A stretch of 64,000 nt of DNA. Source: Mesorhizobium sp. PAMC28654. GTDB lineage: Bacteria > Pseudomonadota > Alphaproteobacteria > Rhizobiales > Rhizobiaceae. Under the pieces are notes generated by a model. That model was not told the origin of the DNA and did not search any database. It saw only the letters and a list, made by a program, of their open reading frames with translations. The stretch is from assembly GCF_020616515.1 (NCBI RefSeq), contig NZ_CP085135.1, forward strand, positions 3,224,001-3,288,000, given 5' to 3'. Position 1 is the stretch's first letter. Every line of letters starts with the position of its first letter. The position numbers were made by a program, and so were the translations under genes. Shown here one piece after another: positions 1-64,000 of this stretch.

Positions 1-1170
1 CACCGTCTCGGTGTCCTGACCCAGCATGGGCGGAGCGGTGAAATCCGCCGTCAATTGCGCGGCAAGGCCCTGCGCCGGACGAACCATGGCGACCGAGCCC
101 AGATGCGGATGCGGCAAGGTCTGGACGAGGCCACGCTCACGCACATTGGGACTGTCGAAGACCTCCGGGATCGACTTCACCACGCCGGCCGGCACGCTGG
201 CCGCCGCACATGCCGCCATCCAGTGGTCGCGCGTCCCAGTCCTGAAGACCGCAGCGAGCTGCGGGATCAATTCCTCGCGGTTGGTGGCGCGAGCGCCTGC
301 CTTGATGAAGCGCGAATCCCCCGCCAGTTGCGGCAGACCGACCACCTTTTCGCACAGCGCCGCGAATTGCCGGTCATTGCCGACGGCCAGCGCGAAACGG
401 CCGTCCGAAGTCTCGAATATCTGATAGGGCACCACCGTCGGATGCGCATTGCCGTAGCGGGCGACCTCGCGGCCGGTGTTGAGGTAGCCGCTGCCGACAT
501 TGATCAGGAGGCTCAGCGCGCAATCGATCAGCGACAGGTCGAGGAACTGGCCCTTGCCGGTCGTCATGCGTTCGTAGAGTGCCGCCAGGATCGACTGCGT
601 CGCGACCATGCCGCAGACCACGTCGGTGATGGCGACGCCAACGCGCATCGGCTCGCCGCCGCTCTCGCCGGTAATCGCCATCAGGCCGCTTTCGGCCTGC
701 ATGACGAAATCATAGCCAGGACGGTTCGCATCGGGGCCGGTCTGGCCGTAGCCGGAGATCGAGCAGTAGATCAGTCGCGGATTGGACGCGCTGAGTTCCT
801 TATAACCAACGCCGAGCCGGTCCGCGGTACCGGCACGGAAATTCTCGACGACGACATCGGCCTTCGCCGCCAGTTCGCGCACGATCGCCAGGCCCTGCGG
901 GCTCTTCATGTCGAGCGCGATGCTCTGCTTGCCGCGATTGGCGGACAGGTAGTAGGTGCTGATGCCCTTGTAGCTCGGCACCGACCACGCCCTGGTGTCG
1001 TCGCCGCCATCGATGTTCTCGATCTTCCAGACCTCGGCGCCGAGATCGGCAAGGCTCATCGTCGCCCACGGGCCGGCGAGAACGCGTGAAAGGTCGAGCA
1101 CCTTGATGCCTTCGAGCGGCAGGCGCTGGCGGCCTGCCACGGCGGCATCGACGGGACAGTCTTCAGTCAC
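1..1170 (-). CDS. CaiB/BaiF (class III) CoA-transferase, C-terminus cut off by window edge
   Basis: The product should move CoA between a carboxylic acid and an acyl-CoA donor in the cytoplasm. The 390 in-window residues start with a hydrophobic leader into '[20 protein letters not shown]', the usual opening of this family, followed by 'GAEVWKIE', '[18 protein letters not shown]', '[12 protein letters not shown]', '[12 protein letters not shown]' and '[13 protein letters not shown]', all typical family blocks in the usual order. I chose the GTG at 1170 because GAAGGA lies 8 bases upstream. The frame is open to base 1, so the last residues are missing. It follows the ABC transporter by 38 bases on the same strand and is probably its last or later gene, suggesting that the imported compound is activated as a CoA ester. 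The acid substrate is not readable from sequence. Confidence 0.9.
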
Positions 1171-1208
1171 AATCAAATTCCTTCGCGGGTCATTGCGGAA
1201 GTTGCCTG

Positions 1209-2246
1209 TCAGGCGGCGCTGAAGGCGTTCACCGGTTCGGGGAAATGACAGGCGACACGGTGCGCGCCGCCAGCGGGGTCGAGCGGCGGTTCGACGGAGG
1301 CGCAGATCGCCTGCGCCTTGAAGCAGCGTGTGCGGAAGCGGCAGCCGGAGGGCGGATTGAGCGGGCTCGGCACGTCGCCGGTCAGCACGATCCGCTGTCG
1401 CTTGCGCTCTTTTTCGGGATTGGCCAGCGGCACGGCCGACAGAAGCGCCTGGGTGTAGGGATGCAACGCCTTGGCGTAGAGCTCGCCCGCCGGCGCGATC
1501 TCGACGATCTTGCCGAGATACATCACCGCGACATGGTGCGAGATGTGGCGCACGACCGAAAGATCGTGCGCGATGAACAGATAGGATGTGCCAAAGGACT
1601 GCTGGATATCCTTGAGCAGGTTGAGCACGCCGGCCTGCACGGAGACGTCGAGCGCCGATACCGGCTCGTCGAGGATCACCACTTTCGGGTTGAGAGCGAG
1701 CGCGCGGGCGATGACGACGCGCTGGCGCTGGCCGCCGGAAAGCTCGTGCGGATAGCGCCTGCCGTGCTCGGGATTGAGCCGCACCAGTTCGAGCAGTTCG
1801 GCGACGCGCGCGCGGCGGTCGGCCGACGACATGTCGCTCATGCGCAGCGGCTCGGCGATGTTGTCGGCAATGCGCATGCGCGGATGCAGCGAACCGTAGG
1901 GGTCCTGGAAGACTAGCTGGATATAGCGCCGCATCAGGCGCATGTCCTCGTGATTGAGCGCCAAAAGGTTCTGGCCACGGAACCAGCTTTCGCCGCTGGT
2001 CGGCTCGATCAATCGCATCAGGCAGCGCCCGAGGGTCGACTTGCCGCAACCGGATTCGCCGACAAGGCCCAGTGTCTCTCCTGGCGCGAGGTCGAACGAG
2101 ACATCGGCGACGGCGCGCACCTGGGCGACCGCGCGATCGAAGATAAGGCCGCCGCGAACCGGAAAATCCTTGACGAGATGGCGAACCGACAGCGCGGGCG
2201 CCTGCGCCGGCACCGCTTCGGTCTTGTGTTCTGCTGCCGCGTTCAT
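1209..2246 (-). CDS. Dipeptide/oligopeptide-type ABC transporter ATPase (DppF/OppF-like)
   Basis: This is the second ATPase of a peptide/nickel-class importer and powers uptake at the inner membrane. Of 345 residues, Walker A (GESGCGKS) is near 63-70, the signature LSGGQRQR near 169-176 and Walker B ILDEP near 191-195. The C-terminus carries the oligopeptide/dipeptide transporter extension ([12 protein letters not shown] and a cysteine-containing GCRFRTRC segment). The ATG start overlaps the stop of the preceding ATPase gene as ATGA, showing translational coupling. The length matches DppF. It belongs to the permease-permease-ATPase-ATPase run that starts at 5178. No binding-protein gene is in the window, so it may lie beyond the left edge. 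Peptide is the family default, but many rhizobial members of this class carry sugars, opines or other solutes. Confidence 0.95.
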
Positions 2247-3319
2247 GGGACCACGCTTCCGGTATCCATGCCCGCCGCCGCCAGCGAAGCGCTATGGAAC
2301 GGCGGCAAGGTCGTCGCGAAATGACAGGCGGAGAACCTGCCACCAATATCGAGCAGCGGTGGGTCCTCGGTCCGGCAGCGTCCCTCGGAATAGATGCAGC
2401 GCGGGTGAAAGGCGCAACCGCCCGGCAAGCGGCCGAGCGCCGGCGGGGAGCCTTCGATCGAAAACAGCCGCTCGCGGCTTTCCTCCAGATTGGGGATCGA
2501 GGCGATGAGACCGCGCGTATAGGGGTGGCGCGGGTCGGCGAACAGTTCCGACACCGTCGCCTGCTCGACGACGCGGCCGGAATAGACGACCGCGACGCGG
2601 TCTGCATGGCCAGCGACGACGCCGAGATCGTGGGTGATCAGCACAAGGCCGAGGCCGAGCCGCTCCTGCAGCGAGCGCAACACGGCCAGGATCTGCGCCT
2701 GCACCGTGACGTCGAGTGCTGTCGTCGGTTCGTCGGCGATCAACAGGTCCGGGTCGTTGGCGACGGCCATGGCGATGACCGCGCGCTGGCGCATGCCACC
2801 GGAGAATTCATGCGGATACTGGTTGACCCGGCGCTCCGGCTGCGGGATCGCCACAAGGGCGAGCAGTTCGACGGCGCGCGCCATGGCCTGCTTGCGCGTT
2901 ACCCGCTGATGCAGCCTGACCGCTTCGGCGATCTGCGCGCCGACGGTCATCACCGGGTTCAGCGAGGACAGCGGATCCTGGAAGATCATGGCGATACGCG
3001 CGCCCCTGATCTTGCGCATCTCGCGCGACGACTTGCCGACCAGCTCGTCGCCGTTGAAGCGCACGGAGCCGGTGACCACGGCATTCTTCGACGTCAGGCC
3101 CAGAGCGGCAAGCATGCCCACCGACTTGCCCGAACCGGATTCGCCAACGATGCCGAGAACCTCGCCCTTGGCCACGTCGAGATCGATGCCGCGCACCGCC
3201 TCGAACTGGTTGCCCGCGCGCCGGAACCCGACCCGCAGGCCCCGAATGGACAAAAGCGGTGGTTGTTCGGCCGTCCCATTGGCGGGCGCCTTGCCCGCTG
3301 AAAGCTGTTGTACGCTCAT
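2243..3319 (-). CDS. Dipeptide/oligopeptide-type ABC transporter ATPase (DppD/OppD-like)
   Basis: The first ATPase of the same importer has 358 residues. Walker A GESGSGKS is near 59-66, the Q-loop sits in [12 protein letters not shown], the signature is FSGGMRQR near 172-179 and Walker B is [12 protein letters not shown]. The C-terminal oligopeptide extension with [13 protein letters not shown] and a cysteine pair ([15 protein letters not shown]) is present. The signature begins with F instead of L, which is common in DppD-type subunits. The start lies 3 bases after the upstream permease stop and the end overlaps the DppF-like gene by 4 bases, so these genes are one transcript. It pairs with the 1209-2246 product as a heterodimeric ATPase. 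Confidence 0.95.
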
Positions 3320-3322
3320 CGT

Positions 3323-4165
3323 CTAGTCCGACCTCGGATCGAGAAAGTCGCGCAAGCCGTCACCGATGAAGTTGAAGCCGAGCACGATGGTGAGGATGGC
3401 GACGCCGGGGCCGAAGGCGATCCACCATTGATAGAAATGGACGGCACCATCGGAGATCATCGATCCCCATTCGGGCGTCGGTGGCGTGGCCCCAAGGCCA
3501 ATGAAGCTCAACGATGCGGCAAGCAGCACGACCTGGCCTAGGTCCATCGTCGCGCTGATCAGGACTGGGGTCCAGCAGAGCGGCAGAATGTGTTTGAAGA
3601 GTACGCGATGCGGCCGGGCGCCAGCCGCGATAGCCGCCTCGACATGCTCACGCTCCTTCACTTCCAGAACCTGCGCGCGCATCAGCCGGGCGTAGACCGG
3701 CCACCAGACAAGCACCATGGCGATGGCTGCGTTGCCAAGGCCGGGACCCAGCGACGCCGCCACGGCCATGGCCAGCAGCATCGGCGGGAAGGACAAGGTC
3801 ACGTCGACCAGCCGCATGATCACCGCACCTGTCAGGCCGCCGACGAAGCCGGAAATCGCACCGAGCAGCGAACCGATGACCACGGCCGAGACGACGACCA
3901 GAACCGCGATCGGCAGCGAATGCGCCGCCCCGTGCAAGGTGCGGGCCAGCACATCGCGACCGAGCGCATCCGTGCCCAGCCAATGCGCCCAGCTTGGCGG
4001 CTGCAGGCGGCGCGCGACCATTTCCAGCGGATCGAACTGCACGACGAGATTGGCGAACACGGTCATGAACAGCCAGAACAGGATGACCACCGTGCCGATG
4101 ACCAACGGCGCGGTCAGCCATTCAGGGATAGCGGCGGAACGGGATTTTGTTACGACCGCGGACAT
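3323..4165 (-). CDS. Dipeptide/oligopeptide-type ABC transporter permease (DppC-like)
   Basis: This 280-residue inner-membrane permease has an N-terminal membrane anchor (VIGTVVILFWLFMTVFANL), the DppC-type segment HWLGTDALGRDVLART, and the cytoplasmic EAA loop near the C-terminal third (EHVEAAIAAGARPHRVLFKHILP), which contacts the ATPases. About six hydrophobic stretches are visible. Its start codon overlaps the stop of the DppB-like gene by one base (both touch 4165). With the DppB-like protein it forms the translocation pore. The family call is secure; the substrate is not readable. Confidence 0.94.
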   Translation of the reverse strand: MSAVVTKSRSAAIPEWLTAPLVIGTVVILFWLFMTVFANLVVQFDPLEMVARRLQPPSWAHWLGTDALGRDVLARTLHGAAHSLPIAVLVVVSAVVIGSLLGAISGFVGGLTGAVIMRLVDVTLSFPPMLLAMAVAASLGPGLGNAAIAMVLVWWPVYARLMRAQVLEVKEREHVEAAIAAGARPHRVLFKHILPLCWTPVLISATMDLGQVVLLAASLSFIGLGATPPTPEWGSMISDGAVHFYQWWIAFGPGVAILTIVLGFNFIGDGLRDFLDPRSD

Positions 4166-5178
4166 CAGCTCAATCTCACGCGCGGGTTGGCCACGACATA
4201 GAGTATGTCGGTGATGAGGTTGGTGACGAGGAAAGCCAGGCCGCCAACGATGGTGACGCCGATGATGGCGGGGAAATCGAGCGCGCGCGCCGCCTCGACG
4301 GCATAGGAGCCCATGCCCGGCCAGGAGAAGATCGTCTCGGTCAGCACCGCGCCGGTGATCAGGTAGGCGAAGGAATAGCCGATGACCGTCAGCGTCGGCA
4401 CCATGGTGTTACGCAGTGCGTGCACGATGACGACGCGGAACTCACCCGCGCCCTTGGCGCGCGCGGTAAGCACGAACTCCCGGCTCATCACATCCAGCAT
4501 GTTGGCGCGCACCAGCCGCGATATGGTTCCCGACACCGTCCAGCCAAGCACGAAAGCCGGCAGCAGCAGATGCCAGAGCGCATCCTTGAACACGGTGAAA
4601 TTGCCGGCCAGCAGCGAATCGATGGTCAGGAAGCCGGTGATGCCGGGCGGCAATGCCAGGCGAGCATCGACCCTGCCCGGCCCCGGCAGCCAGTTCAGCA
4701 TGACGGAGAAGATGAACAGCAGGCCAAGTCCCGACCAGAAAACTGGAAGCGACGACCCGAACAGGGCGAAGAGCCGGGCGCCGTGATCGATTAGGCTGTT
4801 GCGGAAATAGGCAGCCAGAACGCCCAGCACGATGCCGAGCGTGGTGCCGAAGATCATCGCGGCGAAGACGAGTTCGAGCGTCGCGGGCAAGCGATAGAGA
4901 ATGTCGGTGCCGACATTGCGCTTGGTGATGAACGATGTGCCGAGGTCGCCGCTCAGCAGATTGCCAAGATATATCATATAGCGTTCCGGCAGCGGACGAT
5001 CGAGGCCCCAGCGGGCCTTTGCGGCGGCGACCACTTCGGGATTGCTCATCTGCTGTTCGGCGACAATGGCGGTCAGCGGATCGCCCTTGGTCACCGTGGT
5101 GATCAGGAAGGCGATGGTGACGATGCCGAGCACCAGAAACGGCATTGCGATAAGCCGGCGCAAAATATAGCGGGACAC
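4165..5178 (-). CDS. Dipeptide/oligopeptide-type ABC transporter permease (DppB-like)
   Basis: The first gene of the transporter operon encodes the DppB-type permease. I take the GTG at 5178 (protein begins VSRYILRRLIAMPFLVLG, 337 residues) over the longer ATG frame from 5250: the family starts just before the first membrane helix, GAAGG precedes the GTG, and the extra residues look unrelated. The EAA-type loop (FVLTARAKGAGEFRVVIVHALRN) is near the middle of the C-terminal half, and six membrane segments can be counted. The promoter must lie in the 105-base space to the divergent IclR gene, which also contains a perfect inverted repeat (5249-5281). Confidence 0.93.
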   Translation of the reverse strand: MSRYILRRLIAMPFLVLGIVTIAFLITTVTKGDPLTAIVAEQQMSNPEVVAAAKARWGLDRPLPERYMIYLGNLLSGDLGTSFITKRNVGTDILYRLPATLELVFAAMIFGTTLGIVLGVLAAYFRNSLIDHGARLFALFGSSLPVFWSGLGLLFIFSVMLNWLPGPGRVDARLALPPGITGFLTIDSLLAGNFTVFKDALWHLLLPAFVLGWTVSGTISRLVRANMLDVMSREFVLTARAKGAGEFRVVIVHALRNTMVPTLTVIGYSFAYLITGAVLTETIFSWPGMGSYAVEAARALDFPAIIGVTIVGGLAFLVTNLITDILYVVANPRVRLS

Positions 5179-5248
5179 GTGGCTACCTTCACAAGGATGG
5201 GCTTCGTAAGATGGCACAAGGCACAGGCAGATGCCATCGATGGGGAGC

Positions 5249-5281
5249 ATATTGACAGTCTGGGAAAGCCCCTGTCAATAT
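5249..5281. promoter_or_regulatory. Perfect 10-bp inverted repeat between the dpp-like operon and the IclR gene (probable operator)
   Basis: ATATTGACAG (5249-5258) and CTGTCAATAT (5272-5281) are exact reverse complements around a 13-base spacer. The element sits in the divergent promoter region, immediately before the first possible start of the IclR gene and about 70 bases from the permease start. A dyad here is what an autoregulating IclR repressor would use. Assignment to that regulator is inference from position. Confidence 0.6.
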
Positions 5282-5283
5282 AA

Positions 5284-6175
5284 ATGGAATTTAATTTCAT
5301 TTTTGATCATACTGTGCCGGCAGCACCGGCCCGACAGGCGAACACCCCCGCCAGAAAGATCCGCAGCGTGCGCAAGCGAGCGACCAGGGACGAGACGGAG
5401 CTCGACGGCGAAGGCACGCAGCTTTCCTCGTCGCTGGTGCGCGGACTGGGCATCTTGCGTGCCTTCCGGCCGGGCGACGTTTCGCTTGGCAACCAGGATA
5501 TCATCGCACGCACCGGCCTGCCTAAAGCCACGGTATCGCGGATCACCTATACGCTGAGCGCGCTCGGCTACCTCCTATACGACAAGGATCTCGGCCGCTA
5601 CAGCCTGGGACCGGCGACAGTGGCGCTCGGCTATTCGGCGCTGAGTTCCAGCGCGGTCGTGCATCTGGCACGGCCGCTGATGCAGCCGCTGGCTGACCTG
5701 ACCGGAGCCGCTGTGGCGATAGGCACGCGCGACGGCCTCAATGGTCTATCTGGCCAATTGCCGCTCCGAGAGCCTTGTCACGCTGCGGCTCAATCCGGGC
5801 TCGTACCTACCTATATGGAAGACCTCGATGGGGCTGGCCTACACGGCAGGACTCTTGGACGAGGAGCGCGCCAACCTCGTACGGGCGCTGCAAGAAGCGG
5901 AACCCGACAAGGCGGCAATGATCACGGCGGCGATCGATGAAGCGATCGCCCAATATGCACGGCTTGGCTATGTCACGTCATTCGGCGCCTGGCACAGCTA
6001 CATCCATGCGGTCGGCGTGCCCTTCCGTCCGCGCGATGGTTCGCCATTGGTCGCCATCACCTGTGGCGGCATCGGCGAGATCATCACCGAGGAACGCGCG
6101 CATGCCGAGATCGGACCGGCACTGGTGGCCATGGTAAAAGCACTGGGCGACCAGCTCGAGGGGAACGCGATCTAG
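5284..6175 (+). pseudogene. IclR-family transcriptional regulator, interrupted by a frameshift
   Basis: The first frame (5284 to about 5740) encodes the IclR winged helix (SSLVRGLGILRAF, then LPKATVSRITYTLSALGYLL) and the start of the effector domain up to GTRDGL. The rest of the effector domain continues one frame over from 5741 (MVYLANCRSESLVTLR through to ALVAMVKALGDQL, stop at 6173-6175). The two halves join exactly where intact relatives read straight through, so one base is extra or two are missing near 5730-5742. Corrected, the protein would be about 296 residues, a normal IclR length given a long N-terminal tail; a GTG at 5368 is an alternative start. It is divergent from the transporter genes and would be their regulator. 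The break may be real or a sequencing error. Confidence 0.85.
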
Positions 6176-6295
6176 GTCCGGCCTCGAAAGCGCCATTGGC
6201 AAAGCCAAGCCAACTACAAATCGGCGTGACCAGGCAACGAATACACCATGGCCGGCGTATAGTTAGCCAACGCATGCCAAATTCGGATACCGCCC

Positions 6296-7741
6296 ATGGA
6301 CGCCATTTTTCGCTGCGATCTCCGCGGCCGGGGCGAGGACTTTCCGCACTTCTGGGAACACACGGTCGGCAGCGGCCACGCGACGCTCGCGCTGCGCGCC
6401 GACTGGCAGGCGCAGATGCGCCGCGCGCATGATGAACTCGGCTTTCGCCATGTCCGCTTCCATGGGTTGCTCGATGACGACATGGGCACGCTCATCGACC
6501 AGGACGACCGGCCGCTCTACTCCTTTTTCAACGCCGACCAGATTTTTGATTTCCTGCTATCGATCGGCATGCGCCCGTTCGTCGAACTGAGCTTCATGCC
6601 GACCATGCTGTCGTCCAGCGGCCAGATCATCTTCCACTACCGCGCCAATGTCAGCGCGCCCAGGGACTATGACCAGTGGTCGACGCTGATCTCGAAACTT
6701 GCAGCCCATTGGGTCGACCGCTACGGCCTGGAGGAAGTGCGCCAGTGGTTCTTCGAGGTCTGGAACGAACCCAACCTCCAAGCGTTCGGCAGCGGCAGGC
6801 AGGAGGACTATTTCAAGCTCTATGCGTACACCGCAAGAGCCATCAAATCCGTGGACGGGCAATTGAAAGTCGGCGGCCCGGCGACCGCCGCCAACGCCTG
6901 GATCGAGGATTTCGCAGCCTTCTGCACGAGTAACGACCTGCCGGTGGATTTTATCAGCACCCATCACTATCCGACCGACGCCTTCGGCCAGCCTGGAGAT
7001 GACACTGAAACCCAGCTGTCGAAGAGCACTCGAAGCGCGCTGCGCGACGAGGCGCGAATTGCACGCGGCCAAGCGGGTGGGCGGCCGCTCTACTACACCG
7101 AATGGTGCACGTCCTCCAATCCGCGCGACCCCATGCATGACCAGCCCTATGCCGCCGCCTTCATCGTCAAGACGGTGATGGAGGCGCGCGGGCTGGTCCA
7201 GGGCTACAGCTACTGGACCTTTTCCGACATTTTCGAGGAGAACTATTTTCCTTCCCAACCATTCCATGGCGGTTTCGGCCTGATGAACCTTCACGGCATC
7301 GCCAAACCGGCCTACCGTGCGTTCGAACTGCTGCACGGGCTGGGAACGGAGATTCTGCAGATGGAGGGCAATCATCCGACGGTCGACGCCTGGAGCGTGC
7401 GCGACGGCCATTCGATGACCGTCCTGGTCTCGAACTTCGCGTTGCCGCGCCACACGATCAAGGACGAGACCGTGCATGTCGAACTGCTCAATGCGCCGGT
7501 GCCGGCGATAGCGACAATCCGGCGGATCGACGATGGCAATGCCAACGCCAGGGCGCTCTGGGAGACGATGGGAAGCCCGGACTATCTCAGCCCGGCAATG
7601 GCCGATGACCTCCACACCGCCTCGGCAATGCGGGCAGAGCACTTACCTGTCTTCTGGAGTGGCCGCGGCCTCGAATTCGACGTGACCGTTCCGCCGCTGG
7701 GGATCGCGGTGATCACGCTGGAGTTTGCTTCACTTGCTTGA
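6296..7741 (+). CDS. GH39-type glycoside hydrolase (beta-xylosidase-like)
   Basis: A 481-residue TIM-barrel glycosidase of the retaining 4/7 superfamily. The acid/base glutamate is in FFEVWNEPN (E158) and the likely nucleophile in LYYTEW (E269), with HHYPTD between them, the layout of GH39 beta-xylosidases and alpha-L-iduronidases. There is no signal peptide, so it is probably cytoplasmic and acts on imported oligosaccharide fragments. The C-terminal 120 residues form a beta-rich segment, as usual for GH39. The next gene overlaps its end, so the two enzymes are co-translated. Exact sugar specificity cannot be told from sequence. Confidence 0.88.
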   Translation: MDAIFRCDLRGRGEDFPHFWEHTVGSGHATLALRADWQAQMRRAHDELGFRHVRFHGLLDDDMGTLIDQDDRPLYSFFNADQIFDFLLSIGMRPFVELSFMPTMLSSSGQIIFHYRANVSAPRDYDQWSTLISKLAAHWVDRYGLEEVRQWFFEVWNEPNLQAFGSGRQEDYFKLYAYTARAIKSVDGQLKVGGPATAANAWIEDFAAFCTSNDLPVDFISTHHYPTDAFGQPGDDTETQLSKSTRSALRDEARIARGQAGGRPLYYTEWCTSSNPRDPMHDQPYAAAFIVKTVMEARGLVQGYSYWTFSDIFEENYFPSQPFHGGFGLMNLHGIAKPAYRAFELLHGLGTEILQMEGNHPTVDAWSVRDGHSMTVLVSNFALPRHTIKDETVHVELLNAPVPAIATIRRIDDGNANARALWETMGSPDYLSPAMADDLHTASAMRAEHLPVFWSGRGLEFDVTVPPLGIAVITLEFASLA

Positions 7742-9074
7742 GGGTTCGCCTGCCGCACTGTCCGACGAAGAGCTGCTGGACCGTCTCCAGCGCGCGGCCT
7801 TCGACTATTTCCTGGAGAATGTGAACCCGGAAAACGGGCTGGTCGCCGACACGTCGCGGCCCAATTCGCCGGCAAGCATCGCCGTCGTCGGCTTCGCGCT
7901 GTCCTGCTATCCGATCGGCGTCGAGCGCGGCTGGATGACGCGCGCCGAGGCCGTGGAGCTGACCCTTGCCGCGCTGCGCTTCTTCCGCAACAGCGAGCAA
8001 GGTAATGGCGACGATGTTACCGGCCACAAGGGTTTCTACTACCACTTCCTCGACATGCGGACCGGCCAGCGCGTCTGGCGCTGCGAACTGTCGATGGTGG
8101 ACACGGCCCTGCTGATCGCTGGCGTGCTCGTGGCGGCCACCTATTTTTCGGAAAACAATGACGACGAGCGCGAAATCCGGGAACTGGCCGAGGCGCTGTA
8201 CAAACGTGTCGACTGGCGCTGGGCACAGGGCAGCACGCCCACCTTGCGACAGGGCTGGAAGCCGAAGAGCGGCTTTCTCCACTATGGCTGGGAAGGCTAC
8301 AACGAAGCGACGATCCTCTATGTCCTGTCCATGGCCTCGCCGGACAGTCCGACCTCGGACGACAGCTATGCCGGCTGGACGGCGACCTACCAATGGGAAA
8401 ACATCTACGGCTACGACGTGCTCTATGGCGGCCCGTTGTTCATGCACCAGTTCTCGCATGCCTGGATTGATTTCGCCGGCATCCGCGACGCTTTCATGCG
8501 CGAGAAAAACTCCGACTATTTCGAGAACAGCCGCCGCTCGACCTATCTTCACCGCGACTATGCGCGGCACAATCCCTATGACTATGGCGGCTATAGCGAC
8601 AATTTGTGGGGACTTTCCGCAGGGGATGGGCCGGGCGGCTTTCGGGCGAGTGTCGAGCGACGGCCTCACAGATTTTCTGGTTATGCCGCGCGTGGCGCGC
8701 CCTTTGGACCGGATGACGGAACGATCGCGCCATGGTCCTATCCGGCGTCGCTGCCTTTCGCGCCTGAAATCTGCCTGCCGGCGCTGCGCCATCTTTTGGA
8801 TCGCTACCCCGGCGTGGTCAGCAATTTCCGGCTGCCGAGCGGTTTCAACCCGACCTTGGCGAACCGGCGAAAATTCGGCAGGGATGGCTGGGTCTCGGAG
8901 GGGCACTATGGGCTGGACCAGGGCATCACCGTGATGATGATCGAAAACCACCGTTCGCGGCTGCTCTGGACGTTGATGCGGTCAAACCAGCACATCCGTC
9001 GCGGCCTGCTCAAGGCGGGTTTCACGGGCGGCTGGCTGGCGCGGCCCTCGGGGGATGGCAGCGATGTCGCGTGA
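7734..9074 (+). CDS. Glucoamylase-like protein (PF10091 / GH144-type)
   Basis: About 446 residues with the family's markers in order: an N-terminal LSDEELLDRLQRAAFDYFLE helix, NGLVADTS, GFYYHFLDMRTG, the SMVDTALL segment, WKPKSGFLHYGWEGYNEA, HQFSHAWIDF, DNLWGLSAGDGPGGF, and the PYGPDDGT-like PFGPDDGTIAPWSYPASLPFAPE block. This alpha/alpha-barrel family includes endo-beta-1,2-glucanases and the C-terminal part of cyclic beta-1,2-glucan synthases, so a role on beta-1,2-glucan is a reasonable guess in a rhizobium. It starts at a TTG inside the end of the GH39 gene (7734; 7725 is also in frame), with GGAG ten bases upstream. No signal peptide is seen. Confidence 0.85.
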   Translation: MLEGSPAALSDEELLDRLQRAAFDYFLENVNPENGLVADTSRPNSPASIAVVGFALSCYPIGVERGWMTRAEAVELTLAALRFFRNSEQGNGDDVTGHKGFYYHFLDMRTGQRVWRCELSMVDTALLIAGVLVAATYFSENNDDEREIRELAEALYKRVDWRWAQGSTPTLRQGWKPKSGFLHYGWEGYNEATILYVLSMASPDSPTSDDSYAGWTATYQWENIYGYDVLYGGPLFMHQFSHAWIDFAGIRDAFMREKNSDYFENSRRSTYLHRDYARHNPYDYGGYSDNLWGLSAGDGPGGFRASVERRPHRFSGYAARGAPFGPDDGTIAPWSYPASLPFAPEICLPALRHLLDRYPGVVSNFRLPSGFNPTLANRRKFGRDGWVSEGHYGLDQGITVMMIENHRSRLLWTLMRSNQHIRRGLLKAGFTGGWLARPSGDGSDVA

Positions 9075-10593
9075 CCGGACAAAGGCCGCGGCATTCCCGG
9101 TCGACCGCAACGACCTCGAGCTGATCAAGAGCGCCCATCCCCCGCATTGGCGAAACCCCGACCCGGCGGGCCCGTACAATCTTGTGGTCATCGGCGCCGG
9201 CCCAGCCGGGCTGACCGCCGCGCGCGAGGCGGCGAGCCTTGGCGCGAAAGTCGCGCTTATCGAGCGCGGCCTCATCGGCGGGGCTTGCGTCAATGTCGGC
9301 TGCATCCCTTCAAAGTCGCTGATCCGCACGGCCAGGCTTTATGCCGACATGCGCGATGCCGAGAATTTCGGCGGCGACACGCCGGACCGTCTTCGGGTCG
9401 ACTTTCAGCGGGCGATGACGAGAATGCGGCAAATCCGGCAGCGGATCGGCCGCGCCGATAGCGCCCAGACGATCGCGTCCGAGGGCATAGACCTCTACTT
9501 CGGCGAGGCGCGATTCTCCGGGCGGGACACGGTCGCGGTCGCGGACAAGACGCTGCATTTCAGGAGGGCATTGGTCGCGACGGGAGCCCGCCCGAGCCTG
9601 CCGGCGATCCCTGGGCTGGTCGAGGCCGGATATCTCGACAATGAAAACGCGTTCGACCTCGTGGACCTTCCGCCAAGGCTGCTGGTCATCGGCGGCGGAC
9701 CGCTCGGCTGCGAAGCCGCGCAGGCCTTCTGCCTTCTGGGAGCAAAGGTCATCCTGGCGCAGCGCGATCCGATGTTCCTGCCTGGTGAAGAACGCGACGC
9801 CGCCCAGATCCTTTCGGACGCGCTGGCGCGCGAGGGGGTGGAAGTTCGCCTCAACACCGAAGTGGTGGCGGTGCGCACGGAAGGTGGGAAGAAGCTCGCC
9901 GACCTGGTGCGCGACGACGACACCACGACGATTTCCGTCGACGAGATCGTCACCGGCATCGGCCGTTCGCCCAATGTCGACGGTCTCGACCTGGAAAATG
10001 CCGGGGTGGCATACGACGCCAACGGCATCAAGGTGGACGACTATCTCAGGACCACGAACCCGCTGGTCTATGCGGCGGGCGACGTCTGTCTCGAATACAA
10101 ATTCACCCACACCGCCGAGGCAACCGCCCGCATCGTTGTGCGGAACGCGCTGTTTTTCGGTCGCAAGAGGCTGAGCGAGCTGGTCGTTCCGTGGTGTACC
10201 TATACCGATCCGGAGATCGCCCATGTCGGACTTTATCCAGCGCAGGCACGCAAGAACGGCATCCCGGTCAAGACCTATACAGTGCTGATGCACGATGTCG
10301 CCCGCGCGGTGATGGACGGCGAGGAAGAGGGGTTCGTCAAGGTTCACGTCAAGGAAGGATCCGACCGCATACTCGGCGCGACGGTCGTCGCCAGCCATGC
10401 AGGCGAAATGATCAACGCGGTGTCACTCGCCATCACCTCTGGCATGGGGCTGCGTGCGCTGGCCGATGTCATCCATCCCTTCCCGACGCAGGCCGAAGGG
10501 ATCAAGATGGCTGGAGACGCCTACAGGCGGACAAGGCTCACGCCCTTCTGGATGCGGCTGTCGCAGCGCTGGCTGGCCTGGTCCCGGCAGTGA
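9064..10593 (+). CDS. Mercuric-reductase-like pyridine nucleotide-disulfide oxidoreductase
   Basis: A class I flavoprotein disulfide reductase of about 509 residues. The FAD fold (VVIGAGPAGLTAAREAA) is near the N-terminus, the redox disulfide motif is GGACVNVGCIPSKSL, the NAD(P)H fold is LLVIGGGPLGCEAAQAF, and the second FAD site is NPLVYAAGDVCLEYKFTH. The C-terminal active-site segment reads HPFPTQAEGIK. It lacks the C-terminal cysteine pair and the N-terminal heavy-metal domain of true MerA, so Hg(II) reduction should not be assumed. ATG 9064 has a G-rich stretch nine bases upstream; ATG 9055 is also in frame. It overlaps the upstream gene, placing a redox enzyme in a glycosidase operon. 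Confidence 0.9.
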   Translation: MSRDRTKAAAFPVDRNDLELIKSAHPPHWRNPDPAGPYNLVVIGAGPAGLTAAREAASLGAKVALIERGLIGGACVNVGCIPSKSLIRTARLYADMRDAENFGGDTPDRLRVDFQRAMTRMRQIRQRIGRADSAQTIASEGIDLYFGEARFSGRDTVAVADKTLHFRRALVATGARPSLPAIPGLVEAGYLDNENAFDLVDLPPRLLVIGGGPLGCEAAQAFCLLGAKVILAQRDPMFLPGEERDAAQILSDALAREGVEVRLNTEVVAVRTEGGKKLADLVRDDDTTTISVDEIVTGIGRSPNVDGLDLENAGVAYDANGIKVDDYLRTTNPLVYAAGDVCLEYKFTHTAEATARIVVRNALFFGRKRLSELVVPWCTYTDPEIAHVGLYPAQARKNGIPVKTYTVLMHDVARAVMDGEEEGFVKVHVKEGSDRILGATVVASHAGEMINAVSLAITSGMGLRALADVIHPFPTQAEGIKMAGDAYRRTRLTPFWMRLSQRWLAWSRQ

Positions 10594-10710
10594 AGCACAT
10601 CGCTGGCGCGATGCGTGCCGTTTGTGAACACAAGGGCATTGCCAGGGCTGAAGGCCTTGCAGTATCGCTCCCGAACTCGCATCGAAGACACGACAGGAAG
10701 GCCAGATAGA

Positions 10711-11916
10711 TTGCCAATCCCGAGTCCGAGCAAAGAAACGCGGACATTGATAGTGTGCCACGAGCCAGCCTTTCCACCTGTCTCTGGCGCGGATCTCAGA
10801 AATTACCGCAACGCCGAGTTGGCCGCCGAATACGGGCCGGTCTGCCTGGTCTCGGTCCGGCCCCAGACCGACCCATCGCGACCACTCGATCCCCTGATCC
10901 ATACGGTAGCGCTTGCGATCGAGGGGGAGGCCCAGACAAGCTCGATCGGCTGGTGGAGGATGGCCGGCGAGAACCGAATCTCGCGCTCCGCCCTGACGCG
11001 CCTCGAAGCTCTGGTCCGAACGTTTCGCCCAGACACCATCGTGGTCGAGGGCATTGCGCTGTTCAAGCTGCTCCACCCTTTGCGACCGCTGGCCAGCCAG
11101 CTGATTCTCGACATGCACAATGTCGAGTCCGATCTCGCGGGACAGTTGCGGCGGAACGCTCGGGGGCTGTCCGCCGTCACAGGTGCGTCCGGGCTCAGAC
11201 GCCTCGAAAGAAAAGCCCTTTCGATCGTCGACAGGGTCTGGGTCTGTTCCAGCCAAGATCGCGAAAAACTGAACGCTCATGCCCGGCATCGCGTGCCGAT
11301 CGATGTCGTGCCGAACGGCATCCCTCGCGCCGAGGACATTCCGTCGGCCTTGCCGGCGCAGGCCACGACCGGCAACGGCTTTCCGGTCATCCTGTTCGTC
11401 GGGCATCTCGGCTACGAGCCGAATGTCGATGCCGCCATGCGACTTGCCGGCACCATCCTGCCCGGCATCCGCACGGCACTACCGGATGCCAGGCTCATCA
11501 TCGCGGGTCGTGCGCCCCAGCCAAAGGTCGAAGCCCTGGCGGAACTGCCAGGCATTACGCTGGTCGAGAGCCCTAGCGATCTGACGCCGCTGCTGAAGAG
11601 CGCGCACCTGACCATCGTTCCACTTTCAAGCGGCGGTGGCACGCGCATCAAGCTGCTCGAAGCGATGGCCTGGGGCGTTCCGGTGATTGCGACCCCGCTG
11701 GCGGCCGAAGGCCTCGACCTCATTGATGGTGATGAGGTGCTCCTCTCGGAATCGGATGAAGGCCTTACGGACGCGGCCGTCGCCCTTTGCAGGGATCGCG
11801 ACCGCCTTGCGCGTCAGCGCATGCGTGCGCACGAGGCAGTGTGGGCGCGCTTTGGCCCTGAAGCCATCCGCAATGCCATGCGCCGCGGATTAGGACTGGA
11901 CGATGCCGCCAGATAA
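10711..11916 (+). CDS. GT4-like glycosyltransferase
   Basis: A GT-B fold glycosyltransferase of about 401 residues if started at TTG 10711, which has AGGAAGG nine bases upstream; a GTG at 10615 would add 32 residues that look non-conserved. The N-terminal half starts TLIVCHEPAFPPVSGADLRNY and includes ILDMHNVESDL; the C-terminal nucleotide-sugar domain has VILFVGHLGYEPNVDAA, RLIIAGRAPQPKV, the SGGGTRIKLLEAMAWG motif and VPVIATPLAAEGLD. This arrangement is that of sugar transferases for exopolysaccharide or lipopolysaccharide. It lies upstream of two further glycosyltransferase genes, so all three may decorate one surface glycan. Donor and acceptor are unknown. Confidence 0.87.
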   Translation: MPIPSPSKETRTLIVCHEPAFPPVSGADLRNYRNAELAAEYGPVCLVSVRPQTDPSRPLDPLIHTVALAIEGEAQTSSIGWWRMAGENRISRSALTRLEALVRTFRPDTIVVEGIALFKLLHPLRPLASQLILDMHNVESDLAGQLRRNARGLSAVTGASGLRRLERKALSIVDRVWVCSSQDREKLNAHARHRVPIDVVPNGIPRAEDIPSALPAQATTGNGFPVILFVGHLGYEPNVDAAMRLAGTILPGIRTALPDARLIIAGRAPQPKVEALAELPGITLVESPSDLTPLLKSAHLTIVPLSSGGGTRIKLLEAMAWGVPVIATPLAAEGLDLIDGDEVLLSESDEGLTDAAVALCRDRDRLARQRMRAHEAVWARFGPEAIRNAMRRGLGLDDAAR

Positions 11917-11969
11917 ACCTTAGGTTACTCTCGAGGGTCAAAATTTAATCAAAGGTCGATGGACTGCCG

Positions 11970-13538
11970 ATGATTCCACCAATATTGCATCAGACGTGGA
12001 AGACCGACAACGTCCCGACCCGGTTTCAGGGTTATATTGAGAGCTGGAATAAACATCATCCCGACTGGACGATGATGTTCTGGAGCGACCGTAAACTCCT
12101 GGAATTCGTGGCCGAACACTATCCTCACTTCCTGCCTGTCTATTGCAGCTATCCACATGGCGTACTTCGCGCTGATGCTGGACGCTACATGCTTCTCCAT
12201 CATTTCGGCGGGGTCTACGCCGACATCGACTGCGAATGCGCGGCGCCCTTCGATCCGATCATGGGCGAGGAGCGGATCGTGGTTTGCAAGGAGCCGGATT
12301 CGCATGCGTTGGTCCAAGCGAATTTTCGCGGCCTGCCCTATCTGATCTTCAACGGCACGATAGCGAGCCCACCCCGGCATCCGTTCTGGCTTCACGTGCT
12401 GTCGCTGCTACCCGGACTGGTCAATGCCAAGGAAGCGATCGACGCCACGGGACCGTGCATGCTGACGTCGGCGCAACGCGGCTACGATGACCAGGCGGCT
12501 TTCTCCATACACCCCTCCAGCCTGTTTTGCCCCGTCGATTCGGCGGGGCGTGCCGACAGCCAATCCCGAGGGCCGACCTTGTCGATCCACCACTGGGCGG
12601 GCACATGGTGGAAGGCACCGCCGCCACCACGATTGTGGGACAAGATCCGAACGCGCGCCTATCGGCTCCGGCACCAGTTGACGCGCGGCGCCTGTCTCGA
12701 CGAAGTCACCGCCAAGAGCAGTGTCAGTCCGGGAGCGCTGGCATCACCAGGACCCACGGGGCCGAACATTGCCATTCTGGTGCCGCTTCGCGACGCGGCG
12801 GATCATATCCGGCCGTTTCTCGATACGTTGCAAGCGCTCGACTATCCCAGGGACAGGATCAAGCTGGTGTTCTGCGAAGGCGACAGCACGGACGGAAGCT
12901 GGGAAAAGCTGCAGGAGGCGACGGCCGCCATCCGCGAGAAATATCGCGGAATCAAACTGCTACGCAAACATCTGGGAACGAGCCTTGACCGGGAAAAGCG
13001 CGCGAAACCAAGGCACCAGCGGGTAAGGCGCGGCGCCATCGCCAAGGTGCGAAACCATCTCATCGACCATGGGCTGGACGGCGACGACGACTGGGCGCTG
13101 TGGATTGATATCGACGTCTGGCGGTTTCCCGGCGACGTCGTGAACCAGCTGATCGGAACCGGGCACCGCATCGCCGTTCCCAATTGTGTCAAGATCGCCC
13201 GTGGCGGCAGCTTCGACCTCAACACTTTTGTCGCGACCAGGTTCGACAAGGACTATCGCTACTATCGCCTCATACGTGGCGGCCTCTACCAACCACCCTC
13301 GACATCGCCAAACCGTCTCTATCTCAGCGACGTCAGGCATCTCGACATCATCGGGCTCGATGGCGTCGGCGGCACGATGCTCCTTGTTGACGCGGCCTTG
13401 CACCGAGGCGGCCTTCGTTTTCCCGAAATTCCCTATCGCGATCTCATCGAGACGGAAGGTTTTGGCGCTCTCGCCAATGACCTCGGCATCAGGCCGGTCG
13501 GACTTCCCAAGCTGGAGATATTCCACGTGCCCTGGTGA
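11970..13538 (+). CDS. Bifunctional-looking glycosyltransferase: GT32-like domain fused to GT62 (Anp1)-like domain
   Basis: The 522-residue protein has two unlike transferase modules. Residues 1-240 resemble the GT32 'DXD sugar-binding' family: IPPILHQTWKTDNVP, LRADAGRYMLLHHFGGVYADID with the DxD near residues 88-90, and IHHWAGTWW near the module end. After a Gly/Pro/Ser-rich linker, residues about 263-522 resemble the fungal Anp1/Mnn9 (GT62) fold: ILVPLRDAADHIRPF, LVFCEGDSTDGSW, a basic stretch (KRAKPRHQRVRRGAIAKVRN), WALWIDIDVWRFPGDVV with the second DxD, and VGGTMLLVDAALHRGG. No membrane segment is present. It is 53 bases after the GT4-like gene on the same strand. Yeast relatives of both modules make mannan, but bacterial specificity is unknown. 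Confidence 0.82.
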   Translation: MIPPILHQTWKTDNVPTRFQGYIESWNKHHPDWTMMFWSDRKLLEFVAEHYPHFLPVYCSYPHGVLRADAGRYMLLHHFGGVYADIDCECAAPFDPIMGEERIVVCKEPDSHALVQANFRGLPYLIFNGTIASPPRHPFWLHVLSLLPGLVNAKEAIDATGPCMLTSAQRGYDDQAAFSIHPSSLFCPVDSAGRADSQSRGPTLSIHHWAGTWWKAPPPPRLWDKIRTRAYRLRHQLTRGACLDEVTAKSSVSPGALASPGPTGPNIAILVPLRDAADHIRPFLDTLQALDYPRDRIKLVFCEGDSTDGSWEKLQEATAAIREKYRGIKLLRKHLGTSLDREKRAKPRHQRVRRGAIAKVRNHLIDHGLDGDDDWALWIDIDVWRFPGDVVNQLIGTGHRIAVPNCVKIARGGSFDLNTFVATRFDKDYRYYRLIRGGLYQPPSTSPNRLYLSDVRHLDIIGLDGVGGTMLLVDAALHRGGLRFPEIPYRDLIETEGFGALANDLGIRPVGLPKLEIFHVPW

Positions 13539-13561
13539 AGCGGCCCGATGCGAGGCCGGGT

Positions 13562-14541
13562 TCAGCCAAGGGCCTTCCGCCAGCGTCTCAGCTTGGTCCG
13601 CAGGAAAGCGATGCGGCCAAACGGCAGCGATGGCCGGTCCGACGGCGGGCTATGCCGTTCGCGCATGCGTTGATGCACAAGCGCCACCAAACGACACTCC
13701 GCCGACGCGTTCAGTCCCTGAATGCGCCTGGCCAGACACTCAGGCAGCGGGTTCGCGCGCCAGGCGAAATAAGCTTCATAGGCTTGCGGCGTTTCGATCA
13801 GATGATGAAGGTAAGAGGCGAGATCCGCGGGGCTGCTGAAGGCCGAGGCATTGATGTATGAGTTGGCAGGCACGAATTCGTCGACATTCGGGGCGCCGAG
13901 ATAGACCGGCACAGTGCCAGCAATCAGCGGGTCATATATTTTCTCGGTCACGTAGTCCGGCGAGATCGAATTCTCCAGGGCAAGGCAGAACCGATACCGC
14001 GCAATGGTTTCGACCTTCGTTTGCCGGCCAAGATCAGGTCCCTTGATCGTTCGAGTGGGATTATGCCGCCCATAGGAATCGATCCCGATGTGCCGGGCAA
14101 GTTCTGCCGCGAATGCGATACGGCCGCTGCGATCGATCGCAGCGGATTGGAAATGCGCGACGGGGACGCTTTCGGTTTTCGCTGGCCGGGAACCTCCTTG
14201 CGCAGCCTCCCACCATTTTGAGTCCGGCAGGTAGGGCCGCCAGACATCCGACCCGGATTCATGGGTCATCGTGATGTCGAAATTCCGCATGAACCCGGGG
14301 GCGGCCATCAGGGGGTAGTTCTCCCGGCTTTCCATCGACCAGCCCACCCAATATTGGCCGGGATATTTGCGGGCGTCGCGTATCTCGCGAAAATCCGGAA
14401 GATGGAAGATCACTGCCGTCGCGTCGGAGAGATGGCGGCGGTCGACGCTCCATCGCACCGGCAGCGTGGAATGGCCGCGACGTCCACAGGTCTACCGAAG
14501 AACGAGGTGTAGAAAAGAAAAATCGGCTCGTCTGACTGCAT
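13562..14541 (-). pseudogene. GT10 alpha-1,3-fucosyltransferase-like gene with an N-terminal frameshift
   Basis: The main frame (from 14458 down) carries the GT10 hallmarks: GWSMESRENYP, YRFCLALENS, DYVTEKIYDPLIAGTVPVYLG and NSYINASAF. Its own only start would be a GTG that cuts off the first strand of the fold. The missing part is upstream in another frame: ATG 14541 opens MQSDEPIFLFYTSFFGRPVD, the normal GT10 beginning, and loses frame between about 14460 and 14485. One missing base explains it, giving 326 residues when restored. The family transfers L-fucose from GDP-fucose to glycans. The gene converges with the GT32-GT62 gene. It may be a sequencing error, a recent mutation, or a shortened gene starting at 14458. 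Confidence 0.8.
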
Positions 14542-14636
14542 GAGCGCGTACCCTCAGCGCAAATGCCCCCCGCTCCGCTTTACGCTCCTGTTCCAGCTTG
14601 TGGAAGGTATTCTTTCAGTGCCCCGGGGATCAACGA

Positions 14637-15317
14637 TCAGGCAGCGGCCTCGCCACGCCTTAGCTGGCTGACAATTTCATCGACGGCGTAGGCGACATGC
14701 CTCCTGAGCAGCAGCGACGTCTCGTCGGCCTGCCTGCGGCGATAGGCTTCGAAGATTTCGCGATGCTCCTGGAGGGCCTTTGCCTGGGCCTTGGCGGGCT
14801 CGATCTGCAGGCGCAGATAGCGGTCGGCGGAACTGAAAAGCGTCTGGACGACGGCCATCGAGCGCGGCCGCATGGACGGTTCCAGCAAGGTGGTGTGGAA
14901 TGCCCAGTTGAGGCGGCTGAGTTCCCTCGGATCGTCGCCCCGGCCAATGGCGGCTTCATAGGCGCGCATCGCTGTCTCGGCCGTGGCAATCTCCTGGTCG
15001 GACACGCGCGCAATCGCCTTCTCGACCAGGAAAGGCTCGAGCAGAAGCCGCGCATCGAACAGGTCGACCGCATCGTCCGCTGACAGTTCCGAGACCATCG
15101 CGCCACGATGCGTGCGGATGACGACCAGACGATCGGCCTCCAGTTGCAGAAGCGCCTCGCGCACGGGAATGCGACTCACGCCGAGTTCGGCGGCAATGGC
15201 CTCCTGACGGATCTGGTGCCCGCCAGGATAATCGCCGCCGATGATCCTGGCGGCGATGTATTCGGCGACCATAGCCGTGACGGTCTGGCGCTGGAGCGGC
15301 CTGTTGGCTGGGGGCAT
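14637..15317 (-). CDS. GntR-family regulator, FadR/FCD type
   Basis: 226 residues from ATG 15317 (GGGAA seven bases upstream; longer in-frame extension is arginine-rich and not family-like). The N-terminal winged helix spans about residues 10-75 (QTVTAMVAEYIAARIIGGDY, LGVSRIPVREALLQLEADRLV), followed by the all-helical FCD ligand domain (DLFDARLLLEPFLVEKAI, NWAFHTTLL, HREIFEAYRRR). FCD regulators usually sense small organic acids. It is the last gene of the minus-strand group with the DapA-like, aldehyde dehydrogenase and MttB genes, and a perfect palindrome lies before the DapA-like gene. It probably controls that group. Confidence 0.92.
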   Translation of the reverse strand: MPPANRPLQRQTVTAMVAEYIAARIIGGDYPGGHQIRQEAIAAELGVSRIPVREALLQLEADRLVVIRTHRGAMVSELSADDAVDLFDARLLLEPFLVEKAIARVSDQEIATAETAMRAYEAAIGRGDDPRELSRLNWAFHTTLLEPSMRPRSMAVVQTLFSSADRYLRLQIEPAKAQAKALQEHREIFEAYRRRQADETSLLLRRHVAYAVDEIVSQLRRGEAAA

Positions 15318-15393
15318 GCGGCGTTCCCGGATCCATTTCCTGTTCTTCGAGGGATGCCATCTCCAACGCGGCCAGACACCGCGCCGGGCAGGC

Positions 15394-16289
15394 CTATGCC
15401 TGCTTGAGCTGCTCGATCGCCGTCTTGATGGTGGCAATGACACGCTCGCGTTCCTCGCCAACTAGCTAGCAGCAGGCGCGGCGCCCGGGTCCATTCCGGC
15501 GCGCCATAGACAAGATGCTCGGCCATCTTGATGTACTGGACAAGCTTCACGTGCGTATCGAGATGGGGGATGGCGTCATGATGCGGTAGAGATCGCGCGC
15601 CCCGGCGAAATTGCCGGCCGCGCACAGATTGAAGATCTCCACGCATTCCCTGGGCCACGCATTGGTCATGCCGGACACCAAGCCGGTGGCGCCGAGTGAC
15701 ATGCTTTCGACGATCTGGTCGTCGACGCCGCAGAAGATATCGAAGCGGTTGCCCAGCGCGATGAACATGTCGGTAACGCGGCGCACGTCACCCGTTTCTT
15801 CCTTGACCGCCACGAGCGTCGGGCAGTCCGCCAGCACCTTCAGGATGTCGGGCGTGACATCGACGCCATAGGCGATCGGGTTGTTGTAGATCATGATCGG
15901 CAGGTCGCTGGCGCCGGCGATCGCCTTGTACCAGGCGGCCGTCTCGCGCGGGTCGGTCCTGTAGCCAAGGCTTGGAAACACCATCAGGCCTTCGGCGCCG
16001 AAGTCCTGGTATTTACGGGCGCTAGTGACGGCATTGGCGGTCGAAATCTCGGCGAGGCCGGAAAGCAGTGGAACGCGACCGGCGACAACCTCCTTGGCGG
16101 CCCGCACGACGGCTTCCCGCTCCCGAGGCTGCAGCGATGCGTTCTCGCCCAGCATCGGCAGCACGATGATGCCCGAGACACCATTGGCGATCAGGCGGTC
16201 GATGCTCGCCTGCGTCGCCTTGGATTGATGGAGCCGTCCTGTTCCAGCTTGGTCGTGACCGCCGGAAACACACCCTGCCAATGCGTCAT
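15394..16289 (-). pseudogene. DapA-superfamily lyase/dehydratase gene broken by three frameshifts
   Basis: Read in pieces, the protein is a DHDPS/N-acetylneuraminate-lyase-type aldolase. ATG 16289, behind a strong AGGAGG, opens MTHWQGVFPAVTTKLEQDGS; the frame is lost near 16222-16228, resumes as KATQASIDRLIANGV, includes IMIYNNPIAYG (active Tyr) and LVAVKEETGD (Schiff-base Lys), breaks again in a CCCCC run near 15572, continues HLDTHVKLVQYIKMAEHL, and breaks a third time at a doubled CTAG near 15463, ending ERVIATIKTAIEQLKQA. Two single-base losses and one 4-base gain restore a 297-residue protein, the normal family length. Relatives beside an aldehyde dehydrogenase often make 2-oxoglutarate semialdehyde from deoxy-keto-sugar acids or hydroxyproline intermediates. 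Likely inactive as sequenced. Confidence 0.85.
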
Positions 16290-16327
16290 TTTTCCGCTCC
16301 TCCTCGCAAAACCTACCAGCGGCCAAA

Positions 16328-16339
16328 ATTGGATCCAAT
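16328..16339. promoter_or_regulatory. Perfect 12-bp palindrome ATTGGATCCAAT upstream of the DapA-like gene
   Basis: The palindrome lies 39 bases upstream of the DapA-like start, in the 212-base space after the DUF1349 gene. Operators of FCD-type GntR regulators are often short AT-flanked palindromes of this kind, and such a regulator gene is the next one downstream. It therefore suggests that the DapA-like and gntR genes have their own regulated promoter inside the cluster. Binding is inferred. Confidence 0.5.
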
Positions 16340-16501
16340 CTTACAATATGCAAAATCGAGCGCAAGAGACCGCCTCGCGGTGGAGAGCACTGCGAAGTGT
16401 CGACGGCGCAACGACGTTGCGCCGAATTCTGATCGGGAATATGGCCTTGGCGAAGCCTGCCGGCGCGGCAAGGAAAACCGCGCTGAACCGGGTGGTCTGC
16501 C

Positions 16502-17089
16502 TCAGTCGTGAAGATCGCGCGGGATTGGCGGGCCGACCGAGAAATCCGCGAAGGTCACTTCAAAACCCTCGCGCTGCGGCGAGCAGCACATCATGCCGAC
16601 ATCGACTGTTTTCGACGGTGGGAAATAGGCGAGACGCACCGGTTTCCAGTGGCCATCGGCCGCGCTGAGATACTGGACGCGGATCGTCTCCGCGTGGCGG
16701 GTCAGCCGGATCCTGACGCCGTTGGGATCTGCCGGAATGGTGGCCAGCGACCAGTCCGAGGCGTCGTTGGTGACGACGACGGAAAAGTACATCAGCCCAT
16801 CGGTGTATTCGATGCCTGCCTTGATCCAATGCGTCTCGCTCAATCTGATCATCAGCCCGGCCTGGTCGTAGAGCACCTCGTAGTTCCCCCTGACCGTGAC
16901 CTCGGCGCTGAAATCACCCTCGACCGACTGGTGGAGGAAGTGGCCGTTGTCGCGCCAGAAATCATAGAAGGTCTCGCGCCAGAAGTCGGTTTCCTTGCCG
17001 GTGCGCACATGGTGTGTATTGCCAACCGCCGCATGGTGCGGCGGCGGGTTGAGCCAGGTCAGGCCAGCGGCGGGGGTTTTCTCCACCAT
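16502..17089 (-). CDS. DUF1349 (concanavalin A-like fold) protein
   Basis: 195 residues from ATG 17089, four bases after the aldehyde dehydrogenase stop (a TTG at 17104 would overlap that gene). The sequence shows the DUF1349 landmarks: FWRETFYDFWRDNGHF, GDFSAEVTVRGNYEVLYDQAG, MIRLSETHWIKAGIEY, WSLATIPA, LTRHAETIRVQYL and VDVGMMCCSPQREGFEV. The family adopts a jelly-roll like carbohydrate-binding lectins and is common beside sugar-catabolic genes, but its function is not established. No signal peptide or membrane segment is seen. Spacing makes it part of the aldehyde dehydrogenase transcript. Confidence 0.88.
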   Translation of the reverse strand: MVEKTPAAGLTWLNPPPHHAAVGNTHHVRTGKETDFWRETFYDFWRDNGHFLHQSVEGDFSAEVTVRGNYEVLYDQAGLMIRLSETHWIKAGIEYTDGLMYFSVVVTNDASDWSLATIPADPNGVRIRLTRHAETIRVQYLSAADGHWKPVRLAYFPPSKTVDVGMMCCSPQREGFEVTFADFSVGPPIPRDLHD

Positions 17090-17093
17090 ATGA

Positions 17094-18533
17094 TTAGCCG
17101 GCAAATGTATAGGCGGTTTTCACCGTTGTGTAGAACTCCGCCGCGTAGCGGCCCTGCTCGCGCGGACCGTAGCTCGATCCCTTGCGCCCACCGAAGGGAA
17201 CATGGAAGTCGACGCCCGCCGTCGGCAGGTTGACCATGACCATGCCCGCCTCCGAATTGCGCTTGAAATGCGTCGCATGCTTGAGGCTGGACGTGCAGAT
17301 GCCGGAGGTCAGCCCGAACGGCGTATCGTTGGCCACGTTCAATGCCTCATCGTAGTCCTTGACGCGGATGACGTTCGCCACCGGCCCGAAAATCTCCTCG
17401 CGCGAGATGCGCATGGCGTTGGTGCTGCCGGTGAACAGCGCCGGCTGGAGATAGAAGCCCGGCGTCTGGCGATCGAGCCGCTCGCCGCCGAAGGCGAGCT
17501 CGGCGCCTTCCTGGCGACCGATGGCGATATAGTCCTCATCCTGCTTCAGCTGGCTCTGGTCGACGACCGGGCCGATCTGCGTCTTGGCATCCAGCGCATC
17601 GCCGATCACCAGTTTGCTCATGCGGTCCTTGAGGGCATCCACGAAACGGTCGTGGATGCCGTCGGTCACAACCAGCCGCGATGACGCCGTGCAGCGTTGT
17701 CCCGTCGAGAAGAACGCGCCATTGATGGCGCAGTCGACCGCGACTGAGAGGTCGGCATCGTCAAGCACCACGAGCGGGTTCTTGCCGCCCATTTCGAGCT
17801 GGAACTTGCGCATATGCTCGACGCTTGCCGCAGCGACCCGCTTGCCGGTGCCGACAGAGCCGGTGAAGGTGATGGCATTGAGGTCGGGGCTGTCGAGCAT
17901 GGCCTGGCCGACAACCGAACCCTTGCCCATGACGAGGTTGAGCACGCCCTTCGGCAGGCCGGCGCGATGCAGGATGTCGACAATGGTCCAGGCGCTTTCG
18001 GGAACCAGTTCGGCCGGCTTGAAGACGATGGTGTTGCCGTAGGCCAGCGCCGGCGCGATCTTCCAAGCCGGGATGGCGATCGGGAAATTCCACGGCGTGA
18101 TGATGCCTACCACGCCGACCGCTTCGCGGGTGATTTCGACACCGACGCCTGGACGCACGCTCGGAATCAATTCGCCCGCCAGACGCAGGGTCTCGCCAGC
18201 AAAGAAATCGAAGATCTGCGCGGCACGGATGGTCTCGCCGATGCCCTCGGCCAGCGTCTTGCCTTCCTCGCGCGCCAGGGACCTACCAATCTCATCCTTG
18301 CGCGCGGTGATCTCGTCCGCCGCCTTCTTCAGCACGGCATGGCGCGCCAGTAGCCCCGAGCGCGACCAGGCCGGAAAGGCCGCCTTCGCCGCCGCAATGG
18401 CCTGCCTGGCCTGTTCCGGCCCTGCCGAAGCGTATTCGCCGACCTCATCGTCGAGATTGGACGGATTGATGTTGCGGGAACCGGCGTCGCCCACCCATTC
18501 GCCATCGATGAGGTTTTTCCGAAACTGGGTCAT
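17094..18533 (-). CDS. NAD(P)-dependent aldehyde dehydrogenase, 2-oxoglutarate-semialdehyde dehydrogenase type
   Basis: A 479-residue ALDH. Catalytic cysteine is in FFSTGQRCTASSRL, the general-base glutamate in FQLEMGGKNPL, the NAD site in FTGSVGTGKRV, and GIITPWNFPIAIPAWKIAPAL and EEIFGPVANVI are present. Length and motifs fit succinate/2-oxoglutarate semialdehyde dehydrogenases. A DapA-superfamily gene downstream fits a scheme in which a keto-deoxy acid or pyrroline intermediate is turned into 2-oxoglutarate semialdehyde and oxidised here to 2-oxoglutarate. The upstream MttB-family gene instead suggests a link to methylamine-type compounds, where such enzymes oxidise betaine aldehyde. Sequence alone does not decide between these. 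Confidence 0.93.
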   Translation of the reverse strand: MTQFRKNLIDGEWVGDAGSRNINPSNLDDEVGEYASAGPEQARQAIAAAKAAFPAWSRSGLLARHAVLKKAADEITARKDEIGRSLAREEGKTLAEGIGETIRAAQIFDFFAGETLRLAGELIPSVRPGVGVEITREAVGVVGIITPWNFPIAIPAWKIAPALAYGNTIVFKPAELVPESAWTIVDILHRAGLPKGVLNLVMGKGSVVGQAMLDSPDLNAITFTGSVGTGKRVAAASVEHMRKFQLEMGGKNPLVVLDDADLSVAVDCAINGAFFSTGQRCTASSRLVVTDGIHDRFVDALKDRMSKLVIGDALDAKTQIGPVVDQSQLKQDEDYIAIGRQEGAELAFGGERLDRQTPGFYLQPALFTGSTNAMRISREEIFGPVANVIRVKDYDEALNVANDTPFGLTSGICTSSLKHATHFKRNSEAGMVMVNLPTAGVDFHVPFGGRKGSSYGPREQGRYAAEFYTTVKTAYTFAG

Positions 18534-18691
18534 GTCTGTCTTCCCTGGGAGCTCGCCGCGCGGCGCTGTCTATGTGAAGTGGGTATTTGACAGACAATTG
18601 CGGCGCGGGAAAGCATGCTCATGGTCGCAACCTCGTGGCTGATGCGACCACTGGCTCATGCGATCGAGCTCCGCTTCGATCAGCGGACGGA

Positions 18692-20248
18692 TCAGGAAAC
18701 GGGTACGGCGCCGCCTTCAGCCGTTCGGCGCGCGATGAATTGGTCGAGCACATCCGCCGTCGCGACCGCCGATGCGGGGGGAACGAATTCGGCCAGCCGC
18801 TTTTTCCAGACTCCGTTGGCGCGTTCAGTCGCGGTTTTCGAACCCGATTGCGTCCAGTTGCCGAAATTCGACCAGTCGGCGACGAGCGGTTCGTAGAACG
18901 CGGTGCGATAGCGTTCCATCGTGTGCTGGGCAGCGAAGAAATGGCCGCCAGGCTGAACCTCGGCGATCGCATCGAAGCCGATGTCGGCATCGTTTCCGCC
19001 TGGTTTGTCGAAGAGTTCGGCGACCGTCTGCAATGCCTCGATGTCGGTGATCATCTTCTCGAAGGAGACGCTGAGGCCGCCTTCAAGCCAGCCCGCCGCA
19101 TGGATCAGCACGGTGGCGCCGGCCAGCACCGAGCCCCACAGCGCGAACTGCGTTTCATGCGCCGCCTGCGCGTCGGAGGTGTTGGAAGCGCTACCGCCAC
19201 CAGCGCGCCAGGGAAGGCCGAGATGCCGCGCCATTTGCCCGGCGCCGAGCGTCGCCTTGACATGCTCCGGCGTGCCAAAGGCCGGCGCGCCGGATTTCAT
19301 GTCGACGTTGGACGAGAAGCTGCCGTAGATCACCGGCGCGCCGGACCGGCTGAGCTGCGCCAGCGCGATGCCGGCCAGCGCCTCGGCATGCTGCAGCGTC
19401 AGCGCGCCGGCCACGGTGATCGGCGCCATGGCGCCGGCAAGGCAGAACGGCGTGATGATCGAGACCTGCCCCGCCCTGGCGAAATCGATGATGCCCTGCG
19501 CCATCGGAATGTCGAGCTGGCGCGGCGAATTGGTGTTGATGACCGTGTAGCAGTGAACTTTGTCGCGGAACTCGTCCACCGACAGGCCACGCGCCAGACG
19601 AAGCATTTCGAAACTGTCCTCGGACTGCGGTGTGCCGCGTGCGAAAACGAACGGAAACTTGTCGGACAGGGTGAGCTGCGCCCGCATCATGGCGTAGTGC
19701 CGGAGCGACATCTCGACATCTTGCGGCTCCACGCACGGACCGTGCACATGCATGACGTCGAAGGAGTGCACGAGGCGCACGAGGTCCTCGAAATCCGCCA
19801 GGTTTCCGGCGCGGCGCCCGCGATCGAGATCGGTCACGTTGGGCGCGCCGCAGCCGGGCGTGAATGTCATGACGCCAAGCTCGAAGACGAGGTCGCGGGC
19901 ACGGTCGCCTGCTTTCGCGGAGATGGATTTCGGCGCCGACAGCAACGCCGCCCCGACCACATCGCGGCCGATGCGGACCATCTGGGTCTCTTCGTCGACG
20001 AGGCAACCGGCGGCTTTGAAAACCTGCCGCGCTTCGGGGAGCAGCACCTTTATACCGAGTTCCTCAAGCACGCGCAGCGCCGTGCCGTGGATCGCCTCGA
20101 CCTGGTCGGAGGAGAAGACCGGCTGCGGCAGGAACGAATTGCGCAAGTGACGGTAATCGGGAGAGCGGGACGGTGCACCTTTGTCGCCGGGCGCACCACG
20201 GCCACGCCGCCTTGCATGTCTCACGTCAACTTTCGGGCCGTCGAGCAT
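18692..20248 (-). CDS. MttB-superfamily methyltransferase (non-pyrrolysine)
   Basis: 518 residues from ATG 20248. The protein matches the trimethylamine methyltransferase (MttB) superfamily: SSDQVEAIHGTALRVLEELG near the N-terminus, FTPGCGAPNVTDLDRGRR, NTNSPRQLDIPMAQGII, PFCLAGAMAPITVAGALTLQ, PVIYGSFSSNVDMKSGAPAF, and GGGSASNTSDAQAAHETQFA. No in-frame amber codon is present, so it is of the non-pyrrolysine group that includes the glycine betaine methyltransferase MtgB. Such enzymes pass a methyl group to a corrinoid protein, and none is encoded in this window. It is divergent from the dimethylglycine-dehydrogenase-like gene and shares an extended dyad with it. The substrate is inferred to be a quaternary or tertiary amine. 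Confidence 0.88.
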   Translation of the reverse strand: MLDGPKVDVRHARRRGRGAPGDKGAPSRSPDYRHLRNSFLPQPVFSSDQVEAIHGTALRVLEELGIKVLLPEARQVFKAAGCLVDEETQMVRIGRDVVGAALLSAPKSISAKAGDRARDLVFELGVMTFTPGCGAPNVTDLDRGRRAGNLADFEDLVRLVHSFDVMHVHGPCVEPQDVEMSLRHYAMMRAQLTLSDKFPFVFARGTPQSEDSFEMLRLARGLSVDEFRDKVHCYTVINTNSPRQLDIPMAQGIIDFARAGQVSIITPFCLAGAMAPITVAGALTLQHAEALAGIALAQLSRSGAPVIYGSFSSNVDMKSGAPAFGTPEHVKATLGAGQMARHLGLPWRAGGGSASNTSDAQAAHETQFALWGSVLAGATVLIHAAGWLEGGLSVSFEKMITDIEALQTVAELFDKPGGNDADIGFDAIAEVQPGGHFFAAQHTMERYRTAFYEPLVADWSNFGNWTQSGSKTATERANGVWKKRLAEFVPPASAVATADVLDQFIARRTAEGGAVPVS

Positions 20249-20300
20249 CGCAGCACCCCTGAAGCATCGTTCCAGCCTGACACTATTGGCTCTGTACACA

Positions 20301-20334
20301 ATTGTCCATAGTCGTCTAGACACAGATGTACAAT
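20301..20334. promoter_or_regulatory. 34-bp nested dyad in the MttB / dimethylglycine-dehydrogenase divergent promoter
   Basis: Outer arms ATTGTCCAT (20301-20309) and ATGTACAAT (20326-20334) match as inverted repeats at 8 of 9 positions and enclose the perfect palindrome GTCTAGAC (20314-20321); both share the same centre. Twelve of 17 base pairs are symmetric. It lies 42 bases before the plus-strand start and 53 bases before the minus-strand start, so one bound regulator could control both transcripts. The regulator is unknown; the GntR gene at 14637 and the TetR gene at 27872 are candidates. Confidence 0.55.
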
Positions 20335-20375
20335 GTCGATACGGTGCCCGCGATAGTCGGGTGGAGGACAACAGG

Positions 20376-22787
20376 ATGAAATCCCATTACCGGGCAGTTG
20401 TTATCGGCGGCGGCGTGGTTGGAGCCTCGGTGCTCTACCATCTGGCCAAGTTCGGCTGGCGCGATGTCGCGCTTGTCGAGCGCGAAGTCCTGACCGCCGG
20501 ATCGAGCTGGCACGCGGCCGGCGGCTTCCATGCGCTGAACGCCGATCCCAACATCGCCGCCTTGCAGAGCTACACGATCGACCTGCTCTCCGAGGTCGAG
20601 AAGGAATCCGGCCAGAACATCGGCATGCACATGACCGGCGGCATCTCGGTGGCGTCGGCGCCGGAGCGCTGGGAATGGCTTCAGGCCTCTTACCGGGTCT
20701 TCCAGACGATGGGTATCGATGACGTCCGCCTGATTGGCGTCGACGAAATCAAGCATCATTGCCCCATCCTCAACACCGACGGCATACTGGGTGGCCTCTA
20801 TGCCGAGCGGGAGGGCCATATCGATCCTTCGGGCGTAGTGCACGGCTACGCCAAGGCAGCGAAGCAGCGCGGCGCCGACATCATCGAGCACAATCGGGTG
20901 CTGGAGCTGAACCGGCGCGCCGATGGCAGCTGGGATGTGGTGACCGAGAAGGGCACGATCGTTGCCGAGCACGTCGTCAATGCCGGCGGCCTGTGGGCCA
21001 AGCAGGTCGGCAGGATGGCCGGCATCGATCTGCCGGTGTCCCCGATGGAGCACCATTATCTGGTCACCGAGGCGCTGCCCGAAATCCAGGCACTGGACCG
21101 CGAGTTGGCGATGGTCGTCGATCTCGAAGGCTTCACCTATATGCGCCAAGAGCAGAAGGGTCTGCTGCTCGGCATCTACGAGACCAACCACAAGCACTGG
21201 AACATGGACGGCGCGCCGTGGAACTACGGCATCGAACTGATCCAGGAAGACACCGACCGCATCGCCGACGAACTGGCGCTCGGCTTCAGCCGCTATCCGT
21301 GCCTGGAGACGGCCGGGATCAAGCGCTGGGTGAACGGCGCCTTCACCTTCTCGCCGGACGGCAATCCGCTGGTCGGCCCGGTGCGCGGCGTTCCCAACTA
21401 CTGGGTGGCCTGCGGCGTCATGGCCGGCTTCCTGCAAGGTGGCGGCGTCGGCAAGTCGCTCGCTGAATGGATGATCCATGGCGAGCCGGAAGCCGATGTC
21501 TACGGCATGGACATCGCCCGCTACGGCGACTTCGCCTCCAACCGCGAATATATCAAGCAGACGACCGGCCAGTTCTATTCGCGCCGCTTCATCATGAGCT
21601 ATCCCAACGAGCAGTTGCCGGCGGGACGGCCGCTCAAGACCGCCGGAGCGCATGACGCAATGGACGCGGCGGGCGCGCGATGGGGCAGTTCCTGGGGAAT
21701 GGAAGTGCCCCTCTATTTCGCGCCGAAAGGCTTTGTCGAGACGCCTGCACTCAAGCGCTCCAATGCCTTCGACATCGTCGGCGAGGAATGCCGGAAAGTG
21801 CGCGAAGGCGTCGGCCTCCTCGATATCACGGCCTTCTCGCGCTACGAGATTGCCGGGCCGCGGGCGCAGGCCTGGCTCGATAGGGTGCTTGCCTGTGCGC
21901 CGCCGAAGCCAGGACGCGCCAAGCTCGCGCCGATGCTGGGCGAAAACGGCAAGCTCAAGGGCGACCTCACTGTCTTCAACTGGGGCGACGGCACCTGGTG
22001 GATCATGGGGTCTTATTACCTGCGCCAGTGGCACATGCGCTGGTTCGAAAAGCACCTTTCCGAAGGCGTGAGCGTCCGCGACATCTCGGACGCGGTGGTC
22101 GGCTTCTCGCTGGCCGGCCCCAACTCGCGCAAGCTTCTGGAGCGCCTGACACATCAGGATGTCTCGCACGAGGCCTTGGGCTTGCTGGCCTGCAAGACAT
22201 TGGACGTTGGGCTGATGCGGGCCAAGGTAGGCCGGCTCTCGGTTGTCGGCGAACTTGGCTACGAGATTCATTGCCAGGCGAACGAACATGCGACGCTGCG
22301 GCGCGCGCTGATGGCGGCCGGCAAGGATCTGGGCGTCACCGAATACGGCTTTGGCGCGGTCAATTCGCTCAGGCTGGAGAAGAGCTTTGGCATCTGGTCG
22401 CGCGAATTCACCCAAGATTACACGCCGGCCGAGACCGGCATGGACCGCTGGATCGCCTTCGACAAGGGTGACTTCGTCGGGCGCGACGTTGCGCTAAGCG
22501 AACAGGCGGCCGGGGCCGTACGCATGCTGGCGACGCTGGAGATCGACGCGATCGATGCTGATGCCAGTGGCTATGAGCCTATCTGGAACAAGGGCTCGCT
22601 CGCCGGCTTCATCACCTCGGGCGGCTACGGCTACACGGTCCGCAAGAGCCTTGCCATGGCCATGGTCGACCGCGACTCGTGCGCCGTCGGCACGGCGCTC
22701 ACCACCCACATTGTCGGCGTCGAACGCGGTGCACGGGTCATCGCCGCCTCGCCGTACGATCCCAAAGGCATAAAGATGCGGGCATGA
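20376..22787 (+). CDS. Dimethylglycine/sarcosine dehydrogenase-like FAD protein with GcvT domain
   Basis: 803 residues from ATG 20376, preceded by GGAGG. The N-terminal half is a DAO-type FAD domain (VVIGGGVVGASVLYHLAKFG) with GSSWHAAGGFH, whose histidine corresponds to the covalent flavin site of dimethylglycine dehydrogenase. A middle FAO_M-type linker is followed by a C-terminal aminomethyltransferase (GcvT) fold that binds tetrahydrofolate (ITAFSRYEIAGPRAQAWLDR, SLAGPNSRKLLERL, GELGYEIHC, FGAVNSLRLEKSFG). The enzyme would demethylate dimethylglycine to sarcosine and channel formaldehyde to folate. It is 84 bases upstream of soxB, whose product handles sarcosine. Confidence 0.92.
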   Translation: MKSHYRAVVIGGGVVGASVLYHLAKFGWRDVALVEREVLTAGSSWHAAGGFHALNADPNIAALQSYTIDLLSEVEKESGQNIGMHMTGGISVASAPERWEWLQASYRVFQTMGIDDVRLIGVDEIKHHCPILNTDGILGGLYAEREGHIDPSGVVHGYAKAAKQRGADIIEHNRVLELNRRADGSWDVVTEKGTIVAEHVVNAGGLWAKQVGRMAGIDLPVSPMEHHYLVTEALPEIQALDRELAMVVDLEGFTYMRQEQKGLLLGIYETNHKHWNMDGAPWNYGIELIQEDTDRIADELALGFSRYPCLETAGIKRWVNGAFTFSPDGNPLVGPVRGVPNYWVACGVMAGFLQGGGVGKSLAEWMIHGEPEADVYGMDIARYGDFASNREYIKQTTGQFYSRRFIMSYPNEQLPAGRPLKTAGAHDAMDAAGARWGSSWGMEVPLYFAPKGFVETPALKRSNAFDIVGEECRKVREGVGLLDITAFSRYEIAGPRAQAWLDRVLACAPPKPGRAKLAPMLGENGKLKGDLTVFNWGDGTWWIMGSYYLRQWHMRWFEKHLSEGVSVRDISDAVVGFSLAGPNSRKLLERLTHQDVSHEALGLLACKTLDVGLMRAKVGRLSVVGELGYEIHCQANEHATLRRALMAAGKDLGVTEYGFGAVNSLRLEKSFGIWSREFTQDYTPAETGMDRWIAFDKGDFVGRDVALSEQAAGAVRMLATLEIDAIDADASGYEPIWNKGSLAGFITSGGYGYTVRKSLAMAMVDRDSCAVGTALTTHIVGVERGARVIAASPYDPKGIKMRA

Positions 22788-22802
22788 CCGCTCAAACAGG
22801 TG

Positions 22803-22824
22803 GCACGGACGCAAAAGTCCGTGC
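22803..22824 (+). promoter_or_regulatory. Perfect 8-bp hairpin in the dimethylglycine dehydrogenase-soxB gap
   Basis: GCACGGAC and GTCCGTGC form a perfect stem around the 6-base loop GCAAAA, 16 bases after the upstream stop codon and 48 bases before the soxB start. No T-run follows, so it is not a standard intrinsic terminator. It may protect the 3' end of the upstream message or lower read-through into soxB. Confidence 0.5.
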
Positions 22825-22871
22825 AATGATCCGTCTTCATTCCTTCCGAAATCAGGCTCGTCCAGCACTCC

Positions 22872-24125
22872 ATGACACGACGCTATTCCGCTTTATCGCT
22901 CTTCAAGGAGGGTCTGGCCGGCCAGACCGGCTGGCAGCCGGCCTGGCGCTCGCCCGAACCGAAGCCGTCCTATGACGCGATCGTCATCGGCGGCGGCGGC
23001 CATGGGCTGGCGACAGCTTACTATCTGGCCAAGAATCACGGCATCAGCCGCGTTGCGGTGCTGGAAAAAGGCTGGATCGGCGGCGGCAATACGGGCCGAA
23101 ACACGACGGTCGTGCGTTCCAACTACTATTATCCCGAAAGCGTCGAGCTCTACGGCCTGGCGCACCGGCTCTACGAGGGGCTGTCGAAGGACCTGAACTA
23201 CAATGTGATGCTGTCGCAGCGCGGCATGGTCAACCTCTGCCACAGCACAGCCGAGATGGAAGTCGGCGCGCGCACCGTCAACGCCATGCAGATCAACGGC
23301 ATCGATGCCGAGCTGTTCTCGCCGGACGATGTGCGGCGAGTGGCGCCCATCTACAATTTTTCGCCGGATGCGCGCTTTCCGGTCTTCGGCGGCATATGGC
23401 AAGGCCGGGCCGGCACGGCGCGCCACGACGCGGTGGCGTGGGGTTATGCACGGGCGGCGAGCCGGCTTGGCGTCGACATCATCCAGAATTGCGAGATCAC
23501 CGATTTCATCGTCGAGGGCGGCCGCTGCCGCGGCATCCAGACGACGCGTGGCGCGATCCGGGCCGACCGTATCGGCATGGCGGTGGCCGGGCATTCGTCG
23601 GTGCTGGCGGCCAAGGCGGGGTTCCGCCTGCCGATCAATTCCTATGCGCTGCAGGCCTGCGTCTCCGAGCCGGTCAAGCCAATCCTCGACACGGTGGTGC
23701 TGTCGCCCGGCACGGGCGTCTATGTCAGCCAGTCGGACAAGGGCGAAATCGTTATCGGCGGCGGGCTCGATCGCATCCCATCCTATGCGCAGCGCGGCAA
23801 CCTGCCAACGCTGGAGACGGTGATCGCCGGCCTGCTGGAGATGTTCCCGATCTTTGGCCAGTTGAAGCTGATGCGGCAATGGGCGGGTATCGTCGACGTG
23901 GTGCCGGACTCCTCGCCGATCATCGGCGAATCGCCGCTGCCCGGCCTGTTCCTCAATTGCGGCTGGGGCACGGGCGGCTTCAAGGCCATTCCCGCCGGCG
24001 GCACGCTGCTGGCGCAATTGCTGGCGACCGGCAAGCACAACGACATCAGTCGTCCGTTCGACCTGGATCGCTTCGCCACCGGGCGGCTTATCGACGAGGC
24101 GGCCGGCTCCGGCATCGCGCATTAG
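22872..24125 (+). CDS. soxB: Sarcosine oxidase, beta subunit
   Basis: 417 residues. The N-terminal SRYSAL-like MTRRYSALSLFKEGL, the FAD motif AIVIGGGGHGLATAYYLAKNHG, and GGGNTGRNTTVVRSNYYYPES are typical of heterotetrameric sarcosine oxidase beta. RHDAVAWGYARAA contains the histidine that carries the covalent FMN in this family. The C-terminal FLNCGWGTGGFKAIPA is the conserved active-site segment. The subunit oxidises sarcosine to glycine and formaldehyde with oxygen, together with the alpha, gamma and delta subunits encoded directly downstream. Cytoplasmic. Confidence 0.97.
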   Translation: MTRRYSALSLFKEGLAGQTGWQPAWRSPEPKPSYDAIVIGGGGHGLATAYYLAKNHGISRVAVLEKGWIGGGNTGRNTTVVRSNYYYPESVELYGLAHRLYEGLSKDLNYNVMLSQRGMVNLCHSTAEMEVGARTVNAMQINGIDAELFSPDDVRRVAPIYNFSPDARFPVFGGIWQGRAGTARHDAVAWGYARAASRLGVDIIQNCEITDFIVEGGRCRGIQTTRGAIRADRIGMAVAGHSSVLAAKAGFRLPINSYALQACVSEPVKPILDTVVLSPGTGVYVSQSDKGEIVIGGGLDRIPSYAQRGNLPTLETVIAGLLEMFPIFGQLKLMRQWAGIVDVVPDSSPIIGESPLPGLFLNCGWGTGGFKAIPAGGTLLAQLLATGKHNDISRPFDLDRFATGRLIDEAAGSGIAH

Positions 24126-24126
24126 T

Positions 24127-24175
24127 CATGTCGCCCAAAAGTGCGCAGCGGTTTTGGAGCAACGACATGCATAAA
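24127..24175. repeat. Dispersed rhizobial-type intergenic palindrome, copy 1
   Basis: CATGTCG (24127-24133) pairs with CGACATG (24163-24169), with the inner CCCAAAA / GGTTTTGG also complementary, giving a long stem. The reverse complement of 60234-60282 reads almost the same (CATGTCGCCCAAAAGTG...GTGCATAAA), so these are two copies of one element. It is inserted between soxB and soxD, inside the operon. Confidence 0.75.
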
Positions 24176-24195
24176 GACCAAGACTAGAGGTTCCC

Positions 24196-24462
24196 ATGCA
24201 GCTCTTCCCCTGCCCGTTCTGCGGTCCGCGCGACGAGACCGAATTCCACTATGGCGGCGAGGCCGGCAACGTCCGCCCGGATGGCACCGACGTGCCCATC
24301 GATCGCTGGGCAAACTATTTGTACATGCGCGGCAACCCGAAGGGCACGACGCGCGAAATCTGGGTTCACATGAATTGCAGCGAGTTCTTCGTCATGGAAC
24401 GTGACACCGTCACGCACAAGGTGCTGTCCTCAACCGCACTCGGCGCGGAGCACGCGGCGTGA
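24196..24462 (+). CDS. soxD: Sarcosine oxidase, delta subunit
   Basis: 88 residues, normal for SoxD. It starts with FPCPFCGPRDETEFHYGGE, whose cysteine pair with further C-terminal histidine/cysteine residues (WVHMNCSEFF) binds zinc in the known structures. It is a small structural subunit of the heterotetramer. AGAGG lies five bases before the ATG. The stop overlaps the soxA start (GTGA), so soxD and soxA are translationally coupled. The gap after soxB contains the palindromic repeat at 24127. Confidence 0.97.
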   Translation: MQLFPCPFCGPRDETEFHYGGEAGNVRPDGTDVPIDRWANYLYMRGNPKGTTREIWVHMNCSEFFVMERDTVTHKVLSSTALGAEHAA

Positions 24463-27341
24463 GCGCCTCGCGTCTCCCCTCCGGCGGCAGCGCCATCGAC
24501 CGTTCCAGCCCGATCCAATTCAGCTTCGACGGCGGCACCGTGCATGGCTTTGCCGGCGATACCATCGCCTCGGCGCTACTGGCCGGCGATGTCGCTGTGG
24601 TCGGCCGCAGCTTCAAATATCACCGGCCGCGCGGCATCTGGGGCGCCGGCGTCGAGGAGCCGAACGCGCTGGTCGATGTCAGCGGCAACGTCGCCTCGAC
24701 GCCCAACACACGCGCCACGACCGAGCCGGCGAGAGAAGGGTTAATCGCCAGGAGCGTCAACGCTACGCCCAACGCGCTTGCCGACCGCAACGTCTTCCTT
24801 GACCGTTTCTCGCGCTTCATTCCGGCGGCGTTTTACTACAAGACCTTCATGTGGCCGGACTGGCACATGTTCGAGCCGCGCATCCGCGCCATGGCGGGAC
24901 TGGGCAAGGCGGATGCGGATTGGACATCGCCGGGCCGGGTCGACCAGATCAACGCGCATTGCGACGTGCTGGTGGTGGGTGCGGGACCCGGCGGACTTGC
25001 CGCGGCGAAACTTGCGTCCAGTGCCGGGCTCTCCGTCATGCTGGTCGATGACCAGCACACGCCCGGCGGATCGCTTGGGCATCGCGCCGGCGGGATCGAC
25101 GGCAAGCTCGCCGCCACCTGGGTCGAGGAGACGGTTCGTGACCTCGTCAATGGCGGCCATCGCGTGTTGCCGTCAACCACGGCCTTTGGCATCTACGACC
25201 ACAATCTGGTCGGGCTGAACCAGCGCCATCTCGACGGGCGCCCGGACACGCTGTGGCGGGTCAGGCCACGCCATATCGTTTTGGCGACCGGTGCCATCGA
25301 GCGGCCGCTGCCCTTCGCCAACAATGATTTGCCGGGCATCATGTCGGCGGACGCAGCGCTCGCCTATCTCAAGCGTCACGCGGTGCTGGTCGGCCGCCGC
25401 GTCGTTGTCGCCACCAACAATGACAGCGCTTACGAGGTTGCCGGCGCACTGGCCGGTGCCGGCGCTGACGTCACTTTGGTCGATGTCCGCCCGAACGGAA
25501 CCCCCGCCATGCCCGCCGGCGTGCGGCAGATCACCGGGCGCAGCGTCACTGCGGCGCGTGGCAGGCTGCGCGTCGAAGGCGTGACGCTGGACGATGGCAC
25601 AAGGCTCGATGCCGACAGCCTGCTGGTCTCCGGCGGCTGGACGCCGACCATCCATCTCTTCTGCCAGGCCAAGGGCAAGCTGGCCTGGAGCGAGGCGCGC
25701 GCTGCCTTCCTGCCGGGCGACCCGGTCGAGGGAATTGCTGTCGCTGGCGCCGCCGCCGGGGCGGTTTCGCTGACGGAGGTGTTGGCAAGCGCCGGCAACG
25801 CCGTGGCATCCCTTGGCCAAACGCAAGCGACGCCGCCGCGCAGCACGGGACCGGAAGCGACCGGCGGCGTTGTCGCCGCATGGCCGGTGCCGGGCTCGAA
25901 GGGGCGCATCTGGATCGACTACCAGAACGACGTCACCGTGAAGGACATCGAGCTCGCGGCGCGGGAAAATTTCGTCTCGGTCGAGCATTTGAAGCGCTAC
26001 ACCACCCTCGGCATGGCGACCGACCAGGGCAAGACCTCCAATCTGGCTGGCCTGACTGTCATGGCCGGGATCACCGGACGCACGGTGCCGGAAGTCGGGA
26101 CCACCACATACCGTCCGCCGTTCACGCCCGTTCCGCTCGCCAGCTTTGCCGGCGCGCGATACGGTGAGTTGATGGCGCCGGTGCGCCGGCTGCCCTTGGA
26201 AAACGTCCACCGTGCCGACGGCGCTGTTTTCCAGGAATATGGCGGCTGGCTACGCCCGGCCTATTACGGCGGCGGCGATGCGGAACGCTCGATCCAGGAC
26301 GAAGCGCGGCGCGCGCGCCAGTCGGTGGCGCTCTTCGACGGCTCGACGCTCGGCAAGATCGAGGTGATGGGCCCGAAAGCCGCCGAATTCGTCGACTTCA
26401 TCTACTACAACACCATGTCGACGCTGAAACCAGGCCGCTGCCGCTACGGTTTCATGCTTTCGGAGAACGGCGTGGTCTTCGACGACGGCATCCTGGTGCG
26501 CCTGGATGAGCACCGGTTCATCGTGTCGTGCTCCTCCTCGCATGTGACGTCTGTTCACGCGCGGCTGGAGGAATGGCGGCAGGACCGGTTCGGCCGCGAC
26601 GCAGTCTACATCCACAATGCCACCGCCGAGATGGCGACACTGACGGTTTCAGGACCGAATTCCCGGAAGCTGCTCGAAACGCTGCAACTGGGCCTGCCGC
26701 TCGACGATGCCGACCTGCCGCATATGGCGATCGGCCACGGCGTCTATCACGGCGACGCCGTCCGGGTCGCTCGTGTCAGCTTCACCGGCGACCGGAGCTA
26801 CGAGATTTCCATCCGCGCCGATCGCGCCGAGCCTTTGTGGCAGCGTTTGCGTGAGGCCGGCCAAGCTTTCGACGCCGTGGTGATCGGCTTGGAAGCGCTG
26901 ATGATCCTGCGCGCCGAGAAGGGCTATATCGTCATCGGCAAGGACACGGACGGCACCACGCTGCCGCAGGATCTCGGCGTCGAGGGCCCACGCGCCAAGC
27001 GCAAGACCGAATTCGTCGGCCGCCGCTCGCTGTTCACCGAGGAGGCCTCCCGCGACAACCGGATGAGGCTTGTCGGACTGACGGTGCCCTCCGGTGAAGC
27101 GCCGCTGCCGACAGGTGCGCACGGGATCGAACGCCGCGACGGCAAGCTTTCCAGCCTCGGCTTCGTCACCTCCAGCTACCAGAGCCCGGCGCTCGGCCGT
27201 CCGGTGGCGCTTGGCCTGATCCAACGCGGCGCCGCACGCCACGGAGAGACGATCGAGATCCAGCATCTCGGCAAGGTCACACGCGCGACGATATCCGCGC
27301 CCTGTGCTTTCGATCCAGAAGGAGGCCGGCTCGATGCGTAA
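24459..27341 (+). CDS. soxA: Sarcosine oxidase, alpha subunit
   Basis: 960 residues starting with GTG that overlaps the soxD stop. The N-terminal 2Fe2S-like beta domain (FSFDGGTVHGFAGDTIASALLA, SFKYHRPRGIWGAG) is followed by an NAD/FAD Rossmann region (DVLVVGAGPGGLAAAKLASS; a second at RRVVVATNNDSAYEVAGALAG) and a C-terminal GcvT-like folate domain (SVALFDGSTLGKIEVMGPKA, LTVSGPNSRKLLETL, LEALMILRAEKGYIVIG). Length and order match SoxA exactly. The subunit holds NAD+ and the tetrahydrofolate site where formaldehyde is captured as 5,10-methylene-THF. Confidence 0.97.
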   Translation: MSASRLPSGGSAIDRSSPIQFSFDGGTVHGFAGDTIASALLAGDVAVVGRSFKYHRPRGIWGAGVEEPNALVDVSGNVASTPNTRATTEPAREGLIARSVNATPNALADRNVFLDRFSRFIPAAFYYKTFMWPDWHMFEPRIRAMAGLGKADADWTSPGRVDQINAHCDVLVVGAGPGGLAAAKLASSAGLSVMLVDDQHTPGGSLGHRAGGIDGKLAATWVEETVRDLVNGGHRVLPSTTAFGIYDHNLVGLNQRHLDGRPDTLWRVRPRHIVLATGAIERPLPFANNDLPGIMSADAALAYLKRHAVLVGRRVVVATNNDSAYEVAGALAGAGADVTLVDVRPNGTPAMPAGVRQITGRSVTAARGRLRVEGVTLDDGTRLDADSLLVSGGWTPTIHLFCQAKGKLAWSEARAAFLPGDPVEGIAVAGAAAGAVSLTEVLASAGNAVASLGQTQATPPRSTGPEATGGVVAAWPVPGSKGRIWIDYQNDVTVKDIELAARENFVSVEHLKRYTTLGMATDQGKTSNLAGLTVMAGITGRTVPEVGTTTYRPPFTPVPLASFAGARYGELMAPVRRLPLENVHRADGAVFQEYGGWLRPAYYGGGDAERSIQDEARRARQSVALFDGSTLGKIEVMGPKAAEFVDFIYYNTMSTLKPGRCRYGFMLSENGVVFDDGILVRLDEHRFIVSCSSSHVTSVHARLEEWRQDRFGRDAVYIHNATAEMATLTVSGPNSRKLLETLQLGLPLDDADLPHMAIGHGVYHGDAVRVARVSFTGDRSYEISIRADRAEPLWQRLREAGQAFDAVVIGLEALMILRAEKGYIVIGKDTDGTTLPQDLGVEGPRAKRKTEFVGRRSLFTEEASRDNRMRLVGLTVPSGEAPLPTGAHGIERRDGKLSSLGFVTSSYQSPALGRPVALGLIQRGAARHGETIEIQHLGKVTRATISAPCAFDPEGGRLDA

Positions 27342-27861
27342 TCTCGCGGAAAAATGGCCGAAGGCGCCGGACTGGCAAGACGCTGACATCGAGGCGCCGG
27401 CGCTCAGGATAGGCTCGGTCCCCGGCCCGCACCAACACCTGGTCAGCGGCAACCTTGCCGCCTGGGCCGAGGCATCCGGCTTCGATGGAACGGCTGTCGG
27501 CGCATTCGGCCTGGCAGAGGGCATCCGCTATACGATCCGCCTGGCGCGCGACCGCCTGCTGGCCGTATCCACCACGCCCTTGGGCATTGCCACGGGCTGG
27601 CACAGACAGGGTTTCGCGGTGACGGAGATCAGCGCCGGGCTGCATATATTCGAAGTGACCGGCGAGATGGTCGATGCCTTTGTGGCGCGCGGAACGACGC
27701 TCGATCCCCAGCAGGTCGGCGCCAGCGCCGCGCTATCCTTCGCCGGCATCGAGGCAATCGTCTATCGCCATGGGACGGCACTGCGCATCCATGTCGACCG
27801 CGGCCTTGCGGCCTATCTGTGGACCTGGATGGAGAATGCGGCTCGCAATATCAGGGTATAA
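27334..27861 (+). CDS. soxG: Sarcosine oxidase, gamma subunit
   Basis: 175 residues from ATG 27334, with AAGGAGG ten bases upstream; it overlaps the soxA end by 8 bases. The sequence (TTLGIATGWH-like STTPLGIATGWHRQGFAVTEI, VTGEMVDAFVARGTTLD, SFAGIEAIVYRHGTALRIHVDR) matches SoxG, a GcvT-fold fragment that stabilises the complex. It completes the soxBDAG order. No glyA or folate gene (purU, folD) follows; the operon ends against the convergent TetR gene. Confidence 0.95.
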   Translation: MRNLAEKWPKAPDWQDADIEAPALRIGSVPGPHQHLVSGNLAAWAEASGFDGTAVGAFGLAEGIRYTIRLARDRLLAVSTTPLGIATGWHRQGFAVTEISAGLHIFEVTGEMVDAFVARGTTLDPQQVGASAALSFAGIEAIVYRHGTALRIHVDRGLAAYLWTWMENAARNIRV

Positions 27862-27871
27862 ACTTAGCCGG

Positions 27872-28555
27872 CTATACCTCGCCGTTTCGGGCGGCGGCGC
27901 GGGCCACGAAGGCGTCGAAATGCTTGATGTCCTCCAGTTCGGGTTCCTGCCCGCTGAAGGCGCGCAGATAGGCCGGAACATGCGAAAGCCTGGCGTCCAT
28001 CGGCTCCTGGATGTCGAGCGTGTAGTGGCCGATCTGCATGAAATAGAGCACCCTGGCACGGATCAACGCATTCTCGGCGTCATATCCGTATCGGGAATAC
28101 ATGGCGGTGATGGCGTCGACCCGCCTGTTGTCCGCTTCCTCGACAACCGCGCGGACCGCCTTCTCGCGGCGCGCCCATAATCTCACGGCGTTGTCGAGCT
28201 TCGGATCGAAAAGCGTCTCGTCGACCCAGCATTCGAAGACATTCAAGATGGCGCGGTTGATCGACGGCGCCGGCCGCATGGCGCGCTCGATGATCGGAGC
28301 CGTGTAATTGTTCAGCCAGTTCTGCAGAAGCTGATCGTGAAGGTCCTGGAGACTTTTGAAGAACCAGTAGAAGCTCGACCTGGAGACGTTGAGCTTCTTG
28401 GCCATGACCTGGATTTTTACCTGGTCTATGCCATCTGTAATCAGCGTTCGTATTGCGAGGTTGAGCCAATCGCTCTTCGCCGTACGGATGGCGCGGTCGG
28501 ATATCGGTTGGTCGGTTAGTTCCACCTGTGAAGGCGCTGCTTTTGGTGCGGCCAC
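27872..28555 (-). CDS. TetR/AcrR-family transcriptional regulator
   Basis: 227 residues from GTG 28555 (GGAG six bases upstream); the open frame continues to 28966 but the extra part is arginine/proline-rich and not conserved-looking. The helix-turn-helix is VKIQVMAKKLNVSRSSFYWFFKSLQDLHDQLL, near residues 45-75, followed by an all-helical ligand domain (RAILNVFECWVDETLFD, LWARREKAVRAVVEEADNRR, ARVLYFMQIGHYTLD). It converges on soxG with only 10 bases between stops. Position suggests a link to the demethylation genes, but no operator is evident near its start. Confidence 0.9.
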   Translation of the reverse strand: MAAPKAAPSQVELTDQPISDRAIRTAKSDWLNLAIRTLITDGIDQVKIQVMAKKLNVSRSSFYWFFKSLQDLHDQLLQNWLNNYTAPIIERAMRPAPSINRAILNVFECWVDETLFDPKLDNAVRLWARREKAVRAVVEEADNRRVDAITAMYSRYGYDAENALIRARVLYFMQIGHYTLDIQEPMDARLSHVPAYLRAFSGQEPELEDIKHFDAFVARAAARNGEV

Positions 28556-28764
28556 TCTCGAGCTCCGATTCTTTTGTTCTGCTCGCCAATATATGGAAAA
28601 CCGATGGCTCTTGGCAGCGAATATCATCGCCTTTCTTGACCGGCACGTGCATGCGGACGGCTCCAGAGCAGAAATCCTCGTAACTCTTCGACCAGGCGGT
28701 GTCGTCAGCAGGATCACGGTCTTGCCGTCGAGGAACCCGATGAGGGCAGATTGAGGACCTGTCG

Positions 28765-29250
28765 TCAGATCACGAAGGACCAGAACAGGCAGGCCAGCGT
28801 CGCGGCGGCGAAGATAACGAAAAACAGGCTGCGCAACAGGACGTTGCGCCGAAGTTCGTTCATGACGATATGGCATCCTACAACGGCGACTGCGAACAGG
28901 AATCGCCAGTTCAGCAATGCACGCAGGGCCTCTGGCTGGCCAAACACCCATCTGGCGACAAGGCACCCGATGATGGTGGCGAACAGCACGATCACCGTCC
29001 AGAAGAGGGCATCCGCCGCATTGGTCAGCACGATGCTGGCGGCGCGGATGGGCAGCACCATCATCAGCATCGCGCTGAAGAAGTAGATGGCGGCCAGCGG
29101 AATGAATGTCCCGGCATCGGCGATACCTTCGAGGCGTTTCACACCGACCGCGCCGAACGGATAGCCATGCCTGGCCACCGCCAGGCTCAGCGCCATGAGC
29201 AATGCCGACAGGACGGCGACCAAGGCGAATGAGGTGAGGGCTCTGCTCAT
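28765..29250 (-). CDS. Four-helix integral membrane protein of unknown function
   Basis: 161 residues dominated by four hydrophobic helices, near residues 5-25 (LTSFALVAVLSALLMALSLA), 50-75 (FIPLAAIYFFSAMLMMVLP), 80-100 (ADALFWTVIVLFATIIGCLV) and 120-158, the last region split by the charged NELRRN. No family is recognised. It is isolated: 209 bases of non-coding sequence separate it from the TetR gene and 112 bases from the epimerase. Codon use looks like its neighbours, and the even hydrophobic pattern supports it being real. Confidence 0.7.
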   Translation of the reverse strand: MSRALTSFALVAVLSALLMALSLAVARHGYPFGAVGVKRLEGIADAGTFIPLAAIYFFSAMLMMVLPIRAASIVLTNAADALFWTVIVLFATIIGCLVARWVFGQPEALRALLNWRFLFAVAVVGCHIVMNELRRNVLLRSLFFVIFAAATLACLFWSFVI

Positions 29251-29362
29251 GACGTTTCCAAGTGGACCGAACGGGCGAATCAGACAGAATGAATCCTAGT
29301 CCACGGTCGTAAACTGCTCGTAAGCGTCGGTCGTTTGGAACTCCTCATCCGCAAGCAGGGGA

Positions 29363-30217
29363 CTAACCCAGCGTCAGCCCTGCTTTCCTCGCCTCCTCGC
29401 GCAGGAACGGTAAGCCGACACCAATCACATCGTCCGGATTGTCAGCCACCGGACGCCAGACGGCGAGCCCGCCGGCGATGTCGACATCGACATGGTTCAT
29501 GCTCTCCAGCGTGATGGCGCCGGTGTAGCCGATATCGGCGATGGCCTTCATGCAGGCCGCCCAGTTGAGCATGCCGCGCCCCGGCACGCCGCGATTGGCT
29601 TCCGAGACGTGGACATAGCCGAGATAGGGCGCGGCTGCCTTGAAGCCGTCGTCGAAACTCTCCTCCTCTATATGCATATGGTAGGTGTCGAGATGAATGA
29701 AGATGTTGTCGGCGCCGACGCGCTCGATAATGACGGCGGCATCGACGCCGCGATTGATCAAGTGCGTCTCATAGCGGTTGCAGGGCTCGATGCCGAGCTT
29801 CAACCCATGCGCTTTCGCTGCTTTCGCCGCCCGTCCGAGGAAGCGGCACATGCCATCAATCTCGGGCTTGGTCGGAGCTCGGCCAGATGTCTTACCGATG
29901 GTGCCGTAGGTCACGCCGCCGAGTGCGGCACTGCCCACCGCTTCGCAGACGCCGAAGGCCGGCTCGAGGAAGGCCAGCGCTTCATCCGGCCGCGCCACCA
30001 CATCGAGCGAGCCAGGCAGGCCGAGCGACGGAATGAGTCCGACACCCTGCCGTTCGGCGAAGGCGCGGGTGCGCCTGGTGTCGATCTCCTCCGGGCGCAG
30101 CAGCGGAATTTCGAGCAGACCGATGCCGAGCCCCTTCAGCCGCTCCATCTGCGGCTCGATCAGGTCGAGATCCCAGACCGGCGCGATGGCGAAGGTGTGC
30201 AGTCCGAAGGTATTCAT
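29363..30217 (-). CDS. Sugar phosphate isomerase/epimerase, D-tagatose/D-psicose 3-epimerase-like
   Basis: 284 residues with an AP-endonuclease-2-type TIM barrel. The metal and catalytic residues of ketose 3-epimerases are seen in order: Glu in LKLGIEPCNRYE, Asp/His in HLDTYHMHIEE, His/Arg in GYVHVSEANRGVPGRG, and Glu in ITLESMNHV. The enzyme would interconvert a ketose imported by the adjacent ABC system. The start is four bases from the ATPase stop, so it is the last gene of the LacI-controlled operon. Substrate (allulose, tagatose, fructose or a polyol-derived ketose) is not resolved. Confidence 0.9.
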   Translation of the reverse strand: MNTFGLHTFAIAPVWDLDLIEPQMERLKGLGIGLLEIPLLRPEEIDTRRTRAFAERQGVGLIPSLGLPGSLDVVARPDEALAFLEPAFGVCEAVGSAALGGVTYGTIGKTSGRAPTKPEIDGMCRFLGRAAKAAKAHGLKLGIEPCNRYETHLINRGVDAAVIIERVGADNIFIHLDTYHMHIEEESFDDGFKAAAPYLGYVHVSEANRGVPGRGMLNWAACMKAIADIGYTGAITLESMNHVDVDIAGGLAVWRPVADNPDDVIGVGLPFLREEARKAGLTLG

Positions 30218-30221
30218 CAGC

Positions 30222-30998
30222 TCAGCCTCTCTGTTCGTGCGCCGCCGCGGCGCTGGTGTCGCCGCCGCCGACGATGCGGCTGACGACTTCGTTCATGTTG
30301 GTCTTGGCGGTGACGAGATCGGCCTCGGCGCGGCCATGGCGCAGCACGACGATGCGATCGGTGACCGCCAGCACGTCGTTGAGCCTGTGCGAGATCAGGA
30401 TGACGGCGATGCCTTCCGACTTCAGCCGGCGGATAAGGTCGAGCACGCTCTGCACCTCGCGCACGGCAAGGGCGGCCGTCGGCTCGTCCATGATGACAAG
30501 CCTGGGGTTGAAGGTCAGGGCGCGGGCAATCGCCACCGTCTGTTGCTGGCCGCCCGAAAACGAGCCGACCGGGCGGTTGATGGACGGCAGATGCGCGCCC
30601 AGCCGCTCGATCATCTTCGCTGCCTGGCGATCCATCTCGGCCTTGTCGACAAAGCCCGGGAACAGGCCGAACAGCTTCTTCACCGGCTCTCGGCCGAGGA
30701 AGATGTTGGCTGCCACGTCCTGCTGCTTGGCCAGCGACAGGTCCTGGTAGATCATCTCTATGCCGAGCCGGCGCCGCTGGCCGGGGTCGAGCGGCAGGAT
30801 GTCCCTGCCATCGAGCTGGATAGAGCCGGAATCGGCCCGGTAGATGCCGGTGATGGTCTTCATCAGCGTCGACTTGCCGGCGCCATTGTCGCCGACGAGG
30901 CCGATCACCTCGCCGGCCTCGACCGAGAGGTCGACGCCATGCAGCACATCGACCGCGCCAAAGCTCTTGCGGATGCCTTGCAGGGTGAGAAGGGTCAT
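30222..30998 (-). CDS. Sugar ABC transporter ATPase, single-domain CUT2 type
   Basis: 258 residues. Walker A GDNGAGKST near 37-45, Q-loop IEMIYQDLSLAKQQDV, signature SFSGGQQQTVAIARAL and Walker B LVIMDEPTAALAV. It holds one nucleotide-binding domain, as in FrcA, rather than the two of RbsA, so it must act as a homodimer. The start overlaps the permease end as ATGA. AALAV in place of AALDV/ALGV after Walker B is a minor deviation. It energises the permease encoded at 30995. Confidence 0.95.
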   Translation of the reverse strand: MTLLTLQGIRKSFGAVDVLHGVDLSVEAGEVIGLVGDNGAGKSTLMKTITGIYRADSGSIQLDGRDILPLDPGQRRRLGIEMIYQDLSLAKQQDVAANIFLGREPVKKLFGLFPGFVDKAEMDRQAAKMIERLGAHLPSINRPVGSFSGGQQQTVAIARALTFNPRLVIMDEPTAALAVREVQSVLDLIRRLKSEGIAVILISHRLNDVLAVTDRIVVLRHGRAEADLVTAKTNMNEVVSRIVGGGDTSAAAAHEQRG

Positions 30999-31987
30999 AC
31001 GCGTGACTCCTTCCGCACCTGGTACTGGTCGATGAAGACGGCCAGGATCAGCACCGCGCCGATCGCCATCTGCTGGTAGTAGGATTGCACCGCCAGCAGC
31101 GTCAGCCCGTTCTGCAGCACGCCCATGATCAGCGCGCCGATCATGGTGCCGAGGATCGAGGCGCGGCCGCCGAACAGGTTGGTGCCGCCGATGATGGCGG
31201 CGGTGATGGCGGTCAGCTCGTAGTTGATGCCAGCGGTCGGGTCACCGGCATTGACGCGGGCGGTGAACAGCAGGCCGGCAAGGCCGGCGAGCGCCCCCGA
31301 CAGCGTGTAGATGATGCGGCGATGATGCTCGACGCGGATGCCCGCGGCGCGCGCTGCGCCTTCGCTGTCACCCAGCGCCAGCGTGTGGCGGCCAAAGCGC
31401 GTGTAGGCGAGCAGGCAGTGGGCCACGATGGCCGTCAGCACCAGCAGGATGACCGGCATCGGAATGCCGAACGGACGGCCCTGGCCGATATAGACGATTT
31501 CGGGCGGCAGGCCATAGATCGCCCTGCCCTGCGAGATGACAAGCGCCAGCCCGCGCGCCAGGCCTAGCATGCCGAGCGTGACAATGAAGGCCGGCACGAA
31601 GGCGCGGGTGACGAGCTGGCCGTTGACGTAGCCGGCAAGGCCGCCGGCGATGATGCAGGCGCAGACCGCGAACACCGAAGGCCAGCCGAGATTGACGGCG
31701 ACGAAGGCACCGGCGACGCCAGCCAGCCCCATGACCGAGCCGAGCGACAGATCGAGCCCGCCCGAGCCGATGACGAAGGTGGCGGCGATGGCCAGCACGC
31801 CGATCGTCGATGTCGCCAGGAGGATGTTCAGGAAATTGCTGAGCGACAGGAAGTAGGGCGACAATACCGCCATCACAGCGCTCAGCGCTACAAGCACGAG
31901 CAGCGATTCCAGGCGAATGTGAAGCCGTTCGACGGATGCGCGCTGCACCCGGGTCCAGAAACCCGGCCGCGCCATTTCAGGAGACAT
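30995..31987 (-). CDS. Sugar ABC transporter permease, CUT2 (RbsC/FrcC-like)
   Basis: 330 residues with about eight to ten hydrophobic segments, GSGGLDLSLGSVMGLAGV, LLAYTRFGRHTLALGDSEGAARAAGI and NYELTAITAAIIGGTNLFGGRAS, the hallmark blocks of RbsC-type permeases. It forms the homodimeric pore. The ATG has AGGTGG six bases upstream, but that sequence can pair with CCACCT just before it (see 31994-32036), which may limit translation. It follows the binding-protein gene by 80 bases and overlaps the ATPase gene. Confidence 0.95.
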   Translation of the reverse strand: MSPEMARPGFWTRVQRASVERLHIRLESLLVLVALSAVMAVLSPYFLSLSNFLNILLATSTIGVLAIAATFVIGSGGLDLSLGSVMGLAGVAGAFVAVNLGWPSVFAVCACIIAGGLAGYVNGQLVTRAFVPAFIVTLGMLGLARGLALVISQGRAIYGLPPEIVYIGQGRPFGIPMPVILLVLTAIVAHCLLAYTRFGRHTLALGDSEGAARAAGIRVEHHRRIIYTLSGALAGLAGLLFTARVNAGDPTAGINYELTAITAAIIGGTNLFGGRASILGTMIGALIMGVLQNGLTLLAVQSYYQQMAIGAVLILAVFIDQYQVRKESRV

Positions 31988-31993
31988 ATCTTT

Positions 31994-32036
31994 CCACCTT
32001 TGAAAGAGGTGGCTGGCGCGGGCTCCCGCGCCAGCC
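31994..32036 (-). promoter_or_regulatory. Two overlapping hairpins in the binding-protein/permease gap; the second covers the permease Shine-Dalgarno
   Basis: In the transcript, GGCTGGCGCGGG and CCCGCGCCAGCC (32036 down to 32011) form a very stable hairpin. The final CC also begins CCACCT, which pairs with AGGTGG (32012 down to 31994 overall), the ribosome site of the permease gene. The hairpins share two bases, so full formation of one weakens the other. Stable hairpins here commonly keep binding-protein mRNA in excess over permease mRNA. Confidence 0.55.
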
Positions 32037-32067
32037 TTCGGGGAGTTACCCCCAGTCCTTGGGAGGA

Positions 32068-33057
32068 CTATTTCACATATTCGAGCGTCGGCTCCTTGCC
32101 GGCGTCGAGCACGTCCTTGGTCAGCACCAGGGTCGGCACGGCGATGCTGTCCTCGACCTTGTCGCCGGCCAGCGCCTTCTTGACGTTCTCGACCGCCTGC
32201 TTGCCGACGAGGTAGGGCAACTGTGCCACCGAGGCATTGAGGCGGCCTTCCTTGATCGACTTGACCGCATCCGAATTGCCGTCGACGCCGATGATTGTCA
32301 CCTGCGGACCCTTGCCGGCGGCGTAGACGGATTCGACCGCGCCCAGCGCCATGCCGTCATTGGCGCAGAAGATGGCAATGAGGTCGGGATGCGCCGTCAG
32401 CGTGTCGGTGGCGATCGAGGCCGCCTTGCCGCGATCCCAGTCACCCGGCAGCGAGGCGACGATCTGCAATCCAGGCGCCAATTCCTTGAGCTTGTCTGCA
32501 AAACCCTTGGCGCGCTTCTCGCCGGTGATGTTGCCGGACAAGCCCTCGATCACCAGCACCGGACCCTTGGCGTCCTTGCCTAGCTTGGAGACGAGATATT
32601 CCGCCCCTTGCGCGCCGGCGGCATTGTTGTCGGAGCCGATGTGGAAGGTGACCTTGATGCCTTCCTTGTCGAGCACCGCCTGGTCGAGATTGTTGTCGAG
32701 ATCGACGATCTTGATGCCAGCCTCCTGCGCCGTCTTCAGGCACGGCAACAGATTGGTCGAGTTGATGGCGGCGGTGATCATCGCCGCCGGCTTGCGCTCC
32801 AGCATGGTGTTGCAGAGGTTCAGCTGCGGCTCGGCCGCCTGGTCGCTTTCGGCCGCCTGCTGGAAGATCTTCACGCCGGCCTCCTTGGCGCCGGCATCGA
32901 CGCCTTGGGCCATCGCGCCCCAGAACGGATTGGCCAGCGTCTTCATCAGCACGCCATATTCGGCGTCGTCGGCCTTTGCCACGGAGATGGCCGAGAGCGC
33001 CATTGCAACGCCCAAAGCCAGAGTAAATCGATTTATCTTCAGAACGAATGCTGTCAT
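32068..33057 (-). CDS. Periplasmic sugar-binding protein of ABC transporter (RbsB-type)
   Basis: 329 residues from ATG 33057, preceded by AGGAGGAAG. A signal peptide is clear: basic N-terminus (LKINR), hydrophobic core (LALGVAMALSAI) and an A-K-A cleavage site before DDAEYG. The mature part follows the type I periplasmic-binding fold (VLMKTLANPFWGAMAQGVDAGA, PAAMITAAINSTNLLPCL, GSDNNAAGAQGAEYLV, FCANDGMALGAVESV, IIGVDGNSDAVKSI). It delivers sugar to the permease encoded downstream. A perfect TAAATCGATTTA palindrome lies within the signal-peptide codons. Confidence 0.95.
   Translation of the reverse strand: MTAFVLKINRFTLALGVAMALSAISVAKADDAEYGVLMKTLANPFWGAMAQGVDAGAKEAGVKIFQQAAESDQAAEPQLNLCNTMLERKPAAMITAAINSTNLLPCLKTAQEAGIKIVDLDNNLDQAVLDKEGIKVTFHIGSDNNAAGAQGAEYLVSKLGKDAKGPVLVIEGLSGNITGEKRAKGFADKLKELAPGLQIVASLPGDWDRGKAASIATDTLTAHPDLIAIFCANDGMALGAVESVYAAGKGPQVTIIGVDGNSDAVKSIKEGRLNASVAQLPYLVGKQAVENVKKALAGDKVEDSIAVPTLVLTKDVLDAGKEPTLEYVK
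33024..33035. promoter_or_regulatory. Candidate LacI operator inside the 5' end of the binding-protein gene
   Basis: TAAATCGATTTA is a perfect palindrome with central CG, the form typical of LacI-family operators. It covers codons 8-12 of the binding-protein gene. The core AAATCGATTT occurs again upstream of the lacI gene at 34253-34262. The two sites probably bind the regulator encoded between them; binding itself is inferred. Confidence 0.6.
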
Positions 33058-33135
33058 CGTCTTCCTCCTGTTGATGTCGCGCGCCGCGAGCCACAGCCAG
33101 GTCCGGCGCCTGCCTTCCGTCTTCGACAATGGGGG

Positions 33136-34197
33136 CTACTGTCGGTCTCCTCCCCCGGAATGCGGGCCGTTGCCTGGCGAGCCAACGGATTCCCGCATCA
33201 AAACCTGGCAGGGCTCGAGCCGTGCGGTAGGCTGGCCCTCCTCGCCCCCTATCCTGCGAAACAAAAGGTTCATCGCTTCGCTGGCGATCTGCCGCACCGG
33301 CTGCACCACGGCGGCGATCGCCGGCCATGTCACCTGCATCCATTCGGCGTCGTCGAAGCCGACCAGCGAGATGTCGTTGGGGCAATGCCAGCCGCGCCGG
33401 CGGAATTCGGAAAGCGCGACCAGCGTGCCCTTCAGCAGCAGCGAGTAGACGGCGGTCGGTCGCTCGCCTCGCTCGAAATAGTCGCGCACCGATGCCCGCA
33501 ACGGCTCGACGCTGACCTCCGACAAGATGACGTCGATGCGGATCGACGGGTCGAGCGCCAATGCCTCGCCACGGAAGCCGTCGAGGCGGGCGCGAACCGT
33601 CGCCGCCTGCTCGGCGAGGCCGATGACCAGCACATGGCGATGGCCCTTGCCAACCAGCATCCTTGCCACCTCGGCGCTGGCCGCCGCGCTGTCGGCGGAA
33701 ACCGTGTCGAAAGCATCGTCGGACAGCACACGGTCGATCAGCACGCCGGTCATGCCATTGGCCTTCATGAATTCGGCCGCCGGGCCGTGCTCGTTGCGTA
33801 CAGGCGCCAGCACCACGCCGGCGACGCGCCAGTCGTGCATGCGGGCGAGGATCTCCTTTTCGCGAGTCTCGGATTCGCGGCTCGAGGCCGCCACCAGCGT
33901 GTAGCCGCGCTGCTCGGCCAGGCTTTCGAGCTGGGTGACCATCTGGCCGAAGAACTCGCTTTCAAACTCGGGCATGATGGCGCCGATGATGCGGCGCTTG
34001 GCCCTGCGCATGTCGGAAGCGAGCGGATCGACGCGGTAGCCCAATTGCTCGACGGCATCGAAGACGCGCTGCGCATTTTCGGGCTTTACCGTGGTGACGC
34101 CCGCCATGACCTTGGAGACGGTGGCCGCGGACACGCCGGCGCGGCTTGCCACGTCATGGATCGACGAGCGGCGCTGCCGGGCTTCCCTATGCGCCAT
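33136..34197 (-). CDS. LacI-family transcriptional regulator
   Basis: 353 residues. The N-terminal helix-turn-helix is SIHDVASRAGVSAATVSKVMAG with hinge RVFDAVEQLGYRVDPLASDMRR, followed by a periplasmic-binding-type effector domain (RIIGAIMPEFESEFFGQMV, TGVLIDRVLSDDAFD, HVLVIGLAEQAATVRARLDGF, DISLVGFDDAEWMQVTWPAIAAV). It lies directly upstream of the sugar transporter on the same strand. Palindromes at 33024 and 34253 suggest that it represses its own gene and the transporter, released by the imported sugar. ATG 34197 is preceded by CGGGAGGAGGA. Confidence 0.95.
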   Translation of the reverse strand: MAHREARQRRSSIHDVASRAGVSAATVSKVMAGVTTVKPENAQRVFDAVEQLGYRVDPLASDMRRAKRRIIGAIMPEFESEFFGQMVTQLESLAEQRGYTLVAASSRESETREKEILARMHDWRVAGVVLAPVRNEHGPAAEFMKANGMTGVLIDRVLSDDAFDTVSADSAAASAEVARMLVGKGHRHVLVIGLAEQAATVRARLDGFRGEALALDPSIRIDVILSEVSVEPLRASVRDYFERGERPTAVYSLLLKGTLVALSEFRRRGWHCPNDISLVGFDDAEWMQVTWPAIAAVVQPVRQIASEAMNLLFRRIGGEEGQPTARLEPCQVLMRESVGSPGNGPHSGGGDRQ

Positions 34198-34663
34198 CTG
34201 TCCTCCTCCCGAGGTGCGGGACCTTGCATCATGCTCCGCTGATGAAATGGATAAATCGATTTTTCGCAGTTGTAAATCGTTTCATCGGAGGCATACTCAG
34301 CATTTCGCGTCGCCCAGAAACAAACCATCGGGCCCGACCCGGGGGAGAATCGACTTTGGCGCAATGTTCCGTGCTTTTACGATCCGCATCAAGGCCCTGC
34401 GCATCGGTGCGCATCGCCCGGCGGTTGGCGAGGGCACGCCAGCAGCCGACCAAAAAGCCTGCTCATCCGGCGTTCAAGCCGGCCGCGGCCATGGCCTTCC
34501 GCGCCAGGTGAGGACAAAAAGACTTCCATTGACAGGCCAATATCCGGTTGGTTGACTTTCACGCTGGCGGAGGGAGCATCGCCACGAACAAAGACAGATT
34601 GACGAAAGGTTGGCGGGGTGAGTCATCCGGCCAAGTTTGGGAACAGATGTGGTGAATCGCGAT
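34198..34663. other. 466-base intergenic region between lacI and the glycosyltransferase gene
   Basis: No gene is visible. The left 90 bases hold the lacI promoter/operator region: AAATCGATTT at 34253, a second TAAATCG 21 bases further (34273-34279), and flanking GATGAAA/TTTCATC (34241-34247, 34280-34286) forming a wider dyad. The remaining 370 bases have only short overlapping frames with no family resemblance, and no clear repeat or terminator. Confidence 0.6.
34253..34262. promoter_or_regulatory. Candidate LacI operator upstream of lacI
   Basis: AAATCGATTT is a perfect palindrome 56 bases upstream of the lacI start and identical to the core of the 33024 site. A second half-like copy, TAAATCG, follows two helical turns away. 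GATGAAA and TTTCATC enclose both. This arrangement fits autoregulation. Confidence 0.6.
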
Positions 34664-35578
34664 ATGTCCAATCCGTTGATTTGCGGTGTCTGCATGATCA
34701 AGGATGCGGCCGATCTCGTGCCTTTCCTGTGTGGCCATTATCTGCGGATTGGTTTCGATCGGCTGGTGTTCATCGATGATGGGTCGACTGACGGAACCTA
34801 TGAGGCGCTTCAATCGATCAGCCGTGCCGGCAACAAGATTATTGTCGAGAAAACTGGCGACCCGGTCTACCGGCAGAAGCAAGTGATAAATGAAGCCGCG
34901 AATACGGCGATCGCCGACGGCTATCCGATCGTCTTCCCGTTCGACTCGGATGAGTTCTGGAACATTGATGCGGCACGGATCCGCATCGCTGCGAAAGGTC
35001 CAGGCGTCTTTGTCGGTCGCTGGCTGCATTTCGTTCAGGATCGTGGTCAAACCGGTTTCAGCCGGCGGGGCTTGCTCAATGTACGATATCGGGCTCCGGT
35101 GTTTGCCGACACATCGCCAGAAACGGTCGAACGCTACGAACGACCGTTCGTTTGTGCCAGCATGCCCAAGATTGGCTTCAGAGCCGACGGGCCAGTCCAT
35201 ATAGACTGGGGTCAGCACCAGCTTCTGGGCAACTCCTGGCCAACGCTTGCAGACAGCCTGGAAGTGTTTCATCTGCCTTTGCGGGCCGCCGCCGCCATCG
35301 ATTTGCGAGTGGCCCTTGCTGAAAGAACATTGGTAGGGCGCGAGCCCGGTCATAACTGGCAAGCACGCTTCTTTCGCGAGGCCACCAAAGCTGGCAAGCA
35401 GGCTGTCGTCTGGGCGTCAAACAGCGCCAGCAAGGACGGCTTTCTCGATCTTCCAGGCGCGAGGGTCATGCTGATCGAGGATCGTCGCCTGGGCCTGGCT
35501 CTGCGGCAGGCCTGGCGTTACATGCTGCTTCACTATCCGGCTCAGATGTCACGCCTGCCGGCCGGACTATCGGCGTGA
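34664..35578 (+). CDS. GT2-like glycosyltransferase (Glyco_tranf_2_4 type)
   Basis: 304 residues from ATG 34664 (TTG 34637 and GTG 34649 are also in frame; no strong ribosome site separates them). Family landmarks: LICGVCMIKDAADLVPFLCGHY at the N-terminus, FDRLVFIDDGSTDGTYE, RQKQVINEAANTAI and PFDSDEFWN, whose DSDE is the probable metal/nucleotide-sugar site. The C-terminal part is helix-rich with VEVFHLPLR-type sequence. No membrane helix. It stands alone, facing the hydroxyacid dehydrogenase gene 110 bases away, so no pathway can be inferred. Confidence 0.85.
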   Translation: MSNPLICGVCMIKDAADLVPFLCGHYLRIGFDRLVFIDDGSTDGTYEALQSISRAGNKIIVEKTGDPVYRQKQVINEAANTAIADGYPIVFPFDSDEFWNIDAARIRIAAKGPGVFVGRWLHFVQDRGQTGFSRRGLLNVRYRAPVFADTSPETVERYERPFVCASMPKIGFRADGPVHIDWGQHQLLGNSWPTLADSLEVFHLPLRAAAAIDLRVALAERTLVGREPGHNWQARFFREATKAGKQAVVWASNSASKDGFLDLPGARVMLIEDRRLGLALRQAWRYMLLHYPAQMSRLPAGLSA

Positions 35579-35688
35579 TGCCCTATGCCATTCGAAGGTC
35601 TGCGGCCGATAGTGTGGTCAGTTGCTCGATCCGAACGAAACATTCTGTCTGAGAGGCGCGACAGTGATCGCGCCGGGAGGGATTTGCC

Positions 35689-36717
35689 ATGTCCGACGCC
35701 TTGCCGCTGATCATCAGTGCGCCGGAACCACGCACGCTTGACCTGATCTTCACGCCGCCGCAGCTGGCGCGCTTTCGTGCGAAGTATCGCATCGTCGAAA
35801 CGACACCCGAGGGCGTCGCGGCGCTGACGGACACCGTGCTGGCGGAAGCCCGCTACATCGTTGGCCAGCCGCCGATCACGGCGGAGACACTCGACAAGCT
35901 GAGGGCGCTGCGCTGCGTCTTCAATGTCGAGACCAATCTGATCAACAACATGCCCTATGAGACGCTGTTCGCGCGCGGCATCCATGTCGTCACCACCGGG
36001 CAGGTGTTCGCCGAGCCGGTGGCCGAGCTTGGCCTTGCCATGGCGCTCAACCTCGCCCGCGACATCGTCGATGCCGACCTTGCCTTCAGGCAAGGCAAGG
36101 AGCTGTGGGGCGGCGATGGCAACCAGACAGCGCGACTGCTTTCCGGCGCCGATGTCGGCATCATCGGCTTCGGCGATCTCGGCCGCGCGCTGAACCGACT
36201 GCTGACCGGTTTCCGCACCCGGACAAAAGTCTTCGATCCCTGGCTGCCGCCGTCGATCCTGATCGACAATGGCGTCGAACCGGCTTCGCTTGACGAGGTT
36301 CTGTCGACCAGCGACTTCGTTTTCGTTGTCGCCTCGGTGACATCAGAGAACCAGGGTTTTCTCGGCGGCGATGCCTTTGCCAGCATGCGCAAGGGCGCCG
36401 CCTTCATCCTGCTCAGCCGCGCCGGCGTGGTCGACTTCCCGGCGCTGATGGCGGCGGTGAAGAGCGGCCACATCGTCGCCGCCAGCGACGTCTTCCCGGA
36501 AGAACCGCTGGCGCGGGACCACCCCGTCCGCGCCCTGCCCGGCTTCCTGCGCTCGGCCCACCGAGCCGGTGCGCTCGACATCGCCTTCAAACGCATGGGC
36601 GACATGGTGCTGGAGGACATGGACCTGATCGACCGCGGCCTGCCGCCGCTGCGCTCCAAGCGCGCCGAACGCGAGACGGTATCGCGGATGCGCTCAAAGC
36701 CGGCGGACAGGAACTGA
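35689..36717 (+). CDS. D-isomer-specific 2-hydroxyacid dehydrogenase family protein
   Basis: 342 residues. The catalytic domain starts LPLIISAPEPRTLDLIF, and the NAD domain has VGIIGFGDLGRALNRLLTGF (GxGxxG) in the middle. The catalytic triad residues are recognisable: Arg in LLSRAGVVDFPAL, Glu in DVFPEEPLARDHPV and His in LRSAHRAGAL. It reduces a 2-keto acid or oxidises a D-2-hydroxy acid. The ATG has GGGAGGGA seven bases upstream. Neighbours give no hint of the substrate. Confidence 0.92.
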   Translation: MSDALPLIISAPEPRTLDLIFTPPQLARFRAKYRIVETTPEGVAALTDTVLAEARYIVGQPPITAETLDKLRALRCVFNVETNLINNMPYETLFARGIHVVTTGQVFAEPVAELGLAMALNLARDIVDADLAFRQGKELWGGDGNQTARLLSGADVGIIGFGDLGRALNRLLTGFRTRTKVFDPWLPPSILIDNGVEPASLDEVLSTSDFVFVVASVTSENQGFLGGDAFASMRKGAAFILLSRAGVVDFPALMAAVKSGHIVAASDVFPEEPLARDHPVRALPGFLRSAHRAGALDIAFKRMGDMVLEDMDLIDRGLPPLRSKRAERETVSRMRSKPADRN

Positions 36718-36746
36718 CAAGCAGAGCAGTTGTGGGTTCCACTGCC

Positions 36747-37517
36747 CTATTTTCGATCCGACGTCCGCCGCGCGCGCCTAGCCTCGGGCAAGGCGATGGC
36801 AAAAAGCAGACCGGCACAGATCAGGAGTAGCCATCCGCCGATCGCCAGGTAGACGATGACGCCACCGACCCCACCGACCCCACCGACCCCACCGACCCCA
36901 CCGACCCCACCGACCCCACCGACCCCACCGACCCCACCGATGAAGAAGGACAGGATGGTGCTGAGATGCAATCGAAGGCGGGTTTTGGCATCGGCTCGCT
37001 GCGTTGGATTGCTTGCCAGCACGGCAAGCCCCAGGCCAATATCGGTGGCCATTCCCGAGACATGCGTGGTGCGGATGCGAGCATTCGATATGCGCGTCGT
37101 GGCAGCGTTCTGGAGGCCCATGACGAAACTGAGGCCAAGGACGAGTGCCGATCCACTCTGGGTGCTTGGCAAGCAGAGGTCGACCACGCCGAGGGCCAGC
37201 AGCATCCCGGCCTCAAGGGTAATGCTGTAGGCATAGATCGCTCGCACGCCCCTATTCCGACCCGCCTCGATCAGCAGACCGGAAACGAAGGCGCCGGCGA
37301 TGAAAGCTATCACCAGGGAGCAGAACAGCCCGGCAAGGCCGAACTGCGCCAGGCCAAGGTGATCTGATAGCGCCGACACATTGCCGGTCATGTTCGCGGA
37401 GAAGAAACCGGTGGCCTGAAAACCCGCTGCGTTGAGGGCGCCAGCCACGGCCGCGAGCAGCGCCGCCAAGCGAACGTCGATATCGATTGTCCGTTGATCA
37501 CCTTCGCGAACCAGCAT
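36747..37517 (-). CDS. DUF1275 (YoaK-type) membrane protein with an internal Gly-Gly-Val repeat
   Basis: 256 residues and about six membrane helices. DUF1275 markers are VAGALNAAGFQATGFFSANMTGN, the SGLLIEAGR loop and GLQNAATTRISNARIRTTHVSG. Function of the family is not established. Between the fifth and sixth helices the chain carries roughly eight to nine Gly-Gly-Val units encoded by the 9-bp tandem repeat at 36862-36940. The unit is a multiple of three, so copy changes alter loop length without breaking the frame. Upstream, the start faces the TetR gene end. Confidence 0.9.
   Translation of the reverse strand: MLVREGDQRTIDIDVRLAALLAAVAGALNAAGFQATGFFSANMTGNVSALSDHLGLAQFGLAGLFCSLVIAFIAGAFVSGLLIEAGRNRGVRAIYAYSITLEAGMLLALGVVDLCLPSTQSGSALVLGLSFVMGLQNAATTRISNARIRTTHVSGMATDIGLGLAVLASNPTQRADAKTRLRLHLSTILSFFIGGVGGVGGVGGVGGVGGVGGVGGVGGVIVYLAIGGWLLLICAGLLFAIALPEARRARRTSDRK
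36862..36940. repeat. 9-bp tandem repeat (CCACCGACC), eight full copies plus a partial one
   Basis: Eight exact copies of CCACCGACC run from 36862 to 36933, followed by seven bases of a ninth. On the coding strand each unit encodes Gly-Gly-Val within the DUF1275 protein. Exact identity among copies points to recent expansion by replication slippage. Confidence 0.95.
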
Positions 37518-37556
37518 TGCAAACGCCCCTTTGCCTTCCTTGCAGCGAGAGCAAGG

Positions 37557-38180
37557 TTATTTCAGATACCCAACCACAAGCCGCGTAGCCTCGTCCATGA
37601 GCGCTTGAACCTCGGCACTCCCAAGCTTTTCAGGGCGGTTCAGAACCGCCGTGTGAGCCAGCGCCTCTATCGAGGTCACCGACACGAAAGCCGCCATGCC
37701 GAGATCGGTCGTGCGCAGTTCGCCACGGTGCGCTTCGAGGTAGGCCCGGAACAGCGCATAGGTTTCGCGGCCGAAGGCTTCGACATCCGCAAGGCGTCCT
37801 GTACGCGGGATCTGCTCGGCAAGGACGCGATGCAGCTTCGGGTCGATCTGATGCGCCTTTATCGCCACCGCGACCAGCCTCCGCACCGCTATCTCGACGG
37901 GCAACAAAGCGACGTCCGCGAAGGCGGCAAGCACGACCTGCATGATCTCCTGGTTGTGACGATCGATGACGGCGGCAACGAGCGCCTCCTTGCTTGGGTA
38001 ATATTGGTAGAGCGAACCGACGCTGACGCCCGCCGCTTCGGCTATCCGGTTGGTACTGGCCTTGTCGAAACCTTCCCTGACCAGAATGCGAGCGGTTGCT
38101 TCAATGAGCGCGTCGACTGTCACGCGCGACCGCTCCTGAGAGGCGTTCTTCCTGGGTTTCGTAAGCGGCTTTCGCGCCAC
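37557..38180 (-). CDS. TetR/AcrR-family transcriptional regulator
   Basis: 207 residues from GTG 38180 (GGAG eight bases upstream). The helix-turn-helix is ASTNRIAEAAGVSVGSLYQYYPSKEALVAAV near residues 40-70, preceded by VDALIEATARILVREGF; the C-terminal helices (VRRLVAVAIKAHQIDPKLHRVLAEQIPR, FVSVTSIEALAHTAVLNRPE) form the ligand domain. It is divergent from the esterase gene, with an ATACGAG/CTCGTAT dyad between them. It most likely represses the esterase and itself in response to a small hydrophobic compound. Confidence 0.93.
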   Translation of the reverse strand: MARKPLTKPRKNASQERSRVTVDALIEATARILVREGFDKASTNRIAEAAGVSVGSLYQYYPSKEALVAAVIDRHNQEIMQVVLAAFADVALLPVEIAVRRLVAVAIKAHQIDPKLHRVLAEQIPRTGRLADVEAFGRETYALFRAYLEAHRGELRTTDLGMAAFVSVTSIEALAHTAVLNRPEKLGSAEVQALMDEATRLVVGYLK

Positions 38181-38208
38181 GGCCCGCGCTCCGAATGCGA
38201 GTAGGTAA

Positions 38209-38228
38209 ATACGAGTTATCGCTCGTAT
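38209..38228. promoter_or_regulatory. Inverted repeat ATACGAG-N6-CTCGTAT in the tetR/esterase divergent region
   Basis: The 7-bp arms are exact reverse complements around TTATCG, 29 bases before the tetR start and about 80 bases before the esterase start. The 20-bp span and location are usual for TetR-family operators. Confidence 0.65.
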
Positions 38229-38310
38229 TATAGCTCCGGACGCCGGCGAATGGACAGAGGCCATGACGCGCCGAGCGGGCAAATCAGCCGAACCCGGACA
38301 GGAAGTAATC

Positions 38311-39297
38311 ATGGGCTTTGGGAAGATCGTTTCAGAACGCGAACTTCGAGAGGATGGAAGAGCGCTGCCGGCATTGCTGCCAGACGACGCCAGACCAAGC
38401 TGGCAGAGCAGCTGTATCAACGCCGTGCTTCGGTTGCTGCCCTTCAAGAAGCGGCTGGCCTCCGCTGCTGCCGTGCGGGAGCACGTGCGCAAACTGGCAT
38501 TGCAGCCGGTCCTCCATGAACCAAAAGGCGTGGGCCGCGGCGTCGCGGTGAGCCGCAAGGATGCGGCGGGATGGCCAATGTATCAGACGGCGCCATCTGC
38601 CGGTCCGGACGGCGGCAACATCGTCTTCTTCCTGCACGGCGGCGGCTATATCAACGAGATCGTCCGCGCCCATTGGCGCATCATCGGCATGCTGAGCCGC
38701 GAGGCTGGCGTGCGCTGTGTCGTGCCCATCTATCCGCTGGCTCCACGCCGTACCGCTGGCGAAGTCGTGCCGGCCACGGGCGAACTGCTTCGCAGGCTTC
38801 TCGGCGAGGCCGGACCGGCCAAGGTCCTGGTAATCGGCAACTCGGCCGGCGCCGGCCTGGGGCTGGCGGCGGCGCAGTGGCTCAGAGACCATGGACACCG
38901 GCAACCGAACGGGCTGGTACTGATCTCACCGGGGGTAAATGCCTTGCTGGACAGCCCGGAGCGGAAGATGCTGGCCGCCCGTGATCCCCTGCTGGATATT
39001 CCGGGAACGATCGAAGGAGCGCGTCTCTATGCCGGAGACCTGGATGTCGCACACCCCTACGTCAGTCCTTTAAATGGCGATTTCCATGGGCTGGCGCCGA
39101 TGATCGTGTTCTCCGGCACGCGCGACCTGCTCTATCCCGACAGCATCAATCTGGCTGCCAAGGCGCGCGCGGCGGGCGTGCCGGTCGAGCTTCACCTGCG
39201 AAAGGGCCAGCCGCATAATTATCCGGGACTGCCGACGCCGGAGGGCCGCGAGGCGCGTGCGATCATCCTGCGCGCCGTTGCCCGTGGGCTGGCATGA
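38311..39297 (+). CDS. Alpha/beta hydrolase, hormone-sensitive-lipase-type esterase
   Basis: 328 residues from ATG 38311, which has AGGAAG five bases upstream; ATG 38263 is also in frame but has its purine-rich stretch too close. The oxyanion motif HGGGYINE, the nucleophile elbow VIGNSAGAGLG, the catalytic Asp in FSGTRDLLYPD and His in KGQPHNYPG are in the right order for the HSL family. It hydrolyses short acyl esters or related bonds in the cytoplasm. A rho-independent terminator follows at 39453. The divergent TetR gene probably controls it. Confidence 0.93.
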   Translation: MGFGKIVSERELREDGRALPALLPDDARPSWQSSCINAVLRLLPFKKRLASAAAVREHVRKLALQPVLHEPKGVGRGVAVSRKDAAGWPMYQTAPSAGPDGGNIVFFLHGGGYINEIVRAHWRIIGMLSREAGVRCVVPIYPLAPRRTAGEVVPATGELLRRLLGEAGPAKVLVIGNSAGAGLGLAAAQWLRDHGHRQPNGLVLISPGVNALLDSPERKMLAARDPLLDIPGTIEGARLYAGDLDVAHPYVSPLNGDFHGLAPMIVFSGTRDLLYPDSINLAAKARAAGVPVELHLRKGQPHNYPGLPTPEGREARAIILRAVARGLA

Positions 39298-39306
39298 TCA
39301 ACGGAA

Positions 39307-39345
39307 CATGATCCCAAAAAGCAGTAGCCGGTTTTCGGGATCATG
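39307..39345. repeat. CATGATCCC...GGGATCATG intergenic palindrome
   Basis: CATGATCCC (39307-39315) and GGGATCATG (39337-39345) are exact inverted repeats, and the adjoining AAAA/TTTT can extend the stem. Palindromes with GGTTTTCGGGATCATG are frequent between genes in rhizobia; that is recalled knowledge rather than a search. It begins nine bases after the esterase stop. Confidence 0.65.
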
Positions 39346-39452
39346 CTCAAACAAACATGCGGAAGGCCAGGCGAGCGCTGGAACCTTTGCGCGGCGCCCT
39401 CGTTTCTCTGTCGGATCGTCTCCCATTCGATCCTGAGCTCCTCCAATCAATG

Positions 39453-39486
39453 CCCCGCCTGGCTCCCTGCCGGCGGGGGTTTTTTG
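39453..39486 (+). terminator. Rho-independent terminator after the esterase gene
   Basis: CCCCGCC and GGCGGGG form a 7-bp GC stem around a 12-base loop and are followed by a run of six to seven T (after a further G). It terminates plus-strand transcription of the esterase gene. Confidence 0.8.
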
Positions 39487-39584
39487 TGTTCGGGCGTAGA
39501 CACCGACAAACTTAGCCGAGAAACGAAAAGGCCCAGCAAATGCCGGGTCTGATCGTAGTCTTTCGAGAAGTGGCCCTGAGAAAA

Positions 39585-40520
39585 TCAGAACGCGGGCTTG
39601 GTGGTCTCGACGTTTTGCTTGGTGACGACGGTCAGCGGGATCGGGATGCGATCCTTGACTTCCTTGCCGTCGAGGATTTCGGCCATGGTGTTGATGGCGA
39701 GCTTGCCGTCCTCGTCGGGCGACTGGACGATGGTCGAATACATCTCGCCGGACTTGATCGACTCGAAGGCGTCCTTCTGGCCGTTGATGCCGACGATCGG
39801 CGGCGTCGGCTTGCCGGGATTGGCTTCCTTCCAGGCGTCGATGAAGCCGCGCGCCATGGTGTCGTCATTGGCGTAGACGCCGTTGATCTTGTCGCCAAAG
39901 CGGGTGATCAGGTCGCGGCTGGCGACCAGCGCCTTCTGCTGGTCGAAGTCGGCATTGACGGTGTCGAGAACCTCGATCTTGCTGCCTAGTTCCTTGAGAT
40001 GGTCGACGAAGCCACCGACGCGGCCAATGGTGGTGCCGTTGCCGGCCTGGCCGGCGATGACGATCACCGAACCCTCGCCCTTCAGCGCCGTGTTCAGCGA
40101 GTCGGCCGCCATCTTGCCTTCCTCGTAAACGTCGGGGCCGGTAAACGACTTGATGAAGGGCTTGGCCTGGTCGCTCATCGGCGAATTGATGAGGATGGCC
40201 GGGATGTTGGCCTGCTGCGCGCGGGCCAGCGCCGGGATGTAGGCCTGCGGGTCGAGCGGCCACAGGATGATGCCGTCGGCCTTGCGGGCGATGCAGGTGT
40301 TCAACTGCTCGGTGCCGGTCTGGACATCGAAATTCTGGCTGAGACCGAGCACCTCGATGCCGAGTTCCTTGGCGCGGGCCTCGAGCGCCTTGTTTGCCGG
40401 CGTCGCATAGGCATGCGAGTCGGCCGCCGTCACGTAGCAGACCGTCTTGGCCTCAGCCCAGCCGGCTGAAGCCAGTAGCGCCATGGCGCTGATAAGCAAT
40501 GCGGTTTTCCTGGTAGTCAT
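39585..40520 (-). CDS. Periplasmic sugar-binding protein of ABC transporter
   Basis: 311 residues with a signal peptide (MTTRKTALLISAMALLASAG, cleavage after AEA). The mature protein has the type I sugar-binding fold: VCYVTAADSHAYATPANKAL, CIARKADGIILWPLDPQAY, ILINSPMSDQAKPFIKSFTG, VYANDDTMARGFIDAW and IVGINGQKDAFESIKSG. It is the last gene of the ABC run, after both permease genes, which is less common than binding protein first. The surrounding enzymes point to L-fucose or a similar sugar as ligand. Confidence 0.94.
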   Translation of the reverse strand: MTTRKTALLISAMALLASAGWAEAKTVCYVTAADSHAYATPANKALEARAKELGIEVLGLSQNFDVQTGTEQLNTCIARKADGIILWPLDPQAYIPALARAQQANIPAILINSPMSDQAKPFIKSFTGPDVYEEGKMAADSLNTALKGEGSVIVIAGQAGNGTTIGRVGGFVDHLKELGSKIEVLDTVNADFDQQKALVASRDLITRFGDKINGVYANDDTMARGFIDAWKEANPGKPTPPIVGINGQKDAFESIKSGEMYSTIVQSPDEDGKLAINTMAEILDGKEVKDRIPIPLTVVTKQNVETTKPAF

Positions 40521-40545
40521 GGTTTCCTCCTTTTGAATGCGATTT

Positions 40546-41508
40546 TCAGACAGATGCAGCGGCCCGCGTGTTGGCCCGCGCGGTCGTCCTGACCGTGCGG
40601 TCGAGGACGACGAGCAGAATGAGAATAAGGCCGGCGACGACCTGCTGGACGTAGGCGGGGATGGACTGGAACTCCATCGCGGTGGTCAGCGAGGCGATGG
40701 TGAGAACGCCGCCGAGTGTGCCGAGCGCCGAACCCCGCCCACCTTCGAGGCGAGTGCCGCCGACGACCACGGCCGCGATCACCGAGACAGTCAGCTCCGA
40801 GCCAAACATCGGCGAACCGGTGTTGGTGGCGAGGCTCTGCAGCACGCCCGCGACCCCCGCCAGCGTGCTGGCGAAGACGAAGCCGAGAAACACCATCTTG
40901 CCAGACGAGATGCCGCTCGCCTCGGCGGCAATCGCGTTCGAGCCAACGGCGAACAGGTTGCGACCGGACACCGTGCGGGTCAGCCAGAAATGCAGCAGCA
41001 GGATGGCAACCAGGAACAGCGCACTGCGCACGGTGAAGATGTCGAAATAGATCTTGGCCAGGGCCAGCGAGAACATGATGTCGGTGCCGGATACCGGCTG
41101 GCTTGCCGTGATCCAGTGCGCGATCGACCGGAAGATCAGCATGGTGGCGAGCGTCGCAACCAGCGAGTTGACCTTGAAGCCCACAGACAGGATGCCGTTC
41201 AGCACGCCAGCCGCGGCTCCGGTCAGAACACCGATGAAGGCTGCCGGCCAGAGCCCGAGGCTCGGCTGCAGCTCGATCGAAACGATGCCCGCCAACGCAA
41301 ACACCGCGCCCCCCGACAGGTCGATCTGGCCGGCGATCAGCAAGACCGTCAGGCCGATAGCGATGATGCCGATGGTCGAGCTGCGGTCGAGGCCGAGGCC
41401 AAGCGTCGTCAGGCTGAGGAAGCCTGGCACCAGCAGCGAGGCCACCACAAGCGTGAGGCCGAGGATGAGCGCGACCCGGTAGCGGGCGATTTGCGAGAGG
41501 AGAGCCAT
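40546..41508 (-). CDS. Sugar ABC transporter permease, CUT2 type (second permease)
   Basis: 320 residues from ATG 41508, which overlaps the preceding stop as TGATG. It has GLTVLLIAGQIDLSGGAVFALAG, the RbsC-type LTRTVSGRNLFAVGSNAIAAEASGI segment and VSVIAAVVVGGTRLEGGRGSALG. It differs clearly in sequence from the permease encoded next to it, so the pore is a heterodimer rather than the usual CUT2 homodimer. About eight to ten membrane helices. Confidence 0.93.
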   Translation of the reverse strand: MALLSQIARYRVALILGLTLVVASLLVPGFLSLTTLGLGLDRSSTIGIIAIGLTVLLIAGQIDLSGGAVFALAGIVSIELQPSLGLWPAAFIGVLTGAAAGVLNGILSVGFKVNSLVATLATMLIFRSIAHWITASQPVSGTDIMFSLALAKIYFDIFTVRSALFLVAILLLHFWLTRTVSGRNLFAVGSNAIAAEASGISSGKMVFLGFVFASTLAGVAGVLQSLATNTGSPMFGSELTVSVIAAVVVGGTRLEGGRGSALGTLGGVLTIASLTTAMEFQSIPAYVQQVVAGLILILLVVLDRTVRTTARANTRAAASV

Positions 41509-42499
41509 CACGCAACACCCCGCTTGCGAAGGGCGACATCGAGGGCGACCGCAATGGCGATCAGTAGGCCGAGGACAAAGCCCTGGACGGGCGTGCGCAC
41601 GCCCTGCAGCACCATGACGTTGGTGAGCAACTGGACGAAGACCAGCCCGGCGATGGCGCGCGGCACCGAGCCGAAACCGCCCATGATCGAGACGCCGCCG
41701 ACCACGACGGCGGTGATGGCGCTGAACTCGTAGCCGGTGCCGACCAGCGGCCGAGCGCTCTGCAGGGTCAATCCGAGCAACGCACCGCTCAGGCCCGAGC
41801 ACAATGCGGTGATGATGAAGGCGCCGGCCTTGACGGCGCGAACCGGCACGGCGCTGGCTTCGGCAGCGTTGTAGTTTCCGCCGGTAGCGATCGTCCACCG
41901 GCCCCAGAAGGAGCGGGACAGGACGAAGTTTCCGACGATGGCGATAGCCAGGAAGATCAGGGCGATGGTCGGGATGCCCAGCACGCGGCTTTTCACCAAT
42001 GCCGCCGAGGCCGGGTCCGTGCCGTAGACGATGACGCCGCCGACGGCCGCCTGGACGATGCCAAGCACGATCGTGCCGACGCCGAGCGTGGCGATGATCG
42101 GGTTGATGCCGACATAGCCGACGAGCAATCCGTTGACGAGGCCGCAGGCCCCGGCCAGAGCGACGGCCAGGATGAAGGCCGGAACCGGGCCGATCATGGG
42201 CTGCAGGGCAAGCGACAGGATGGCGCCGCAGGCGATCGTCGCCGGCACGGAAAGATCGGCCAGACCGCCAACGACGAGAACGAAGGTCATGCCCACCACG
42301 ACAATGCCGACGATGGCCATCGAGGTCAGGACATTGACCAGATTACCAGTGGTGAAGAACACCGGGCTGGCGAGCGACCCGTAGAGCACCACCGCCAGGA
42401 TGGCGATGAGGAGGCCCGCGCGTGATGCCGTATCAACGAACCGATTGCCACGGTTGAAGCGTGGATTTGTACGATCCTGCATGGAGAGGGCGATGTCCG

Positions 42500-42503
<4 letters not shown>
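41508..42503 (-). CDS. Sugar ABC transporter permease, CUT2 type (first permease)
   Basis: 331 residues from ATG 42503, overlapping the ATPase stop by four bases (ATGA). Typical blocks are VVGGLADLSVPATIACGAIL, LSRSFWGRWTIATGGNYNAAEASAV and FSAITAVVVGGVSIMGGFGSVPRAI. In the first block the usual GGIDLS reads GGLADLS. It pairs with the 40546 product. All four transporter genes are tightly coupled. Confidence 0.93.
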
Positions 42504-43999
<1,496 letters not shown>

Positions 44000-44061
44000 C
44001 CCGTCCCTCACCCGTTCCCGATTTCAGATGCGTGGCGGCCGCGCTGCAGCCTTCGTTGTCC

Positions 44062-44079
44062 TATAACACTAATATAATA
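44062..44079. promoter_or_regulatory. Candidate GntR operator, copy 2, upstream of the sugar ABC transporter
   Basis: TATAACACTAATATAATA matches the 18-bp palindrome at 46729-46746 at 14 of 18 positions. It lies 63 bases upstream of the ATPase start codon, in the 124-base space after the lactonase gene. Confidence 0.65.
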
Positions 44080-44123
44080 CCCGATGCAAGGATTGTCCCG
44101 CATGGTTCTTGGGCAGTTCGGCA

Positions 44124-44972
44124 TCAGATCGACAGCTGGTAGAAACGGACGGCGTTCAGGCCGTAAACGGCAGCCTGCTGATCCTTCGATAGCTGAGGAT
44201 CGAGAACAGTGCGCAGCGCGTTGAGCGCCTCGGCATAACTGCCCGCCAGCAGGCAGACAGGCCAGTCACTGCCGAACATCAGGCGATCGGCCCCGAAAGA
44301 GAGCAGCGCCTGGTCGACATAGGGTTTCAGGTCTTGCGGACGCCAGTTGCCGTGATCGGCCTCGGTGATCATCCCCGAGAGCTTGCAGAAGACATTGGGA
44401 AAGGCTGCAATGCGCTGCAGGTCGCTGGCCCAGCCATTGAACGCGCCGGATGCGATGGACGGCTTCGAGATGTGATCGATCACCGCCCTTAATCCGGGCA
44501 CGGCTTCGAGGGCCTTGGCGACGTTTCTGAGGTGGCGGGGATAAGTCAGGACATCGAAGGCAACGCCGCGCTCGGCAATGACACGCAGGCTGGAGATAAC
44601 AGCCGGCCGCAGGATGTAGCCATCATCAGCCAGGTCCTGCAGCATGGGCCGCAGGCCGACGAATTTGGGATTGGCAATCAGCGTATCAAGCTTGGCGGCG
44701 AAGGCCGGGGCCTCCATATCGAGCCAGCCGACCACGCCGGCGACAAAATCGGCCTCGCTGGCAAGCGCCAGCAGGAAGGCGGTTTCGTCCTCCGTCTGTG
44801 CGGCCTGGACGACGACCGTCTTGTCGACCCCAGCCTTGCGCAGGAGCGGCGCCATGTCTTGCGGCAGGTAATCGCGGTAGAGCGGCAGCCCCATGCCCGG
44901 CGACATCCAATGATAGTCGCCACGGTCGACCCGCCAGAAATGGTGATGCGCATCAACGATGGGGGCAGCCAT
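44124..44972 (-). CDS. Amidohydrolase-family sugar lactonase (L-fucono-1,5-lactonase-like)
   Basis: 282 residues of the COG3618 amidohydrolase group. The N-terminal metal motif is VDAHHHFW, followed by YLPQDMAPLLRKAGV, VVQAAQTEDETAFLLALA, GLRPMLQDL, VIDHISKP and the C-terminal metal-site Asp in LMFGSDWPVCLL. Characterised members open L-fucono- and L-rhamnono-lactones. Neighbouring FAH hydrolase, SDR and mutarotase genes support this. AGAGGAG lies seven bases before the ATG. It is the third gene of the SDR-FAH-lactonase run. Confidence 0.9.
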   Translation of the reverse strand: MAAPIVDAHHHFWRVDRGDYHWMSPGMGLPLYRDYLPQDMAPLLRKAGVDKTVVVQAAQTEDETAFLLALASEADFVAGVVGWLDMEAPAFAAKLDTLIANPKFVGLRPMLQDLADDGYILRPAVISSLRVIAERGVAFDVLTYPRHLRNVAKALEAVPGLRAVIDHISKPSIASGAFNGWASDLQRIAAFPNVFCKLSGMITEADHGNWRPQDLKPYVDQALLSFGADRLMFGSDWPVCLLAGSYAEALNALRTVLDPQLSKDQQAAVYGLNAVRFYQLSI

Positions 44973-44992
44973 GGCGGGCTCCTCTCGCGATC

Positions 44993-45838
44993 TCAGCCGT
45001 CGGCGCGGACGTGCTGTTTCTGTGATCCAAGCCCGTCAATGCCGAGTTCGACGACATCTCCCGGCTTGAGCCAGCGCTGCGGCTTCATGCCCATGCCGAC
45101 GCCGGGCGGCGTGCCGGTGGAGATGATGTCGCCGGGATGCAGCGACATGAACCGCGACAGGTAGGAGACCAGATGGGCGACGCCATAGACCATGGTCTTG
45201 GTCGATCCGTTCTGCATGGTCTCGCCATTGACGGTCAGCCACATCTTGAGGTTCTGCGGATCGGCTATCTCGTCCCTGGTGACCAGCCATGGGCCGGTTG
45301 GGCCAAACGTGTCACAGCTCTTGCCCTTGGTCCACTGGCCCTGGCGCTCTGTCTGGAACGCCCGTTCGGACACGTCATGCGCCACGCAATAGCCGGCTAC
45401 ATAATCGAGCGCCTCGGCCTCGGAGACATACTTCGCGGTCTTGCCTATGATGATGCCAAGTTCGACTTCCCAATCGGTTTTCTGCGAACCGCGCGGGATC
45501 AGCACATCGTCGTCGGGACCGACGATCGCCGAGGTGGCCTTCATGAAGATGACCGGCTCGGACGGCACCGCCATGCCCGACTCCGCGGCATGATCGGCAT
45601 AGTTCAGGCCAATGCAGATGAACTTGCCGGTGCCGGTAACGCACGGACCCAGCCGGGGATTGCCCTCGACCTTCGGCAGCGAGGCCGGATCGATGGCCGC
45701 CAGACGCGCGAGGCTTTCGGGCGAGATGTCGGTTCCGCCGACATCGGCAACCCTTCCGCTGAGGTCGCGAATGTTACCGTCGGCATCCAGAAGGCCGGGT
45801 TTCTCGGCGCCCGAGGGGCCGTAACGCAGCAGTTTCAT
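44993..45838 (-). CDS. Fumarylacetoacetase-family hydrolase, 2,4-diketo-3-deoxy-L-fuconate hydrolase-like
   Basis: 281 residues. FAH-fold motifs: FICIGLNYADHAAESG, EPVIFMKATSAIVGPDD, DWEVELGIIIGKTAKYVS (metal-site Glu residues), VAHDVSERAFQTERQGQWTKGKS, FGPTGPWLVT and IISTGTPPGVGMGMKP. In the non-phosphorylating L-fucose route, this type splits 2,4-diketo-3-deoxy-L-fuconate into pyruvate and lactate. It is 15 bases from the SDR gene that would supply the diketo acid. A related L-rhamnose version cannot be ruled out by sequence. Confidence 0.92.
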   Translation of the reverse strand: MKLLRYGPSGAEKPGLLDADGNIRDLSGRVADVGGTDISPESLARLAAIDPASLPKVEGNPRLGPCVTGTGKFICIGLNYADHAAESGMAVPSEPVIFMKATSAIVGPDDDVLIPRGSQKTDWEVELGIIIGKTAKYVSEAEALDYVAGYCVAHDVSERAFQTERQGQWTKGKSCDTFGPTGPWLVTRDEIADPQNLKMWLTVNGETMQNGSTKTMVYGVAHLVSYLSRFMSLHPGDIISTGTPPGVGMGMKPQRWLKPGDVVELGIDGLGSQKQHVRADG

Positions 45839-45853
45839 CTGATTACTCCGGGG

Positions 45854-46603
45854 TCAATAGGTGGCGCGGCCGCCGGACAGGTCGAAGACGGCGCCGGTGG
45901 TGAAACTGTTTTCCTTCGAGACCAGCCACGCCACCATGTTGGCGGCTTCGTCGACTTCGAGGAAGCGGGCGCGCGGGATCTTCGACAGCATGTAGTCGAT
46001 GTGTTCCTGCTTCATCTGGTCGAAGATCGGCGTGCGCGCCGCGGCCGGCGTGATGCAGTTGACGGCGATGTCGAGCCCGGCCAGTTCCTTGCCGAGCGAC
46101 TTGGTCATGCCGATGACGGCGGCCTTCGACGCCGAATATGCTGATGCGTTGGGGTTGCCTTCCTTGCCGGCGATCGAGGCGACGTTGACGATGCGGCCGT
46201 AGCCTTGCGCCTTCATCGACGGCACGACGGCGCGGTTGACGTGAAAAGTGCCATGCAGGTTGATGTCGATGACCCGCTTCCAATCCGCGACCGGATAGGT
46301 TTCCAACGTGTGGTTGGGACCGGCGATGCCCGCCGAATTGACCAGGATCGACACAGGCCCGAGCGCGGACTCTGTGCGGCCGTGCGCCGCCACGACGGCG
46401 TCGGCATCGACGATGTCGACCACGACCGTCTCGACCGCGCCACCGCCCAGTTCCGCCTTGGCCGCCTGCAAGCGATCGCCATTGACGTCCCACAGGCACA
46501 CCTTGGCGCCGGAGGCCAGGATGCGCTTTGCGAAGGCAAGGCCCAGGCCCTGCGCACCACCCGTCACGACAGCCACCTGACCGTCGAGATCAATCCTGTT
46601 CAT
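45854..46603 (-). CDS. SDR oxidoreductase, probable 2-keto-3-deoxy-L-fuconate dehydrogenase
   Basis: 249 residues from ATG 46603, with AAGGGAAGG upstream. Classical SDR: TGGAQGLGLAFAKRI (NAD site), NSAGIAGPN, catalytic Ser in VNVASIAGKEGN and YSASKAAVIG (Tyr-Lys). It is the first gene of the SDR-FAH-lactonase run and divergent from gntR. The FAH neighbour suggests it oxidises C4 of 2-keto-3-deoxy-L-fuconate; L-fucose dehydrogenase, also often an SDR, is the main alternative, as no other candidate for that step lies in the cluster. Confidence 0.9.
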   Translation of the reverse strand: MNRIDLDGQVAVVTGGAQGLGLAFAKRILASGAKVCLWDVNGDRLQAAKAELGGGAVETVVVDIVDADAVVAAHGRTESALGPVSILVNSAGIAGPNHTLETYPVADWKRVIDINLHGTFHVNRAVVPSMKAQGYGRIVNVASIAGKEGNPNASAYSASKAAVIGMTKSLGKELAGLDIAVNCITPAAARTPIFDQMKQEHIDYMLSKIPRARFLEVDEAANMVAWLVSKENSFTTGAVFDLSGGRATY

Positions 46604-46717
46604 CGGCAAGCCTTCCCTTGAATAATGATTGGGTCTTGAAGAATGTTGGGATCCGCTTGGGACCATGTCCTCGCGCGGCGGCGCTTCTCGCTCCCGATCG
46701 TCCCGCCGCCAGCACGA

Positions 46718-46746
46718 TTGCTCTTGCACATTACACTAGTATAATG
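46718..46746 (+). promoter_or_regulatory. gntR promoter with overlapping 18-bp operator (copy 1)
   Basis: The near-perfect palindrome CATTACACTAGTATAATG (46729-46746) includes the -10-like TATAAT (46740-46745); TTGCTC at 46718-46723 is a possible -35 with a 16-base spacer. It stands 106 bases before the gntR start and about 126 bases before the divergent SDR start. Related sites lie at 44062 and 49196. A regulator bound here would block the gntR promoter. Confidence 0.7.
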
Positions 46747-46851
46747 CAAGCCTTCAATCGTGCCTTGGATGCCGAGCGGATTGAATTGTACCAGTCTGGC
46801 GCCCAATGGTATGCGAACGCCGCTCGACAGGAAGCGGCAGGGACAAACGTC

Positions 46852-47610
46852 ATGGCTTCGAGACCATCGGATACGACAGGCAGACCGCAGGCGGCACAAG
46901 GCGGCGAAGACAGGCTGACCGAGTTCCTGCAAGGCGTGTCGTTGAACCGCGCCATTCCGCTGCGGGACCAGATCTATGCGCTGGTGCGCAAGGCGATCGT
47001 CACCGGCAAGCTCGCGCCGGGGGCGCCGATCAACGAGATCGAGATCGCCAACAAGCTCGGCATCTCCCGCACGCCGGTGCGCGAGGCGGTCAAGAAGGTC
47101 AGCGACGAGGGCCTGATCGAGGTCTTCGCCCAGAACGGCACCTTCGTCGCCGATATCAGCCGCAAGCAGGTCGAGGAGGCCTACATCATCCGCATCGCGC
47201 TCGAACTCGAGAGCATCAAGCGGGCAGCGGTCGTCATCGAGACCCATCATATCCAGGACCTGGAAGACATCATCAACGCCCATGAGACCGCGGTGAAGCG
47301 CGGGCGTTTCGACGAGGCGATCGCCAGGGATGACGACTTTCATCGCTACATCGCCGAGGTGAACGGCCTCGCCATGCTGTGGAAGGTCGTCGACGTCTCG
47401 AAAGCGCAGATGGATCGCTGCCGGCTGTTGTCGCTGCCCTCGCCCGGCGCCGGCCAGGAGACGATCGCCCAGCACCGCGCCATCCTCGACGCTCTTGCCA
47501 GACGCGACCAGGCCGGTTCCATGACGGCGCTGCGGACGCATCTCGAGACATCGCTGCGCAACACGATCTCGCTGCTCGACGCCGAGCCCGCTTCGCTGCT
47601 GATCGCCTGA
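46852..47610 (+). CDS. GntR-family regulator, FCD type (probable L-fucose-cluster regulator)
   Basis: 252 residues from ATG 46852; earlier in-frame starts would place the operator inside the gene. The winged helix is LRDQIYALVRKAIVTGKLAPG with NKLGISRTPVREAVKKVSDEGLI, followed by the FCD domain (AYIIRIALELESIKRAAV, DDDFHRYIAEVNGL, HRAILDALARRDQAGSM). It sits between the catabolic operon and the dehydratase gene. The three similar palindromes at its own promoter, the transporter promoter and the dehydratase/mutarotase promoter are its likely targets. Confidence 0.93.
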   Translation: MASRPSDTTGRPQAAQGGEDRLTEFLQGVSLNRAIPLRDQIYALVRKAIVTGKLAPGAPINEIEIANKLGISRTPVREAVKKVSDEGLIEVFAQNGTFVADISRKQVEEAYIIRIALELESIKRAAVVIETHHIQDLEDIINAHETAVKRGRFDEAIARDDDFHRYIAEVNGLAMLWKVVDVSKAQMDRCRLLSLPSPGAGQETIAQHRAILDALARRDQAGSMTALRTHLETSLRNTISLLDAEPASLLIA

Positions 47611-47625
47611 ACCGGCAGTTGGGCG

Positions 47626-49137
47626 CTACATGGTGGCGCCGACCGACCACGGCACGAACTCGCTGTCGCCGTAGCCCAGCAGTTCGGATTTGGTGCGCTC
47701 GCCCGAAGCCACGGCGAGGATTTTCAGCAGGATCTCCTCTCCCTTGTCGGCCAGCGAAGCGCCATCGAGGACATCGCCGCAATTGAGGTCCATGTCCTCG
47801 ATCATCTTTTCATAGATCAGCGAATTGGAGGCGAGCTTGATCGACGGCGTCGGCTTGCAGCCGAAGGCGGAGCCACGGCCGGTGGTGAAGCAGAGCATGT
47901 TGGCACCACCGGCGACCTGGCCCGTCGCCGAGACCGGGTCGTAGCCGGGCGTATCCATGAAGACGAGGCCATTGGTCGTGACGGGTTCGGCGTAATTGAA
48001 GACGCCGGTGAGATTGGTGGAACCGCCCTTGGCGGCCGCCCCAAGCGACTTTTCCAGGATGGTGGTCAGGCCGCCGGCCTTGTTGCCCGGCGAAGGGTTG
48101 TTGTTCATCTCCATATTGTGCCGCGCGGTGTAGTCCTCCCACCAGCGGATGCGTTCGGCCAGTTTCTCGCCGATCCCGGCATTCTCGGCGCGACGCATCA
48201 AGAGATGCTCGGCGCCATAAATCTCCGGGGTCTCGGAGAGGATCGCCGTGCCGCCCTCGGCGACCAGCAGATCGACCGCGACGCCGAGCGCCGGATTGGC
48301 TGTTATGCCCGAATAACCGTCGGAGCCGCCGCATTGCAGCGCCAGCATCAGTTCCGAGGCCGGCGCCTGCGTGCGCTCGGTCTGGTTGACGACCGCGAGC
48401 ATGTCGTGGATGGCCTTGACGCCGGCCTCCACGGTCTTGCGGGTGCCGCCGACCTCCTGGATCGTCAGCGTGCGGAAGGTGGTGTCTTCGCTGATGCCAT
48501 AGGACTGCATCCAGCGCGGGATCTGGAAGGCTTCGCAGCCCAGCCCGACCATCAGCACGCCGCCAATGTTGGGGTTGGTGGCAAAGCCCCATTGCGTGCG
48601 CTTCAAGAGTTCATAGGCCTCGCCATGCGTGTCGAGGCCGCAGCCTGTGCCGTGCACCAGCGAGATGACGCCATCGATGTTCGGGTAATCGGCGAGAATG
48701 CCCGAGCGGTTGACCTGGTCGGCTATGAACCGTGACGCGGTGGCCGAGCAGTTCACCGAGGTCAGCACCGCGATGTAATTGCGCGTGCCGTATTTGCCGT
48801 TGGCGCGCCTGAAGCCCTGGAAGGTGCGGCGCCGCTCCGGCGCGACATAGCGCGTCGGCTTTGCGTCGACGCCGAACTGGTAGTCGCGGTCGAAGGCATG
48901 GAGATAGACATTGTGTTCGTGCACCCACGTGCCCGGCGCGATGTCCTCCCTGGCGAAGCCGATGACCTGACCGTATTTGACGATTGCTCCGTCCTTGGCG
49001 ATCGGCTGGACCGCCATCTTGTGCCCGCGCGGAACGCGCTGCGCGGCGGTGGCAGTCCCCACCTCGTCACCAGGGGACAGGGAGTCGATCGCCAGGACAA
49101 TGTTGTCGGCGTCTGTCAGTCGAATAGTGCGCGCCAT
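47626..49137 (-). CDS. UxaA/GarD-family sugar-acid dehydratase (candidate L-fuconate dehydratase)
   Basis: 503 residues with an N-terminal SAF-like domain (DNIVLAIDSLSPGDEV, VPRGHKMAVQPIAKDGAIVKYG) and a large C-terminal dehydratase domain (GFRRANGKYGTRNYIAVLTSVNCS, HGTGCGLDTHGEAYELLKR, LALQCGGSDGYSGITANPALG, SPGNKAGGLTTILEKSLGA, RGSAFGCKPTPSIKLASN). The family includes altronate and galactarate dehydratases, using iron or manganese. Here it would dehydrate the aldonic acid made by the lactonase, presumably L-fuconate, to 2-keto-3-deoxy acid. It converges with gntR and is divergent from the mutarotase gene. Confidence 0.9.
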   Translation of the reverse strand: MARTIRLTDADNIVLAIDSLSPGDEVGTATAAQRVPRGHKMAVQPIAKDGAIVKYGQVIGFAREDIAPGTWVHEHNVYLHAFDRDYQFGVDAKPTRYVAPERRRTFQGFRRANGKYGTRNYIAVLTSVNCSATASRFIADQVNRSGILADYPNIDGVISLVHGTGCGLDTHGEAYELLKRTQWGFATNPNIGGVLMVGLGCEAFQIPRWMQSYGISEDTTFRTLTIQEVGGTRKTVEAGVKAIHDMLAVVNQTERTQAPASELMLALQCGGSDGYSGITANPALGVAVDLLVAEGGTAILSETPEIYGAEHLLMRRAENAGIGEKLAERIRWWEDYTARHNMEMNNNPSPGNKAGGLTTILEKSLGAAAKGGSTNLTGVFNYAEPVTTNGLVFMDTPGYDPVSATGQVAGGANMLCFTTGRGSAFGCKPTPSIKLASNSLIYEKMIEDMDLNCGDVLDGASLADKGEEILLKILAVASGERTKSELLGYGDSEFVPWSVGATM

Positions 49138-49195
49138 GGTACCGTCGGGGTGTGAGAGAAGGCGCGACGGGAACTCTTGCCAACGCGCGTTATGG

Positions 49196-49213
49196 AAGAA
49201 TACTAATATAACA
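49196..49213. promoter_or_regulatory. Candidate GntR operator, copy 3, between dehydratase and mutarotase genes
   Basis: The site shares the core ACTAATATAA with copy 2 and ACTARTATAA with all copies (11 of 18 positions identical to copy 1). It lies 59 bases before the dehydratase start and 78 bases before the mutarotase start, so it could serve both. Confidence 0.55.
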
Positions 49214-49290
49214 GGCAGAAGCGGTCAAGGCGACAGGCTGCGTTTGGAGCCGCTTTGGCCCAACGCCTATTTGATTGAGGGAGCTTGAGA

Positions 49291-49620
49291 ATGACCCGCA
49301 TGGGCCTTTGCATCGGACTGAAGCCGGAGGTGATCGCGCACTACAAGGAACTTCACGCGGCGGTGTGGCCGGAGGTGCTGGCGGCGATCACGGCGGCGAA
49401 CATCCGCAACTATTCGATCTTCCTGCGCGAGCCTGAAAACCTGCTGTTCGCCACCTGGGAATATGTGGGCGGGGATTTCGACGCGGACATGGAATTGATG
49501 AAGCAGAACCCGGCCATGCAGGAATGGTGGACAATCTGCGATCCGCTGCAGCAGCCGCTCGAGACGCGGGCGCCCGGGGAATGGTGGGCACGGATGGAGC
49601 CGGTGTTCTTCCACGCCTGA
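49291..49620 (+). CDS. DUF718/RhaM-type sugar mutarotase (probable L-fucose mutarotase)
   Basis: 109 residues, the usual length. The sequence has the family's GLCIGLKPEVIAHYKELHAAVWPEVL (with the active-site His), NIRNYSIFLREPENLLFATWEYVGG and the C-terminal WWARMEPVFFHA. These enzymes interconvert alpha and beta anomers of L-rhamnose or L-fucose. The other genes of this cluster favour L-fucose. GAGGGAG lies about ten bases upstream of the ATG. It is divergent from the dehydratase gene and shares operator copy 3. Confidence 0.93.
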   Translation: MTRMGLCIGLKPEVIAHYKELHAAVWPEVLAAITAANIRNYSIFLREPENLLFATWEYVGGDFDADMELMKQNPAMQEWWTICDPLQQPLETRAPGEWWARMEPVFFHA

Positions 49621-49722
49621 GCGATTCCGCCCGGAAGCGAGGGCAAGGCGCAGATGGCCTTGTCAGCGCGTTACCGGGCGTCACCTCGTCGGAATTATAG
49701 AATCGTAAGCCGGCATACGATC

Positions 49723-50769
49723 TCAATCGTGCTTCGCGGCGCGCAACAGCATGCCGAAGAGGTCGCGCGGCTCGTCGGGATCGGCGAGCAGGTCAAGCTC
49801 CTCGTAGAGACCGGTACGGGCAAGCTGGTCGCGAACGTAGCGCAGCGCCGAGAAATCCTCGGTGGCGAAGCCGACGGAATCAAACAGCGTCACCGCCTGG
49901 TTGTTGACGCGCCCTTGGGCCGTTCCCGCCATCACCTCCCACAATTCGACGACGGCATGATCCAGATCGAGTTGCTGTATCTCGCCTTCGATGCGCGTCT
50001 GCGGCGTGTACTCGACGAAAATCTGCGAGCGCAGCAGGATGTCACGATGCAGTTCGGTCTTGCCGGGGCAATCGCCGCCGACCGCATTGATGTGGACGCC
50101 GCTGCCCACCATGTTGTCGGTGAGGATGGTCGCATACTGCTTGTCGGCCGTCACCGTGGTGATGATCTGCGCTCCCTCAACGGCGGCATGCGCCGAGGAA
50201 CAGGAGGTGATCTCAAACCCCAGCCCCGCCAGATTGTCAGCGCATTTGCGCGTGGCCGCCGGGTCGATGTCGTAGAGGCGCAGCTTGTTGACGCCGAGCA
50301 GCGCCTTGAAGGCCAGCGCCTGGAACTCCGACTGGGCGCCGTTGCCGATGATGGCCATGCAGTCCGCGCCCTTGGGCGCCAGGTACTTGGCGGCGACGGC
50401 TGACGTGGCGGCGGTGCGCAAGGCGGTCAGGATGGTCATCTCCGAAAGCAGCATCGGATAGCCGTTGCCGACATCGGCGAGAACGCCGAAGGCGGTGACC
50501 GTCTGGCGACCGTCACGCGTATTTTTGGGATGGCCGTTGACGTATTTGAAGCCGTAAAGCCGGCCATCGCTTGTCGGCATCAGTTCGATGACGCCGTCGA
50601 TGCTGTGCGAGGCGACGCGCGGCGTCTTGTCGAACAGCGCCCAGCGGCGAAAGTCCTCTTCGATATAGCCAGCGAGATCGGTGAGGAATCGGTCGACGCC
50701 GATGGCAAGCACCAGCTTCATCATGTGGTCGACGCTGACGAAGGGGACGATGTTCAGTCTGGCGGTCAT
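49723..50769 (-). CDS. Ornithine cyclodeaminase
   Basis: 348 residues, normal length. The N-terminal NIVPFVSVDHMMKLVLAIG, the substrate-binding KYVNGHPKNTRDGRQTV, the Rossmann segment CMAIIGNGAQSEFQALAF, LYDIDPAATRKCADNL and AVGGDCPGKTELHRDIL are those of bacterial ornithine cyclodeaminases, which turn ornithine into proline and ammonia with tightly bound NAD. It is three bases downstream of the arginase gene, giving arginine to ornithine to proline in two steps. The related mu-crystallin/ketimine reductase group is a less likely alternative. Confidence 0.93.
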   Translation of the reverse strand: MTARLNIVPFVSVDHMMKLVLAIGVDRFLTDLAGYIEEDFRRWALFDKTPRVASHSIDGVIELMPTSDGRLYGFKYVNGHPKNTRDGRQTVTAFGVLADVGNGYPMLLSEMTILTALRTAATSAVAAKYLAPKGADCMAIIGNGAQSEFQALAFKALLGVNKLRLYDIDPAATRKCADNLAGLGFEITSCSSAHAAVEGAQIITTVTADKQYATILTDNMVGSGVHINAVGGDCPGKTELHRDILLRSQIFVEYTPQTRIEGEIQQLDLDHAVVELWEVMAGTAQGRVNNQAVTLFDSVGFATEDFSALRYVRDQLARTGLYEELDLLADPDEPRDLFGMLLRAAKHD

Positions 50770-50772
50770 CGG

Positions 50773-51693
50773 TCAAAAGCTCCTGGTCGGCCGGTCCATG
50801 ATGCGGCGGCCCATCAGGCTTGCCGTCAGGTCGACCATCAGCGTGGCGGTGCGGCCGCGCTCATCGAGAAAAGGATTGAGCTCGACGAGGTCGAGACTGC
50901 TGACCAGGCCGCTGTCCGAGAGCATTTCCATGACCAGATGCGCCTCGCGGAACGTCGCGCCGCCCGGCACGGTCGTGCCGACCGCCGGCGCGATGGACGG
51001 ATCGAGGAAGTCGACGTCGAGACTGACATGCAGAAGGCCGTTTTCGGCCGTCACCCGTTCCAGGAAAGCCCGCAGGAGCGGCGCGATGCCATGTTCGTCG
51101 ATGGCGCGCATGTCGTGCACGGTGACGCCCGCGGCGCGCAGCGCCTGCCGCTCGGCCGGGTCGACGCTGCGGAGACCCAATGTGCAGATGCGGGCGGGGT
51201 CGACTCGCTCCGGCAGGTCGGGGAAATAGCCGTGGAAGCCGGGCTGGCCGCTGGCGTACGCAAGCGGCACGCCATGCAGATTGCCGCTGGCCGTCGTGTC
51301 GAGCGTGTGGAAATCCGGGTGCGCATCGAGCCACAGTACAAACAGGGGCCGGCCGACCTGGGCAGCGCGGCGGGCAATCCCCGAAAGGGTCCCAGCCGAA
51401 ATGCTGTGGTCGCCGCCGAGGAAGATCGGCATGGCATCGGCGCTGGCGGCATAGGCGGCGTCGGCGATCCCTGCCGTCCAGGCTGAAATCTCCGGCAGCG
51501 CCTTCAGCGCCAGATTGCCATGGGTGAGCGGGCGCATCGGCGCCGGCGCGATGGTGCCGAGATCGGCAACCGCATGGCCGAGCTCCCTCAGCGCACCGAC
51601 CAGCCCCGCCGTCCGCAAGGCACTCGGGCCCATTTCGCAGCCCATCCGGCCAGTGCCGTCCTGCACCGGCGCGCCCAATATATTGCAATTCAT
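50773..51693 (-). CDS. Arginase
   Basis: 306 residues from ATG 51693. Manganese motifs of the ureohydrolase family are complete: FLGGDHSISAG, WLDAHPDFHT, SLDVDFLDPSIAPAVGT and LNPFLDERGRTA. GAPVQDGTGRMGCEMGPSAL at the N-terminus and 306 residues fit true arginases rather than agmatinases. It hydrolyses arginine to ornithine and urea. It is co-transcribed with the cyclodeaminase gene and is divergent from an Lrp/AsnC regulator, which probably responds to an amino acid. No urease gene is nearby. Confidence 0.95.
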   Translation of the reverse strand: MNCNILGAPVQDGTGRMGCEMGPSALRTAGLVGALRELGHAVADLGTIAPAPMRPLTHGNLALKALPEISAWTAGIADAAYAASADAMPIFLGGDHSISAGTLSGIARRAAQVGRPLFVLWLDAHPDFHTLDTTASGNLHGVPLAYASGQPGFHGYFPDLPERVDPARICTLGLRSVDPAERQALRAAGVTVHDMRAIDEHGIAPLLRAFLERVTAENGLLHVSLDVDFLDPSIAPAVGTTVPGGATFREAHLVMEMLSDSGLVSSLDLVELNPFLDERGRTATLMVDLTASLMGRRIMDRPTRSF

Positions 51694-51824
51694 TCCGCCA
51701 CTCTCCGTCTGCAACGTCGAATAGGGTTGAACCGCATCTGCCCGGCGGAATGAATAGTACCGATTGGCAAAAGCAGCAGAAGTATTTATCATTTTGACAG
51801 ATCAGGCTGCCATATTGGACAAGC

Positions 51825-52262
51825 ATGGATTCCCTGGACGAAAAGCTCATCATGCTTCTGCGCCATAGCGCACGGCGAAGCATCTCCGATCTTGCGGCGG
51901 ACCTTGGCGTGTCGCGGGCGACCGCACGCGCACGAATGGAGCGCCTGGAACAATCCGGCGAGATCATCGGCTACACGGTGATCCTGCGCGCGGAATCCAT
52001 CGGCCCCGCCGTCAGGGGCATCATGATGATTGAGATCGAAGGGCATGCCGCCGATCGCGTGATCCGCACGCTTGGCGGGTTTCCAGAGGTCGCCACGATC
52101 CACACCACCAATGGCCGCTGGGACCTGGTGGTGGAGCTGAACACAGCAACCCTGACCGAGTTGGACGCGGTACTGCGGCGGATCCGGCTGGTGCCCGGGA
52201 TCACAGGCAGCGAGACAAACCTGCTGTTGGCCACGCCGCGCAGCACGAAAGCCCGTCTTTGA
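51825..52262 (+). CDS. Lrp/AsnC-family transcriptional regulator
   Basis: 145 residues. N-terminal helix-turn-helix: LDEKLIMLLRHSARRSISDLAADLGVSRATARARMERLEQSGEI; C-terminal RAM effector domain: VRGIMMIEIEGHAADRVIRTLGGFPEVATIHTTNGRWDLVVEL. Such proteins form octamers that bind amino acids. It is divergent from the arginase/cyclodeaminase operon with 131 bases between starts. By analogy with rhizobial and agrobacterial arginine-catabolism loci, it likely activates arginase in response to arginine or ornithine. Confidence 0.95.
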   Translation: MDSLDEKLIMLLRHSARRSISDLAADLGVSRATARARMERLEQSGEIIGYTVILRAESIGPAVRGIMMIEIEGHAADRVIRTLGGFPEVATIHTTNGRWDLVVELNTATLTELDAVLRRIRLVPGITGSETNLLLATPRSTKARL

Positions 52263-52331
52263 GGGTGACTGACTGGATCGAACAGGTGGCGCTGATCAAT
52301 CTCGATCCCGCTCCGATCGAATCGGCCTTCG

Positions 52332-53495
52332 CTATTGCACCATGGCGCAAATGGTAAGCGCCGCCACCCGCGCGCGCTGCGCAAGGGTGGTGATTTCGAT
52401 GTACTCTTCTTCCGTATGAGCCTTGCCGCCGACCGGACCTACGCCGCAAATCGTCGGCGCGCCGGCACTTGCGGCGAAACCGGAATCGGCACAGCCGCCG
52501 GTGAACTCACCGGCAATATCGAGGCCGATGCTTCTTGCGATCTCGAGATAACGCCTGGTCAATTCCGCGCTCCGTGGCGTCGGGACGAGCGGGAAGAAGT
52601 CGCTGTCGCGGACGGCTTTCGTGCTTGTCCCCGCTACGGACGAATTTGCCATGATGGCATCGATCGCCTCGATCAAGGCGTCGCGCTGGGCATTGGTGAC
52701 GAACCGCACATCCACTTCGCCACTGGCCGTTGGCGCGACGGTGTTGACCGACACGCCGCCGCCGACAAGGCCGACATTCAGCGTCATGCCGTCGTCGACC
52801 CGCGTCAGCGCGTGCAAGGCGTTGATCTTGTGTGCAAGCTCGGCAATGGCTGACGCGCCTTCGGTGAAATTGACACCGGAATGCGCGGCCTTACCGGTAA
52901 TGTCGAAGCGATAGCTGAAGCCGCCCTTGCGACCGGTGACGATGTTGCCGCTGACGCGGCCGGGTTCGGAATTGAAGACAGCGACGGCGCATTTCGCTTC
53001 CGCCTCGATAGTGGGGCGTGCTGTCGCCGAGCCGATCTCCTCGTCGCCGGTCATCAAGGAGATCGCGGGAATTTCGGGGGCAAACCGCTTCAGCGCAGCC
53101 ATGACGAAGGCGTTCATGACAAGGCCGCCCTTCATGTCCGCGACACCCGGGCCATAGGCGCGGCCGTCACGGGTGCTGAACGGGCGACGCGCCGCCTCAC
53201 CCTTGCCAAACACCGTGTCGCGATGGCCCATCAGAAGATAATTGCGACGACCGGAATTGTGGCTCACCGGGCCGGTTTCGGCGCGCAGGATGTCACCGAA
53301 ATCAGCTACGGGGATCGTCGTCACGCAGATCGAATGCTCGGCATAAAACCGGGCCAGCCGCGCGCCGGCCCGGTCGACGCCGACCTTGTCATGGGAACCG
53401 GAATCGATATCGACCAGCTCGCCAAGCAGGGTCAGCATCGCGGGCGCCTGCTCATCGAGCCAGGCGGAAATGGCTTGGGACTTGTCGGTCGTCAT
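52332..53495 (-). CDS. M20-family metallopeptidase (glutamate carboxypeptidase/CPG2-like)
   Basis: 387 residues. Di-zinc site residues: His/Asp in LLMGHRDTVF (the usual H-x-D), bridging Asp in GVADMKGGLV, catalytic Glu pair in TGDEEIGS, Glu in FNSEPGR and the last His in GGKAHTEEEY. The lid domain (TGKAAHSGVNFTEGASAIAEL) is intact. It would remove an amino acid or acyl group from a small amide. It follows the amino-acid ABC ATPase gene by 59 bases and is the last gene of that minus-strand operon, so its substrate is probably what the transporter imports. No signal peptide. Confidence 0.92.
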   Translation of the reverse strand: MTTDKSQAISAWLDEQAPAMLTLLGELVDIDSGSHDKVGVDRAGARLARFYAEHSICVTTIPVADFGDILRAETGPVSHNSGRRNYLLMGHRDTVFGKGEAARRPFSTRDGRAYGPGVADMKGGLVMNAFVMAALKRFAPEIPAISLMTGDEEIGSATARPTIEAEAKCAVAVFNSEPGRVSGNIVTGRKGGFSYRFDITGKAAHSGVNFTEGASAIAELAHKINALHALTRVDDGMTLNVGLVGGGVSVNTVAPTASGEVDVRFVTNAQRDALIEAIDAIMANSSVAGTSTKAVRDSDFFPLVPTPRSAELTRRYLEIARSIGLDIAGEFTGGCADSGFAASAGAPTICGVGPVGGKAHTEEEYIEITTLAQRARVAALTICAMVQ

Positions 53496-53554
53496 GGGAG
53501 CGGTCTTCTCTTCGTGTCGAAGTGAGTCAGGCGTGATTGCGCATTCCCAGCGGT

Positions 53555-54331
53555 TCAGACATCGTCGCGATTCGTGGAGATGAACTTCTGGAACCGGGCC
53601 GATTTCGGGCTCTCGAACACCTCCCTGGCCGGACCATCCTCTTCGATCATGCCCTCGTGCAGGAAGATCACCCGGCTTGCGACATCGCGCGCGAACGCCA
53701 TCTCGTGGGTGACGATCACCATGGTGCGGCCCTCGTCCGCCAAGGCGCGCATCACCTTGAGCACTTCCCCCACCCGTTCGGGATCGAGCGCGGATGTCGG
53801 CTCATCGAACAGCATGAGTTCGGGCTTCATCGCCAGCGCGCGTGCGATTGCCGCGCGCTGTTGCTGGCCGCCGGACAGATGCGCGGGATATGCGTCGCGC
53901 TTGTCGGCGATACCGACCTTTGCCAGCAGCGCTTCCGCCTCGGCGACACACTCGCGGCGCGGCCGCCCCTGGACATGGATCGGCCCTTCGATCAGATTCT
54001 CCAGGACGGTCATGTGCGACCAGAGATTGAAGCTCTGGAAAACCATGGCGACACGCGCGCGCAGCGCATCGACCTGGCGGCGGTCGACGACGGCAAGCCC
54101 GTCGCGCTGCGGCTTGAGCTTCACAACCTCGCCGCCAACCACGATTTCACCGGCGCTTGGCATCTCCAGCAGGTTGATGCAGCGCAGCAGCGTACTCTTG
54201 CCGGAGCCCGACGATCCGAGGATCGCGATCACCTCGCCCTTTTTGGCATCGAACGAAATATCCTTCAGCACTTCGAGCGGGCCAAAACGCTTGCGCAGGT
54301 TGCGCACTGAAAGGGCTGTCTGGTCAGACAT
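53555..54331 (-). CDS. Polar amino acid-type ABC transporter ATPase
   Basis: 258 residues. Walker A AILGSSGSGKSTLLR, Q-loop AMVFQSFNLWSHM, signature LSGGQQQRAAIARAL and Walker B LMLFDEPTSALDPE, with EEDGPAREVFESPKS near the end: the HisP/GlnQ pattern. The ATG overlaps the preceding permease gene by eight bases. It energises the two-permease importer encoded just upstream. Confidence 0.96.
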   Translation of the reverse strand: MSDQTALSVRNLRKRFGPLEVLKDISFDAKKGEVIAILGSSGSGKSTLLRCINLLEMPSAGEIVVGGEVVKLKPQRDGLAVVDRRQVDALRARVAMVFQSFNLWSHMTVLENLIEGPIHVQGRPRRECVAEAEALLAKVGIADKRDAYPAHLSGGQQQRAAIARALAMKPELMLFDEPTSALDPERVGEVLKVMRALADEGRTMVIVTHEMAFARDVASRVIFLHEGMIEEDGPAREVFESPKSARFQKFISTNRDDV

Positions 54332-55049
54332 TGACCTTCTCCATTGTGTTCGATGACGCCGGCGGCGCGCGCAGGTGCGGCGTCAGCCACCAATCGAGCA
54401 GGCCGACCAGCCGCGTCAGGAGAAAATTGATGATGAGATAGATCGCGCCGGCGGCGATGAAGACTTCCACCGGACGATAGCTGGAGGAGATCAGGCGCGC
54501 GGCGATGCCGGTTACGTCCATCATCGTGATGATCGAGGCCAGCGAGGTCGCCTTGACCATCAGGATCAGTTCGTTGCCATAGGCAGGCAGCGCCTGGCGC
54601 AGCGCGATCGGCAGGATGATGCGCCGGTAGAGCAGTAGCCCGGACATACCACACGCGCGCGCCGCCTCGACCTCGCGCGAGGGGACCGATCGCAAGGCGC
54701 CGCGCAGGATTTCGCTGCCATAGGCGGCGGTGTTGAGCGACAGCGCCAGGATCGCGCACCAGTAGGGCTCGCGGAAGAATTGCCACAGGCCAAGGCTTTG
54801 CAATGTCGGGCGAAATTGCCCAAGGCCGTAGTAGATCAGGAATATCTGCACCAGGAGCGGCGTGCCGCGAAATAGGAAGACGTAGGCACGCGCCACCCAA
54901 TCCATGCCCCGGATGCCGGACATGCGCATCAAGGCCAGGAGAACGGCAAAGACCACGCCGATCGAAAAGGCGATGATCGTCAATTGCAGCGTCAGCGGCA
55001 CGCCAGCCAGTAGTTCGACGAAACTGTCGCGGATGAAGAGCAGGTCCAT
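54324..55049 (-). CDS. Polar amino acid-type ABC transporter permease (HisM-like)
   Basis: 241 residues from ATG 55049, which overlaps the previous stop as TGATG. It has the amino-acid permease blocks LLAGVPLTLQLTIIAFSIGV, YVFLFRGTPLLVQIFLIYYGL, NTAAYGSEILRGALRSVPSREVEAARACGM and the EAA-type loop up to ALPAYGNELILMVKATSLASII. About five membrane helices. It pairs with the 55049-55765 product as the heterodimeric pore. Confidence 0.95.
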   Translation of the reverse strand: MDLLFIRDSFVELLAGVPLTLQLTIIAFSIGVVFAVLLALMRMSGIRGMDWVARAYVFLFRGTPLLVQIFLIYYGLGQFRPTLQSLGLWQFFREPYWCAILALSLNTAAYGSEILRGALRSVPSREVEAARACGMSGLLLYRRIILPIALRQALPAYGNELILMVKATSLASIITMMDVTGIAARLISSSYRPVEVFIAAGAIYLIINFLLTRLVGLLDWWLTPHLRAPPASSNTMEKVNV

Positions 55050-55765
55050 CACGCCGCCTCCCGCCCCATGCTTCGCGAGGCCCGTTTTTCGAGCCAGTCG
55101 AAGACGCGTTGCGAAAGCCAGGTGATGACCAAGAACAGGACGGCGGCGATGAGGTAGAACTCGAACGGCTTGCGCGTGGAACCGGCGGCGATCTGCGCCT
55201 GCCGGAGGATCTCGACCAGCCCGGTCACCGACACCAGAGCCGATTCCTTCAAGGTCATCTGCCAGACATTGCCGATGCCGGGTATGGCGTGGCGCGCGAC
55301 CTGAGGCGCGATGATGCGGCGAAACAGGAGCAGGCGATGCATGCCAACTGCCTTGCCGGCCTCGATCTCGCCTGTCGAAAGGCTGCGAAAGGCGCCACGG
55401 AACACTTCGGCCTGATAGGCGCCGGAAACGACGCCGATGGCCGTGGCGCCGGCGATGAAAGGCGGGATGCCGACAAAGCCGCCGTCGCTCCAAAGCCGGA
55501 AAAGCGCCGACAAAAGCAGGCTTCCGCCGAAATAGAACAGATAGATGACCAGAAGATCGGGAACGCCGCGCAGCACCGTCGTATAGACATCGGCAAGGAT
55601 GCGCGCGGCCGTGCCGCCGGCAAGTTTTGCCCACGCGATCAGGCCACCGATGACGATGCCGAGCGCGAAGCCCGCCATCGCCACCATGATCGTCACCAGC
55701 GCGGCCAGGAGCAGGGCCTTGCCCCACCCTTCAGGCCCGAAGCCAACCAGATCCAGAAATTCCAT
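55049..55765 (-). CDS. Polar amino acid-type ABC transporter permease (HisQ-like)
   Basis: 238 residues. Blocks: WGKALLLAALVTIMVAMAGF, LADVYTTVLRGVPDLLVIYLFYFGG, GAYQAEVFRGAFRSLSTGEIEAGKAVGM and IPGIGNVWQMTLKESALVSVTGL. It forms the pore with the next permease. It starts 41 bases after the SDR gene, within the same minus-strand operon; the binding-protein gene is 3.5 kb away on the other strand at 59251. Confidence 0.95.
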   Translation of the reverse strand: MEFLDLVGFGPEGWGKALLLAALVTIMVAMAGFALGIVIGGLIAWAKLAGGTAARILADVYTTVLRGVPDLLVIYLFYFGGSLLLSALFRLWSDGGFVGIPPFIAGATAIGVVSGAYQAEVFRGAFRSLSTGEIEAGKAVGMHRLLLFRRIIAPQVARHAIPGIGNVWQMTLKESALVSVTGLVEILRQAQIAAGSTRKPFEFYLIAAVLFLVITWLSQRVFDWLEKRASRSMGREAA

Positions 55766-55806
55766 GTGCCGCTATCCCGTCATCCCGGCCCGTGACCGGC
55801 CTGACC

Positions 55807-56556
55807 TCATACGTTGAACTGGAAACCGTCAACCGTCAGCGTCTGCCCGGTCATGAAGCAGGGCTGCGACGTCGCAAGAAAGGTCACCAGGCGCGCCACG
55901 TCGTCGGCGCATCCAAGCCGCCCAAGCGCAATGCCCTTGATGACCTCGTCGGCACGCTCCGTCACATTCGTATCGATCTCGGTGCGAATGACGCCGGGGC
56001 AGATCGCGTTGATGGCGATGATGGGGCCCAGTTCCTTCGCGAGCGCCCGCGTCATGCCGAGAATGCCGGCCTTGGCGGCGGCATAGGCGAAGCGGCTGAC
56101 CGCCGCCGTGACGCCGCCCGAAAGCGCGTTGAGCGACGACATCGACACGATGCGCCCTCCACCCTGCTTCAGCATGTGCGGCGCCGTGTGTTGGATATAG
56201 TTGAAGCAGCTCTTGAGATTGATGGCGATTACCCGGTCGAACTCGTCCTCGGTGATGTCCAGGATTCCTTGCGGCGAGGACCGGCCGGCATTGTTCAACA
56301 GGAAATCGACGCGTCCGAAACGGGCAATCACCTCGCTGACGACCTCGCCGGCCCGCTGGTGGCTGGCCACATCCGCGACGAAAGTCTCGGCCTTGACGCC
56401 AAGTGCCGCGATCTCGCCGGCCGTCGTTTTCAACTCGTTTTCGAGCAGGTCGACGAGGGCGATGTTGTAGCCCGAGCGAGCCAGATCCAGCGCGCAGGCC
56501 TTGCCGATACCGCGCGCCGCGCCGGTGACAATGGCCGTCTTGTGTTGTGACTGCAT
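55807..56556 (-). CDS. SDR-family oxidoreductase
   Basis: 249 residues. NAD(P) motif TGAARGIGKACALDLARSG, NNAGRSSPQGILDI, catalytic Ser in SMSSLNALSGG and Tyr-Lys in YAAAKAGILGM, with CPGVIRTEID. It is the first gene of the transporter-peptidase operon, divergent from the IclR gene. An Asp after the second strand (IALVDLLEN) favours NAD(H). It probably oxidises or reduces a hydroxyl/keto group on the imported compound or its breakdown product. Exact substrate unknown. Confidence 0.92.
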   Translation of the reverse strand: MQSQHKTAIVTGAARGIGKACALDLARSGYNIALVDLLENELKTTAGEIAALGVKAETFVADVASHQRAGEVVSEVIARFGRVDFLLNNAGRSSPQGILDITEDEFDRVIAINLKSCFNYIQHTAPHMLKQGGGRIVSMSSLNALSGGVTAAVSRFAYAAAKAGILGMTRALAKELGPIIAINAICPGVIRTEIDTNVTERADEVIKGIALGRLGCADDVARLVTFLATSQPCFMTGQTLTVDGFQFNV

Positions 56557-56628
56557 TCTCGAAACTGCTCCTTTTCAACGTCTTCTCAGCATGGTATGGC
56601 TCCACCGATATTCTTCAATAGGAATATG

Positions 56629-56644
56629 GTTCACATATATGAAC
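56629..56644. promoter_or_regulatory. IclR operator candidate, copy 1 (SDR/IclR divergent promoter)
   Basis: GTTCACATATATGAAC has exact 5-bp outer arms (GTTCA/TGAAC). Its reverse complement matches the element at 59120-59135 at 15 of 16 positions. It overlaps the IclR start codon (56639-56641) and lies 73 bases upstream of the SDR start. Confidence 0.7.
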
Positions 56645-57427
56645 AAAACTGGTGACTCTGACGTCAAATCCGCGGTACGGGTTCTGGAAATCCTGGAGCT
56701 TCTGGCCCGCTCTCCAAAGGCGTTGTCGCTGAAGACGATCGTCGCCGAGCTTGGCTATCCCAAGAGCAGCACGTTCAATCTTCTGGCGACGCTGGTGTCG
56801 CGCGCCTATGTCCTGCGCGACGAGGCGGACGCCTACCGGATCCACGATGCTTTCCGAAACGGGCCGGGGTGGTCGAGCGGCGACGAAGCGCAGCTCATAG
56901 CCACCGCACAGCCGCTGATGGATGCGTTGCGCGACGCCGAGGGCGAGACCGTCTTTCTCGGCGCGCGCCGCAAGGATGGCCGCGTCAAGCTGCTGGCCAA
57001 GAGCGCCAGCCATCGGGCGATCCGCTTCGATTCCGACCTGACCGGCTCCGACCCCGCCTTTTGCACGGCGATGGGGCGGGTGCTGCTTTCGCATTGGCGA
57101 CCCGACAAGGTGGCGGCCTATCTGGCACGCGAACGCATCGTGCAGATCACCGACCACACCGTGATTGATCGCGTGCAGATCCGCAGGATCATCGAGGCCG
57201 CCCGCGACAATGGCTATGCCATCAGCGACCAGGAGGCCATAACCGGCGGATCGGGCGTGGCGGCGCCCGTCCGCGACGCCACCGGCGAAGTGGTCGCGGC
57301 CCTCAACATCGCCACCATATCGCCCCGCTTCGACGCCTGCCGCGATCGCATGATTGCCGCGATGATCAGGAACGCGGCCGAGCTCAGCCACAGGCTCGGC
57401 TACAAGGAAACGACGAAAGATCAATAA
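56639..57427 (+). CDS. IclR-family transcriptional regulator
   Basis: 262 residues. N-terminal winged helix: VKSAVRVLEILELLARSPKALSLKTIVAELGYPKSSTFNLLATL; C-terminal effector domain: GETVFLGARRKDGRVKLLAKS, DPAFCTAMGRVLLSHWRPDKV, GYAISDQEAITGGSGVAAPVRDATGEVVAALNIA. The ATG at 56639 gives a normal N-terminus, but the operator palindrome covers it, so transcription may start at or near the ATG (leaderless). It is followed after one base by a second SDR gene. It probably governs the operon on each side and the binding-protein gene. Confidence 0.94.
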   Translation: MNKTGDSDVKSAVRVLEILELLARSPKALSLKTIVAELGYPKSSTFNLLATLVSRAYVLRDEADAYRIHDAFRNGPGWSSGDEAQLIATAQPLMDALRDAEGETVFLGARRKDGRVKLLAKSASHRAIRFDSDLTGSDPAFCTAMGRVLLSHWRPDKVAAYLARERIVQITDHTVIDRVQIRRIIEAARDNGYAISDQEAITGGSGVAAPVRDATGEVVAALNIATISPRFDACRDRMIAAMIRNAAELSHRLGYKETTKDQ

Positions 57428-57428
57428 T

Positions 57429-58190
57429 ATGGATATTCATTTCGAGGGACAGCGCGTGCTGGTGACCGGTGCCGCGCGCGGCATCGGGCGTTCGATCTGC
57501 GAGAGCTTTGCCGCCAATGGCGCGGCCGTGATTGCCACCGACATCAATGAAGACGCGCTGAAGCCTTTGCTCAGCGAGGCAAGGCCCGCGCGCGGCGGCT
57601 CGTTAGCCGGCGAACGGCTGGATGTCACCGACGAAACCGACATCGCGGCGGTCGTGGGCGACAACGGCTTCGACATCTTCGTGCATGTCGCCGGCGGTGT
57701 CCTCGGCCAGGCCCGCAAGCCCGTAGAAGACGTTTCCGCGCGTGACTGGGATCGCATCTACGACGTCAATGTCCGCGGCGCCTTCCTAGTCGCGAAGGCG
57801 GTGGTCCCAGCCATGAAGCGCAAGCGCAGCGGCAAGATCGTCCACATATCCAGCGGTGCGGGCCTGGGCGTCAGCCTGACCGGCATCCAGGCCTATGCCA
57901 GCGCCAAGGCCGCCCTCATCAGCCTGACACGGCAGCTGGCTCATGAACTGGGACCGTTCGGAATCAACGTCAATGCGGTTGCCCCCGGCTTCCTGCGCAC
58001 CAGCCCCGACTATGAGCGGCAATGGGCGTCCTATGGCGAAGACGGGCAGCAGGCGATGATCAATTCCATCCCGCTGCGGCGGATCGGATTGCCCGAGGAT
58101 ATTTCCAACGCCGTGCTGTTCCTGGCTTCGCCCTTGGCCAGCTGGATTGCCGGCCAGACCTTGTCCGTCAGCGGAGGGCCAACCCTGTGA
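57429..58190 (+). CDS. SDR-family oxidoreductase
   Basis: 253 residues. TGAARGIGRSICESFAANGAAV (NAD site, followed by ATDINE), HVAGGVLGQARKPVEDV, SSGAGLGVSLTGIQAYASAKAALISL (Ser, Tyr, Lys) and APGFLRTSPDYERQW. It starts one base after the IclR stop and overlaps the deacetylase-family start as GTGA. With the SDR at 55807 it makes two dehydrogenases in one regulon, possibly for successive or stereochemically opposite oxidations. Confidence 0.93.
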   Translation: MDIHFEGQRVLVTGAARGIGRSICESFAANGAAVIATDINEDALKPLLSEARPARGGSLAGERLDVTDETDIAAVVGDNGFDIFVHVAGGVLGQARKPVEDVSARDWDRIYDVNVRGAFLVAKAVVPAMKRKRSGKIVHISSGAGLGVSLTGIQAYASAKAALISLTRQLAHELGPFGINVNAVAPGFLRTSPDYERQWASYGEDGQQAMINSIPLRRIGLPEDISNAVLFLASPLASWIAGQTLSVSGGPTL

Positions 58191-59092
58191 GCAGCACGAA
58201 CGAAACCCTTATCCCGACCTGGACCTGGCCCGAAGAACGGTTGCAGACGATCATGAACCGCGCCCGTGCCGGGCGGAGCCTGAAACCCGAAAGCTGGCCG
58301 GAGGGTGGCGCCTGCGCCGTGGCGCTGTCGTTCGATTCCGACCACGACACGTTCGAACTGCGCGATGGCGGCCGCTCGATCTCGGCTCTGTCGCAGGGCC
58401 AGTTCGGCCCCCGGCAAGGCATTCCGCGGATCCGCCGCCTGCTAGCCCGCGAGAGCATTCCGGCGACCTTCTTCGTCCCCGCCGTTTCGGCGATCCACTA
58501 TCCCGACGAACAGCGGGAGCTGATCGCGGGCGGTCACGAGATCGGGCTGCATGGCTGGATCCACGAGCGCAACACCTTGCTGGATGCACAAACGGAACGC
58601 GACCTGCAAATGCGCGCGGCCGACACGCTCGAACAGATCACCGGCGTGCGCCCTGTCGGCATTCGCACCCCCTCGTGGGATTTCAGCGACAACACATTGC
58701 GCATCACCGCCGACATGGGGCTGCTCTACGACTCGTCGCTGATGGCCGACGTCGATTGCTACGAGCTTCTGCTCGACGGCAAGCCCAGCGGCGTCATCGA
58801 ACTGCCGGTGGAATGGATCCGCGACGATGCCGCCTATCTGGTCATGGATCGCTGGGGTGGGCTGCGGCCGCAGATCGCGCCACACGACATCCTGAAGATC
58901 TTCATCGCCGAGTTCGACGCCGCTTTCGACGAGGGCGGTATTTTCCAGCTGACCATGCATCCCGACATTATCGGCCATCGCTCGCGGATCTGGATCGTCG
59001 AGGCGCTGATCGCCCACATACGGAACCGCGGCAAGGTCTGGTTCGCCACCCACGCGGATGTCGTTCGCCATGTCAAAGCAAGCCGCGCCTGA
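58187..59092 (+). CDS. Polysaccharide-deacetylase-family (NodB-fold) hydrolase
   Basis: 301 residues from GTG 58187, with GGAGGG eight bases upstream. The NodB-fold motifs are AVALSFDSDHDTF (Asp pair), GGHEIGLHGWIHERN (His-x-x-x-His type metal site), GIRTPSWDFSDNTLRI and FQLTMHPDIIGHRSRI. There is no signal peptide, and length and motifs resemble the cytoplasmic HpPgdA/PuuE/cyclic-imide-hydrolase branch rather than secreted chitin deacetylases. In this context, beside an M20 peptidase and amino-acid transporter, it may hydrolyse a cyclic or acyl amide. Substrate unproven. Confidence 0.9.
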   Translation: MSSTNETLIPTWTWPEERLQTIMNRARAGRSLKPESWPEGGACAVALSFDSDHDTFELRDGGRSISALSQGQFGPRQGIPRIRRLLARESIPATFFVPAVSAIHYPDEQRELIAGGHEIGLHGWIHERNTLLDAQTERDLQMRAADTLEQITGVRPVGIRTPSWDFSDNTLRITADMGLLYDSSLMADVDCYELLLDGKPSGVIELPVEWIRDDAAYLVMDRWGGLRPQIAPHDILKIFIAEFDAAFDEGGIFQLTMHPDIIGHRSRIWIVEALIAHIRNRGKVWFATHADVVRHVKASRA

Positions 59093-59119
59093 CGAACAAA
59101 TAGCAGAAAGCTGAACCAG

Positions 59120-59135
59120 GTTCATGTATGTGAAC
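59120..59135. promoter_or_regulatory. IclR operator candidate, copy 2 (upstream of the binding-protein gene)
   Basis: GTTCATGTATGTGAAC is a near-perfect palindrome, differing by one base from the reverse complement of copy 1. It lies 115 bases upstream of the binding-protein start and 27 bases after the deacetylase stop. Confidence 0.7.
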
Positions 59136-59250
59136 ATGATTCTGCTTTTCAGGCGCGGAAAGCCATATCAAGGTTGGTGTTGAGCTTCCCGGTGCTCCTC
59201 TCCAGGCGACCGGGGTCCGACTTCAACCTGGGAACGAAAAAGAGAAAACA

Positions 59251-60093
59251 ATGGCCTCAAGATCATCGCTGGCAGCCGCGCTTGCCATCATTGCATTGCC
59301 TCTGCTGGGCGGCGTCGCCACGGCAAAGGACTGGAAATCGGTTACCGTTGGCGTCGAAGGCGCCTTCCCGCCCTTCAACTCCGTGAACGCGAGCGGCGAG
59401 GTCGAAGGGCTCGATCTCGACGTCATGAAGGAAGTCTGCAAACGCGCCGCACTTGATTGCAAGATCGTGGTGCAGGATTGGGATAGCCAGATTCCGTCGC
59501 TGCTGGCCGGAAAGTTCGACGTGGTTCTGACCATGGGACCCAACCCCGAGCGCCGCAAGGTCATCGACTTCTCCGATCCCTACGTCATTACGCCCAACAC
59601 GTTCCTCGTGCCCGCCGATGGCCCGCTCGCCAACCTGCCCCACACGGGGGAAAGATTGTCGACCGATACGCCGGAAGGCCAGAAGGCCGTGGCCGACCTC
59701 AAGGAAGCACTGAAGGGCAAGACGCTTGGCGCCTCGCTGTCCACGAGCCAGTTGCAGTTCGTCGAGGAGAACTTTGCCGGCGCCGTCGAAGTCCGGACCT
59801 ACAAATCAGCCGAACAGAGCCACCTCGATCTCGAGGGCGGCCGCATCGATGCGCAGTTCGACAATGTCGTGTTCGTCAATGATCGCGCCAAGGGCAGCAA
59901 TGGCGCGTTGAAGGCCAGCGGCCCGTTGCTGACGGGCGGCATCATGGCCACCAATGTCTGCCTGGGCATCCGCAAGGAAGAGCCTGAGCTCAAGGCAATC
60001 CTCGACAAGGCCGTCGAGGAAATGCGCGTTGACGGTACGTTGGCCAAAATCTCCGAAAAGTGGTTCGCGATGGATTTGAGCCCGCAGAAATAA
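59251..60093 (+). CDS. Periplasmic binding protein of a polar amino acid-type ABC transporter
   Basis: 280 residues with a signal peptide (LAAALAIIALPLLGGVATA, cleavage near AKD). Family markers: VTVGVEGAFPPFNSVNASGEVEGLDLDVMKEVCKRAALDC, DWDSQIPSLLAGKFDVVLTMGPNPERRKVIDFSDPY and LKAILDKAVEEMRVDGTLAKISEKWF. The fold binds amino acids or opine-like compounds. It is the missing receptor for the permeases at 54.3-55.8 kb although transcribed in the opposite direction; a shared IclR-type palindrome supports that link. Confidence 0.94.
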   Translation: MASRSSLAAALAIIALPLLGGVATAKDWKSVTVGVEGAFPPFNSVNASGEVEGLDLDVMKEVCKRAALDCKIVVQDWDSQIPSLLAGKFDVVLTMGPNPERRKVIDFSDPYVITPNTFLVPADGPLANLPHTGERLSTDTPEGQKAVADLKEALKGKTLGASLSTSQLQFVEENFAGAVEVRTYKSAEQSHLDLEGGRIDAQFDNVVFVNDRAKGSNGALKASGPLLTGGIMATNVCLGIRKEEPELKAILDKAVEEMRVDGTLAKISEKWFAMDLSPQK

Positions 60094-60104
60094 GACCTAG
60101 GGCG

Positions 60105-60131
60105 GCGGTGCAAGTGCTTACGTTGCACCGC
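60105..60131 (+). terminator. Hairpin after the binding-protein gene, possible terminator
   Basis: GCGGTGCAA (60105-60113) and TTGCACCGC (60123-60131) form a perfect 9-bp stem around a 9-base loop, 12 bases after the stop codon. Only a weak AATTTAT follows rather than a T-run, so it could be a terminator or a 3'-end stabiliser. Confidence 0.5.
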
Positions 60132-60233
60132 GCTCCAATTTATCAGCCAGCCCGGATAGCCCAACCAACTCGGCGACCAAAGCGCGCCGCGTCGAAACCG
60201 ATTCATGCGACGCGCTTTTGGATCTTTTGTTTT

Positions 60234-60282
60234 TATGCACGTCGTTCTCCCAAAGCCGAGATCACTTTTGGGCGACATGCAT
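60234..60282. repeat. Dispersed rhizobial-type intergenic palindrome, copy 2
   Basis: CACGTCG (60238-60244) pairs with CGACATG (60273-60279), one G-T mismatch apart, and inner CTCCCAAAG/CTTTTGGG extend the stem. In reverse orientation it matches 24127-24175 closely, sharing CATGTCGCCCAAAAGTG and GCATAAA. Flanking sequence to about 60200 may belong to a longer version of the element. Confidence 0.75.
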
Positions 60283-60356
60283 TGATGCCAGATGGCCCAC
60301 CCAAGGGAGAAATCGCCGTCCGAAAGGACGGGCAATCTCCCTGCAGGACCGTCCAA

Positions 60357-60590
60357 TCAGTCTGCCTTTTGAGATCGAACCGCCGAATCTCCGTGAGGAT
60401 AGGCATACGGCGGTATGGGAATATCCCCCCGCCTGACATCCAGAAGATTCAGGAGGACCGCCAAATCTCCGGCCTGCCAGACAGTGAGGCCGGTTGCGCT
60501 CTTCGTCGATGCAGGCTCGCCCGTGGCGGTCTCGAACACAGTCCAAGTCCCGTCCTGTTCCTTCCTGAGATTGAATTTTTGATTAGCCAC
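60357..60590 (-). CDS. Small hypothetical protein (77 residues)
   Basis: From GTG 60590, behind a G-rich AGGGGTAGGG, the frame encodes a compact acidic/basic protein: VANQKFNLRKEQDGTWTVFE, then TGLTVWQAGDLAVLLNLLDVRRGDIPIPPY. A beta hairpin (KQDGTWTVFE) and an amphipathic helix (QAGDLAVLLNLLDV) can be suggested. I recall similar short proteins in Mesorhizobium genomes but assign no function. The open frame continues upstream to 60833 without family-like sequence. It lies between the repeat at 60234 and the CRP/FNR gene. Confidence 0.55.
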   Translation of the reverse strand: MANQKFNLRKEQDGTWTVFETATGEPASTKSATGLTVWQAGDLAVLLNLLDVRRGDIPIPPYAYPHGDSAVRSQKAD

Positions 60591-60921
60591 TCGCCCTACC
60601 CCTTTTACCCGCACCGTCGAGATCGACGGTGATGCCCAACCCTTACACTTCCGTCCGAAACAACATCCCCCGATTGAGGTATGCTGCTTCGGTCGATGCG
60701 AACAATCACTCTGTTTGTCGCTTCGATCTGTGATGTGGTTCACAAGCGGTGATGCGATTTCCGAACAATTGCCCGATGCGAAAATTGGCTCGCCAGCGCC
60801 CCAAAGCTCTACTTGTGTGGACGACCCTCCCAAATCGTGCTGCTATATTAGCACGAAAGCGGCCTTCGATACCGGTAACATTCCAGAGAGCAGCTAGTCT
60901 CTTTGAAAACGGGACGTGACT
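60591..60921. other. 331-base intergenic region upstream of the CRP/FNR gene
   Basis: No gene is evident except the possible N-terminal extension of the small protein on the minus strand. The region holds a perfect CRP-type box at 60729-60744 and an AT-rich GCTATATTAGC palindrome near 60840-60850 that could form part of a promoter. Nothing else is recognisable. Confidence 0.5.
60729..60744. promoter_or_regulatory. Perfect CRP-type box TGTGA-N6-TCACA
   Basis: TGTGATGTGGTTCACA matches the full TGTGA-N6-TCACA consensus of the CRP family. It stands 178 bases upstream of a CRP/FNR gene and 139 bases upstream of the small minus-strand gene start. Autoregulation, or control of the small protein, is plausible. 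Confidence 0.6.
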
Positions 60922-61608
60922 ATGCCCACTGCGAACGCAAACGACGGCAATGACCTGCCGCGCCTTGCCCGGATCGATCCGAGCCTGTTCGATCTCCTGT
61001 TCAACGGCTGCAAGGTCGAACGCTATGCCGCAGGCCAGCATCTGTTCGTCCAGGAAGACGCCGCCGACCGTATATACGGCGTGATGAGCGGCACGGTGGA
61101 GATATCGATCTACTCGCCGGGCGGCCAGAAACTAGTGGCCAACATTGAATTGTCGCGCAGCCTGGTCGGAGAGATCGGCGCGCTCGACGGACGCCCGCGC
61201 ACGGCGACCGCGATCTGCCTCACTGCTTGCGGGCTGGTCTCGCTCAGCCGGACGCAGCTCTTTGATCGTATCGAGAGGAACCCGCCATTGGCGCGCGCCA
61301 TGATCGAACTGCTGTGCACGAGACTGCGCTGGGTCAGCGGCGAGCTCGGGGACCAGGCCTTTTTCGGCATCGAGGCCAGGCTGGCGAAGCGACTGATCTT
61401 CCTTGCCGGCGTCATGGCGGATGCAGAAGGCTGGATACCGATCTCGCAGTCGGAACTCGGCGAATTCCTCGGCGCAACGCGCGAGTCCGTCAACAAGACG
61501 CTCAACGACTGGCGCACAAGGCAGATCATCGACATCAAGCGCGGTGGGTTGCGCATAGTCGAAGCTGGAGCTCTTCGCCACTTGGCCGAGTCGCGGGACG
61601 ACGACTGA
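60922..61608 (+). CDS. CRP/FNR-family transcriptional regulator
   Basis: 228 residues from ATG 60922 (GTG 60916 is in frame but has no room for a ribosome site). The cyclic-nucleotide-binding fold includes the phosphate cassette LVGEIGALDGRPRTATAI, close to the GE...R-T/S-A pattern of cAMP binders. There is no FNR-type N-terminal cysteine cluster. The C-terminal helix-turn-helix reads ISQSELGEFLGATRESVNKTLNDW; Arg-Glu followed four residues later by Lys parallels the Arg-Glu...Arg contacts of E. coli CRP. It converges with the DyP gene 30 bases away. Confidence 0.93.
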   Translation: MPTANANDGNDLPRLARIDPSLFDLLFNGCKVERYAAGQHLFVQEDAADRIYGVMSGTVEISIYSPGGQKLVANIELSRSLVGEIGALDGRPRTATAICLTACGLVSLSRTQLFDRIERNPPLARAMIELLCTRLRWVSGELGDQAFFGIEARLAKRLIFLAGVMADAEGWIPISQSELGEFLGATRESVNKTLNDWRTRQIIDIKRGGLRIVEAGALRHLAESRDDD

Positions 61609-61638
61609 CGAAGGACGGCTCATCGAAATTTGGGCCGC

Positions 61639-64000
61639 TCAGAGCCGCGAAATAAGATAGCGCAGCGCGGACCGGCTCGGCATGAAGAAATATCCGCCTC
61701 CCCGCGTGGTGATGAATTTCGGAATGCCTTTCAGCACGGTGACCTTTTCCCATGACGGGATGGTGAAACTGCCGCCGCGATGCTTGCCAATCATCGGGTC
61801 CCTTTCGTCGACGAGGCCCTGGAACGAGGCCGACGACACCCAGGTCTGCTGGATGAATTCGTATTGGCGCTCGATGTCGGCGTTCAGGCACATGAAGAGC
61901 AGGCCCTTCTCGACCGCGTCGCCCTTCTTGTCCTGCTTCTCATAGCTGCGACCCACGCGGATGATCCGGTGGCGCTTGCCGATCTGGATCTGCGTCTCAT
62001 GGTCTTCGCCCAGTGAATCGCGCGGATTGGACCGACGGACATGGGCACCCAGCGGACAGCGATGCCCTTGCGGATCCTCGACGCCAAAGGCGTAGTCATT
62101 GTCGACGCTGCGTCCCGGGCGACCGTCGGGATTGCGCACCAGCGAACTGCCATCGGGCCAGCGGCCAAGCATCTTGGCGGCAACCCAGCGCGGCGTAATA
62201 GCCGGGTTGTGGGTATCACTTGCCGCCTGCGTGGCCGCGGTCTTGCAATAGTCATGGAAGGCGTCGACGTGCTGCTCGAGTTGGCGCAACACAATGAAGG
62301 TGCCGTTGCGACCGAAATCGTGAGGTGATGGCGGCTGACCGGGGATGATGCGGTTGTGGCGCACCGCCGGGAGGATGCCGTCGCGATCTTGTGACGCCTG
62401 GACCCAAGGCGATGCCGGATAGAAGCCATGTTCATCGCGATAGCCGAACAGAAACTCGCCCGGCGCCACCAGATGCATCGGCGCGGTGCCGGCTTTGGCG
62501 CGCGTGGTTCCGATGACGATCGGCTGCGAAACTCCGTCGACAAAGCCGAAATGCTCGAGCGACTTCTTGCCGTCGCGTATTACCATCAAAGGCAGTTGCG
62601 CAACCACTGTCATGCCCGCAGCCACGACCCTTTGCTTGATGGCAGCGATCTCGGCTTGCAGCAGCTCCTGGCTTTCAGCGTAGCAAACGACCGCCAGGTC
62701 CACTGGCTTCTCATGCGAGCCCCATTCCCATTTCTCTGGCGCGCTGTCGCCGAGATCATTGAGAATGCGACTGCGCTTAGGGTTGCCCATGCCGTGGCGA
62801 AACGCAGCCGGAAATGAATCGAGGGGATCGGCATCGACGCCGCCGTCCAAGCCCAGGTGCTTGAGGCCATTGGGGCCGAACGCCACCGTCATGGCGCGCG
62901 CCGACGGGACGCCATCGCCGAAACTCGTTTTCTCAACGACAAATTCCAGCCAGGCTTTGCGGCTGACGCTGGAGAGATTGTCGGGAACGGCGATGCCCAG
63001 CATATGGGCATGGCCCAGCGAGCCGAACGGACCAAAGAAAATGGACTGGATCTCACCGGTTTCCAATTGCTCCACGGCTGGCGGAGCAGGCGTGAAGAGG
63101 CTGATCGCCGCCCCGGCTGGCTCCGTGTGCGGGCGCGGCAAGGATCCGAACAGGCCCAGCCAGTCACGCGCTTCGCTGCCGGCTGCGCCGGCGATACCTC
63201 GCCTTATCTGGGAATTGGCGCGGATACGGACCGTGTTGAGATCGTGATAGGCCGAATACCAGAACAGGGTCGGCACCTGCTGCCGCCGCGCCCAGCGCTT
63301 GAAACGATCAGCGTCGCGCGCGCCATCGAGAAACAGCCAGCGGGTCCGCGGATACCCTAGAGTGTTGCTCCACACGCCGGTCAGGCCGGCGGCCGCCTTG
63401 GCGATGAAATCCTCGAGGTAGCTTTCCCAGCTGCCGCCGTAGTTGGAAAAGAACACAAGCTTGTTGGTGCCAGGCACCAGCACCCAGCGGGCGAAGTGGA
63501 TGGTGTTGATGTTGGCGAGGAACCCCGGCTTGAAGACTTTCTTGGCCGAGATGGAGATAAGGTAGAACGAAAACCTGAGCGCCAGCCACCGCAAGGTTCC
63601 AGGCTTCATGGTCGAGATCGCCGTCAAATGGTTCTGGGCGAAGTGATCCTCGTGGGCGAGGATCTTGTTCAGGGCGATGAGGTCGATCGCGGTGTTGTCA
63701 GGACGGTCGCTGTTTTCGAGCCGCCTCAAGGCAAGGAAACAAACCCCGAGGAAGAGCGCCGTCAAAGCCAGAAGCCCGAGCACGGCCAACAGTAGCGCAA
63801 CGCCGGCAATGATGACGGTGCCCAAAGTGATGCCGGCCGGATCGCCGAACACGTGCACGTAGATCGCCCATGTAAAGACGAGCACGATCACGAAGACGGC
63901 GGCAAGCATTGGCGGCGCCAGCAGCGTCGTGGTTATGGCTTGCCACCACTTTCCGGGCGGGTCTTCGAGCAGGCTTTCAGCCGGCTCGAACGCCCATGCG
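61639..64000 (-). CDS. Membrane-anchored DyP-type haem peroxidase, 5' end cut off by window edge
   Basis: The 787 in-window codons are open to the right edge, so the start is outside; ATG 63909 is only an internal methionine. After WAFEPAESLLEDPPGKWW come two hydrophobic helices (around codons from 63910 and 63840), then a domain of roughly 230 residues I do not recognise (HFARWVLVPGTNKLVFFSNY, YPRTRWLFLDGARDADRFKRWA). The C-terminal DyP domain has the GxxDG motif in EHFGFVDGVSQP, the probable haem-ligand His in LGAHVRRSNPRDS, and LLFMCLNADIERQYEFIQQ. DyPs oxidise dyes, phenolics or haem with H2O2. A membrane anchor and long N-terminal domain are unusual for the family. Confidence 0.9.
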   Translation of the reverse strand, partial: AWAFEPAESLLEDPPGKWWQAITTTLLAPPMLAAVFVIVLVFTWAIYVHVFGDPAGITLGTVIIAGVALLLAVLGLLALTALFLGVCFLALRRLENSDRPDNTAIDLIALNKILAHEDHFAQNHLTAISTMKPGTLRWLALRFSFYLISISAKKVFKPGFLANINTIHFARWVLVPGTNKLVFFSNYGGSWESYLEDFIAKAAAGLTGVWSNTLGYPRTRWLFLDGARDADRFKRWARRQQVPTLFWYSAYHDLNTVRIRANSQIRRGIAGAAGSEARDWLGLFGSLPRPHTEPAGAAISLFTPAPPAVEQLETGEIQSIFFGPFGSLGHAHMLGIAVPDNLSSVSRKAWLEFVVEKTSFGDGVPSARAMTVAFGPNGLKHLGLDGGVDADPLDSFPAAFRHGMGNPKRSRILNDLGDSAPEKWEWGSHEKPVDLAVVCYAESQELLQAEIAAIKQRVVAAGMTVVAQLPLMVIRDGKKSLEHFGFVDGVSQPIVIGTTRAKAGTAPMHLVAPGEFLFGYRDEHGFYPASPWVQASQDRDGILPAVRHNRIIPGQPPSPHDFGRNGTFIVLRQLEQHVDAFHDYCKTAATQAASDTHNPAITPRWVAAKMLGRWPDGSSLVRNPDGRPGRSVDNDYAFGVEDPQGHRCPLGAHVRRSNPRDSLGEDHETQIQIGKRHRIIRVGRSYEKQDKKGDAVEKGLLFMCLNADIERQYEFIQQTWVSSASFQGLVDERDPMIGKHRGGSFTIPSWEKVTVLKGIPKFITTRGGGYFFMPSRSALRYLISRL

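Follow-up and report, generated by a model that had tools for sequence, protein, structure and literature searches.

Gene organization of the locus

The window, a stretch of 64,000 nucleotides from the one-contig genome of Mesorhizobium sp. PAMC28654 (6,701,426 bases), carries a gene cluster arranged around an IclR-family regulator. The following features were assigned.

49723-50769, minus strand: ornithine cyclodeaminase, exceeds the NCBIfam cut-off
50773-51696, minus strand: arginase, exceeds the NCBIfam cut-off
51825-52262, plus strand: Lrp-type regulator, named by eye
52332..53495, minus strand: M20 metallohydrolase, carboxypeptidase G2 (CPG2)-like (Pfam); probably closes the SDR1 transcript
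53555..54331, minus strand: PAAT-type ATPase (ABC_tran, HisP-like)
54324..55052, minus strand: PAAT-type permease 2 (BPD_transp_1, ArtM/HisM-like)
55049..55765, minus strand: PAAT-type permease 1 (BPD_transp_1, HisQ-like)
55807..56556, minus strand: SDR1, predicted NAD-dependent dehydrogenase (Pfam), transcribed away from IclR
56629..56644: predicted operator 1, GTTCACATATATGAAC, in the SDR1/IclR gap and running into the start codon of IclR
56639..57427, plus strand: IclR-family regulator with both HTH_IclR and IclR_C domains (Pfam); presumed autoregulator
57429..58190, plus strand: SDR2, predicted NAD-dependent dehydrogenase (Pfam); 4-bp overlap with the hydrolase gene
58187..59092, plus strand: NodB-fold (CE4-type) hydrolase, imidase-like clade, GTG start (Pfam)
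59120..59135: predicted operator 2, GTTCATGTATGTGAAC, 115 bp in front of the gene for the binding protein
59251..60093, plus strand: periplasmic binding protein SBP_bac_3 (SBP), closest to NocT/OccJ (Pfam, sequence comparison)

The gene list of the preliminary description (M20 enzyme, PAAT ATPase with two permeases, SDR, IclR, a second SDR, NodB-fold protein and SBP_bac_3) was right. The best NCBIfam model for the IclR protein was BhcR, with a score (127.7) far short of the cut-off of 350. No consensus promoters were found in 56400-60200, where 0.9 were expected, a negative that carries no information.

Two palindromes and their conservation

The near-identity of the two palindromes claimed at the outset was borne out, as GTTCACATATATGAAC differs from the reverse complement of GTTCATGTATGTGAAC at only 1 of 16 positions; the IclR ATG, at 56639, falls inside palindrome 1. 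A search of the window at three mismatches or fewer returned five matches (each palindrome twice, once per strand, and one more), where 0.74 were expected; 0 of 100 shuffles reached five. Genome-wide, the degenerate operator RTTCAYRYRYRTGAAY had two perfect places, both at this locus, and five further places with one mismatch, while the looser form GTTCANNNANNTGAAC had six places, namely both palindromes and four others, with 0 for the reversed control. A regulon wider than two sites was set aside on the count of perfect matches, of which the whole genome has only palindromes 1 and 2.

Relative loci were the best 80 of at least 568 confirmed ones (at least 595 stretches), and the counts describe these closest relatives. 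Loci L115 and L116 were added for the 82-locus counts of gene content and residues, and L107-L116 for the 90-locus count of amide hydrolases. In the relative search the IclR query began two codons downstream of the ATG and one set of matches was the best 120 of 7999; a 300-base check revealed that L130 repeats L042 and L135 repeats L050. Thirty plasmid records contained a match, and ten regions were inspected, two of them without annotation.

The preliminary description had proposed a single IclR regulon, to be abandoned if the palindromes were not conserved. Among the closest relatives listed, 24 of 24 loci carry operator 1 where IclR begins, 21 as an exact copy and none with more than one half-site mismatch; operator 2 precedes SBP in 17 of 20 loci, 7 times exactly and otherwise with a single mismatch, so that the single regulon was supported. 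The Markov controls gave 0.5% (at most one half-site mismatch) and 0.08% for operator 1 and 1% and 0% for operator 2, and they overstate the significance of this conservation since the genomes are akin and non-independent. Where the SBP gene is inverted, operator 2 was still found at one mismatch or fewer in five of six loci (L037, L038, L045, L115 and L116), L042 being the one without it. A conserved palindromic operator thus stands both at the regulator's own promoter and at its target genes, as is expected of an IclR regulon, and judged from the DNA sequence one IclR regulator apparently switches the gene set through two matching sites.

Other palindromes at one mismatch or fewer were scattered over the relative loci at a chance-like level, some of them preceding other genes, as in L030-L032 near 17.8-17.9 kb.

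Conserved unit among related loci

SDR1, IclR, SDR2 and the NodB-fold hydrolase were found together in 22 of the 82 closest relative loci, 20 of which also carry SBP. The conserved unit is SDR1, divergent from IclR-SDR2-hydrolase, plus a PAAT importer with a NocT/OccJ-like binding protein; the SDRs and the hydrolase are its most constant part. Many homologues, chiefly beta-proteobacterial, had no IclR or SDR match. In near-relative genomes a hydrolase match at E<=1e-40 was present in 25 of 101, the best besides the genome's own having 59% identity. No SDR1, IclR or SBP orthologue was detected in five mapped contexts of the same genus (L117, L118 and L119) or the same order (L121 and L122), which contained only SDRs at 26-35% identity, L118 covering only 8.3 kb.

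Both SDRs had a glucose 1-dehydrogenase subfamily as the best NCBIfam model, just below the cut-off. Among the closest relatives listed, SDR2 kept Y156, K160, S142 and D38 (presumably the cofactor Asp) in 28 of 28 loci, and SDR1 kept Y158, K162, S140, S141 and D36 in 27 of 27. The M20 enzyme matched CPG2 with 118 bits; identity as a glutamate carboxypeptidase (PRK06133) was rejected (226.3 against a cut-off of 349). It had been counted as part of the regulon, and the gene is indeed present here, but it is no fixed member, with an orthologue in only 4 of the 82 closest relative loci, of which 3 belong to the 22 core loci. In all four, H91, D93, D120, E152, E153, E177 and H360, which we take to be metal ligands, were kept.

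The NodB-fold hydrolase

The solved structures nearest to the hydrolase by sequence were 3rxz (169 bits), HpPgdA (3qbu, 115 bits) and PuuE (76-78 bits), followed by the PuuE-like structure 3s6o (67 bits), and all remaining matches stayed at or below 43 bits. With a moderate structure model (pLDDT 72.9), query-normalised TM scores were 0.69-0.72 for this set against at most 0.57 for the others shown, although target-normalised scores of small sugar deacetylases reached 0.75. By these comparisons of sequence and model the hydrolase is best grouped with HpPgdA and PuuE, relatives of cyclic imidases, the sugar deacetylases being more distant, as in the imidase-like CE4 group. Identity as PuuE allantoinase (TIGR03212, 72.1 against a cut-off of 424.6), NodB chitooligosaccharide deacetylase (TIGR04243, 33.4 against 240) or PdaA (27.6 against 298) was rejected.

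Residues D50, D52, H122, H126, R160, R212, D213, D214, R227 and H258 were kept in 82 of 82 hydrolases from the closest relatives listed; the first four make up the NodB motifs (DxD and HxxxH) and are presumably metal/base residues. W223, D260 and H264 were present in all 20 hydrolases from loci with a NocT-type SBP, whereas the other 62 of the 82 had W223 in none, D260 in none and H264 in six. This restriction suggests that hydrolase and binding protein diverged together, and a substrate with a basic side chain would go well with the acid at position 260.

The binding protein

SBP matched NocT with 203 bits and the deoxyfructosyl-amino-acid binding protein with 62 bits. Its pocket residues in NocT numbering, E36, W77, G97, R102, N117 and N207, were identical in the window protein and in the 18 relatives aligned (18 of the 20 relative SBPs, without L115 and L116); one L030 paralogue in the alignment differs. 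Serine stands in place of Q165, the guanidinium contact of NocT, which makes an arginine side chain uncertain.

Nopaline import as such was rejected, the NocT signature G97 M117 H170 S207 reading G, N, Q, N here, as was octopine import as such, since only two (N117 and N207) of the four residues of the OccJ signature (S97 N117 A170 N207; PMC4192606) are present. NocT is reported to prefer the lactam pyronopaline to nopaline, and in HisJ/LAO Ser and Asp contacts hold the free alpha-amino group (PMC4192606). In SBP these two contacts are replaced by G97 and N207.

Amide hydrolases near homologues

Of 90 hydrolase loci, 54 had one or more of nine amide/lactam hydrolase types at a distance of up to 6.5 kb, a count that stands without a background rate, the nine query types having been picked from the same 90 loci. 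None of the nine was found in the other 36, 9 of which have less than 3 kb of flank. In the 22 of 82 loci that combine the SDRs with the imidase-like hydrolase, a hydrolase of these self-selected types was near 14, and none was found in eight (L027, L035, L036, L042, L045, L103, L115 and L116). HyuA/HyuB occurred in IclR-linked variants (L046, L050, L080, L084, L107, L132 and L133), HyuA of L080 being closest to caprolactamase (454 against the caprolactamase cut-off of 1000). GGT-like, penicillin acylase and M20D proteins were also found near homologues. The hydrolases of HyuAB variants and of beta-proteobacteria differ at W223/D260, and their contexts may therefore reflect other substrates.

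Proposed pathway and alternatives

We see about an even chance that a ring-closed amino-acid-type compound is imported, oxidised by the SDRs and opened by the NodB-fold enzyme under one two-operator IclR switch. IclR, probably a repressor, would bind two copies of GTTCA(N6)TGAAC, operator 1 governing the divergent SDR1-permeases-ATPase-M20 and IclR-SDR2-hydrolase transcripts and operator 2 the separately transcribed binding protein, until an inducer frees both. The imported molecule would be carboxylated and N-blocked or ring-closed (a lactam, imide or hydantoin-like compound), possibly derived from arginine or ornithine. Using NAD, the two SDRs would oxidise the molecule at hydroxyl or carbinolamide positions, the hydrolase would open the ring at a C-N bond, and the resulting amide might be cleaved by M20 where present and by M20D or another amide hydrolase in relatives. 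A cyclic or N-acylated hydroxy amino compound had been suggested before, and a cyclic amide-type compound fits, at class level only, three features: the hydrolase resembles imidases, the binding-protein pocket resembles that of NocT, and lactam/amide hydrolases recur near homologues.

The substrate could instead be an open-chain N-acyl or opine-type amino acid, with the NodB-fold enzyme as N-deacylase, M20 as a second deacylase and the SDRs acting on the hydroxyacyl part. The CPG2-like M20, a binding protein most similar to those for opines and sharing N117 and N207 with OccJ, and the GGT-like, penicillin acylase and M20D neighbours would suit this, but the hydrolase scores far below the NodB and PdaA cut-offs and has imidase/allantoinase relatives as its closest matches, and HyuA/HyuB in IclR-linked variants (with hydrolases differing at 223/260) points to cyclic amides; we regard it as rather unlikely.

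The Lrp-arginase-ornithine cyclodeaminase block (49723-52262) adjoins the cluster, outside the interval first described. It is also linked, in different arrangements, in L027, L037 and L038, and beside its arginase the genome has no other arginase match at E<=1e-15; a functional tie to the IclR cluster may be inferred. Together with the arginine-type pocket residues of SBP, this would fit a plain arginine/ornithine island whose importer feeds arginase and cyclodeaminase, with the SDRs and hydrolase incidental. Such an island is improbable, since the block is kept in only 3 of the 82 closest relative loci, no perfect operator flanks it in the genome, the HisJ/LAO contacts to a free alpha-amino group are replaced, and the supposedly incidental enzymes are the cluster's most constant part. 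A sugar-amine pathway (Amadori or amino-sugar conjugate), with SDRs oxidising polyol carbons and the NodB-fold enzyme removing acetyl, could draw on the glucose 1-dehydrogenase models and on sugar deacetylases of the same fold family but is very improbable given the weaker deoxyfructosyl-amino-acid binding protein match, the imidase-like (HpPgdA/PuuE) clade and, by eye, no recognised sugar kinase or deglycase in the core.

Returning to the ring-closed substrate, we tentatively consider it possible, well short of an even chance, that the cluster encodes a not yet described bacterial route for an opine-like lactam or imide of a basic amino acid: NocT-related capture, oxidation by two SDRs and opening by a NodB-fold cyclic imidase with a co-diverged W223/D260/H264 pocket, the IclR switch and operator recurring with other importers and amide hydrolases (M20, M20D, HyuAB). 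We are not aware of such a bacterial pathway for an opine-type lactam or arginine-derived cyclic adduct, and if the ligand were such a compound, a nutrient without a known route of this sort would be revealed. The two-operator regulon is sharply bounded, and a small screen could find inducer and substrate. It also gives genomic access to proteins annotated as 'polysaccharide deacetylases' whose probable role is to hydrolyse rings of small molecules.

Comparison with known systems

Text searches of the literature found no bacterial regulon of this kind; a query for a cluster of polysaccharide deacetylase, hydantoinase, IclR and short-chain dehydrogenase had no match at four of five terms, only Aspergillus work looked relevant by title among the imidase papers listed, and no such cluster was noticed among MG-H1/hydroimidazolone and caprolactamase papers at listing level. 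MG-H1 thereby stays no more than a candidate ligand.

In opine catabolism, arginase and ornithine cyclodeaminase lie nearby, as at the Mesorhizobium locus. NocT/OccJ of Agrobacterium noc/occ are the closest solved binding proteins, with Glu36, Trp77 and Arg102 kept and Asn117/Asn207 as in OccJ. However, noc/occ use opine regulators where the Mesorhizobium cluster has IclR, and an opine oxidase was not recognised in the core. Caprolactamase CapA/CapB and the hydantoinase/oxoprolinase family are represented in IclR-linked variants (HyuA-HyuB-SDR2-hydrolase) but absent from the Mesorhizobium cluster, and the variant hydrolases lack W223/D260. With PuuE, HpPgdA and the Pseudomonas putida imidase the hydrolase shares fold, DxD and HxxxH motifs, size and, by eye, no signal sequence, but it has only 22-34% identity to the nearest solved members, the P. 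putida enzyme being likened by description only. HpPgdA is described as a cyclic-imidase relative inactive on the compounds tested, including allantoin (PMC9304392, PMC3084791).

The preliminary statement that no described pathway has this set holds in part. In the hxn nicotinate pathway of Aspergillus nidulans, the HxnW-HxnM-HxnN segment is described as running from an SDR-type dehydrogenase through a NodB-fold cyclic imidase to an amide hydrolase, though not with an importer and M20 enzyme like the Mesorhizobium ones (PMC9304392), and the chemistry therefore has precedent. The fungal system is eukaryotic, HxnR-controlled and directed at a nicotinate-derived substrate, its HxnM being likened to our hydrolase by description only, whereas the Mesorhizobium cluster has two SDRs, a PAAT importer and an M20 enzyme. 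Judged by its operators, the gene set looks like a real regulon, and its proposed reactions are related to known chemistry.

Arrangement of the cluster and its operators

The genes and presumed IclR sites of the window are arranged as follows.

49723-52262: Lrp-arginase-ornithine cyclodeaminase block, adjoining the regulon
Minus strand, in this order: SDR1 (predicted NAD-dependent dehydrogenase, start codon at 56556), two HisM/HisQ-type permeases, HisP-type ATPase and M20 hydrolase, spaced by 41, -4, -8 and 59 bp
56629-56644: operator 1, between SDR1 and IclR, covering the IclR ATG at 56639
Plus strand, in this order: IclR, SDR2 (second predicted dehydrogenase) and NodB-fold hydrolase (58187-59092), with a 4-bp overlap between SDR2 and the hydrolase
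59120-59135: operator 2, 115 bp upstream of the binding-protein gene
59251-60093, plus strand: binding protein, 158 bp after the NodB-fold hydrolase

Both palindromes were found exactly where the preliminary description had placed them, and in the whole genome (6.7 Mb) perfect matches to RTTCAYRYRYRTGAAY were confined to these two operators, with five more places at one mismatch. SDR1 and IclR are 82 bp apart; from this gene order and spacing, operator 1 can control both of the diverging transcripts, and operator 2 that of the binding protein. A promoter consensus search around the cluster identified no promoter.

Conservation of the regulon

Relatives were sought with an alignment of 14 hydrolases; at least 568 were confirmed, of which the best 80 were kept together with two plasmid loci. 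Among these 82, SDR1, IclR, SDR2 and the hydrolase occurred together in 22, and 20 of the 22 (all but L080 and L084) also had the binding protein. In the same set, an operator with at most one half-site mismatch lay at the IclR start in 24/24 loci, 21 of them exact (Markov controls, 0.5% and 0.08%, respectively); before the binding-protein gene, 17/20 had one, 7 exact (controls, 1% and 0%), the site being missing at this tolerance in L027, L036 and L042. The binding-protein gene was inverted in six loci, five of which kept the site with no more than one mismatch, and by coordinates four additional IclR loci (L131-L134) had such a site near the IclR start. The earlier observation of paired palindromes at an IclR cluster was confirmed; the IclR regulon is real and conserved. 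The regulator itself is uncommon: it turned up in 3 of 397 genomes sampled from the order and in 5 of 385 from the class, with the window's genome counted both times and at most six candidates scored per genome. The module is sporadic and perhaps mobile.

Perfect GTTCAATATATTGAAC palindromes were also seen in Brucella-type loci before an unrelated gene (L030 17895, L031 17906, L032 17793); these may belong to another regulator.

Hydrolase and binding protein

By sequence and fold searches (structure model of moderate confidence), the hydrolase was nearest to 3rxz, HpPgdA and PuuE. Its assignment as PuuE allantoinase or as NodB was rejected, its scores falling short of both models. According to PMC3084791, HpPgdA had no activity on the compounds tried, including allantoin, and its presumed ligand is a small molecule. 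All 82 hydrolases (best 80 of at least 568, plus two on plasmids) share the metal and base residues along with three invariant arginines, a pattern that would fit a small anionic substrate.

The best solved matches of the binding protein were NocT chains (M117N, 203 bits; another, 200) and OccJ (178), followed by the next at 127 bits and HisJ at 107. Its pocket (NocT numbering: E36 F39 F42 W77 G97 R102 T115 N117 S165 T168 S169 Q170 N207) was identical in the window and 18 aligned relatives except at positions 165 (16 of the 19 have S, two A and one P) and 168 (one has S). Compared with NocT, the carboxylate-holding and side-chain-stacking residues are retained, but the guanidinium contact Gln165 is lost. 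Whereas in HisJ/LAO a Ser and an Asp hold the free alpha-amino group, as described in PMC4192606, Gly and Asn stand at these places here, as one would expect if the ligand were N-substituted or closed into a ring.

In the same 82 relatives, W223, D260 and H264 were present in 20/20 hydrolases from loci with the NocT-type binding protein; among the other 62, L080 and L084 included, D260 and W223 occurred in none and H264 in six. Hydrolase and binding protein are therefore linked. Judged from the residues, an acidic residue at position 260 would match a basic side chain, and by the same split the substrates may be different ones in the HyuAB and beta-proteobacterial contexts.

Cluster variants and neighbouring amide hydrolases

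The IclR also heads HyuA-HyuB-SDR2-hydrolase clusters in L080, L084, L107, L046 and L050, the first three being variants with a dipeptide-type importer and SDR1. Clusters of this kind are also found in L132, L133 and L135; L135, from the genome of L050, adds an M20D amidohydrolase, and no hydrolase match was found within the stretches covered of L132 and L133, that of L133 ending with its contig. L134 has IclR, SDR1 and hydrolase. In L131, an IclR relative (54%) stands with weak HyuA/HyuB and PAAT matches, the NodB-fold hydrolase was not found in the locus, and the regulator may act as a similar switch that serves a different cyclic amide.

Brucella-type loci (L030-L034, L039, L041) had an M20D match within 6.5 kb; in L030 the gene is placed between permease and SDR1, and its protein exceeds the TIGR01891 cut-off (258.8 vs 153.75). 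In addition to the NocT-like importer that it retains, L030 holds a different copy at 2528-5691, with a binding protein 38% identical to that of the window. An isoaspartyl-peptidase-like gene was found in the Mesorhizobium soli loci L037 and L038.

In the non-IclR group, hydrolase homologues occurred with SDR, creatininase and isoaspartyl peptidase (L109-L111) and with SDRs and penicillin acylase (L108). Others, chiefly beta-proteobacterial, lie next to a Gfo/Idh/MocA oxidoreductase, TctC and a GGT-like protein, a set recurring as Gfo/Idh/MocA - TctC - hydrolase - GGT-like in L049, L055, L065 and L091. This set would be a second pathway, probably a separate one, that also employs this hydrolase family; among the matches listed, 31 of 90 hydrolase loci had a GGT-like protein and 34 a Gfo/Idh/MocA protein. 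At least one of nine amide/lactam hydrolase types lay within 6.5 kb in 54/90 loci and none in 36/90 (among the matches listed), these being raw counts for types chosen from the same 90 loci.

Possible arginine link and comparison with known chemistry

Arginase and ornithine cyclodeaminase are genuine by curated cut-offs, and this arginase was the genome's sole match at E<=1e-15. The two genes adjoin the cluster in the window, in Tianweitania (L027) and in the M. soli strains L037 and L038, with differing orientation or on its opposite side, and the block was retained in 3 of the 82 relatives (best 80 of at least 568, plus two on plasmids). Although this number is small, linkage in three arrangements is, in our judgement, unlikely by chance, and it is taken as a hint that the pathway product may be arginine or ornithine.

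By eye, a 756-aa open reading frame at 61639-63909 resembles a membrane-anchored DyP-type peroxidase, and UxaA-type dehydratase and RhaM-like mutarotase genes lie at 47626-49620; beside the regulon, the latter would point to a sugar-acid pathway.

The proposal that the regulon degrades a cyclic or N-acylated hydroxy amino compound was upheld in part, the IclR regulon being supported and the substrate class being probable. The closest chemistry so far described is that of the HxnM-type reaction sequence. According to PMC9304392, HxnM has an HpPgdA-like structure and 64% identity to a P. putida imidase homologue, and is proposed to open 3-hydroxypiperidine-2,6-dione, as the step between a polyol-dehydrogenase-type enzyme and an amide hydrolase.
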